Positions 1 to 35,546 of a stretch of 35,546 bases of DNA are shown here, piece after piece. Within the stretch, counting starts at the first letter, position 1. Every line of letters starts with the position of its first letter. Source of the DNA: Bacteroidetes bacterium GWA2_40_15 (GTDB lineage Bacteria > Bacteroidota > Bacteroidia > Bacteroidales > VadinHA17); NCBI GenBank assembly GCA_001768195.1, contig MENI01000015.1, positions 1-35,546 on the forward strand. The letters are read 5' to 3'. The notes below the pieces were generated by a model. The model did not search any database. It was given only the letters and a program-made list of their open reading frames with translations, and had not been told where the DNA came from. Position numbers and translations under genes: made by a program.

Positions 1-132
1 CACCCAAATTTACAATAAATAATTCTCTTATTTGCTACTTATCAAATAGTTATGTTTTCATGGGACTATAAACCGCTCAAAACAGGAAGAATTCAGGAGC
101 GTCTTTTATTTCTGAAAAACAAGAGGGTGTAC

Positions 133-1368
133 TTATTTAGGCAGCCCCTGTTTTTTTAGACTTAGACTGTCAATATTGTAATCTTCAAATATGATAGCTA
201 TTGCAATCTTTGATAAAAATGTAAAAAGCAAAAATCCAAGAGAAAATACCATTACAGCAGTCCTGATTTCAGTCCAGGATGGTGTATATACATAAATCTG
301 TCCTAAAACATCAGGGGTAAATGCAGGTATAATCAATGCGATTCCTTTTTCAACATAAACACTGCCATAAATTAGAACTGCGCCAATATTCAAAGTCAGA
401 AAATTTTTCCGGGTTTTGGGGATCAGGAAAAGAATAAATGCTATACAACCCATAATAATTGATGACCAGCTGTAAGGGACAATTTCTTTGTGATCACCTA
501 TACCGAACAGTAAATATTTCCAATATAAAATATGCTCGGTTCCGGAATAGAACTCCTTAAAAAGTTCAGCAATAGTAAAAAACAGATAAATGAACATTGC
601 ATACACCATAAGTTCGGCAATTGTCCATATAGCTTCATCTTTTATCTCAAATTTAGTGGTTCTTCTAAGTATTTGAAAAAGGATTAAAAGAATTGCCGGA
701 CCTGAACAAAAAGCTGAAGCCAGAAACCTTGGAGCTAACAATGCACTATTCCAGAATATACGACCAGGTAAAGCATTATAAAGAAATGCTGTTGTTGTAT
801 GAATAGCAACAGCCATAGGTATGCTGATCAGAACAAGTGGTAATACAATTGATTTCTTATATTCCTTTTTATAAAAAATACAATATAGTAAATAGGTTAC
901 AACAAATAAGTTAATTAATAAATAGATGATGAGAACGAAAAAGTCCCAGGAGAGCATAGAAGAGGGGAAGTTCATTGTGCCTATCAGTGGCAGCATGTGC
1001 CAGAACCGAAGCGGATTTCCAATATCTACAACGATAAATGAAATACACATAATTACAGCACAAACTGCAAGCAATTCACCGAAAATTACAATTTCTTTGA
1101 TTGGTTTCCAATCATAAATATAAGCCGGGATAACTAACATAACGGCGGCTGCTGCAACTCCTACAAGAAAGGTAAAATTTCCGATATAAAAAGCCCAGGA
1201 TACGGAATCCCGCATGTTAGTTTTAATCAATCCGTAAGTTAACTGCTCTGCATAACCTGCTCCTCCCCAAAGTATTAATAACACCAGGAGAATCAGCCAG
1301 GCAAAATATGTTTTCCTTCCGTGAAAAATTATTCTTATGCTTCCTGTTATAAAACGAATTAAATTCAT
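133..1368 (-). CDS. NrfD/DsrP-like quinone-interacting integral membrane protein
   Basis: A 411-residue, very hydrophobic protein with about ten predicted membrane helices. Family hallmarks include SWAFYIGNFTFLVGVAAAA near residue 56, FIVVDIGNPLRFWHM, AIHTTTAFLYNALPGR and LAPRFLASAFCSGPA. From memory of the family, these match the DsrP branch of the NrfD/PsrC superfamily better than the ActC or ActF branches. Family members bind menaquinone/menaquinol in the membrane and pass electrons to or from a partner ferredoxin. It is the last gene of a three-gene minus-strand operon, 56 nt after the ferredoxin gene. The start is a clear ATG. No terminator is evident, and positions 1-132 hold no gene I can support. 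The specific pathway is unknown because no catalytic subunit is in the window. Confidence 0.85.
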   Translation of the reverse strand: MNLIRFITGSIRIIFHGRKTYFAWLILLVLLILWGGAGYAEQLTYGLIKTNMRDSVSWAFYIGNFTFLVGVAAAAVMLVIPAYIYDWKPIKEIVIFGELLAVCAVIMCISFIVVDIGNPLRFWHMLPLIGTMNFPSSMLSWDFFVLIIYLLINLFVVTYLLYCIFYKKEYKKSIVLPLVLISIPMAVAIHTTTAFLYNALPGRIFWNSALLAPRFLASAFCSGPAILLILFQILRRTTKFEIKDEAIWTIAELMVYAMFIYLFFTIAELFKEFYSGTEHILYWKYLLFGIGDHKEIVPYSWSSIIMGCIAFILFLIPKTRKNFLTLNIGAVLIYGSVYVEKGIALIIPAFTPDVLGQIYVYTPSWTEIRTAVMVFSLGFLLFTFLSKIAIAIIFEDYNIDSLSLKKQGLPK

Positions 1369-1424
1369 ATTTAAATCTGTTAATTTATCCGGATAATTTA
1401 AAAAATGCTTTAAACTTAAGTTTC

Positions 1425-2315
1425 TTAGTTGCCGAAGAAATAATAGAATTTGGGTTGAAAGTTCAATTCCTGTTTCAATACGAGAACTCGCTTGTTTTCC
1501 AATATATATCTGATTTCACTTTCAGGATCTAAAAGATTTCCAAACTTTCTTGCACCAACCGGGCATATTTCAACACATGAAGGGTATTTGCCTTCCCTGG
1601 CTCTTTGGATACAGAAGGTGCATTTTTCCACAACGCCCTTCTTTCTGGGCCTGTTTCCCAGGTAATGCATTTCACTGTTTAATTCTGCTACAGGTACAGT
1701 TGGTTCACCCCAGTTAAAATGTCTTGCATCATATGGGCAGGCTGCCATACAATATCTGCATCCGATGCACCAGTTATAATCAACCACGACAATTCCATCA
1801 GGCTCCTGCCAGGTAGCTTTTACAGGACATACAGTCACACACTGGGGGTTTCTGCATTGCTGACATTGTACCGGAACATAAAAATGTCCTTTTTCCGGGA
1901 CTTTCTCAGGATTGTACTGAGCATTGGAATCTGCAAAATCAATCCCTTTTTCTTTTTCCATCTGAAGAACTTCTATCCACTGAATTTGTGGCTCACGTGA
2001 CTGATTGTTTTCATTTACACAGGCATAAACACATTTTCTGCATCCAACACACTTCGATAAATCAAGTGCATAACCAAACAAAGTTCCTTCTATAGCAGGT
2101 TTGTCAGATACGTGAAATTCTTTGCCATATTTTTCTTTGTATTTGATTTCCAGATTTTTAACTATCTCATTTTTTTCTTCATCTGATAACGTTCTGAAAT
2201 TCTGCTGAAGAAACTCATCAAATGCCTCCATGTCACAACCCGAAAGAGCGAGTGCTGAGAATGTTGCCAAAGAAATATTTTTTATAAACGACCTTCTTGA
2301 CTTTTCTTTTTTCAT
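1425..2315 (-). CDS. Periplasmic four-cluster [4Fe-4S] ferredoxin subunit (DsrO/NrfC-like)
   Basis: A 296-residue iron-sulfur subunit that should carry electrons between the NrfD-like membrane protein and the tetraheme cytochrome. The N-terminus has a twin-arginine-like motif (SRRSFIKN) followed by a hydrophobic stretch and a lipobox-like LSGC, so export by Tat and possibly lipidation are likely. Four cysteine clusters are intact: CVGCRKCVYAC, CQQCRNPQCVTVC, CIGCRYCMAAC, and CTFC paired with CVEIC. Unlike ActB further right, the third cluster keeps its second cysteine, so four [4Fe-4S] clusters are expected. I choose the ATG at 2315; the frame also opens at a TTG at 2333, but the Tat signal begins naturally at 2315. 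It lies in an operon between the tetraheme and NrfD genes. Confidence 0.85.
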   Translation of the reverse strand: MKKEKSRRSFIKNISLATFSALALSGCDMEAFDEFLQQNFRTLSDEEKNEIVKNLEIKYKEKYGKEFHVSDKPAIEGTLFGYALDLSKCVGCRKCVYACVNENNQSREPQIQWIEVLQMEKEKGIDFADSNAQYNPEKVPEKGHFYVPVQCQQCRNPQCVTVCPVKATWQEPDGIVVVDYNWCIGCRYCMAACPYDARHFNWGEPTVPVAELNSEMHYLGNRPRKKGVVEKCTFCIQRAREGKYPSCVEICPVGARKFGNLLDPESEIRYILENKRVLVLKQELNFQPKFYYFFGN

Positions 2316-2342
2316 TTCTGCAATAATATTCAAGTATTGAAA

Positions 2343-2924
2343 TTATTTAATCTCTTCCTGTTTTATCGGTGGAGGATCCGGTGTTAGTTCCCGGAATTTT
2401 GGTGAATGCGGATTATGACAATGTACACAAAGCAGATATTCCTTTTTTCCGTTCCATTCACCTGTTCTCTTTCCATGAACTCCTACTTTCCAGTCTCTGT
2501 ATTTTTCACCATGGCACTGACCACATAGTTTATAAGACTCCTTAAAATCCAGTAATTTTCCACTCGCAAGCCTTAATGAATCTCTGTTATTAAGATCATG
2601 GCAGTCAAGACACCAGCGGTTTTCACTATCATGGTTAAATATTTGTGAAATGTCATCATGCATGTCCACTAATTCCCTTCTGACCGGATTAGATTCCATA
2701 TCTGCATGACATTCAGTACAGGGAAATATACCATCGCTGAAAGGAGGAGCTTCGACTGCATACTCTTCACCCTTTTCACTAGTTATGTTTCCGGTGAGTT
2801 CTGTATAAACTTTATTTGTTTCAATATTGTCTGATCCTTTGTTATTACACCCGGTAAACAGACCAATATTAAGTATAATAAAGATTACAGATATTTGAGT
2901 AATTCTGTAAACTTTCCTCTTCAT
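2343..2924 (-). CDS. Tetraheme c-type cytochrome lipoprotein
   Basis: A 193-residue protein with a type II signal peptide (hydrophobic run, then LFTGC, Cys26) and four CxxCH haem-binding motifs: CTECH, CLDCH, CGQCH and CVHCH. Further histidines (for example in GVHGKR) could be distal ligands. It is the first gene of the operon with the Tat ferredoxin and the DsrP-like protein, a position matching DsrJ in dsrMKJOP. DsrJ normally has three haems, so this is at most an analogue. I choose the ATG at 2924 because it directly precedes the signal peptide; an upstream TTG at 2942 is in frame. The likely role is exchange of electrons between the ferredoxin subunit and a periplasmic or outer-membrane partner. 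Confidence 0.8.
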   Translation of the reverse strand: MKRKVYRITQISVIFIILNIGLFTGCNNKGSDNIETNKVYTELTGNITSEKGEEYAVEAPPFSDGIFPCTECHADMESNPVRRELVDMHDDISQIFNHDSENRWCLDCHDLNNRDSLRLASGKLLDFKESYKLCGQCHGEKYRDWKVGVHGKRTGEWNGKKEYLLCVHCHNPHSPKFRELTPDPPPIKQEEIK

Positions 2925-3240
2925 ATTAAATTTACGTTTCAAATCATAGTTTAAAGCATACCTGAAATTTTCCCTTACCTGGTAAATTAAGGATTATGTC
3001 TCTCGGTGTAAGTTAATATATTTGTTCGGGATTAATCAAGTTCTTAAGAGTACTTTGGTACTGATATATAGCATATAATAACAAATTAAAGAATAATATC
3101 AATCTTAAAACAAAATAACTTAATTCTTTTTACCATGCTGTCCGGGAGAAAAGCCTTAGTGAACCTGCAATATTTGCCTGAAAATAATAAAAAAGGGTGC
3201 CCCTGCGGACACCCTTTAAGCTTCTTATTAATCAACTTTA
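2925..3240. other. Intergenic region between two cytochrome genes
   Basis: This 316-nt gap separates the multiheme cytochrome gene from the three-gene operon. It holds the intrinsic terminator at 3190-3217. The rest is AT-rich and should contain the operon promoter, but I found no exact TAnnTTTG on the minus strand. A short dyad (GATTAATC) is present near 3040. No open frame looks real. Confidence 0.5.
3190..3217 (-). terminator. Intrinsic terminator of the collagen-like multiheme cytochrome gene
   Basis: On the minus strand an AAAGGGTG arm with inner CC pairs with GG and CACCCTTT around a short GCAG-type loop, and a run of Ts follows. It lies 23 nt after the stop codon at 3241, so the multiheme gene is probably transcribed separately from the operon downstream. 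Confidence 0.75.
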
Positions 3241-4497
3241 TCAGATAGCTGCAAGAGTATTTTCAAGAAGTGTTTTCATATACGGTTTATTGTGTACACC
3301 GGCACCTCCACCTCTGTAAACAAGCTGGTAATTCAAAATTGCTCCGAACTGAGCATTCGTAAGAACCATTGCAGGTTTTGCAGTGTTTATGTCCTTCTGT
3401 GCCTGTGTCCAGCTTGAGGTTGAACCCGGATTCTTGTAGTTACCATCCGGATTTGAGTTTGGATCATAAATGCTCAGGTAACCATGATAAGTACCATCGT
3501 CCTCTACCTGGAGGATATCGCCATTGGCCGGACTGATGGCATTAATTTCATCTTCCAGGCTAGTCAAAAGCGTATTGATATCAGTCTTGGCAGATGTGTA
3601 AAGGTCTTTTGCTGAAGTTGTAGATGAGTGGCAGCCAGAAGTAGCACATCCATTAAAGTTTCCGACAGAACTGAATGAATGCCCTCCGGCGAGCCCTGAT
3701 GGAGTAGCCATATGGCACATATCGCAGGACGCTTTGGCTACGTGTTCTGATTGTGTATAAGCTGTTCCTGTGAATTCAATACCTCCTGTGCCAGCTGCCA
3801 TAGCTCCCTGTGCACCATAGTGAACACCTGTTCGGTAACCTAGTGTTGAAAGAGCATAAGTTGCAGTTGGTTCTGAAACCAGTTTTGCATAATCAATTAC
3901 ATTTCCACTGGCGGCTGTAACCGGCCTTGGTTGGTGGCATTTTGCACAAAGATTTCCGGTGGTTTTTGTGAAGTTAATCTCTTTGGCTGCACCCCACATT
4001 GTCATTTTTACTGCTGCAGTTGTAGCGAGAGGAGAAAATTCCGTTCCTGCATAAGTTGTATGAAGTGAGCTGTGACATGTGAAGCAGGATATCGGACCTG
4101 GCAACGCCAGTACACTGGCTTCGGCAATGTAGTCGTTGGTATATTTCCCTGAACCATCAGGTCCTGTAAATGTAGCAGGTGTGCTTTTTGATACAACATT
4201 AAGGAAACCCTTCTGTGAGTGGCATGGAGCACAACTGTTGCTGGTTCCCCTTTCAAAAGCTTCACCGGTTGCATGCAGTGAATGTTCAAATTCAATTGCA
4301 ACAGCCTCAACAGTTGTTTTGTTGTGGCACAGCTTGCAGGTCTCATTAGCATCCACACCATCCTTACCGTTGGTACCGTTTGTTCCGTTTGTTCCGTTTG
4401 TTCCTGCCGGACCTTGGGGACCCATAGGACCTTCACATGCAGTCAGGATGAATCCTGCAATCGTTAAAAGCGATAAAATTTTTAGTAGGTTTTTCAT
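3241..4497 (-). CDS. Multiheme cytochrome c lipoprotein with collagen-like Gly-X-Y segment
   Basis: A 418-residue secreted protein. The signal peptide ends in LTAC (Cys21, lipobox). Residues 23-49 are nine uninterrupted Gly-X-Y triplets (GPM, GPQ, GPA, GTN four times, GKD, GVD), a collagen-like linker. Five CxxCH motifs follow (CKLCH, CAPCH, CFTCH, CAKCH, CDMCH), plus one wider CATSGCH (CX4CH) that could take a sixth haem. This suggests a surface-anchored or periplasmic electron carrier held away from the membrane by a stalk. It has its own terminator and is divergent from a Crp/Fnr gene, with a perfect long palindrome in between. The final partner is not evident from sequence. Sequences of this type are often annotated only as cytochrome c3 family protein. 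Confidence 0.8.
   Translation of the reverse strand: MKNLLKILSLLTIAGFILTACEGPMGPQGPAGTNGTNGTNGTNGKDGVDANETCKLCHNKTTVEAVAIEFEHSLHATGEAFERGTSNSCAPCHSQKGFLNVVSKSTPATFTGPDGSGKYTNDYIAEASVLALPGPISCFTCHSSLHTTYAGTEFSPLATTAAVKMTMWGAAKEINFTKTTGNLCAKCHQPRPVTAASGNVIDYAKLVSEPTATYALSTLGYRTGVHYGAQGAMAAGTGGIEFTGTAYTQSEHVAKASCDMCHMATPSGLAGGHSFSSVGNFNGCATSGCHSSTTSAKDLYTSAKTDINTLLTSLEDEINAISPANGDILQVEDDGTYHGYLSIYDPNSNPDGNYKNPGSTSSWTQAQKDINTAKPAMVLTNAQFGAILNYQLVYRGGGAGVHNKPYMKTLLENTLAAI
4369..4404 (-). repeat. 9-bp tandem repeat encoding (Gly-Thr-Asn)x4
   Basis: Four nearly identical 9-bp units encode four Gly-Thr-Asn triplets within the collagen-like stalk of the multiheme cytochrome. Near-identity at DNA level makes slipped-strand length change possible without a frameshift. 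Confidence 0.85.
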
Positions 4498-4560
4498 ATC
4501 AGGTTTGTTTGGTTAAATTTTCTTAACGCAAGATACAGTATTTATCTGTTATAAATATAA

Positions 4561-4594
4561 CAATAAAAAATGTTTTTTAAAACATTTTTTATTG
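4561..4594. promoter_or_regulatory. Perfect 34-bp AT-rich palindrome in a divergent promoter region
   Basis: Two 16-bp arms match perfectly around a 2-nt centre (TT). It lies 63 nt upstream of the multiheme cytochrome ATG and 105 nt upstream of the Crp/Fnr ATG. On the minus strand a near-match to the -7 element (TATATTTA, 4552-4559) adjoins it. An operator for a dimeric regulator, perhaps the divergent Crp/Fnr protein, is plausible. A bidirectional terminator-like hairpin is the alternative. Confidence 0.5.
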
Positions 4595-4699
4595 ATAGAA
4601 ATTACATACAGACCTGATAAATATCATTTATTATCTTGATATTTGTTACTTGTTTTGCAAATCTGATACTGGGAAAAAACCTGAAAACGTTATAAAATC

Positions 4700-5395
4700 A
4701 TGGCGGGACCGGATATGATAAACAACTGTGAAAAATGCAATGCCGGGTGGAAGAACTTCAAACACCTTACAAAAAATGAACTTGAACAGGTGAATAATAA
4801 CAGGTATGAAGCAACATTTAAACCTGGTGAGGTCATGATAAAGCAGGGATCTCCTGCCTCAAATGCCATGTTTATGGCAACAGGAGTTGCCAAGAGCTAT
4901 ATTGAAGGTTTGAACGGTAAGAATTTTATCCTGAATCTCGAGAAGCCTGGTTGCCTGATCATGGGACCCGGAACATACGTGAATTCACGGCATGATTACT
5001 CAGTTGCAGCTATTACCTCCATCCGGGCCTGTTTTGTGAGCTCGGATTTACTTAAACAGCTTGCCCGCACAAACGGAGCTTTTGCGGAGAGCCTTACCGA
5101 ATATTTCTGTTCAAGATCCGTCAGATCTCATACCCGTATGATCAGCATGGCACAGAAACGAATGCCCGGCAGGCTGGCAGAATTATTGCTGTACCTTGCC
5201 GATGAGATTTTCGGCACCAGTGAATTTGATATGATACTTACAAGGCAGGAGCTGGGTGAAATGACAAGTATGGCAAAGGAATGTGTTGTCAGAATATTAA
5301 AGGAGCTGGAGGACTCCGGCGTGATCTACTCCGATTCATTTAAGGTAAAGATACTCGACAGGGGAAAGCTCTTAAGAATCTCCGAAAAAGGATGA
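4700..5395 (+). CDS. Crp/Fnr family transcriptional regulator (incomplete FNR cysteine set)
   Basis: A 231-residue protein with an N-terminal cyclic-nucleotide-binding-like barrel (about 25-130), a dimer helix, and a C-terminal helix-turn-helix (LTRQELGEMTSMAKECVVR) whose recognition helix keeps the E...R pattern of the family. Cysteines C10 and C13 (NCEKC) and C111 (RACF) occupy FNR-like positions, but a third N-terminal ligand is missing (the next residues are NAGWK). It may hold an altered cluster, haem or no cofactor. It is divergent from the multiheme cytochrome gene and upstream of the ResB-CcsA gene, so control of cytochrome genes is likely. An in-frame ATG at 4715 is an alternative start. 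Confidence 0.85.
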   Translation: MAGPDMINNCEKCNAGWKNFKHLTKNELEQVNNNRYEATFKPGEVMIKQGSPASNAMFMATGVAKSYIEGLNGKNFILNLEKPGCLIMGPGTYVNSRHDYSVAAITSIRACFVSSDLLKQLARTNGAFAESLTEYFCSRSVRSHTRMISMAQKRMPGRLAELLLYLADEIFGTSEFDMILTRQELGEMTSMAKECVVRILKELEDSGVIYSDSFKVKILDRGKLLRISEKG

Positions 5396-5484
5396 AACAG
5401 AATACTTTTCTGAACATTTTTCATTCGGCCTTTATAATTAAACAGATCATTGCAATGGTTTACATAATATATTATTAATAAAAT

Positions 5485-5492
5485 TATATTTG
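5485..5492 (+). promoter_or_regulatory. Bacteroidota -7 promoter element for the ResB-CcsA gene
   Basis: TATATTTG is an exact match to TAnnTTTG, 80 nt upstream of the ATG at 5573. The -33 region is weak. The predicted leader contains the GGAACCC repeat tract. Confidence 0.45.
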
Positions 5493-5497
5493 CGACC

Positions 5498-5532
5498 GGT
5501 TCGGGTGACGCGGAACCCGGAACCCGGAACCC
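5498..5532 (+). repeat. GGAACCC heptamer repeat tract with complementary flank
   Basis: Three perfect head-to-tail GGAACCC units occupy 5512-5532. GGTTCGGGT at 5498-5506 is nearly complementary to them and could form a hairpin in the leader of the ResB-CcsA gene. The 7-nt period resembles the heptamer tract at 33734-33813. Confidence 0.7.
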
Positions 5533-5572
5533 TGTACTATACATTAATATATATCTTTAAAAAAGCCTGTTT

Positions 5573-8344
5573 ATGATTATGAAGTTTATTAAATACCTCT
5601 TCTCCCCGTCAATGATGGGAATCCTGTTTATAGTGTTTGCCATGTCTATGGCAGTTGCAACTTTCCTGGAGAATGATTTCGGATCTGCAGCCACATATAA
5701 TATGGTATATGATACAAGATGGTTTGAACTGATACTTCTTCTTCTATCGGTCAATCTCATCGGGCGGCTCATTATAATGAAGCTTTTCAAAAAGCAAAAA
5801 CTTCCGGTAGCATTATTTCACCTGGCATTCATACTTATGATTACAGGAGCAGGTATCACCAGGTATTTCGGATGGGAAGGAACGATGCATATAAGAGAGG
5901 GAAATACTCAGAATGAATGTTTCTCATCAGAAAAGCATATCGGGTATACCATAAAAGACAATTCCGGGAAAGTTATTGCATCCCGCTCAAAAAAATATAC
6001 CCTTACTTCCGTTTCAGCAGATAACTACAATCAGGAGATAAGTATTAATGATAAGGATTACCAACTGGAACTCTCAAAGATCATTCCAAATGCTGCAAGA
6101 GAAACCGTTCCGGGAGGTACATTTAAAGCTGTGGCCGTAAATCCGAGAGAAAGGGAGACCGGTCAGAAGGCTTTCATTTTCAATATATACAGTGGTAATG
6201 AGTCCGAAACTGTTTATCTGTGGGCAAGGGATGATGCTGAATTTACTGAGGGTTCTTGTGTTATAGACGGGCATAATGTCAGTATAAGATATGGCTCGGA
6301 CGTAATTAAACTTCCTTTCAGTATAAAACTTAATGATTTTATACTGGAAAGATATCCCGGTTCAAGCAGCCCTTCAGGCTATAAAAGCGATGTTGTTCTT
6401 ATTGATAAGGATGAAAATGTAGAAAAGCCATTCCTCATATTTATGAATAATATCCTGAAATACAGAGGATATCGTTTTTATCAGTCTTCATACGACCATG
6501 ATGAAAAGGGTACAATCCTGTCTGTGAATCACGACACTGCAGGAATGTTGGTAACATATACCGGTTATGCTCTTCTGATTTTATTCATCATAATAGCACT
6601 TATCAGCAGAAGCTCTGTTTTCCATAATGTTAATTCAGGATACTGGAATTCTGTTTTAAGGAAATCGGTCCCCCTGATATTAGTGGTATTTCTGACCGGG
6701 TTACAGGATGCCGGGGCACAGAAACTGGTACCTGACAAAAGAGCTGCCGAAGAGCTCGGCAAGGTGCTGGTACAGGATCAGAAGGGAAGGACCAAACCTC
6801 TCTTCACCCTTAGCAATGACATTCTTCGCAAAGTGACCAGGGAGAATAAGTTCGAAGGAATGACCTCGATGCAGGTATTTATGGGCGTGTATCTCGATTT
6901 CAATAACTGGAAGGATGTTCCTCTTATCAGGATCTCAAATGATGATTTAAAAAGAAGACTTGGGGTAAGTGGTAATTATGCTAAATTCTCCGATATTGTA
7001 GATTTGCAGGATGGTTCATACAAGATCTCTGAAGATGTCAATAATGCCTATGCAAAGGCTCCGGGTGACAGGACCAGGCTTGACAAGGAGATGATGAAGG
7101 TGGATGAGAGAGTGAACATTGTATTTATGATCTACAAAGGTGATTTTCTCAGGCTGTTTCCACTTAAGGATGGAACTCATGACTGGGTTTCTCCTGAAGC
7201 CGCTCTTGTTAAGGCTGTAAATGGAGACGATTCTACATATCTTAAAGGTATAATGCCAATTCTTTCGGAAGCTGTACATAATAATAATATAGCGGCAGTG
7301 CGTCAGGTTGCCCGGTCTGTCAGAGATTATCAATCGAGGTTTACCAGTTATGAACTACCGTCAGGGACAAAAACCAATATTGAACTCCTGTATTATAAAA
7401 TGAATGTCTTTGAGAAACTCTTCCCTTTTTATGCAACTGTAGGTCTGGTAATGCTGATCGGGCTAATTACAATGGTGATCCGTGGCAGAAAAGAAACATC
7501 ATGGTTAGTAAGAGGGCTGGGCTGGGTGCTTTTTGCAGGATTTCTTTTCCATACGACAGGGCTGGGACTTAGATGGTATATATCGGGGCATTCACCCATG
7601 AGCAATGGTTACGAATCGATGATCTTCATCTCCTGGGTTACGTTGCTGGCAGGATTTATATTCAGCCGTAAATCGGCTTTTGCCCTTTCAGCTACTGCAG
7701 TTCTTGCTTCAATGACCCTGATGGTGGCACACCTGAGCTTCATGGATCCTGAAATCACCAACCTTGTACCGGTTCTTAAATCCTACTGGCTGACTCTCCA
7801 TGTATCTGTAATAACCGGCAGCTACGGATTCCTTGGTCTGGGTGCAATTCTCGGTCTTATTACAATGGTACTTCTCACATTGTCGAACGACAAAAACCGT
7901 GAGAGGATCTCCAACACTATTGATGAGCTTACTGTCATAAACTATAAATCACTTACCCTGGGTCTCTACTTCCTTACTATCGGCACATTCCTTGGTGCTG
8001 TATGGGCCAACGAATCATGGGGTCGTTACTGGGGATGGGATCCGAAAGAGACATGGTCGCTGATCACAATTATAATATACAGCATAGTTGTCCACAGCAG
8101 GAACATACCCGGTATGAAGGATATCTTCACTTTTAACCTGATCTCGCTGTTTGCCTTCTCTTCAGTGTTGATGACCTATTTTGGTGTAAACTACTATTTA
8201 TCAGGCCTTCATTCGTACGCTGCCGGTGATCCTGTGCCGGTTCCCTCATTTGTTTATATTACTGTAATAATTCTGACAATAGTCTCATTCGTTGCATACC
8301 TGAAATATACAACTTGGAACAAGGTTGCTCGTATAGAAAAATAG
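5573..8344 (+). CDS. ccsA: ResB-CcsA fusion, cytochrome c biogenesis (System II haem ligation)
   Basis: A 923-residue membrane protein that delivers haem and attaches it to apocytochromes c on the periplasmic side. The N-terminal third (about 1-350) has membrane segments and a periplasmic domain of ResB/Ccs1 type. A long soluble region follows (about 375-600). The C-terminal third is CcsA, with many helices and the haem-handling tryptophan-rich motif at W816, W820, W822 and D823 (WGRYWGWDPKE). Such fusions are usual in Bacteroidota and Epsilonproteobacteria. It explains how the many CxxCH proteins of this window are matured. It starts at ATG (MIMKF) after an AT-rich leader, and ends shortly before the promoter of the next Crp/Fnr gene. 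Confidence 0.9.
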   Translation: MIMKFIKYLFSPSMMGILFIVFAMSMAVATFLENDFGSAATYNMVYDTRWFELILLLLSVNLIGRLIIMKLFKKQKLPVALFHLAFILMITGAGITRYFGWEGTMHIREGNTQNECFSSEKHIGYTIKDNSGKVIASRSKKYTLTSVSADNYNQEISINDKDYQLELSKIIPNAARETVPGGTFKAVAVNPRERETGQKAFIFNIYSGNESETVYLWARDDAEFTEGSCVIDGHNVSIRYGSDVIKLPFSIKLNDFILERYPGSSSPSGYKSDVVLIDKDENVEKPFLIFMNNILKYRGYRFYQSSYDHDEKGTILSVNHDTAGMLVTYTGYALLILFIIIALISRSSVFHNVNSGYWNSVLRKSVPLILVVFLTGLQDAGAQKLVPDKRAAEELGKVLVQDQKGRTKPLFTLSNDILRKVTRENKFEGMTSMQVFMGVYLDFNNWKDVPLIRISNDDLKRRLGVSGNYAKFSDIVDLQDGSYKISEDVNNAYAKAPGDRTRLDKEMMKVDERVNIVFMIYKGDFLRLFPLKDGTHDWVSPEAALVKAVNGDDSTYLKGIMPILSEAVHNNNIAAVRQVARSVRDYQSRFTSYELPSGTKTNIELLYYKMNVFEKLFPFYATVGLVMLIGLITMVIRGRKETSWLVRGLGWVLFAGFLFHTTGLGLRWYISGHSPMSNGYESMIFISWVTLLAGFIFSRKSAFALSATAVLASMTLMVAHLSFMDPEITNLVPVLKSYWLTLHVSVITGSYGFLGLGAILGLITMVLLTLSNDKNRERISNTIDELTVINYKSLTLGLYFLTIGTFLGAVWANESWGRYWGWDPKETWSLITIIIYSIVVHSRNIPGMKDIFTFNLISLFAFSSVLMTYFGVNYYLSGLHSYAAGDPVPVPSFVYITVIILTIVSFVAYLKYTTWNKVARIEK

Positions 8345-8375
8345 AAAGTAGCAGAATAATACTTAACAATAATAG

Positions 8376-8383
8376 TATCTTTG
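8376..8383 (+). promoter_or_regulatory. Bacteroidota -7 element for the FNR-like gene
   Basis: TATCTTTG matches TAnnTTTG exactly and lies 24 nt before the ATG at 8407, implying a short leader. No convincing -33 TTG is seen at the usual spacing. Confidence 0.45.
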
Positions 8384-8406
8384 TTCTTTCTATTAAAAAT
8401 AAACAT

Positions 8407-9120
8407 ATGAGACAGGACCAATCCATTTCCTGCAGTCAATGCAGGAATGATTTATGTTTCTTTAAGCAATATGAGTCATCATTAAACTCTGCTGCAGTTG
8501 AAGCAAAAAAACAACAGGAGTACTATTTGACCGGACAATATATTATTCATGAAGGGAGTCCTATTCATGGGGTTTATTTTGTACAAAAGGGTAAAGTCAA
8601 AATTTTTTCTTCAGGGCTTAATAGTACTCCGCAGATAGTGAGACTTGTTCATGCTGGCGAGTCGTTGTGTTTCAGAGGGTATGGAAGAAAAACCTACCTC
8701 ACAGATTCTGTTACTCTGGAAGACAGCCGGATATGTTATTTTAATGAGAAAGATTTTATAGAACTATGCGACCTTTCAATACTCTCAAGACACCTGGTAA
8801 CATATCTTGGGAATGAACTTGAAATTGCTGAAAAAAGATTGAAATACCTGATGCAAATGAACGTTAGGGAAAAAACAGCAGAAGCCCTCTTGTTCATGAA
8901 GAAAAGTTTTGGTGTAAATAAAAATAACGAGTTAGATGTATACATGAGCCGGAAAGATATTGCCTGCATTGCGGGAACTAGCGAAGAACTAATTATTCGC
9001 CAGTTATCTGACTTTGAAAAAGAGAAAATCATTTTAAGAAGAGAACACGGAACCAGAATTGCTTTACTGGATGAAAAAAGGTTAGAAAAATTAGTTAGCA
9101 AGTATAATGCTTTAATCTGA
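8407..9120 (+). CDS. FNR-like Crp/Fnr regulator with full set of cluster cysteines
   Basis: A 237-residue regulator. N-terminal Cys9, Cys12 and Cys17 (SCSQCRNDLCFF) plus Cys110 (DSRICYF) line up with the four ligands of the oxygen-labile [4Fe-4S] cluster in FNR (C20, C23, C29, C122 in E. coli, with one residue less in the last gap). The effector barrel spans about 30-130. The C-terminal helix-turn-helix (SRKDIACIAGTSEELIIR) keeps Glu and Arg of the FNR recognition helix but has Ile where FNR has Ser. I place the start at ATG 8407; the frame is open from 8314, but that would overlap ccsA. Lying just before the YceI/cytochrome/ACIII genes, it probably controls them in response to oxygen or nitric oxide (inference). 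Confidence 0.85.
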   Translation: MRQDQSISCSQCRNDLCFFKQYESSLNSAAVEAKKQQEYYLTGQYIIHEGSPIHGVYFVQKGKVKIFSSGLNSTPQIVRLVHAGESLCFRGYGRKTYLTDSVTLEDSRICYFNEKDFIELCDLSILSRHLVTYLGNELEIAEKRLKYLMQMNVREKTAEALLFMKKSFGVNKNNELDVYMSRKDIACIAGTSEELIIRQLSDFEKEKIILRREHGTRIALLDEKRLEKLVSKYNALI

Positions 9121-9528
9121 TTACCTGCCTTTTCCGTTTCTTTTATTTTTCTTTTTACCTGAATATTATTTGTAAATCACCATTCGATTTCACTCTTCGG
9201 ATAATCTCATTTTTCAGAATTATTTTCCTGAAAAAGTAAGATAGTTCTCAATTTTTGTCTAATGCAGTATATGAGTTAATTTTTTTTCTCATCTTAATCT
9301 TACACCCTGGTCATAACTTCCTGAAGATTCGTTACTATTCAGTTCCTTGCACATGGTGTAAAGTCATCTCCGGATTTTTGTCAGGTCAAGTTATTATAAT
9401 TTAATTTCCAAAATATTTAATGTTAATTATTTCACAGTTAAATTTAAGATTGTCATTATGACTTAATTTGAAGCCAAAATAAATGACACTTAATGAAAGA
9501 GATAAAAGTATTAACTAAAAAAACTATT
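9121..9528. other. 408-nt intergenic region upstream of the cytochrome/ACIII cluster
   Basis: No coding frame is supported. The region is AT-rich. It includes an imperfect dyad (TTGCAC-ATG-GTGTAA, 9347-9361) and an 11-bp palindrome at 9452-9462 next to a near-consensus -7 element (TTAATTTG, 9463-9470). It is therefore the likely control region of the genes from 9529 to 20655. I found no classical FNR box (TTGAT-N4-ATCAA). Confidence 0.5.
9452..9470 (+). promoter_or_regulatory. Candidate operator and -7 element of the YceI-to-act gene cluster
   Basis: GTCAT-T-ATGAC (9452-9462) is a perfect odd palindrome directly abutting TTAATTTG (9463-9470), one mismatch from TAnnTTTG. A protein bound there would cover the spacer of the promoter. 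This is weak evidence based on position and symmetry only. Confidence 0.3.
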
Positions 9529-10296
9529 ATGAAGAAAAAAGATTCAATCTCGAAATTAGCCAAACTTTCAGGAGTTTTCCTGATATGTGTTGGAATGAGT
9601 ATCCTATTCAGCAGTTGCGAAAAAAAGAATAATGATGATCAAAATGGACCTATAGTTAGGGGAACTGATAGTTATGATATTGCTGATGCTTCACCCCAGG
9701 CTTATGTGGATGCGTTAATTGTTGCGACAAGCAATGGAGAAATTGGTGTTGCTTACAGTTTGATTCCAAAAGGAAATTGGTATTTAGATATACCACACTC
9801 AGCAGTAAATTGGAAAACTGCTTATATGGGATATGGTTCCTTTTTAACTGGTAAATTTAGTTGGTTCGCATTAAAGAATTTCTACTTTGATGAAAAAGAT
9901 CCATCAAAAATTGCTTTTGAAGCAAAAGTTTATCTTAATTCAGTGGTCACAAGTCAGCCCCTTAGAGATGATGGTTGCTTGTTAACTACATATAAAACCA
10001 ATGCTTCTTATCAAGAAGAAACTGCAAACTTAGCGACAATTAAATCTACTAGTGCTAGTTATCATACTGATGATGCAGGTTATACAGTTTTAGCTGATTT
10101 AACTTTCCTTGGTGTTACTCGCAAGGTAACGATGGATCTGTATTATGTGGGTAAGCAGACATTTACAACCTATGACCTGATAAGTTTTGACGCTGAATTT
10201 CCGTTTAACGCTATCTCGGACTTTGGACTTAGTGCCACTACCGTTGCAGATCTAGTTACTGTTAATCTGAATCTGAATTTTAAGAAAAGTAAATAA
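9529..10296 (+). CDS. YceI-family lipoprotein
   Basis: A 255-residue protein with a lipoprotein signal (LFSSC, Cys30) followed by a YceI-like lipocalin domain. Family signatures visible are WYLDIPHSAVNWKT, the middle region SWFALKNFYFDEKDPSKI and the later LTFLGVTRKVTMDLYYVG. YceI proteins form a beta-barrel that binds isoprenoid or other long hydrophobic ligands in the periplasm. The exact role here is unknown, but its position ahead of cytochromes and a quinol oxidoreductase suggests a link to electron transfer. I prefer the ATG at 9529 over the in-frame ATG at 9493, because the signal peptide begins there with MKKKDS. The next gene starts 31 nt after its stop. Confidence 0.75.
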   Translation: MKKKDSISKLAKLSGVFLICVGMSILFSSCEKKNNDDQNGPIVRGTDSYDIADASPQAYVDALIVATSNGEIGVAYSLIPKGNWYLDIPHSAVNWKTAYMGYGSFLTGKFSWFALKNFYFDEKDPSKIAFEAKVYLNSVVTSQPLRDDGCLLTTYKTNASYQEETANLATIKSTSASYHTDDAGYTVLADLTFLGVTRKVTMDLYYVGKQTFTTYDLISFDAEFPFNAISDFGLSATTVADLVTVNLNLNFKKSK

Positions 10297-10327
10297 TTCT
10301 CCTTCCAGCAAGATAAATATTTGAAAA

Positions 10328-10699
10328 ATGAAGCCTATTGTATATTTGTGTATTATTGCTGTTTGTCTGTTCACCTCTTGTGAAAGTAGCTATGTTGAAG
10401 CACCGGAGCCTATACCAGCTGTAAGTTTTAACAATGATATACTCCCAATTTTGGTTTCGAATTGTCATAGTTGTCATGAAATCGGTAAAGTTTTTCCGGG
10501 GTTGATTCTAAGTACCGACAAGGCTTATAATCAGTTACTATTTGATGGCGCAAATGCTCCGTATGTAAATACTAATGATCCTGAAGCGAGCAAATTATAC
10601 TTTAAACTTAACCGAGATATGCCCCCATTTGGATTACTTCAAAGTAACGAAATCGCAAAGATATTGAAATGGATCCAGGATGGTGCTAAAAACGACTAA
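10328..10699 (+). CDS. Small monohaem c-type cytochrome lipoprotein
   Basis: A 123-residue protein with a lipobox (LFTSC, Cys18) and one haem motif CHSCH at 46-50 in ILPILVSNCHSCH. The later region has a possible Met ligand in RDMPPFG and the helix EIAKILKWIQDGAKND. It resembles the small cytochrome domains often found beside planctomycete-type and Bacteroidota secreted proteins. The beta-barrel gene starts only 10 nt after its stop codon, so the two are probably cotranslated and may act together at the outer membrane. Confidence 0.75.
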   Translation: MKPIVYLCIIAVCLFTSCESSYVEAPEPIPAVSFNNDILPILVSNCHSCHEIGKVFPGLILSTDKAYNQLLFDGANAPYVNTNDPEASKLYFKLNRDMPPFGLLQSNEIAKILKWIQDGAKND

Positions 10700-10709
10700 A
10701 ATTTACCTT

Positions 10710-11594
10710 ATGAAACTCATTCTTGTCGCTATTGCATTAATAATTGGGATTAGTTCAGGATTCTCCCAGGAGAATCCTGAAAATTCTGAAACAACCAAAC
10801 CTAAAGATTCCCCTATTTTGATTAGAGACTCTTTTGAGGATATTATATTGATAAACAATCAAACCTCAAAGGTACTTAGAAAGAATACACTTCAATTGGA
10901 GATTCAACATCGGTTTGGAAGAATCGACCAGGGATTTCAGGTGGGGAATAATTTTGATTTATTTGGAATATTCGGATCTTCAAATATTCGTGTTGGTGCT
11001 AATTTTGGATTATCAGACAGAATAATGATTGGGATTGGTGGGACCAAAAATAATAATCTATACAATTTGCAATGGAAATATAATATTTTTCGTCAAACAG
11101 AATCTATGGGGATGCCTGTATCTGTTACTTATTATGGCAATACATCTGTCAACATTTCGGCAAACTCGGATTTCGTCACGGTTTCAAAAAGACTATCTTA
11201 TTTCCATCAAATACTTATTTCTCGCAAATTCAGCAATAAACTTTCCTTACAAATTGCCCCATCAATAGCCCATTTCAATATTATTGATACTATCCGTTAT
11301 CAAGACATTTCGCATAATAATTTCAGCTTTTGTTTTAGTGGGAGATATAAATTCGCAGCACAAACATCTTTTATATTTGAATATACACAACCTCTGACTA
11401 TCTCTGAATCGGTTGGCACCAAACCTGATTTAGGCATTGGTGTAGAGATTGCCACCCGAAGTCATGCTTTTCAGCTATTTGTTGGTACTGCGAATGCAAT
11501 TATTAATCAATATAATATGGCATATAACGCTCTGGATTTCACCAAGGGAGAAATACAACTCGGCTTTAATATTATACGTAGGTGGAATTTTTAA
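10710..11594 (+). CDS. Outer-membrane beta-barrel protein, DUF5777-like
   Basis: A 294-residue protein with a signal peptide (MKLILVAIALIIGISSGFSQ) and alternating hydrophobic/polar strands typical of an outer-membrane barrel. Motifs such as LEIQHRFGRIDQG, NIRVGANFGLSDRIMIGIGG and YNLQWKYNIF recall the DUF5777 family, which I recognise from memory with moderate certainty. The C-terminus ends in an aromatic residue (RRWNF), as is usual for outer-membrane barrels. The frame is open from 10680, overlapping the previous gene, but the signal peptide fixes the start at ATG 10710. No enzymatic motif is seen. A porin or scaffold for the neighbouring lipoprotein cytochrome is a possibility, not a demonstrated role. 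Confidence 0.65.
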   Translation: MKLILVAIALIIGISSGFSQENPENSETTKPKDSPILIRDSFEDIILINNQTSKVLRKNTLQLEIQHRFGRIDQGFQVGNNFDLFGIFGSSNIRVGANFGLSDRIMIGIGGTKNNNLYNLQWKYNIFRQTESMGMPVSVTYYGNTSVNISANSDFVTVSKRLSYFHQILISRKFSNKLSLQIAPSIAHFNIIDTIRYQDISHNNFSFCFSGRYKFAAQTSFIFEYTQPLTISESVGTKPDLGIGVEIATRSHAFQLFVGTANAIINQYNMAYNALDFTKGEIQLGFNIIRRWNF

Positions 11595-11679
11595 TGTTGT
11601 AATAAATACGCATATCATTATCAGGCTATGTTCAATAAACATTTAAAGAAATATGAAATTATTAATGAAGGAAATAAAA

Positions 11680-12174
11680 ATGAAACATCTGAAGAATATA
11701 GTATTGCTTTCGGCCCTGGTCGGAGTTTGCCTGGGATTTATATCTGTGAAAAGCCCTAACCAACCCATCTTTGGAAATATTGAAAAGGAGTATCTCTTGT
11801 CAAAATCTTTCAATTTTTATCCGCAAGAGAAAGATACTTCAAAATGGGTGGCTCCTGCAGAGGCCGATAATCTTAAAAATCCGATTGATGTCAACGAAAA
11901 GACGCTGACTGAAGGATCGACCATTTACAAAATAAACTGTAGATCCTGTCATGGCCGGTTAGGTGATGGGAAAGGAGTAGAAGCTGCAGATTTATCAACT
12001 CTGTCAACAAATTTTACTGATCCCTCATTTGTGAAACAAAGTGATGGGTCCATGTTCTGGAAGATAAGCCATGGGAGGAATGATATGAAACCTATGAACG
12101 TTGTTTTATCTGAAAAAGAAATTTGGACCGTGATTAATTTTATTAAAACTTTTTCTCAGCCTTCTAAAGAGTAA
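11680..12174 (+). CDS. Monohaem class I-type cytochrome c
   Basis: A 164-residue exported protein. A hydrophobic signal segment (KNIVLLSALVGVCLGF) is followed by a linker and a cytochrome c domain with C87-x2-C90-H91 (CRSCHGRLGDGKG). Met136 or Met139 (NDMKPM) is the probable axial ligand. It is a candidate periplasmic electron carrier for ACIII, encoded 46 nt before actA. I choose the ATG at 11680, which has GAAGGA upstream at good spacing; in-frame ATGs exist at 11653 and 11665. It is similar in type to ActE but shorter. Confidence 0.8.
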   Translation: MKHLKNIVLLSALVGVCLGFISVKSPNQPIFGNIEKEYLLSKSFNFYPQEKDTSKWVAPAEADNLKNPIDVNEKTLTEGSTIYKINCRSCHGRLGDGKGVEAADLSTLSTNFTDPSFVKQSDGSMFWKISHGRNDMKPMNVVLSEKEIWTVINFIKTFSQPSKE

Positions 12175-12220
12175 TTGATAGACAGGGGACTCTTAATTTT
12201 TAAAATTCAGAATCATCTAT

Positions 12221-13822
12221 ATGATTGATAATTTAACAGCCAAAGATCTTTTGGTATTTAAAATTCAATTATTTATCATTTTATTCTTAGTATTAACAAC
12301 ATTCGGGTTTAATGTTCAAACTGTTTTTGCTCAGAATACGGCTGCGGACCATTTTGACGAATTTTGTGCAGATTGCCATTCAATTGGTGAAGGGGATATG
12401 AAAGGACCTGATCTTCTTGGAGTTGAACAAAAATATTCTGAAGATTGGCTGGTAAAATTTATCCATTCATCAAAAACCCTGATTAACAGTGGGGATCCAA
12501 AAGCAGTGGCTACATTTGAAAAATACAAAAAGCAAAATATGCCTGATACTGATCTTTCTGTATCGGAAATCAGGGCTTTAATTGCATATATAAAAAGTTT
12601 TAATAAGAATACAGCAAAAAAACCTTCAATAACTAATGATTCTCTGGATGTTAGTAATATCAAAGAGATAAAGAGTGTAATTCAGGCAACCGTAGAGGAA
12701 GCTTTAGAAGCCAGACAGTATAATGAAAGGCTTGGATCTATTGAGAAAAAGCTGGATGTGTTATTGCAATATAATAGGAAATCTCTTTCTGCCAGAATTA
12801 CAGATGAAGAGATAGAAAAAGGCAGAAAATTATTTGAAGGAATAATTCCTTTCACGGGTAATGTTCCTGCATGTGTTACATGCCATAATACATTTAAGAT
12901 CGATACTTTGAACTGGAACCCATCGGCCTTTGACATTGCAACCGCTTTTTCCCAAAGGAATGATGCTGATATAACCAGCTTAATAATCAATCCGGTTTCT
13001 AATAAAATGAAGGCAGTTCTGAATGGCCACAGATTAGCTGATTATGAAGCATTTTATATCACTGCTTATTTACAATCTATTGAGAGGACCGGACTAATAG
13101 AGTATAAAAAATTACCGGTAAAACTTCTTGTTTTTATCGGCCTGTGCCTGGTAATGATGTTCTCATTAATTGATTTAATGTTTACGAAAATAATCAAACT
13201 TAAACTGGTAAATATCTTTATATTTATTGTGACCGGTATATTGATAAGCAATACAATTTACATTAATGCTGCAAATATTGGGTTGAGTCAAAATTATGCA
13301 CCGGATCAACCGATAAAATTCTCCCACGAAATTCATGTAAAGGAAAATAAAATTGAATGTTTGTTTTGTCATAATGGCCCTGAATTTAGCCGAGAATCAG
13401 GTATTCCATCTACAAATGTTTGCATGATTTGTCATAACAAAATCAGAACTGGTGAGAGGACCGGCCAATTTGAGATCAATAAAATTGTAAAAACATTTGA
13501 AAACAAAATACCGATAGAATGGATTAAAGTCCACAATCTGCCTGATCATGTTTTTTTTAGTCATGCTCAACATGTAAGTGTTGGAAAAATTGAATGCAGA
13601 ACTTGTCATGGAGATATTGACGAAATGCATATTACCCGGCAGGTTTCAACCCTTTCAATGGGATGGTGTGTTAATTGCCATAGAGAAAGCAAAGTTCAAT
13701 TTGAAGAAAACAAGTTTTATTCTGAGCACCAGGAGCTCCATGATGACCTGAAAAGCGGTAAAATAAGGATGGTTACTGCAGACAAAATAGGAGCAAACGA
13801 TTGCCAGACATGCCATTATTAA
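12221..13822 (+). CDS. actA: Alternative complex III subunit ActA, heptaheme form with N-terminal cytochrome extension
   Basis: A 533-residue protein with seven CxxCH motifs, starting at residues 49, 218, 380, 401, 459, 483 and 528. Residues about 360-533 form the classic pentaheme ActA domain (SHEIHV, CLFCH, CMICH, IEWIKVHNLPDHVFFSHAQH, CRTCH, LSMGWCVNCHR, final CQTCH). Before it lie two helices (about 300-320 and 330-350) and a 300-residue extension with two further single-haem cytochrome modules separated by a Glu/Lys-rich, possibly coiled segment. ActA takes electrons from the FeS subunit ActB and hands them to a periplasmic acceptor. Typical ActA has only the five-haem domain, so this form should have a longer haem wire. 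The other act genes follow in order. Confidence 0.9.
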   Translation: MIDNLTAKDLLVFKIQLFIILFLVLTTFGFNVQTVFAQNTAADHFDEFCADCHSIGEGDMKGPDLLGVEQKYSEDWLVKFIHSSKTLINSGDPKAVATFEKYKKQNMPDTDLSVSEIRALIAYIKSFNKNTAKKPSITNDSLDVSNIKEIKSVIQATVEEALEARQYNERLGSIEKKLDVLLQYNRKSLSARITDEEIEKGRKLFEGIIPFTGNVPACVTCHNTFKIDTLNWNPSAFDIATAFSQRNDADITSLIINPVSNKMKAVLNGHRLADYEAFYITAYLQSIERTGLIEYKKLPVKLLVFIGLCLVMMFSLIDLMFTKIIKLKLVNIFIFIVTGILISNTIYINAANIGLSQNYAPDQPIKFSHEIHVKENKIECLFCHNGPEFSRESGIPSTNVCMICHNKIRTGERTGQFEINKIVKTFENKIPIEWIKVHNLPDHVFFSHAQHVSVGKIECRTCHGDIDEMHITRQVSTLSMGWCVNCHRESKVQFEENKFYSEHQELHDDLKSGKIRMVTADKIGANDCQTCHY

Positions 13823-13906
13823 TTTTTCAGTTTAGAAAACAGGAATAGTTGTAATGAAGATTTTACTGATGCTGAAATTAAAATAAACGCAATCTCATTT
13901 AAAAAT

Positions 13907-16900
13907 ATGAAAAAATACTGGAGAAGTATTGAAGAGAAGGATGACCAACCTGGATCCAATGATGACGAGAAAATGGATGAATCTAAAAAGGAATTTTTTG
14001 AAGAAATGTCAAATGATCTGTCATCGGGTACAAGTGTTACGCGGAGAGACTTCTTAAAAGTATGGGGATATAGTATAACTGCTGCCACTTTGGTAGCAAG
14101 TTGTGAATCACGTGTCAATAAAGCTATTCCCTTTTTAATCAAACCAGAAGAAGTAATTTCAGGTATTGCAAATTATTATGCTTCTTCTTATGTTGACGGG
14201 AATGAGTATTGCAGCATTTTAGTGAAAACAAGGGAAGGCAGACCAATTAAGATTGAAGGGAATGTAAAATCCGGCGTGACCAAAGGTGGAACAAACGCCA
14301 GGGTTCAGGCATCAATTTTAAGCCTGTATGACGAATCGGAACGGATAAAGGGCCCTTTGCATAATAACAATAAAACAACATGGGAAAATATTGACGAGAA
14401 TGTGACACCGCTACTACAATCCATTAATGCCAAAAATGGGAAAATAGTAATATTATCTTCTACAATTATTAGCCCGTCAACTAAAAATGTTTATAAGGAT
14501 TTCATTAAAACATACCCAAATACAAGGATCATTTATTATGATGCAATATCTGCCTCAGGAATATTGATGGCAAATAAAAATTCTTTTGACCAAATGGTCA
14601 TTCCAGCCTACAGATTTGAACGTGCCGATATTATTGTCAGTTTTGGTGCAGATTTTCTTGGCACCTGGCTTTCTCCTATTGAATTCACCAGGCTATATGT
14701 GCAAAATAGAAAACTTGACGGCAAAAAAAATATGTCAAGACATATTCAGTTTGAAACGGGATTATCTTTAACAGGTAGTAATGCAGATGAAAGATTCCCC
14801 ATCAAACCTTCGGAGGAGGAAATTATGCTTGTTAACCTGTACAATGAGCTGTTACAAATCTCCGGAAATTCTACTGATATCGTTTCAAGTTCACCCAATA
14901 ATATTAAGCGTCTTGCCAATGATTTATGGTCAATCAGAGGCAAATCGCTTGTATTATCCGGGAGCAATGATGTAAACATACAAATTCTGGTAAATGCTAT
15001 TAATGTATTGCTTGAAAATTATGGAAAAACAATTGATCTGAGTACCCCGTTGTACATAAAACAGGGTATAGATAGAGAAATGGAGGATTTGGTCAGGGAC
15101 ATGGAAGAAAATAAAATTGATGCATTGATTATAAATAATGTTAATCCTGCTTATGATTATCCTGAATCTGACAAATTTGTTAACGGGTTAGCTAACTTAA
15201 TACTATCAATATCATTTTCAGGGACAATTGACGAAACAACTTCTTTGGTTAATTATGTTTGTCCTGATAATCATTATCTGGAATCCTGGAATGATGTCGA
15301 GCCTAGGAAAGGCTTTTTCAGTTTGGTTCAACCAACGATTAACCCATTATTTGATACACGTGCCTCACAGGAAAGTCTGCTTAAATGGGCCGGTAAGGAT
15401 ATTGGTTTTTTCGATTATATTCAACAACATTGGGAGAATAATATTTATCCTCTACAAGATGAGTTCACCTCAAAGGAATCCGGGTTTAAATTTTTTTGGA
15501 TAAAAAGTTTGCAGAATGGTGTTTTTGAAATTAATTCGCCTGCTGCTGCTGAAATCCATCATAAATTCAACGCTTCAGTTGTACAACCTGCGATAAATGA
15601 GCTGGTCAGTCAGAAGACTGATAATGCCGATAAAATTGAATTACAACTTGTTGAAAATATTGGTGTTGGCAATGGGAAACACGCTAATAATCCCTGGTTG
15701 CAGGAGTTGCCGGATCCTATTTCAAAAGTTTGCTGGGATAATTATGTATCTGTTTCACCTCGTCATGCTGCTGAATTAGGAGTTGAGAACGGTGATGTTG
15801 TAATTGTAAGTTCAACTCTTGAACAAATAGAATTACCGGTATTGTTACAACCGGGCCAGGCATATAAAACAATTTCCATCCCATTGGGCTATGGAAGGAA
15901 AAATGCTGGTAAAGTGGGCAATAATATAGGGAAGAATGCTTTCAGATTTTGTAAAATTAAAGATGGGAATATTCAATATAAAAATGATATCAAACTTATT
16001 AAAACTAACAAAAAACATTTATTGGCTTTAACTCAAACTTATAATTCAATGCTGGGGAGGCCAATTGTAAGGGAAACAACTTTAGATCAGTATATTAGAA
16101 ATCCCTCCTCAGGTAATGAAATGCACGAAAAACAGCAAAAAGGGTCTGTATCCCTTTATAAATCACCCGTTCATATTGGTAACCATTGGGGTTTATCAAT
16201 TGATCTTAATGCCTGTACTGGTTGTAGCGCCTGTAGTATAGCTTGCCAGGCTGAAAACAATATTCCGGTTATTGGTAAGGAAGAGGTGCGAAAACGTCGA
16301 ATTATGCATTGGATGCGTATCGACAGGTACTATTCAGATTCTGTAGACAATCCTCAGGTTTATCATATACCCATAATGTGTCAGCATTGTGCTAATGCAC
16401 CATGTGAAAATGTTTGTCCCGTCGCGGCTACTATGCATAGTCATGATGGTCTTAATCATCAGAGTTACAATCGTTGTATCGGCACCAGGTATTGCATGAG
16501 TAATTGTCCATATAAAGTCCGCAGGTTTAACTGGTATGCATATACCGAAGCCGAAAAAATGGATTCTTACCTTAATTCTGATTATGGAAGAATGGTTCTT
16601 AATCCGGATGTAATTGTAAGGTCAAGGGGCGTGGCGGAAAAATGTTCTTTGTGTATTCAAAGGATCCAGGAAAGTGAAACAAAAGCCAAACTTGAAAATC
16701 GTCTGTTAAACGAGGATGAAATACAACCCGCCTGTATGCAATCCTGTCCTGCAAATGCGATATTGTTCGGAAACCTGAAAAATGAAAACAGCAACATAGC
16801 TAAGAAATTCAAGGATGAAAGAAATTATCATTTACTTGAAGAAATACATGTATTACCATCTGTGGGTTATCTTTTGAAGGTTCGAAACCAACCTTACGGA

Positions 16901-16909
16901 AGGACGTGA
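13907..16909 (+). CDS. actB: Alternative complex III iron-sulfur subunit ActB
   Basis: A 1000-residue subunit of the quinol:electron acceptor oxidoreductase. A twin-arginine motif (RR at 46-47, RRDFLKVWGYSI) and Cys66 (VASC) indicate Tat export and possible lipidation. About residues 70-720 form a molybdopterin-oxidoreductase-like fold that in characterised ACIII carries no molybdenum cofactor. The C-terminal ferredoxin domain holds cysteine groups at 770/773/776/780, 825/828/833/837, 857/863/867 and 913/916/943/947. In the third group Thr860 replaces the usual second cysteine (CIGTRYC), which in ActB gives a [3Fe-4S] cluster. The architecture therefore matches three [4Fe-4S] clusters plus one [3Fe-4S]. 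It starts 84 nt after actA. Confidence 0.92.
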   Translation: MKKYWRSIEEKDDQPGSNDDEKMDESKKEFFEEMSNDLSSGTSVTRRDFLKVWGYSITAATLVASCESRVNKAIPFLIKPEEVISGIANYYASSYVDGNEYCSILVKTREGRPIKIEGNVKSGVTKGGTNARVQASILSLYDESERIKGPLHNNNKTTWENIDENVTPLLQSINAKNGKIVILSSTIISPSTKNVYKDFIKTYPNTRIIYYDAISASGILMANKNSFDQMVIPAYRFERADIIVSFGADFLGTWLSPIEFTRLYVQNRKLDGKKNMSRHIQFETGLSLTGSNADERFPIKPSEEEIMLVNLYNELLQISGNSTDIVSSSPNNIKRLANDLWSIRGKSLVLSGSNDVNIQILVNAINVLLENYGKTIDLSTPLYIKQGIDREMEDLVRDMEENKIDALIINNVNPAYDYPESDKFVNGLANLILSISFSGTIDETTSLVNYVCPDNHYLESWNDVEPRKGFFSLVQPTINPLFDTRASQESLLKWAGKDIGFFDYIQQHWENNIYPLQDEFTSKESGFKFFWIKSLQNGVFEINSPAAAEIHHKFNASVVQPAINELVSQKTDNADKIELQLVENIGVGNGKHANNPWLQELPDPISKVCWDNYVSVSPRHAAELGVENGDVVIVSSTLEQIELPVLLQPGQAYKTISIPLGYGRKNAGKVGNNIGKNAFRFCKIKDGNIQYKNDIKLIKTNKKHLLALTQTYNSMLGRPIVRETTLDQYIRNPSSGNEMHEKQQKGSVSLYKSPVHIGNHWGLSIDLNACTGCSACSIACQAENNIPVIGKEEVRKRRIMHWMRIDRYYSDSVDNPQVYHIPIMCQHCANAPCENVCPVAATMHSHDGLNHQSYNRCIGTRYCMSNCPYKVRRFNWYAYTEAEKMDSYLNSDYGRMVLNPDVIVRSRGVAEKCSLCIQRIQESETKAKLENRLLNEDEIQPACMQSCPANAILFGNLKNENSNIAKKFKDERNYHLLEEIHVLPSVGYLLKVRNQPYGRT

Positions 16910-16946
16910 CAAGAGTTTCAAACAACTATTTATAAAATAATGGAAA

Positions 16947-18299
16947 ATGTATAATACAGCAATCAGAGGACCATTAATAAAAGGGGACAAAACCATTCAT
17001 CAGATAACAGAGGAAATTTGTCAGCCTATTGATAGGCGACCCGGTTATTGGTGGTATTTTGTTTTTTTGTTATGCCTTGGGGCTTTAATTTATGGAGGTT
17101 GGGCAGTATATATCACTGTACATGAGGGTATTGGAACATGGGGGTTGAATAATTCCGTAACCTGGGGCTGGTGTATAATAAACTTTGTATGGTGGATAGG
17201 GATAGGCCATGCGGGAACAGCTTTTTCAATTTTTTTATTGGTTTTGGAACAAAAATGGAGAACCTCAATAAACCGGGCTGCCGAATTAATGACTGTGGTG
17301 GCAGTGATCTGTGCCGTTCATTTTCCTATTCTGCATATTGGCAGATTGTGGGATGGATTTTTCATTTTACCTTATCCCAATACCAGGGGTCCTTTATGGC
17401 TAAACTTTAATTCACCTTTATTTTGGGATGTTTTAGCTATTTGTACCTACTTCATGGCCTCCTCACTTTTCTGGTATGTTGGGATGATACCGGATTTGGC
17501 TACAATTCGGGACAGGACAACTTCAAAAATCAAAAGAGCTATATATGGTTTTTTATGTTTTGGCTGGATTGGTTCATCCAGAGATTGGTTTCGATATGAA
17601 AAGCTCAGTTGGATTATTGGAGGTTTAACTGCAGCGCTTGTTGTCTCGGTTCATTCAATTGTTGCCATGGACTTTGCTACATCAGTCTTGCCTGGTTGGC
17701 ATACTACCATTTTCCCCCCATATTTTGTTGTCGGAGCCATCCTCTCAGGTTTTGCAATGGTATTAACTTTAATGATAATAATTAGAAAAGTCTATAAGTT
17801 AAATGATTATATTACTGATTCACATCTTAACGCTATCTGTAAAATCCTTGTTTTTATAAGTTTGATAATGGGGACCGCATATTCTACCGAGTTATTTATG
17901 GCCTGGTACTCAAATAACGAATATGAAATGTTCACTTTTTTCCACAATAGAGTTACCGGAGAATATAATACGGCATTTTGGATAATGTTAATAAGCAATG
18001 CGATCTTGCCACAACTTTTCTGGTTTAAGAAAATTAGGAAAAAATTAGCAATTGTATTCATTATTTCATTATGCATTAACATTGGCATGTGGTTTGAACG
18101 GTATGTTATTGTTATTACTTCCCTGACAAAAGATTATTTCCCTTCCAACTGGGCCGACTACAGGCCTACAACTGTAGAAGTCGGATTATTTACGGGAACA
18201 TTTGGGTTCTTTGTACTGTGTATCTTATTGTTTTTCAAATATCTTCCTATGATCTCACTGTATGAAGTAAAAGGAGTATCGAAATATAAAAGTAATTAA
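16947..18299 (+). CDS. actC: Alternative complex III membrane subunit ActC (NrfD family)
   Basis: A 450-residue NrfD/PsrC-type membrane protein with about ten helices and the ActC-typical stretch HSIVAMDFATSVLPGWHTT followed by FPPYFVVGAILSGFAMV. This is one of two quinol-site subunits of ACIII and lies on the periplasmic face next to ActB. Typical early features such as the short cytoplasmic N-terminus, WWYFVFLLCLGALIYGG and GIGHAGTAFS are present. It starts 37 nt after actB, in one operon. Nothing is truncated. Confidence 0.92.
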   Translation: MYNTAIRGPLIKGDKTIHQITEEICQPIDRRPGYWWYFVFLLCLGALIYGGWAVYITVHEGIGTWGLNNSVTWGWCIINFVWWIGIGHAGTAFSIFLLVLEQKWRTSINRAAELMTVVAVICAVHFPILHIGRLWDGFFILPYPNTRGPLWLNFNSPLFWDVLAICTYFMASSLFWYVGMIPDLATIRDRTTSKIKRAIYGFLCFGWIGSSRDWFRYEKLSWIIGGLTAALVVSVHSIVAMDFATSVLPGWHTTIFPPYFVVGAILSGFAMVLTLMIIIRKVYKLNDYITDSHLNAICKILVFISLIMGTAYSTELFMAWYSNNEYEMFTFFHNRVTGEYNTAFWIMLISNAILPQLFWFKKIRKKLAIVFIISLCINIGMWFERYVIVITSLTKDYFPSNWADYRPTTVEVGLFTGTFGFFVLCILLFFKYLPMISLYEVKGVSKYKSN

Positions 18300-18322
18300 A
18301 TGACTATTAGATAAAATAAGAA

Positions 18323-18835
18323 ATGATTGGAACAATTTTAGGGGTTTACGAAGATGAGGAATTATTGATTTCAGCACTACAAAAACTTCAGGATGAAAAG
18401 ATTGAAATAAGTGAAGTGTTAACTCCTTATCCTGTCCATGAGGTTTTTAAAATTATGAAGAGAAAAACCAGGCTTCCTCTAGCCACTTTTCTGTTTTGTG
18501 TGTTAGGAGTAATTTTAACATATTTGTTTTTATATTGGGCCTCTGTGCTGAGCTATCCTCTTATTTTCGGTGGTAAACCACTTAATTCCATTCCTTCATT
18601 TATTCTAATCTGTTTTGTAATGATGATATTTTTCGGTGTATTTTTATCTGTTATTGCTTTTTTTGTAAGATCAAAATTATATCCCGGCAAAAAAGCTAAA
18701 ATCCATTATCCGAGAATAACCGACAATGCTTTTGTCATAATGATTGATAAAAAACCGGAAATGTCTTCCAATGACATTAAACAACTAAATTCCATCTTAA
18801 AAGATCATGGAGCGGTTGAAGTTCTGGAAAAATAG
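18323..18835 (+). CDS. actD: Alternative complex III subunit ActD (DUF3341)
   Basis: A 170-residue protein with a small ferredoxin-like N-terminal domain (MIGTILGVYEDEEL) and two membrane helices (about 51-75 and 90-115), matching the DUF3341/ActD family in size and layout. The HEVFKIMKRKTRLP linker precedes the first helix. ActD is a structural subunit without redox cofactors. It lies 23 nt after actC and 52 nt before actE. Confidence 0.88.
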   Translation: MIGTILGVYEDEELLISALQKLQDEKIEISEVLTPYPVHEVFKIMKRKTRLPLATFLFCVLGVILTYLFLYWASVLSYPLIFGGKPLNSIPSFILICFVMMIFFGVFLSVIAFFVRSKLYPGKKAKIHYPRITDNAFVIMIDKKPEMSSNDIKQLNSILKDHGAVEVLEK

Positions 18836-18887
18836 AAAAAGATTAGAATGATTTGAAATAGATTTTTCTAATAAAGATTATTTTCTT

Positions 18888-19481
18888 ATGACATTTACAA
18901 TGATGATGAGAAAAAAGTTAATGCAGAATCTGGTTATCTCTTTAATCATAGTTTTGAGCCAAATTCCAATTTCCTGTGATACGAACAGAAATTCAAGAGG
19001 ATATGAATATTTTCCTGACATGGTTTACTCAAGGGCATATGAAACTTATGCTCCCAACCCTGTGTTGCCGAATGGAATGACAGCCCAGCCCCCGGTTAAA
19101 GGGACAATTCCTGTCAACATGGTTCCATATCAATATCCAAAAACTCCTGAAGGTTTGAGATTGGCAGGATTGGAGCTGATTAACCCAGTTGAGCCCAATG
19201 AGGAAAATATTGCCCGTGGCAAATTTGAATATAATGTTTTTTGTGCCAATTGTCATGGAATTGATGGCAGAGGTGATGGAAATCTATACGCAAATGGGAA
19301 ATATCCATCGGAACCGCCTTCTTTAATAACAGAAGATATGTTGAGCAGGCCCGATGGAGAATTTTTCCATATTATAACACTTGGATCAGCCATTATGGGA
19401 CCTTTTGCTTCTCTGATACGAAGTGAAGACAAGTGGAAAGTGATTCTATATATAAAAAAGGATCTTTCAGGAAAAAACTAA
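18888..19481 (+). CDS. actE: Alternative complex III monohaem cytochrome subunit ActE
   Basis: A 197-residue lipoprotein cytochrome. The signal peptide ends in IPISC (Cys30), and the haem motif is C119-x2-C122-H123 (CANCHGIDGRGDG), with a probable Met ligand in GSAIMGPF. The N-terminal region (YEYFPDMVYSRAYETY) and the PPVKGTIP segment are typical of ActE. Several ATG codons lie close together (18888, 18900, 18903, 18906), so the exact start is uncertain. It accepts electrons within ACIII. actF begins 13 nt after its stop. Confidence 0.88.
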   Translation: MTFTMMMRKKLMQNLVISLIIVLSQIPISCDTNRNSRGYEYFPDMVYSRAYETYAPNPVLPNGMTAQPPVKGTIPVNMVPYQYPKTPEGLRLAGLELINPVEPNEENIARGKFEYNVFCANCHGIDGRGDGNLYANGKYPSEPPSLITEDMLSRPDGEFFHIITLGSAIMGPFASLIRSEDKWKVILYIKKDLSGKN

Positions 19482-19494
19482 ATACAGCAAAGTA

Positions 19495-20655
19495 ATGGAG
19501 GAAAATTATTCTGTTTCACTGACATTTAAATCTATAATTCAGGGAAGTATTATTCTGGGAGTAATTACATTTGGTTTGGGACTTTATTTTAACACTGAGA
19601 AAACCTGGGCTAACTTCTTATTAAATAACTATTACTTTATTTCAATTGTAATTGGTGCAACTTTTTTTTTAGCAATACAGTATGTTACGCAATCAGGATG
19701 GTCTGCAATGTTTGCCAGAATTCCTCATGCTATTGGTATGTATATGCCTTTAGCTGCTATTATCCTGTTTCTGATCTTTGGAATGCACTCAGTATATCAT
19801 TGGTCAATTCCCGGTGTAGCCGAGAATAATCCGGGAATAGAACATAAATCTTCATACTTAAACATTCCATTTTTCTTTATCAGGATAGTTTTCTTTTTAG
19901 CATTATGGATTTTCATGATCAGACTATTAAGAAAAACTTCATTAAAGGAGGATCATGCAAGCAATCTGAAATATTTTTACAAAAGCGAATATTATTCTAA
20001 GATATATATATTCATTCTGTCAATTTCTTTCTCACTGCTGACATTTGATTTAATCATGTCCATCGACGTGGATTGGTTTAGTACTATTTTTGCAGTAAAA
20101 AATTTTGTTTCAGCATTTTACCATGGTGTTTCCGTTATTACTCTAATTGTAATATTGCTTTATAGAAAAGGGTGTTTCAAGGATTTAAACGAGGCACATT
20201 TGCGCTATTTTTCCAGATATATTTTTATATTGGGCATCATATGGGCATATTTATGGTTTGTTCAATATTTATTAATCTGGTTTGCAAATATTCAGGAAGA
20301 AACCATATATTACGTCATACGAACTGAAGGAAAATTGAAAATATTCTTCTTTCTGGATATTATTTTGAATTGGGCAATACCCTTTTCAATTTTATTATCT
20401 GCAAGAACAAACACGAACAAATTAGTATTAATAATTGTCTGCATAATCCTGATAATTGGTCAATGGTTAGATCTTTATTTTCAGATAATGCCCGGATCAG
20501 TGGGGGAATTAAATATTGGATACATTGAGATTGGACTTTTTGCCGGTTTTGCCGGGTTGTTTATTTTTATTGTCAACAGGGCCTTAACCAAAATTCCACT
20601 TATTCCAAAAAACCATCCTTTTTTGGGGGAGAGTATTAGTAGCCATTTAGATTAA
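19495..20655 (+). CDS. actF: Alternative complex III membrane subunit ActF
   Basis: A 386-residue membrane protein with about ten helices, annotated in related genomes as quinol:cytochrome c oxidoreductase. Recognisable segments are GWSAMFARIPHAIGMYMPLA, the loop containing YLNIPFFFIRIVFF, DLIMSIDVDWFSTIF, and WAYLWFVQYLLIWFANIQEE. It pairs with ActC as the second NrfD-like membrane subunit. It is the last act gene. No cytochrome oxidase genes follow, and the next gene is on the opposite strand, so the terminal acceptor is encoded elsewhere. Confidence 0.9.
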   Translation: MEENYSVSLTFKSIIQGSIILGVITFGLGLYFNTEKTWANFLLNNYYFISIVIGATFFLAIQYVTQSGWSAMFARIPHAIGMYMPLAAIILFLIFGMHSVYHWSIPGVAENNPGIEHKSSYLNIPFFFIRIVFFLALWIFMIRLLRKTSLKEDHASNLKYFYKSEYYSKIYIFILSISFSLLTFDLIMSIDVDWFSTIFAVKNFVSAFYHGVSVITLIVILLYRKGCFKDLNEAHLRYFSRYIFILGIIWAYLWFVQYLLIWFANIQEETIYYVIRTEGKLKIFFFLDIILNWAIPFSILLSARTNTNKLVLIIVCIILIIGQWLDLYFQIMPGSVGELNIGYIEIGLFAGFAGLFIFIVNRALTKIPLIPKNHPFLGESISSHLD

Positions 20656-20742
20656 GGTTTTGGGTCAACAAAATTGAAACTGAACTGATTCAAAAAAATC
20701 AGTTCTCAGAATCCTTGGAGCTAATATCAAAAATAAAAGGCA

Positions 20743-20764
20743 GGATCCCGCTTTCGCGGGATTC
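20743..20764. terminator. Bidirectional hairpin terminator between actF and the prenyltransferase gene
   Basis: Arms of nine bases (GGATCCCGC and GCGGGATTC, one G-T pair) flank a TTTC loop, with T-rich sequence on both outer sides. It can end both the act operon and the converging minus-strand operon. It precedes the tRNA-His fragment just as a similar hairpin precedes the complete tRNA at 32138. Confidence 0.7.
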
Positions 20765-20778
20765 GTCTTTTCATTTTG

Positions 20779-20808
20779 GGGTGGAAGATTAGGCTCGAAT
20801 CCACGACC
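20779..20808 (-). pseudogene. Degenerate 3' fragment of tRNA-His (candidate distal attachment repeat)
   Basis: These 30 nt match 32138-32167, the acceptor 3' strand and T-arm of the complete tRNA-His, at about 25 of 30 positions, in the same orientation. Shared blocks are GGGTGGAAGAT, TCGAA and CCACGACC. The T stem is broken, and similarity stops exactly where the tRNA variable loop begins. The prenyltransferase stop codon lies 2 nt further on. Confidence 0.6.
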
Positions 20809-20810
20809 AC

Positions 20811-21815
20811 TTAAATGATAATACTGATAACTATCTGTAAAATTAAACCCGCTAAGAATAAGATACTGAACCTTCTGTTATATACAAAAGCATAGCTGGC
20901 AAAATATAATGGCCATGTGGTTTTTATCCCTGGAATGGGTTGAAGCGGTTTTGGTTCAAGAAATACTTTTGCAGTTTGTAAATATTTCGGCAGAGCAAGA
21001 ACAACAATTAAAAATGATAATCCGAGAATACCTTTGTAAATAAAAAAGCCGATCAGGATATATTGTAAAAGCCATATGACTATGGTTGTATGTCTTGATA
21101 CTTTTTCCCCCAGTAATACAGGTAAAGTATATACTCTTTTCTCTATATCCTTATCTGATTTATCAATATGTTTCCCGAATATTACACTTGTGGGGCCAAT
21201 TGCGTATAGAAGGCTTAGATAGATAACATCCCAGTTCCAGAATCCGTTTGAAGTGATATAATAAGCACCACCAATCATCAAAGGGCCCCAGACTATAACT
21301 ACTGTCAGTTCACCTAACCCTATGTATTTTAATGGCCAGGTATAGAACACCAGGAACAAAATGCCTGCTGCCATTAAATATATGGTTGTTGTGTCAGTTT
21401 GTAAAACAAGAAACACTCCGCAGGCAACTGCAAACAGAAGAGTAACCAGGATATACATATAGAAAGTACTGGTTGAAGTATATCCCTTTTCGACTATCTG
21501 CGGGCCATACAAAGTTCTGTAATAGTTTTCATTATCAATACCTTTCCTGTAATCAATCAGGTCGTTTAATAAATTATTTGCAGCATGGGCGAAGACCAGC
21601 CCCATCAGACAGACAATAAAATTTATGGCATTGAAAGCCCCGGTATAATAATAAGCAAGTAATCCTCCGATAGCACACGATATTGCCGTCATTATAAAAA
21701 CAGCTGACCTCGTTGCCACAAGCCACTTTGAAATAATATCGAGGGAAAACCATTCCTCCTTTGAAACCTGAGGGATAGCGGTTAATGTTTTCATCCAGAA
21801 TGTTATTGTTTTCAT
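20811..21815 (-). CDS. UbiA-family prenyltransferase, MenA-like
   Basis: A 334-residue membrane protein with about eight to nine helices. The first Asp-rich motif is NNLLNDLIDYRKGID and the second is FGKHIDKSDKDIEKR, both needed to bind prenyl diphosphate with magnesium. WPLKYIGLGELTVVIVWGPL resembles MenA, which joins the isoprenoid tail to dihydroxynaphthoate in menaquinone synthesis. A lipid or haem prenyltransferase cannot be excluded, and flavobacterial mevalonate clusters also carry a UbiA homologue. It lies 33 nt after lipA in the same direction. Its 3' end almost touches the tRNA fragment. An in-frame ATG at 21794 is an alternative start. Confidence 0.75.
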   Translation of the reverse strand: MKTITFWMKTLTAIPQVSKEEWFSLDIISKWLVATRSAVFIMTAISCAIGGLLAYYYTGAFNAINFIVCLMGLVFAHAANNLLNDLIDYRKGIDNENYYRTLYGPQIVEKGYTSTSTFYMYILVTLLFAVACGVFLVLQTDTTTIYLMAAGILFLVFYTWPLKYIGLGELTVVIVWGPLMIGGAYYITSNGFWNWDVIYLSLLYAIGPTSVIFGKHIDKSDKDIEKRVYTLPVLLGEKVSRHTTIVIWLLQYILIGFFIYKGILGLSFLIVVLALPKYLQTAKVFLEPKPLQPIPGIKTTWPLYFASYAFVYNRRFSILFLAGLILQIVISIII

Positions 21816-21848
21816 AATTTTAAATTTATAGGTTAGTAACAGGAGTAT

Positions 21849-22709
21849 TTAAATATGTATGTGTTTTTCAGCATGATATGAAGATCTGACAAGTGGTCCG
21901 CTCTCTACAAAACGGAATCCTTTTTCAAGACCTGTTTTTTTGTAATGTTCAAATACCTCAGGCTTTACGTATTCCACCAGTCTTGTATGTCTTTCTGATG
22001 GTGGCAGATACTGTCCGATAGTTAATACTTTAACTCCGGCCATTAACAAATCGTCCATTGTTCTGATGACTTCTGTTTCTGATTCACCAAGGCCAACCAT
22101 AAAACCACTCTTTGTAATGAGTCCTGATCCGGAGATATATTTTAATACTTTCAGACTCTTTTCATAAGTGGCCAGACTTCTGATTCCCGGACTTATACGT
22201 TCTACAGTCTCAATATTATGTGAAATAACTTCGGGTTTCTCATTGATTACCAGATCAATGAGATCATGATTGTTATTAAAATCCGGAATCAATGTTTCAA
22301 TAGTAATTCCCGGATTTACCTTTTTAATTGTTTTGATTGTCCTGGCCCAGACAGATGCTCCCTGGTCATTAAGGTCATCTCTTGCGACTGAAGTTATGAC
22401 ACAATGTTTAAGAGCTAAGATCATTATTGCATTGGCAACACGATCGGGTTCTTCATTGTCGACCTGATCGGGCATCATTGATTTCACATAACAAAACCTG
22501 CAATTCCTTGTACATTTATCTCCCAGAATCATAAATGTTGCGGTGCCCGCACTCCAGCATTCTCCCTTATTCGGACAATTTCCGCTGCTGCAGATGGTAT
22601 TTAATTTTTGCTCATCAATGATATTTTTTACCAAAGAGTAGTTTTTCCCATGTGGCAAAGGTACCTTCATCCAGGGTGGCAGATGAGTTTTATCGGTCTT
22701 AATACTCAT
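21849..22709 (-). CDS. lipA: Lipoyl synthase
   Basis: A 286-residue radical SAM enzyme that inserts two sulfur atoms into octanoyl groups on lipoyl domains. Both cluster motifs are intact: auxiliary C-x4-C-x5-C (CSSGNCPNKGEC) and radical SAM C-x3-C-x2-C (CTRNCRFC). The conserved C-terminal RSSYHAEK is present. A good Shine-Dalgarno sequence (AGGAG) precedes the ATG. It is cotranscribed with the prenyltransferase and divergent from a flavin reductase gene. Lipoate is needed by 2-oxoacid dehydrogenases, including the branched-chain enzyme that makes isovaleryl-CoA from leucine, which may explain the placement near the leucine/mevalonate operon (inference). Confidence 0.95.
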   Translation of the reverse strand: MSIKTDKTHLPPWMKVPLPHGKNYSLVKNIIDEQKLNTICSSGNCPNKGECWSAGTATFMILGDKCTRNCRFCYVKSMMPDQVDNEEPDRVANAIMILALKHCVITSVARDDLNDQGASVWARTIKTIKKVNPGITIETLIPDFNNNHDLIDLVINEKPEVISHNIETVERISPGIRSLATYEKSLKVLKYISGSGLITKSGFMVGLGESETEVIRTMDDLLMAGVKVLTIGQYLPPSERHTRLVEYVKPEVFEHYKKTGLEKGFRFVESGPLVRSSYHAEKHIHI

Positions 22710-22818
22710 TTTTTGTCTCTCCTTTGTTAATTAAACAAACAGGTGCTCCTTCTCTTCAATGAACAATTCAATATTAACATTGTTTATTTTTCTCAGAATT
22801 AACAGGAATTAATGTTTC

Positions 22819-23502
22819 ATGGAAAATACATTTTTAAAGTCAGCATCTATTATAAATATTGACCGGAAGAAAATTCGCCGGATCCGTTTCTTAACGAAAA
22901 GTACTTTTGTTTTAACTTTCGATCGTGATGACATCCAGTTTACTGCAGGGCAGCATATTACAATAGGTACCCGGGGATCACTAAACCAAAGGGAATATTC
23001 AGTTTATAGTGGTGAGCAACAAAATTATCTCGAAATTCTTGTGAAGGAAGTTTTAGACGGTAATGTATCAATACAGCTAAGAAACAGTAAGCCCGGAGAT
23101 TTGCTGGAGGTAAACGGACCATTTGGATCATTCAGGCTGGAGATAAAAGATATGTATTCGAGGAAACATCTTTTTATTGCAACAGGTACCGGAATTTCGC
23201 CATTTCATAGTATGGTGACCTCTTATCCGGGAATAGACTATACAATTCTTCATGGTATACGATATATAAATGAGGCATATGATAAACATGATTACAATCC
23301 TAAAAGATATATAACCTGTACATCAAAAGAGAAAAGCTCCGGTTATAATGGGAGGGTTACGGACTATCTGTCAGATTACCAGCCTGAACCGGGTACCATA
23401 TATTATCTGTGTGGAAACAGCAGTATGATCTTTGAGGCTACAGGAATATTAAGAAATAAAGGAGTGACCGGAGATCGTATTTTAAGAGAGGTCTATTTTT
23501 AA
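22819..23502 (+). CDS. FAD/NAD(P)-binding ferredoxin reductase-type oxidoreductase
   Basis: A 227-residue two-domain flavoprotein. An FAD-binding barrel (about 15-105) has the signature REYSVYSG, and a nucleotide-binding domain (about 110-227) begins with LFIATGTGISPFHSM and ends with YYLCGNSSMI and a C-terminal aromatic residue (REVYF). No [2Fe-2S] domain is fused, so it should pass electrons between NAD(P)H and a separate ferredoxin or flavodoxin. It is divergent from lipA (109 nt between starts). Reduced ferredoxin is required by LipA, so a functional link is possible. The direction and the partner are unknown. Confidence 0.8.
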   Translation: MENTFLKSASIINIDRKKIRRIRFLTKSTFVLTFDRDDIQFTAGQHITIGTRGSLNQREYSVYSGEQQNYLEILVKEVLDGNVSIQLRNSKPGDLLEVNGPFGSFRLEIKDMYSRKHLFIATGTGISPFHSMVTSYPGIDYTILHGIRYINEAYDKHDYNPKRYITCTSKEKSSGYNGRVTDYLSDYQPEPGTIYYLCGNSSMIFEATGILRNKGVTGDRILREVYF

Positions 23503-23530
23503 ACGATGCCGGAAGTAGCTGTTTCGGCCC

Positions 23531-23608
23531 GGCGAAGTCTGTGACTTCACCGGAATAAGATGTAGTCTGAGACTACATTATATAAAAAGCGAAGTTACAA
23601 ACTTCGCT
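23531..23608. repeat. Three REP-like palindromes in a row
   Basis: Hairpins at 23531-23551 (GAAGTC-TGT-GACTTC core), 23560-23578 (ATGTAGTC-TGA-GACTACAT, perfect) and 23588-23608 (AGCGAAGTT-ACA-AACTTCGCT, perfect). All have 8-9 bp arms and 3-nt loops. They resemble REP elements mobilised by Y1 (RAYT) transposases, but no such gene is in the window. Confidence 0.75.
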
Positions 23609-23655
23609 TAGCTGGGGCTTTAACTTAAGAGTAGTGCAGGAAAGAATGGTATAAC

Positions 23656-23743
23656 TTTCCCCTCCTTTTCAAGGAGGGGTGGCCGGGATAATTGATTATC
23701 TGATGTTTACAAAATTTATTTCCCGGCCGGGGTGGTTGATTTG
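23656..23743 (+). repeat. Left copy of inverted MITE/BIME-like repeat
   Basis: It begins with the hairpin CCCCTCCTT-TTC-AAGGAGGGG (23659-23679), then GGCCGGGA, an AT-rich middle, TCCCGGCC and GGGGTGGTTGATT. The right copy at 23901-23986 has the same outer blocks in reverse orientation. Confidence 0.75.
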
Positions 23744-23900
23744 ATTATTTCTTTTTACCATTATATCTATTAATAACAAAACCTCCTCAACAGAAAAAGT
23801 CTTAAATCTTTAAGAGCATATCTCAGGAACAGTTACACATCAACTAAGGCAGTCCTGGTGGACGTGTTAAAAATATAATATGGAATCGATCAGATAAACC

Positions 23901-23986
23901 AATCAACCACCCCGGCCGCATATAATCATTGTAACACATTAATTATCTGTGTGCTGCGGCCACCCCTCCTTGAAAAGGAGGGGAAA
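23901..23986 (-). repeat. Right copy of inverted MITE/BIME-like repeat
   Basis: AATCAACCACCCCGGCC at its left end and GGCCACCCCTCCTTGAAAAG at its right end are the reverse complement of the left copy's ends. The middle sequences differ, so only the structured ends are conserved. Confidence 0.75.
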
Positions 23987-24146
23987 CTTATGAGCGAACT
24001 GTATTTCAAAAAAAAAGTCTTTTGCCGTTACTGATCTACCTTGTAAATCCTTCCTCAGACTCCTTAAGTTAACGGCTATGCCCGTCGGGGTTGAATAACT
24101 AATTGTGCCACACGGCACGATTTATATTGAAATCAAATGCATCAGA

Positions 24147-25070
24147 TTAATAAACCAGTATCTGATAACCCCTTTCATTAAAATAGCTTTCTGTTTGTGA
24201 GATATTTTTCGTAAAGCCCAGAAAAAAACCTCCTCCCCCCGATCCGCATAATTTCAGATAAAACATATTATTTTCCAACCCATAATAAAAGGATTGAATA
24301 ATGTTCTCAGGAATCATTTCATTGAATATTTCAAGCTGCATATTTGTGAGTTTGCGGATAGCTGAAAAGAACCTTTCAGCATTACCGGATTCTGATAATG
24401 ATATGATACATTCATTATTCACAGGAATATACTCCTGATGTATTTTTTTAATATACTCAGGATCTGATTTGCATCTCATATTGAACTTTTCTACAAGCTC
24501 GCCGGTTTTTCTGCTAACCTGGCTGTATACCAGAAACAATCCAAATTCCTGAAGTAACATTTCAACCGGAAGTTTAAATGTTATGCCTATCTTATTTCCC
24601 TCAAGAAGCAAAGGAGTCTTAAGATAACTGACCAGCGGGTCGATGCCGGAACTGTAGCCATGATAATATGATTCAAGCAGTGCCAGACAATTTTTTATTT
24701 TCAGAATATCCATTTCGCAGTTACGGATATTTGAGTATTTATCGAAAATAGCTGCTACCAGCGCCCCTGAGCTTCCTATTCCGGATTCTTCAGGAATATC
24801 TGATTTAAAATAAAGTCCTTTTTCAATATCCTTTTCAAATGATTCAAAATCTAAGGGGAAAGTCAGCCTCTGATTTATACATGATTGTCTGGAAAAAGTG
24901 AGGAATTCCTTTAAACGATGGTTTGACCGGTCTGGTTCCCGGGATTCTTTGTCAGTGTCAGCATCCATAAATGCCAGTTCCCCCACAAACCTTTTAAAAG
25001 GTATGGTTAGTGCATATGAATTTAACAGGATTGTGTATTCTCCAAAGAGCAAAATTTTTGACGGATACAT
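24147..25070 (-). CDS. Mevalonate kinase (GHMP kinase family)
   Basis: A 307-residue GHMP-type kinase that phosphorylates mevalonate. Motif 1 is PSKILLFGEYTIL at the N-terminus; the ATP-binding loop is EESGIGSSGALVAA; the active-site region is YYHGYSSGIDPLVSYLKTPL, where Asp is the likely catalytic base; and the C-terminal motif is LCGSGGGGFFLGF. I choose the ATG at 25070, 10 nt after the decarboxylase stop; the frame extends to a GTG at 25142 inside that gene, but motif 1 starts right after the ATG. It is the last gene of the seven-gene operon. Assignment within the GHMP family rests on HG.SSGID and neighbours. Confidence 0.82.
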   Translation of the reverse strand: MYPSKILLFGEYTILLNSYALTIPFKRFVGELAFMDADTDKESREPDRSNHRLKEFLTFSRQSCINQRLTFPLDFESFEKDIEKGLYFKSDIPEESGIGSSGALVAAIFDKYSNIRNCEMDILKIKNCLALLESYYHGYSSGIDPLVSYLKTPLLLEGNKIGITFKLPVEMLLQEFGLFLVYSQVSRKTGELVEKFNMRCKSDPEYIKKIHQEYIPVNNECIISLSESGNAERFFSAIRKLTNMQLEIFNEMIPENIIQSFYYGLENNMFYLKLCGSGGGGFFLGFTKNISQTESYFNERGYQILVY

Positions 25071-25080
25071 TACTGAATGA

Positions 25081-26127
25081 TTATTTTTGAATTGATTCAG
25101 GACCTTTTCCCATAATGTCATCGATCCACATACCATCTTCACAAAAAAGTATTAGTTCCGATTTTATGAAGGAGATCATCATATCTCTGATGCTTTCAGG
25201 GTATAATAAATGGATGTTTGGCCCGGCATCTAATGTAAAGCTGAATTCAAGACCGGAATCCTGTCTGAACCTGACTATTTTATTTATTATTTGAAGGCTT
25301 TCAGGTTTAATTAAAATATAAGGAGGATCTGAAAGCAGAAACATTGAATGCAGGCTTGCTGCTTCATACTCCGTAACTTTTCTTAAAAGTTTTTCATCAC
25401 CGGTTTTCAATGCAGTTATTGATGCAAGAGCATTTTTCCTTCCGGTCTCATACTTTATTTCCTTGTATGGATTAGATTCCATTTTCGTATGACCCTGGCT
25501 GCTTGTGACTTGTTTTACACCAGAATTTACAACCAGTATTGAATCGTACCAGTTGATAAAATTTCTATGTAAAGAATCCGATAATGGTATTGCGTAATCG
25601 TCTGAAGAATGTTCAATTCCGGAAATCTCCCCCCAGAGTACCCAACCTCCGTAAATGGATCTGCAGGCACTACCTGAACCAAGTCTTGCAAGATGAGAAG
25701 CCTTTCTGAAAAATTGTTCTTCATTTTCATAGTTACCTGATACCTGCCGGTTGATTTCAATAAGACACAGTGCCAGTGAACTTATTGACGAAGCAGAAGA
25801 GGCAATACCTGCTGAATGTGGAAACGAATTCGATGTTTCTATATTCAGATGAAGATCTTTTAAGCTTGGTAATGCGTTAATGGCACTTTCAAGAAACAGA
25901 GAAGTTCTTTTTTCAAACAGAATATTTTTTTCACCCTGGAATAAAAAATCAAAAGAAGGACTCGCTGAATTTGCTTTCTTTTTATATTCCATACTTGTTT
26001 CCGTACAACATTTCGTTAAAGTCATACTAACAGAAGGATTTGCCGGTACCTGATATCCTTTTTTCCCCCAGTATTTTACCACAGCAATATTTGAAGGGCT
26101 GCGCCATGCAGTTTTTCCTGACTTCAC
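25081..26127 (-). CDS. mvaD: Diphosphomevalonate decarboxylase
   Basis: A 348-residue GHMP-fold enzyme that converts mevalonate 5-diphosphate to isopentenyl diphosphate. Strong signatures are SPSNIAVVKYWGKKG, PANPSVSMTLT, the phosphate loop HSAGIASSASSISSLA, GSACRSIYGGWVLWGE and the catalytic Asp in FTLDAGPNIHLLYP. The length is normal for the family. The start codon is GTG at 26127, and no in-frame ATG lies early enough to preserve the first motif. It is spaced 12 nt after the GHMP kinase and 10 nt before mevalonate kinase in the operon. Confidence 0.93.
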   Translation of the reverse strand: MKSGKTAWRSPSNIAVVKYWGKKGYQVPANPSVSMTLTKCCTETSMEYKKKANSASPSFDFLFQGEKNILFEKRTSLFLESAINALPSLKDLHLNIETSNSFPHSAGIASSASSISSLALCLIEINRQVSGNYENEEQFFRKASHLARLGSGSACRSIYGGWVLWGEISGIEHSSDDYAIPLSDSLHRNFINWYDSILVVNSGVKQVTSSQGHTKMESNPYKEIKYETGRKNALASITALKTGDEKLLRKVTEYEAASLHSMFLLSDPPYILIKPESLQIINKIVRFRQDSGLEFSFTLDAGPNIHLLYPESIRDMMISFIKSELILFCEDGMWIDDIMGKGPESIQK

Positions 26128-26139
26128 CTTATTGTTAAA

Positions 26140-27075
26140 TTAATTTTTTACAATCTCATCAAATCCGAAAAGAATTTCCAGTCTTTTGTCATTAAAATAT
26201 CGCCTGATGACGGTTTCATTAAGGGGTGAGGCAACCATAGCAAAATCTCCTCCCCAGGCTCCCAATGATTTGATTTCTCCTTCAAAATCGTTAAAATATT
26301 TTTCTTTGATTCTGGGCATATTTAATGTTCCTGCTATAATTTTTTCATGCTCGGTTATACTTCTGATAAATTCTTCCATATTTTCTGCTGTAGCAATTAT
26401 ATCGGTAAGACCAGTAATAATCCGACAAAGGTTTTTGTTCTTTTCAATGAATTTGAGATTATTATCTATACTGGTTGAGGTACTTTGTTTTCTTCCCAGG
26501 TAAAGAAACCAGATGAAATTTTTAAATACCGGATTAAATGCCACAGGAATAATTTCACGGGTTCCTTCCTTAAGCCGGAAGAAAACAGGAGTAGGAGATA
26601 AGGAGGCGGCAATATCATATCCCGATCCTGAGGAAACCATTTTATTCAGCTCAAACGGATCAATTCCGGCGTAATTTGCAAGATTTGAAATTAAGGTGGA
26701 ACTGCTGCCCCATCCCCAGTTCAGATTGAAATCTATCTCGCAGGTTATATTATACGACCACCCTTTTCTGAAAAAGTCCGGTTTAATGTTTCGGATACTC
26801 TTTAATAGTCTCTCAAGTTCCAGCGCTGTTCCCATATCTGATGAACTTTTAATATTTAAATCGTCACAGTTAAAGTCAGCTCTGAACCAGAGTTTTCCAA
26901 GTTCATTTGTTTTCCATTGGATATTATTTCCGGAGTCATTAATACATTCAACCTTCAACGACTGGCCAAATTTGAGTGGAACAGTAAGTGCCTTAGCCCC
27001 GGTTAATACAAAATACTCGCCTGAGATGATCAGATTACCATTTGAAAACCAGTAGTTTTGCATTTGCTGATTCAT
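26140..27075 (-). CDS. GYDIA-type GHMP kinase, candidate phosphomevalonate kinase
   Basis: A 311-residue GHMP-fold protein with NLIISGEYFVLTGAKALTVP at the N-terminus, a modified ATP loop NWGWGSSSTLISNLA, and SGSGYDIAASL, from which the family is named. The C-terminus has SLGAWGGDFAMVAS in place of a standard GGG-type motif. The mevalonate pathway needs a phosphomevalonate kinase, and the operon already encodes mevalonate kinase and the decarboxylase, so this is the obvious candidate for the missing step (inference). Its ATG overlaps the HMG-CoA reductase stop by four bases (ATGA), so translation is coupled. A second ATG at 27063 is possible. Confidence 0.8.
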   Translation of the reverse strand: MNQQMQNYWFSNGNLIISGEYFVLTGAKALTVPLKFGQSLKVECINDSGNNIQWKTNELGKLWFRADFNCDDLNIKSSSDMGTALELERLLKSIRNIKPDFFRKGWSYNITCEIDFNLNWGWGSSSTLISNLANYAGIDPFELNKMVSSGSGYDIAASLSPTPVFFRLKEGTREIIPVAFNPVFKNFIWFLYLGRKQSTSTSIDNNLKFIEKNKNLCRIITGLTDIIATAENMEEFIRSITEHEKIIAGTLNMPRIKEKYFNDFEGEIKSLGAWGGDFAMVASPLNETVIRRYFNDKRLEILFGFDEIVKN

Positions 27076-28385
27076 AAGTTTCCTCTTATGCTGGTAAGGA
27101 AATCAGAAATAGCGCTGAAAGAATACTGTTTGTTTCTGAAGTGTTCTTCAACTAATATTTTTTCAGATTCATTCACATTGAAATGGGAAAGAAAATTATT
27201 CAGATGCAATCTCATATGTCCTTTTTGAATACCATCAGTTATAAGCGAACGGATAGCTGCAAAATTACTGGCCAGTCCTACGCTTGCAACAACCTTCATT
27301 AATTCCCCCGATGTGGGGTTATTCATGATCTGAAGAGCCAATCTGGCCATAGGATGAACAGAGGTTGCTCCACCTACAGTTCCGATTGATAAAGGTATGC
27401 TGAGCCTATACCTGAACCGGTTTCCACTAATCTCAATATCAGTAAGTGCTGTATAATTACCATCCTTAGCTGCATAGGCATGACCGCATGCTTCCACTGC
27501 CCTGAAATCATTTCCTGTAGCAAGTAATACAGCATCAACACCATTGAATATTCCTTTATTATGTGTAACAGCTCTCGGAATATATTCACGTGCAATTTGA
27601 ACGGCTTTTGCGAATTTTCGGGCAAATTGCTCAGGTGTCAGGTTACCTGAAATCTCCGATAACCGGTTTATACTGCATTCTGCTGAACATTCGACAAGGC
27701 AATCAGGTGTAAAATTCGATAAAATAGCCATTATTATTTCAGCTTCCCTGTCAGTTCCCGTAAAATTACTGTTGATAAATGAAACTAATTCTGACCCCAT
27801 CGTTTCGAGGCATGAATTAATTAAGTTGGCACCCATTGAATCAACTGTATCAAAATCAACATTAACAATATGATAATCATTGTTCCCGTGGTGATCAGGA
27901 TTAAAGGTTATATCAGTTATGCCACCACCTCTTTTTTCCATATTAACTGTTAATGACTTCACAGAAGAGGCCAGTTTTTCTTTGAGGAGAGGTAACATGG
28001 ATTGTAACTTTTCAATGTTCCCATTCCAGGAAAAATAGATCTGTCCACTCTTTTTTGTCCCTGATATTTCTGATTTAAACCCCCCCTGACCGGACCAGAA
28101 TTTTGCTGCGGAAGCTGCTGCAGCCACTACTGAACTTTCTTCAGTTACCATTGGTACAAAATACCATTTATCGTTTACTCTGAAATTAGGAGCAATACTA
28201 AATGGTAATGAATAATTTGAAATGTAATTTTCAGTTAAATTTTCAATTACTCCATCAGGATCTTTATCATTTTCCCGGAAGGCAGTTAGCAGACTTATTT
28301 GCTGTTCATTAAGATTAACATTCTTCTTAAGTAAATCTATTCTCTCTGTTATGTTAAGTTTCGAAAAACCTGTCAGAACTTTCAT
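27072..28385 (-). CDS. mvaA: Class II hydroxymethylglutaryl-CoA reductase
   Basis: A 437-residue soluble enzyme that reduces HMG-CoA to mevalonate. Class II signatures are SIAPNFRVN, VPMVTEESSVVAAAA (Glu83), DSMGANLINSCLE, THNKGIFNGVDAV (catalytic Lys), ATGNDFRAVEACGHAYA (catalytic Asp) and the C-terminal GHMRLHL (catalytic His), so all four catalytic residues are present. Class II enzymes can be degradative or biosynthetic; the mevalonate kinase and decarboxylase downstream argue for biosynthesis. It sits at the join of the two halves of the operon, 24 nt after the acyl-CoA dehydrogenase gene, directly after the enzymes expected to produce HMG-CoA. Confidence 0.93.
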   Translation of the reverse strand: MKVLTGFSKLNITERIDLLKKNVNLNEQQISLLTAFRENDKDPDGVIENLTENYISNYSLPFSIAPNFRVNDKWYFVPMVTEESSVVAAAASAAKFWSGQGGFKSEISGTKKSGQIYFSWNGNIEKLQSMLPLLKEKLASSVKSLTVNMEKRGGGITDITFNPDHHGNNDYHIVNVDFDTVDSMGANLINSCLETMGSELVSFINSNFTGTDREAEIIMAILSNFTPDCLVECSAECSINRLSEISGNLTPEQFARKFAKAVQIAREYIPRAVTHNKGIFNGVDAVLLATGNDFRAVEACGHAYAAKDGNYTALTDIEISGNRFRYRLSIPLSIGTVGGATSVHPMARLALQIMNNPTSGELMKVVASVGLASNFAAIRSLITDGIQKGHMRLHLNNFLSHFNVNESEKILVEEHFRNKQYSFSAISDFLTSIRGNL

Positions 28386-28409
28386 ATTACCCGGGAAATG
28401 ATTTTTTGT

Positions 28410-29573
28410 TTACAGTCCTAAATGTCTTGAAATAAGAACTCTCAATATCTCTGAAGTGCCTTCACCAATCTGCAATATTCTCTGGTCACGGTAAAACCTC
28501 TCAATATCATTATTTTTCATTAAACCATATGCCCCATGGATCTGAACCGCTTCATCTGCAATTTCTTTTGCAATTTCGGAACAATATAATTTGATAAGAG
28601 CTGCCTCCTTTGTAAAAGGAAGTTTTGCATCCTTTTGCCAACACACTTTATACAGAGTGTTTCTGGCCAGTTCGAGCTTTATTTGCATGTCTGCCAGTTT
28701 GAATGCGATCGATTGAAATTTTCCTATCGGCTGTTCAAACTGATGACGTTTCCTGGAATATTCCAGTGCCATTTCGAATGCCCCCTGGGCGAGTCCAAGT
28801 CCGATCGCTGCAATCGAAAGCCTTCCTGAGTCGAGTGTTTCGAGCATAATGTGTGCTCCTCTGCCTCGTTCCCCAAGCAGATTTTTTTCAGGGACTCTGC
28901 AATTATTAAATGAAATTTTCCCTGTATCAACGGCCCTCCATAACATCTTATTTGAAATAGGTTCTGTTGAATAACCTGAAGTATGTTTATCAACAAGGAT
29001 AACTGAAAGCTCTTTCTTATTGTTTCTTTCTCCGGAAATAGCTAAAACTGTAATACCGGCTGAACAATCGGATGCAGAATTTGTGATAAAAAGTTTTGAT
29101 CCGTTTATATTCCATTTTCCATCAGATAATTCAGCTTTGGTTTTAATCCTGGTAACATCTGAACCTGCATCAGCTTCAGTCAGGCCAAATGCCCATAATG
29201 AATCACCAGTGGTTAGTTTAGGCAAATAGTGTGACTTTTGTTCTTTTGTTCCATAATTACAGATTGGAGCTATTCCCAGTGAATTATGTGCTGCAACTGT
29301 TGCTGCCTGCGAACTATCGACCCTCGCCAGTTCTTCAACAGCAATGATATATGATAGCGTATCGAGGTTCTGCCCCCCGTATTCTTTTGGTATGGTTATC
29401 CCTAGTAGCCCGATTTCCCCCATACGTTTGGTTAATTGTTGGGAGAATCTTGCTTCATCATCCAGCTTTGCGGCAATTGGTCTGATTTCCTTCTCAGCAA
29501 AATCTCTTATTTTCGATCTGAGTTCAATGTGATTTTTTTTTATTAAGGGATTTGTATTTAAATCATTCTGCAT
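28410..29573 (-). CDS. Acyl-CoA dehydrogenase, probable isovaleryl-CoA dehydrogenase role
   Basis: A 387-residue FAD enzyme of normal family length. Signatures are WAFGLTEADAGSDVTRIKTK, the FAD loop QFEQPIGKFQSIAFKLADMQ, QIHGAYGLMKNNDIERFYRD and the C-terminal IGEGTSEILRVLISR. Its neighbours are leucine-degradation genes, so isovaleryl-CoA is the expected substrate. However, it has Glu in GEGTSE, the catalytic position of butyryl/medium-chain enzymes, whereas classical isovaleryl-CoA dehydrogenases usually have IGAGTSE there and a Glu elsewhere. The substrate is therefore less certain than the family. It lies 13 nt after the hydratase gene and 24 nt before the HMG-CoA reductase gene. Confidence 0.88.
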   Translation of the reverse strand: MQNDLNTNPLIKKNHIELRSKIRDFAEKEIRPIAAKLDDEARFSQQLTKRMGEIGLLGITIPKEYGGQNLDTLSYIIAVEELARVDSSQAATVAAHNSLGIAPICNYGTKEQKSHYLPKLTTGDSLWAFGLTEADAGSDVTRIKTKAELSDGKWNINGSKLFITNSASDCSAGITVLAISGERNNKKELSVILVDKHTSGYSTEPISNKMLWRAVDTGKISFNNCRVPEKNLLGERGRGAHIMLETLDSGRLSIAAIGLGLAQGAFEMALEYSRKRHQFEQPIGKFQSIAFKLADMQIKLELARNTLYKVCWQKDAKLPFTKEAALIKLYCSEIAKEIADEAVQIHGAYGLMKNNDIERFYRDQRILQIGEGTSEILRVLISRHLGL

Positions 29574-29586
29574 AAGATTGCTTTTA

Positions 29587-30360
29587 TTAATTCTTCGATA
29601 AAAACTTCGTCATTCTTGCCACTGCATCATCTGACATCTTCATTCTTGTAATTGTTTTAACGGTTTTCCTGATATTGTAAGAATTTATATTTTTCTTGTT
29701 TAATGCTCTTAACAGATGCTTCGTCTCTGTTAAGGCTTGGGGAGAAGCCTTATAAATATTCTGTATCAATTCATTTGCCTTCAGTTCCATATCGTTAAGA
29801 TCTTCATAAATCTTATCAATAAGTCCTATTTGAAGCGCCTCTTCAGCAGTGAAAATTTCTCCGCTAAAAATCTGGAATTTAACATCTGCATGGTTTACTC
29901 TTGTCAATAGATAAGGCATTATTACCGATGGAACCAATCCTAATCTTAATTCAGGCAGGCGGAAAATGGAATTTTTAAGTCCTAACGTTAAATCACCTGC
30001 ACCTATGAACCCTAATCCCCCACCGAAGACGTCACCATGAACCAGATTAATAACCACTTTATCTGATTGGTAGATTAGTTTAAAACATATTGCGAGTTTC
30101 TTGCTGTCGCTGTAACACTTCTTATATCCCGGAGACCCTGAATTTTTCATCCAGTTAATATCAGCTCCCGAACAAAATGATTTTCCTCTGCCTCTTATGA
30201 GGATTACCATAAGCTTCTTTTGCTCATTAATCCATCTGAAAGCTTTGATTAACTCTTCAATTGTTGCCAGGTTTAAAGCATTCCTTATATCAGGCTGATT
30301 TAGCCATACAGTAACCTGTCTATCCTTAATTTCAATTTCAATCCTTTTTAGATTCAGCAT
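29587..30360 (-). CDS. Enoyl-CoA hydratase family, probable 3-methylglutaconyl-CoA hydratase
   Basis: A 257-residue crotonase-fold protein. It has the LiuC-like oxyanion segment KSFCSGADINWMKN and HGDVFGGGLGFIGAGDL, followed by FRLPELRLGLVPSVIMPYLL. The ADINWMK motif and the PSVIMPYL stretch are typical of methylglutaconyl-CoA hydratases, which turn 3-methylglutaconyl-CoA into HMG-CoA. Its placement directly after the methylcrotonyl-CoA carboxylase beta gene (15 nt gap) supports that reaction. The C-terminus (DDAVARMTKFLSKN) is complete. Other enoyl-CoA hydratase activities cannot be excluded from sequence alone. Confidence 0.85.
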   Translation of the reverse strand: MLNLKRIEIEIKDRQVTVWLNQPDIRNALNLATIEELIKAFRWINEQKKLMVILIRGRGKSFCSGADINWMKNSGSPGYKKCYSDSKKLAICFKLIYQSDKVVINLVHGDVFGGGLGFIGAGDLTLGLKNSIFRLPELRLGLVPSVIMPYLLTRVNHADVKFQIFSGEIFTAEEALQIGLIDKIYEDLNDMELKANELIQNIYKASPQALTETKHLLRALNKKNINSYNIRKTVKTITRMKMSDDAVARMTKFLSKN

Positions 30361-30375
30361 AATAATTTTTATTGC

Positions 30376-31989
30376 TTACATTCTGTAAACCCCTGTCTTT
30401 GGTTCAGGAAAGGGTTTGTTCAGCGACATTGATATTCCCATAGCTAAAACTTTCCGTGTATCGACAGGATCGATTATACCATCATCCCAGATTCTTGAAG
30501 TACTATACAGAGCTGAACTTTCAGCTTCAAAATTCTGCAATATTTTCTGTTTTAGTCTTGTCTCATCAGCGGTTAATTGGTCAGTACTTCTGTTCTTTTG
30601 TTTTATGCTGATCAATACCTCTGCAGCCTGTTCACCTCCCATGACTGAAATTTTTGAGTTTGGCCAGATAAATAAAAGGTTTGGCTGGTACGCCCTGCCT
30701 GCCATTGCATAGTTTCCAGCGCCTGAAGAGCTGCCGATAATAATGGTAAATTTTGGCACATTTGCAGTGGCAACTGCCTGGATCATTTTGGCTCCGTCTT
30801 TTGCAATGCCTTTGTGTTCATATTCTTTTCCAACCATAAACCCTGCTATATTCTGTAAAAATATCATAGGGATATTCCTGTTACAGCATATCTCAATAAA
30901 ATGGGTAGCTTTCAATGTAGATTCCGGAAACAGAATCCCATTATTGGCAATAATACCCACATTATATCCCATTATCCTGGCAAATCCGGTAATTATTGAT
31001 TTCCCATAATTGGCTTTAAATTCCTGTAAACAACTTGCGTCGACCAGCCTTGCAATAATCTCGTACATGTTTATACCCTTTTTAAGGTTTGCGGGCATAA
31101 TTCCATAAATATCATCGATCGGATACAGGGGTGCGACGGATTCTTTTCTGTCAGTGAACTGTTTTTGCTTTTTATTAATGTGTTCAAATATGTTTCTGCA
31201 TAACAATATTGCATCTTGTTCATTTTCAGCTAAATGATCGGCAACCCCGGAAATGGAAGTGTGAATATCTGCTCCTCCTAGTTCTTCAACAGTAACAATT
31301 TCACCTGTGGCTGCTTTTACAAGGGGTGGACCGGCCAGAAAAATGGATCCTGTGTCTCTGACAATTATGCTTTCATCGCTCATTGCGGGGATATAGGCGC
31401 CACCGGCAGTACAGGAACCCATGACTAATGCAACCTGAGGGATTCTTTCGGCTGACAATTTTGCCTGATTGAAGAAAATTTTTCCAAAATGGTCACTGTC
31501 AGGATAAACATTTGCCTGCTCAGGTAAATAGATACCACCTGAATCAACCAGATAGACGATGGGCAGATTATTACTCAATGCTATTTCCTGTGCTCTTAAA
31601 TGCTTTTTGATTGTTTCACTGACGTATGTTCCACCTTTAACAGTAGCATCGTTAGCTATAATTATGGTCTCCATACCTTCAATGACTCCCAGTCCGGTAA
31701 TTATACCGGCTCCCGGAAACTGATTATTGTATTTTTCATATGCAGCAAGCTGAGAGAATTCGAGAAAAGGAGTGTTCTTATCTGTCAGTAGTTTTATTCT
31801 TTCACGAGCAAGGAGTTTTCCTCTCTTCCTGTGTTGTAATAAAACTTTCTCATCCCTGCTGTTTTGAGATGCGCTTAATATCTTTTGAATATTCTTACTT
31901 AAAGATTTATTATAGTGATAATTAGTAATAAATTCATCAGATTGGGTTTTTACCCTTGTCTTTAAAACAACCATAGATATTTTGGACAT
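30376..31989 (-). CDS. Methylcrotonyl-CoA carboxylase beta (carboxyltransferase) subunit
   Basis: A 537-residue biotin-dependent carboxyltransferase with the expected two crotonase-like halves. Segments GGAYIPAMSDESIIVRDTGS, IFLAGPPLVKAATGE and later SSSGAGNYAMAGRAYQPN and FIWPNSKISVMGGEQAAEVL match the methylcrotonyl-CoA rather than the propionyl-CoA enzymes. It would carboxylate 3-methylcrotonyl-CoA to 3-methylglutaconyl-CoA, the step before the next gene's reaction. The biotin-carboxylase/biotin-carrier alpha subunit is not in the window. It is the first gene of the seven-gene operon. ATG 31989 is used; ATG 31974 is an alternative. Confidence 0.9.
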   Translation of the reverse strand: MSKISMVVLKTRVKTQSDEFITNYHYNKSLSKNIQKILSASQNSRDEKVLLQHRKRGKLLARERIKLLTDKNTPFLEFSQLAAYEKYNNQFPGAGIITGLGVIEGMETIIIANDATVKGGTYVSETIKKHLRAQEIALSNNLPIVYLVDSGGIYLPEQANVYPDSDHFGKIFFNQAKLSAERIPQVALVMGSCTAGGAYIPAMSDESIIVRDTGSIFLAGPPLVKAATGEIVTVEELGGADIHTSISGVADHLAENEQDAILLCRNIFEHINKKQKQFTDRKESVAPLYPIDDIYGIMPANLKKGINMYEIIARLVDASCLQEFKANYGKSIITGFARIMGYNVGIIANNGILFPESTLKATHFIEICCNRNIPMIFLQNIAGFMVGKEYEHKGIAKDGAKMIQAVATANVPKFTIIIGSSSGAGNYAMAGRAYQPNLLFIWPNSKISVMGGEQAAEVLISIKQKNRSTDQLTADETRLKQKILQNFEAESSALYSTSRIWDDGIIDPVDTRKVLAMGISMSLNKPFPEPKTGVYRM

Positions 31990-32095
31990 TGATTAGTATC
32001 AATTATTAACATTTTAAACAATGAAAAGTTTAAATGAATTTTTTAAGTCTGAATATTAAGTGATGGGAAGCAATCCCGCGGGACGTCCTGAAAGC

Positions 32096-32135
32096 AAAAT
32101 CCCGGAATCCTCTTATTAAGGTATCCGGGATTTTT
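32096..32135 (-). terminator. Terminator of tRNA-His
   Basis: Arms AAAATCCCGGA and TCCGGGATTTT pair around a loop of about 17 nt, with flanking A/T runs, directly downstream (left) of the tRNA 3' end on the minus strand. Confidence 0.75.
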
Positions 32136-32137
32136 CG

Positions 32138-32212
32138 GGTGGAAGATGGGATTCGAACCCACGACCTTCGGAACCACAATCCGACGTTCTAACCGACTGA
32201 ACTACATCCACC
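32138..32212 (-). tRNA. tRNA-His (GTG)
   Basis: On the minus strand a 75-nt cloverleaf without encoded CCA. It has the tRNA-His-specific extra G at -1 facing C73, acceptor GTGGATG/CTTCCAC, D stem GTTC/GAAC, anticodon stem TCGGA/TCCGA with loop TTGTGGT and anticodon GTG (plus strand 32175-32177), and T arm GTGGG-TTCGAAT-CCCAT. The only flaw is a U6-U67 mismatch in the acceptor stem. A 30-nt degenerate copy of its 3' end lies at 20779-20808. Confidence 0.95.
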
Positions 32213-32291
32213 GTTTCAGGAGTGCAAAATAAGCCCAAAATTTCTATTTCACAAAATATTAATTTTATTTTCTCTTCCTCTGGTCAATTAC

Positions 32292-32299
32292 TATATTTG
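32292..32299 (+). promoter_or_regulatory. Bacteroidota -7 element for the flippase-like gene
   Basis: TATATTTG matches TAnnTTTG exactly, about 100 nt before the ATG at 32400. No clear -33 TTG is present at the usual distance. Confidence 0.45.
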
Positions 32300-32399
32300 T
32301 CCTGCTCAATATTATTGATGCTACAGGGACAATTTAAACAGGAGAAGTCAGTTTTTATATTAATTAAAATCTGTTTCTGGTTTGAGGCGGTTAAAACTA

Positions 32400-33731
32400 A
32401 TGGACAATATATCGGGGCTCCAGCTATTTCAGCTGATGAAGCCTGTTATATTCCTGATTATCAGCATAGTTTTTACTAAGAGCCATCTTACGCGTGCAGA
32501 TATCGGCAGATGGGAAATGTTCATGTTCATTGCCGGGCTTATCACCTTTTTCTGGGTCACTGGCATTATTCAGTCACTTCTTCCTCTTTACCACAGGAAT
32601 AAAACTTACAGAAAACTGGGTGATAACGGAACCTCAAAATCCCCTGAGATCTTCAATGCCTTCCTTCTGCTCTGTTTCTTCAGCCTTCTTTTCTTCGTTT
32701 TGGGGCACGTTTACAAGAGTAATTTTTCCGTTTTCAGTTTCAGGGGCAATGTACCATTCCTGAACCTGCTCCTTCTTTATATTCTGCTCAGCAGTCCGGT
32801 CTGCCTTATTGAATATATCTACCTCCTCAATAACCGTTCATACCGGATCTTTCAGTATGGTTTGTATACATTCTCGGGACAGCTTATCATGATTATCCTG
32901 CCGGTATTGCTCGGGAAGGATATAATATGGTCAATTTACGGATTGCTGGTGATCACAGGTATCAGGTGGATCTGGCTGATAGTGCTGTTGAGGAGATATA
33001 CCGAAATGACTGTATCGTGGCAGTTCATGAAGGAACACCTTTACCTCGGAACTCCTCTGATTCTGACATCGCTTATAAGCGGATCAGCTCAGTATACCGA
33101 TGGAGTAATAATCTCAGCGGTATATCGCGACCCTGCTATGTTTGCCTGGTTCCGTTACGGAGCCAAAGAGTTCCCCCTTGTTCTTATGCTTGCTAACGGC
33201 CTGAGCAATGCCATGCTTCCGGAGTTTTCAACCCGTGAAAGAATGAGAGAATCACTTGCTAAGATCAAGGTCAAATCAAAACGTCTGATGAATATACTCT
33301 TTCCTTCCGCTATATTTATTATGCTGATTTCAAGATGGCTGTATCCAAGGATGTTCAACCCTGAGTTCCAGAAGAGCGCCGATATCTTTCTTATATATTC
33401 ATTGCTTATAATTCCGCGGCTGGTATTTCCGCAGACAGTGATAGTGGGCAGAAAAAAGACACATATTACCCTCATTGCCGCAATACTTGAACTATTACTT
33501 AATATACCTCTGAGTCTGCTTATGATAAAATGGGGCTATGGTCTTGTTGGTGTGGCTCTTTCGACATTTACAGTTTATGTTTTTGGCAAAGTATTTCTGG
33601 CAGGTTACCTCTGGCTTAAAATGAACATTAAGCCTTCCGAATATATCCCGGTGAAGCTGTACAGCATATATTGTGTTCTCACGGGAATTGTATTTGTCCT
33701 CATTGATCACAGGATCATAGATATACATTAA
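32400..33731 (+). CDS. Oligosaccharide/polysaccharide flippase-like membrane protein (MOP superfamily)
   Basis: A 443-residue membrane protein with about 12 predicted helices and a layout like Wzx/MATE-type flippases, which move lipid-linked sugars across the inner membrane. An early segment near residue 25 (VFTKSHLTRADIGRWEMFMF) resembles the start of polysaccharide biosynthesis proteins. The middle TPLILTSLISGSAQYTDGVI and the later YSLLIIPRLVFPQTVIVG are typical of the second half. The start is ATG 32400, preceded by a GAGGCGG-type ribosome site; the open frame reaches a TTG at 32382. It stands alone, not in a capsule cluster, so its substrate is unknown. A heptamer-repeat terminator follows. 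Confidence 0.75.
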   Translation: MDNISGLQLFQLMKPVIFLIISIVFTKSHLTRADIGRWEMFMFIAGLITFFWVTGIIQSLLPLYHRNKTYRKLGDNGTSKSPEIFNAFLLLCFFSLLFFVLGHVYKSNFSVFSFRGNVPFLNLLLLYILLSSPVCLIEYIYLLNNRSYRIFQYGLYTFSGQLIMIILPVLLGKDIIWSIYGLLVITGIRWIWLIVLLRRYTEMTVSWQFMKEHLYLGTPLILTSLISGSAQYTDGVIISAVYRDPAMFAWFRYGAKEFPLVLMLANGLSNAMLPEFSTRERMRESLAKIKVKSKRLMNILFPSAIFIMLISRWLYPRMFNPEFQKSADIFLIYSLLIIPRLVFPQTVIVGRKKTHITLIAAILELLLNIPLSLLMIKWGYGLVGVALSTFTVYVFGKVFLAGYLWLKMNIKPSEYIPVKLYSIYCVLTGIVFVLIDHRIIDIH

Positions 33732-33733
33732 TT

Positions 33734-33813
33734 AGGCTGAAGGCTGAAGGCTAAAGGCTCAGAAGTGGCTTTTCCTTCCGCCTTTCGCCCTTCGCTCTTC
33801 GCCCTTCGCCTTT
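33734..33813. repeat. Heptamer tandem repeats forming an inverted repeat (possible terminator)
   Basis: The left arm has period-7 units related to GGCTGAA (33736-33759). The right arm has five perfect-period heptamers: CGCCTTT, CGCCCTT, CGCTCTT, CGCCCTT, CGCCTTT (33779-33813). The arms are partly complementary and end in a T run, so the structure may terminate the flippase-like gene. Confidence 0.75.
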
Positions 33814-33827
33814 TTGTTAAATCTCTC

Positions 33828-33835
33828 TATATTTG
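33828..33835 (+). promoter_or_regulatory. Bacteroidota -7 element for the GNAT-like gene
   Basis: TATATTTG matches TAnnTTTG exactly and lies 22 nt before the ATG at 33857, giving a leader of about 15 nt. The upstream heptamer tract occupies the -33 region. Confidence 0.45.
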
Positions 33836-33856
33836 CATCTGACATACAAATTGTTT

Positions 33857-35059
33857 ATGCAGATTCTGGAAGTTGCAAAAATACAGGACAGGAAGGAATT
33901 TATTGATCTTCCGAAAAGATTATACAGGGATGATCCCTGCTGGGTGTGTCCTCTCAATTCAGCAGTTGAATCTGTATTTGATCCTGCCGTAAACCATACT
34001 TTTAAACATGGTGAAGCGATCAGGTGGATACTTAAGGATGAAGACGGATCAACAATCGGAAGGATAGCTGCTTTTATCGACTCAGTGAGGTCTGCTGCAA
34101 ATAATCAGCCAACAGGCGGTATCGGCTACTTTGAAGTGATAGATTCACGTGACGCTGCATTTCTCCTTTTTGACACGGCGAAGTTATGGCTTAAGGATCG
34201 CAATATCGAAGCAATGGATGGTCCGATAAATTTCGGAGAGAATGATAATAACTGGGGATTGCTGGTTGAAGGATTCATGCAACAGGGATTTGGAATGCCC
34301 TATAATATGCGTTATTACATGGATTTCTTTGAAGCTTATGGCTTTAAAGCATACTTCGAACAGTATTCTTACCACAGGACGATCAGGGAAGATAACAATA
34401 AAATAGTGCAGTTCCCTGAGAGGATAATGAAAATTGCCAGCTGGCTGGCTAAAAGGCCCGGCTATACATTTTCACATTTTGAAAAAAGGAATAAGGAGAA
34501 ATATGTAAAAGATATCGTTGAGATTTATAACTCTACCTGGTCTGTGTTCAAGGAAGATTTTACCCCGCTCGAAACAGCATTTCTGTATGAATCTTTTGAA
34601 AAATCTAAACCAATCATTGATGAGGAACTTATATGGTTTGCATACCATAACGACAGACCGATCTCATTTTTTATATTGTTACCCGATGTTAACCAGATAC
34701 TTATACATTTTGACGGAAAGATGAATCTGTGGAATAAGATCCGTTTTGTCTATTTTATGCTGACTCATAAAATGACCAGGATGAGAGCTATTGCCGGAGG
34801 TGTTCATCCTTCATACCAGAACAGCGGAGTTGAATCCGCGATCTTCCTGCATCTCTATAATATGTTCCTTAAAAAGCCGTGGTTCATAGAGCTGGAGCTG
34901 TCGTGGGTAGGGGATTACAATCCGAAAATGATAGCCATTTATGAAGCCCTGGGAGCCTCAAGGGCAAAAACACATATTACCTTTCGTTACCTGATTAATG
35001 ACAAACTGACATTCCGGACCTATAAAGAAGAAATGAATGAGAGGAAAAACCTGAAATAG
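33857..35059 (+). CDS. GNAT-like protein of unknown substrate
   Basis: A 400-residue soluble protein. The N-terminal part (FIDLPKRLYRDDPCWVCPL then HGEAIRWILKDEDGSTIGRI) is typical of a widespread bacterial family annotated as GNAT-type acetyltransferase or hypothetical. The middle GGIGYFEVIDSRDAAFLLFD and MDGPINFGENDNNWGLLVEG, and the C-terminal ELSWVGDYNPKMIAIYEALG, also fit that family. The last of these resembles the final beta-strand/helix of an acetyl-CoA-binding fold. I cannot name the substrate. ATG 33857 is chosen over TTG 33833 because the -7 element overlaps the latter. It is a single-gene unit between the flippase-like gene and rpmE2. Confidence 0.7.
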   Translation: MQILEVAKIQDRKEFIDLPKRLYRDDPCWVCPLNSAVESVFDPAVNHTFKHGEAIRWILKDEDGSTIGRIAAFIDSVRSAANNQPTGGIGYFEVIDSRDAAFLLFDTAKLWLKDRNIEAMDGPINFGENDNNWGLLVEGFMQQGFGMPYNMRYYMDFFEAYGFKAYFEQYSYHRTIREDNNKIVQFPERIMKIASWLAKRPGYTFSHFEKRNKEKYVKDIVEIYNSTWSVFKEDFTPLETAFLYESFEKSKPIIDEELIWFAYHNDRPISFFILLPDVNQILIHFDGKMNLWNKIRFVYFMLTHKMTRMRAIAGGVHPSYQNSGVESAIFLHLYNMFLKKPWFIELELSWVGDYNPKMIAIYEALGASRAKTHITFRYLINDKLTFRTYKEEMNERKNLK

Positions 35060-35096
35060 AATTGCAGATCTCTTTTGTAATAATTTCAAAATTCAT

Positions 35097-35127
35097 TTTG
35101 TATATTAAATAAATGTAATTAATTTTG
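35097..35127 (+). promoter_or_regulatory. Promoter of rpmE2 (full Bacteroidota consensus)
   Basis: TTTG at 35097-35100, a 19-nt spacer and TAATTTTG at 35120-35127 match the -33/-7 consensus and spacing of Bacteroidota sigma factor promoters. The ATG of rpmE2 follows 48 nt later. This is the best promoter in the window. Confidence 0.7.
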
Positions 35128-35175
35128 CAAACCCTGAATAAAGGGAATTTTTAAGATTAAATAACAGATAGAGCA

Positions 35176-35439
35176 ATGAAAAACGGAATACATCCCAGCA
35201 ATTACAGGTTTGTGGTATTTCAGGATATGTCAAATGGTTATTCTTTCCTGAGCAAGTCTACAGCACCTTCAAAGGATACTATCAAATGGGAAGATGGAAA
35301 TGAGTATCCGCTGCTTAAGCTGGAAATATCAAATACCTCTCATCCATTCTATACCGGTAAGATGAAGCTTGTTGATACTGCAGGAAGGGTTGATAAATTT
35401 ATGAACCGTTATAAGGATCATGTAGGTAAAAAGAAATAA
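35176..35439 (+). CDS. rpmE2: 50S ribosomal protein L31 type B
   Basis: An 87-residue protein with the type B signature [20 protein letters not shown], followed by the serine-rich middle SYSF-like region and the C-terminal [20 protein letters not shown]. It lacks the CxxC zinc motif of type A L31, as type B proteins do. It is monocistronic, with the promoter at 35097-35127. No clear terminator is visible after the stop, and the remaining 107 nt of the window contain no recognisable feature. Confidence 0.95.
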
Positions 35440-35546
35440 TACGATATTTTTCCTGACTTCGACACTGGGTCACCCAAAACTAAAAATTTGAGCTAAATTC
35501 TTTTGCTCATCGGTGATTAGCAGGATATGTGATACTTCCCTGTTTT

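Follow-up and report, generated by a model that had tools for sequence, protein, structure and literature searches.

HMG-CoA reductase and lower mevalonate pathway genes joined to leucine-degradation genes in a Bacteroidales operon

The seven-gene operon and its neighbours

The window, that is, the whole stretch of DNA analysed, comprised 35,546 nt of Bacteroidetes bacterium GWA2_40_15 (Bacteroidales; contig MENI01000015.1, assembly GCA_001768195.1). Seven minus-strand genes were found in tight series between positions 24147 and 31989 (Table 1), with intergenic distances of 15, 13, 24, -4, 12 and 10 nt in operon order. The coordinates and spacing of the preliminary description, which had listed seven minus-strand genes with gaps of 10-24 nt and one 4-nt overlap, were confirmed. 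All seven reading frames were intact, and their dN/dS against the nearest relative was 0.06-0.18. As these values are low and the same gene order recurs in other genomes, the arrangement is more than chance, and the seven-gene operon is real. For the mevalonate kinase, the mechanical ORF from a GTG at 25142 overlaps the preceding gene; the start at the ATG was judged partly from an ortholog of 307 aa in the related locus L003. A sigma-70 promoter scan gave 36 sites versus 28.7 expected by chance.

Table 1. Features of the operon and its surroundings, in operon order.
Feature	Position	Strand	Length	Remarks
Methylcrotonyl-CoA carboxylase (MCC) beta subunit (carboxyl transferase)	31989-30376	-	537 aa	
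Methylglutaconyl-CoA hydratase-type crotonase	30360-29587	-	257 aa	
Acyl-CoA dehydrogenase, presumed isovaleryl-CoA oxidiser	29573-28410	-	387 aa	
Class II HMG-CoA reductase (HMGR)	28385-27072	-	437 aa	
GYDIA-family GHMP kinase, candidate phosphomevalonate kinase	27075-26140	-	311 aa	
Diphosphomevalonate decarboxylase	26127-25081	-	348 aa	GTG start
Divergent mevalonate kinase	25070-24147	-	307 aa	from ATG 25070
tRNA-His	32137..32211	-		ARAGORN; directly upstream of the operon; boundary, outside the pathway
Lipoyl synthase LipA	21849..22709	-		downstream neighbour; TIGR00510 343 bits
UbiA/MenA-like prenyltransferase	20811..21815	-		downstream neighbour; UbiA 99 bits; MenA models under cut-off

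Orthologs of the downstream LipA adjoin the operon in loci L002 and L007, and L003 gave only a 29-residue match; a role of LipA in the pathway is only conjectured. The prenyltransferase is a possible consumer of isoprenoid diphosphates. L002 and L003 each contain an ortholog of it, and in L152 and L154 the gene immediately after the mevalonate kinase belongs to a second UbiA family. UbiA prenyltransferases adjoin the operon in five loci.

Assignment of the enzymes

The carboxyl transferase matched PF01039 with 487 bits, and its best solved relative in the PDB was the human MCC beta chain (656 bits), with another MCC beta chain at 628 bits. The scores against geranyl-CoA carboxylase (434 bits) and a propionyl-CoA carboxylase (265 bits) were lower, and 9tps, deposited as a propionyl-CoA carboxylase beta chain, gave 645 bits. 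Identification of the first gene as a geranyl-CoA carboxylase was rejected on the difference between 434 and 656 bits. The crotonase (ECH_1, 128 bits) had as its best NCBIfam match gamma-carboxygeranoyl-CoA hydratase, at 169 bits far below the cut-off of 426, and could be aligned with the PDB crotonase 4kpk across LxExxLGLxPxVIxPY. From its nearest family and its context, with all models under their cut-offs, it is probably of the methylglutaconyl-CoA hydratase type. Two components of the liu pathway, MCC beta and this hydratase, are accordingly assigned to the operon.

The third protein has acyl-CoA dehydrogenase domains. It scored 352-300 bits against short-chain and other acyl-CoA dehydrogenases, but lower (240-211 bits) against chains bearing the name isovaleryl-CoA dehydrogenase. 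Its best NCBIfam match, acryloyl-CoA reductase, was far below cut-off. The Glu sits in IGEGTSE in 10 of the 12 operon copies, these being all that were aligned (L152 and L154 were left out). This is the usual acyl-CoA dehydrogenase place; in true isovaleryl-CoA dehydrogenases the catalytic Glu sits elsewhere. Judged by the Glu position, the enzyme is not a canonical isovaleryl-CoA dehydrogenase. It is 63-64% identical to a protein of the same family in the lyase-bearing leucine clusters of two relatives, G041 and G064. The earlier reading of the first three enzymes as a set leading from isovaleryl-CoA to HMG-CoA therefore held for the types of MCC beta and hydratase, but not for a canonical dehydrogenase. 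A dedicated biotin-bearing MCC alpha subunit was not found in the genome, where the only strong biotin carboxylase match was at C94 (393 bits; the next had 46). The biotin carboxylase-carrier pair of this genome also occurs in members of the genus without HMGR, and a dedicated MCC alpha is present in the genomes G056, G066, G067, G071, G082 and G084.

On the mevalonate side, HMGR scored 276 bits with TIGR00532 (cut-off 260), a model named degradative; it also matched PF00368, and its best PDB relative was 7n7s (398 bits). The GYDIA kinase was above cut-off with NF040656 (297 bits versus 225), and its profile weakly matched archaeal-type mevalonate kinase chains in the PDB (E 2e-9). An open-access literature search found no paper joining GYDIA with mevalonate. 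The decarboxylase had TIGR01240 as its best NCBIfam match, just under the cut-off (157 versus 171 bits). Searched against the PDB, it matched (di)phosphomevalonate decarboxylases in 18 sequences, and it kept the motifs SGSACRS and DAGPN in an alignment with 6n0x. For the mevalonate kinase the best NCBIfam match was still TIGR00549, at 86 bits under the cut-off of 163, and a mevalonate kinase in the PDB was matched only weakly (E 0.0055). The genome also contains dxr, a marker of the MEP pathway. The operon would thus provide isoprenoids by a second route alongside another, and by itself would not be needed for growth.

HMG-CoA synthase, HMG-CoA lyase and conservation of the locus

Neither HMG-CoA synthase nor HMG-CoA lyase was noted in the window by the preliminary description, and profile searches found neither elsewhere in the genome. 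The synthase was searched for with four queries (TIGR01835, PF08540, TIGR00748 and a Bacteroidota synthase), so that a synthase missed by a single model was set aside as an explanation. TIGR01835 gave 28 bits, to a FabH protein that TIGR00748 also picked. The KAS III protein at C26 was rejected as a hidden synthase because it scored 412 bits with beta-ketoacyl-ACP synthase 3, which makes it a FabH, and the only KAS III-fold match in the genome is a clear FabH. Two 42-bit lyase matches, in frames of 500 and 518 aa, were rejected as LeuA/CimA-type. Across genomes a synthase match was accepted at E 1e-12. The TIGR01835 controls matched in Lactococcus and in all four archaea, and also in E. coli and B. 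subtilis, which shows that the threshold is loose, not strict.

Leucine-degradation genes adjoin HMGR in 12 HMGR loci, including the window. These 12 HMGRs fall in one clade of 15 rows, the rest being three Marinifilum (support 97/90), and within the linked clade identity to the window HMGR falls to 44-51%. The question whether the gene order is shared was thereby answered: it is found in further genomes and is tied to one HMGR clade, with only the acyl-CoA dehydrogenase, or MCC alpha and the dehydrogenase, beside HMGR in five of the 12 loci. HMGR loci were unlinked in 71/80 of one set (17/80 with less than 3 kb upstream) and in 38/40 of the other. In the genus itself HMGR was found in 2/37 genomes. 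The operon was also seen in cultured strains, including Tangfeifania diversioriginum DSM 27063, where it has nine genes, and Thermophagus xiamenensis DSM 19012. In Tangfeifania, leuA-leuC-leuD-cimA-like-leuB lies directly upstream of it on the same strand. G320 was not counted as linked: a few kb upstream of its fni-HMGR pair lies a match to biotin carboxylase (46%), but no other leucine genes accompany it. A gene of about 335 aa between dehydrogenase and HMGR in several relatives was considered as an HMG-CoA lyase and rejected, since it encodes a type 2 IPP isomerase (190 bits, cut-off 281).

G041 and G064, in which HMGR is unlinked, carry a leucine cluster in the order MCC beta, methylglutaconyl-CoA hydratase, MCC alpha, acyl-CoA dehydrogenase and lyase, and no HMGR match was found within these cluster stretches. 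The two clusters show what the lyase was swapped for. Among the linked genomes tested, synthase was found in 0/11 (the L015 genome was left out), dxr in 11/11 and lyase in 0/9, with no lyase match above 62 bits. By comparison, 6/7 unlinked HMGR genomes had a lyase match of at least 126 bits, although only G077 was above the curated cut-off and G073 was partial. The contrast of 0/9 and 6/7 gave a Fisher p of 0.0009, uncorrected for kinship.

Synthase and dxr were surveyed in 80 of 116 HMGR-bearing genomes, leaving out 30 that were second of a genus and six others. Of the 39 dxr-negative genomes, 30 were without a synthase match (27 from the class sample and three reached through loci). G076 and G085, which were left out of the survey, have a synthase and no dxr; with both included, 11/41 dxr-negative genomes have a synthase. 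With neither dxr nor a synthase match, the 30 genomes must have another source of HMG-CoA, and an unrecognised synthase is possible. Taken alone, the missing synthase is therefore less telling than it looks. No paper on a missing synthase in Bacteroidetes was found in the open-access literature search.

A proposed route from the leucine skeleton to isoprenoids

As neither synthase nor lyase was found, the only evident source of HMG-CoA is the leucine skeleton and the only evident exit is mevalonate. Together with the lyase-ending clusters of the relatives, this makes the operon look like a leucine (liu-type) operon in which the terminal lyase has been replaced by HMGR and the lower mevalonate pathway, a reading to which we assign a probability of about 0.8. 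We infer the substrates, the direction of flux and the sharing of subunits as follows. Isovaleryl-CoA would come from isovalerate or 2-ketoisocaproate (from leucine or leucine biosynthesis) via enzymes outside the operon, and would be oxidised by the dehydrogenase to 3-methylcrotonyl-CoA. MCC, with beta from the operon and biotin carboxylase and carrier from elsewhere, would form 3-methylglutaconyl-CoA, which the hydratase would convert to HMG-CoA, the substrate of HMGR. The resulting mevalonate would pass through both kinases and the decarboxylase to isopentenyl diphosphate, in a route beside the MEP pathway. The carboxyl added by MCC is the one removed by diphosphomevalonate decarboxylase, so all five isovaleryl carbons should enter the isoprene unit intact. 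The original proposal that leucine-derived HMG-CoA is channelled to isoprenoids was supported by the genomic checks (no synthase or lyase found, shared order); the presence of dxr and the failure to find a dedicated MCC alpha qualify it.

A divergent, unrecognised synthase could instead feed the mevalonate genes from acetyl-CoA, with the leucine genes as co-regulated neighbours only. The 30 dxr-negative genomes without a match and the predominance of HMGR loci unlinked to leucine genes speak for this, but the TIGR01835 search detected its Lactococcus and archaeal controls, the one KAS III-fold protein here is a clear FabH, and both the lyase absence in 9/9 linked genomes and the fixed gene order would be left unexplained. 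We regard it as improbable. Less probable still is an operon running in reverse, in which a degradative HMGR oxidises mevalonate to HMG-CoA and on to isovaleryl-CoA for iso-branched fatty acids. It would fit the name of the HMGR model, the acryloyl-CoA reductase match of the dehydrogenase and the alternative route from HMG-CoA documented for myxobacteria in passages of PMC9548883. However, with no synthase found to make HMG-CoA it would need outside mevalonate, it leaves unused the two kinases, the decarboxylase and the IPP isomerase of several relatives, and by type the carboxyl transferase belongs with MCC, not with glutaconyl-CoA decarboxylase (656 versus 161 bits). A third alternative, that the locus is a remnant or that two operons were fused by accident, with no present joint function and with mevalonate genes dispensable given the MEP pathway, would agree with dxr, the rarity of HMGR in the genus and the operon's lack of MCC alpha. 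It is very unlikely given seven intact frames, the low dN/dS values and an arrangement kept through one deep clade.

For the preferred reading of a lyase-replaced leucine operon, the leucine-shunt chemistry is already known. Of the shunt set, MCC beta, hydratase and HMGR are present here, and a dedicated MCC alpha and a canonical isovaleryl-CoA dehydrogenase were not found. To our knowledge, leucine-fed isoprenoids (in an archaeon, trypanosomatids and myxobacteria) have always occurred beside HMG-CoA synthase. Passages of PMC8791446 describe the shunt in Halobacterium salinarum and Leishmania mexicana, and those of PMC5993337 in Trypanosoma brucei, where deletion of isovaleryl-CoA dehydrogenase abolished leucine incorporation into sterols. 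T. brucei has a synthase gene too (same passages), whereas here neither synthase nor lyase was found. The passages of both papers mention no operon joining the two halves, which here are joined and coexist with the MEP marker. Myxobacteria are alike in being bacteria with leucine-derived isoprenoids, their terpene units being labelled by dimethylacrylate and not acetate (in part of PMC7321100); they also convert HMG-CoA to isovaleryl-CoA via the aib operon with an HMG-CoA synthase (in part of PMC9548883), an enzyme not found here.

The liu operons of G041 and G064 share MCC beta, hydratase, the dehydrogenase family and the order with our operon, but end in HMG-CoA lyase, in whose place HMGR and the lower mevalonate genes stand here. 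The mevalonate pathway of Flavobacteriaceae likewise has no classical phosphomevalonate kinase; in the relevant passages of PMC4026382 it is read as a MEP replacement with only that kinase missing, whereas here dxr is kept and no synthase was found. Passages of PMC13001223 review several bacteria in which both routes coexist, and those of PMC11129491 say the same of isolates of Bacteroidota from the Black Sea; neither set of passages links leucine degradation to a mevalonate pathway, and the word leucine is absent from PMC13001223. Among the open-access matches listed, none described a dedicated leucine-isoprenoid operon without synthase and lyase.

The operon raises the question of where HMG-CoA comes from in bacteria with HMGR but no recognisable synthase. 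Tentatively, and with more doubt than belief, one may picture a Bacteroidales clade with a third isoprenoid route, from pyruvate through the leucine pathway to 2-ketoisocaproate, isovaleryl-CoA, HMG-CoA and mevalonate, without HMG-CoA synthase, serving a particular product while the MEP pathway runs alongside, and dxr-negative HMGR genomes lacking a recognised synthase that rely on leucine-skeleton carbon for all isoprenoids. The route would be compact, and as the five isovaleryl carbons should stay in the isoprene unit it would be useful for engineering. Should labelling confirm it, the ordinary isoprenoid pathway would be joined by a second one that draws on an amino acid. If the proposed reading is true, carbon from an amino acid can by itself sustain a mevalonate pathway.

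Operon structure and gene assignments

The seven-gene minus-strand operon of the preliminary description was confirmed in the window sequence. By predicted product its order is a carboxylase beta subunit, a crotonase of the methylglutaconyl-CoA hydratase type, an acyl-CoA dehydrogenase, a class II HMG-CoA reductase, a GYDIA GHMP kinase, a diphosphomevalonate decarboxylase and a mevalonate kinase. All its genes are intact and, taking ATG 25070 as the start of the last gene, they are separated by 15, 13, 24, -4, 12 and 10 nt. Against L003, a related locus, dN/dS of the seven genes was 0.059-0.179 at a dS of 1.2-1.9, which is near saturation; against the locus L002 dS was saturated. The first gene scored 656 bits against the human beta chain of methylcrotonyl-CoA carboxylase (MCC), 434 bits against geranyl-CoA carboxylase and 265 bits against a propionyl-CoA carboxylase, while 9tps, a chain deposited as propionyl-CoA carboxylase beta, scored 645 bits against it. 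By sequence comparison this gene is firmly predicted to encode MCC beta (MCCB).

In the diphosphomevalonate decarboxylase (MVD) the motifs SGSACRS and DAGPN align with a solved enzyme of this type. The mevalonate kinase (MVK) is divergent (86 bits, cut-off 163). The GYDIA kinase, whose profile matched mevalonate kinase chains weakly (E 2e-9), is a candidate for the phosphomevalonate kinase step. A mevalonate route without the classical phosphomevalonate kinase is described for Flavobacteriaceae (PMC4026382).

Features in the window and in compared loci
Feature	Locus	Positions	Remark
tRNA-His	window	32137-32211	flanks operon on one side
FAD oxidoreductase gene	window	22819-23502	convergent; flanks operon on other side
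UbiA/MenA-like prenyltransferase	window	20811-21815	
UbiA/MenA-like prenyltransferase	L152	12799-13728	
UbiA/MenA-like prenyltransferase	L154	9755-10681	
Respiratory cluster	window	11653-20655	
leuA-leuC-leuD-cimA-like-(121 aa)-leuB	L195 (Tangfeifania diversioriginum)	1667-8608	directly upstream of operon, same strand
AtuA-family gene and butyrate kinase	L171 (genome G067)	11659-15924	within separate leucine-degradation cluster

Leucine-degradation genes beside HMG-CoA reductase in relatives

The gene order was sought in related genomes by scanning named genomes with HMG-CoA reductase (HMGR). Among the best 80 of 577 loci, 63 of which had at least 3 kb upstream, leucine-degradation genes adjoined HMGR on the same strand in nine. 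Forty further HMGR loci were extracted, six from the order and 34 from the 87 other HMGR-bearing genomes in a class sample of 296, and two of these were linked, giving 12 linked loci with the window counted. MCC beta adjoins HMGR in seven of them (window, L002, L003, L017, L059, L071, L152), MCC alpha and the acyl-CoA dehydrogenase (ACD) in L007 and L154, the latter starting at a contig edge, and ACD in L009, L015 and L020. The fullest operon has nine genes, MCCB-MGCH-MCCalpha-ACD-fni-HMGR-GYDIA-MVD-MVK (MGCH, methylglutaconyl-CoA hydratase; fni, type 2 IPP isomerase), and was found in L017, L071 and L152. L059 has the same form without fni; the operons of the window, L002 and L003 have no MCC alpha, and those of the window and L002 no fni either. 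Named carriers of the operon are Tangfeifania diversioriginum, Thermophagus xiamenensis and Labilibaculum MAGs.

A quick tree of 110 HMGRs placed the 12 linked rows in one group (SH-aLRT 95) together with three rows from Marinifilum, in which ACD is absent beside HMGR, and the linkage label needed two changes, compared to 11.6 in shuffles. A more careful reconstruction from 63 of the rows, hand-chosen as all 15 group rows and 48 others, recovered the same 15-row group (support 97/90). The branch leading to L152 is long, and its join with L017 was flagged in the quick tree. The simplest reading of these unrooted trees is a single origin of the linkage and a single loss in Marinifilum.

Nine of the 40 further loci (L143, L145-L150, L155 and L156) carry a second, distant kind of HMGR, which either shares 24% identity with the window's or gave no tblastn hit to it. 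They come from dxr-positive genomes, and in their surroundings none of the GYDIA, decarboxylase and kinase genes of the window had a match.

HMG-CoA synthase, HMG-CoA lyase and dxr

The preliminary description had noted that HMG-CoA synthase and lyase are absent from the window, and neither was found in the whole genome (4.77 Mb, 127 contigs, 99.98% complete). TIGR01835 gave 28 bits at best and nothing at 1e-12, and TIGR00748 matched the same gene and no other; this gene was rejected as a synthase, being FabH with 412 bits to beta-ketoacyl-ACP synthase 3. PF08540 had no match here or in 60 relatives. A Bacteroidota synthase query, a 513 aa protein from an Aureispira MAG that itself scores 266 bits to TIGR01835 (cut-off 360), also had no match in the genome. 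The lyase model (NF004283) picked up only two frames, 500 and 518 aa long and each scoring 42 bits, which were rejected as LeuA and CimA relatives, 71% and 64% identical to Tangfeifania proteins.

The genome does contain dxr, a marker of the MEP pathway, and thus the leucine/mevalonate route would coexist with that marker. Synthase and dxr were both searched in 80 HMGR-bearing genomes, with a synthase threshold of E 1e-12. All 11 linked genomes searched, which cover every linked locus but L015, had dxr, in two pieces in G050, and none had a synthase match. Synthase was matched in one of the 41 dxr-positive genomes and in nine of the 39 dxr-negative ones, among them G178 at 48 bits only; G076 and G085, synthase-bearing and dxr-negative, lie outside the 80. 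Neither synthase match nor dxr was detected in the other 30 dxr-negative genomes, 27 of them from the sample at least 90% complete, and therefore the absence of synthase alone proves nothing. The HMG-CoA of such genomes would come either from a synthase of an unknown kind or from the leucine route, which would then be widespread.

Lyase differed between linked and unlinked genomes. No match above 62 bits was obtained in the nine linked genomes tested, whereas a match of at least 126 bits was present in six of the seven HMGR genomes without linkage, the exception being G083 with none; only G077 exceeded the curated cut-off, and the match in G073 was partial (Fisher p 0.0009, uncorrected for kinship, the linked genomes being one clade). 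The rest of the 19 genomes tested, HMGR-less G009, G011 and G023, had none either. In two genomes with HMGR elsewhere, G041 and G064, the leucine cluster reads MCCB-MGCH-MCCalpha-ACD-lyase; the G064 lyase scored 146 bits to NF004283 (cut-off 246), and the MCC frames of this cluster are broken in that assembly. The ACD of both clusters belongs to the window's family (63-64%), and it is on this context, not on the active site, that its assignment to isovaleryl-CoA rests. Compared with these clusters, the window's operon looks as though HMGR and the lower mevalonate genes had taken the place of the closing lyase.

Biotin carboxylase had one strong match in the window's genome (C94, 393 bits; runner-up 46 bits), within a carboxyl transferase-biotin carboxylase-carrier cluster. 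The same carboxylase-carrier pair also occurs in HMGR-less genus members (G001, G009, G011, G023). Given this single strong match, the operon's MCC beta would presumably need to borrow the C94 subunits.

For the window's clade, the conjunction of fixed adjacency with synthase and lyase both not found argues for the leucine-to-isoprenoid interpretation of the operon. These genomic checks support the channelling proposed in the preliminary description, although the dehydrogenase is not canonical and MCC alpha would be shared.

Precedents, possible inputs and the proposed route

Leucine-to-isoprenoid chemistry is already known. The leucine shunt was demonstrated by labelling in Halobacterium salinarum and Leishmania mexicana (PMC8791446) and by gene deletion in Trypanosoma brucei (PMC5993337), and a myxobacterial sesquiterpene was labelled by dimethylacrylate, not acetate (PMC7321100). 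The coexistence of the two isoprenoid routes in bacteria is reviewed in PMC13001223, and PMC11129491 reports genes of both from Black Sea Bacteroidota isolates. Among the open-access matches listed, a scope outside which most subscription papers lie, none dealt with an operon joining leucine to the mevalonate pathway or with a variant that has no synthase, and a dedicated operon of this kind, lacking both synthase and lyase, appears to be new.

In the Tangfeifania genome only, leu genes stand directly before the operon, with leuB ending 163 bp ahead of MCC beta, an arrangement suggesting that the operon may be fed by 2-ketoisocaproate from de novo synthesis. The AtuA-family gene and butyrate kinase of G067, in whose genome HMG-CoA lyase was not found, would fit isovalerate as a source. 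Lipoyl synthase lies beside the operon in the window, L002 and L007, where any connection with a lipoyl-dependent keto acid dehydrogenase would be speculative. Five linked loci (window, L002, L003, L152, L154) have UbiA/MenA-like prenyltransferases next to the operon, from two families with 25% identity, a hint that the product is a prenyl-quinone. The window also carries a respiratory cluster with a Qrc-like multihaem cytochrome, a 1000 aa molybdopterin-like plus iron-sulfur protein, an NrfD/DsrP-type membrane protein and cytochromes c, which we take to resemble alternative complex III; CRP-type regulators and a cytochrome c assembly protein lie upstream of it.

In the known chemistry MCC adds CO2 at the methyl carbon from which the free carboxylate of HMG-CoA arises, and the decarboxylase takes off this same group, so that bicarbonate would be a mere handle and the five isovaleryl carbons would be kept in the isoprene unit. 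The proposed route would accordingly give M+5 label from leucine and none from bicarbonate.
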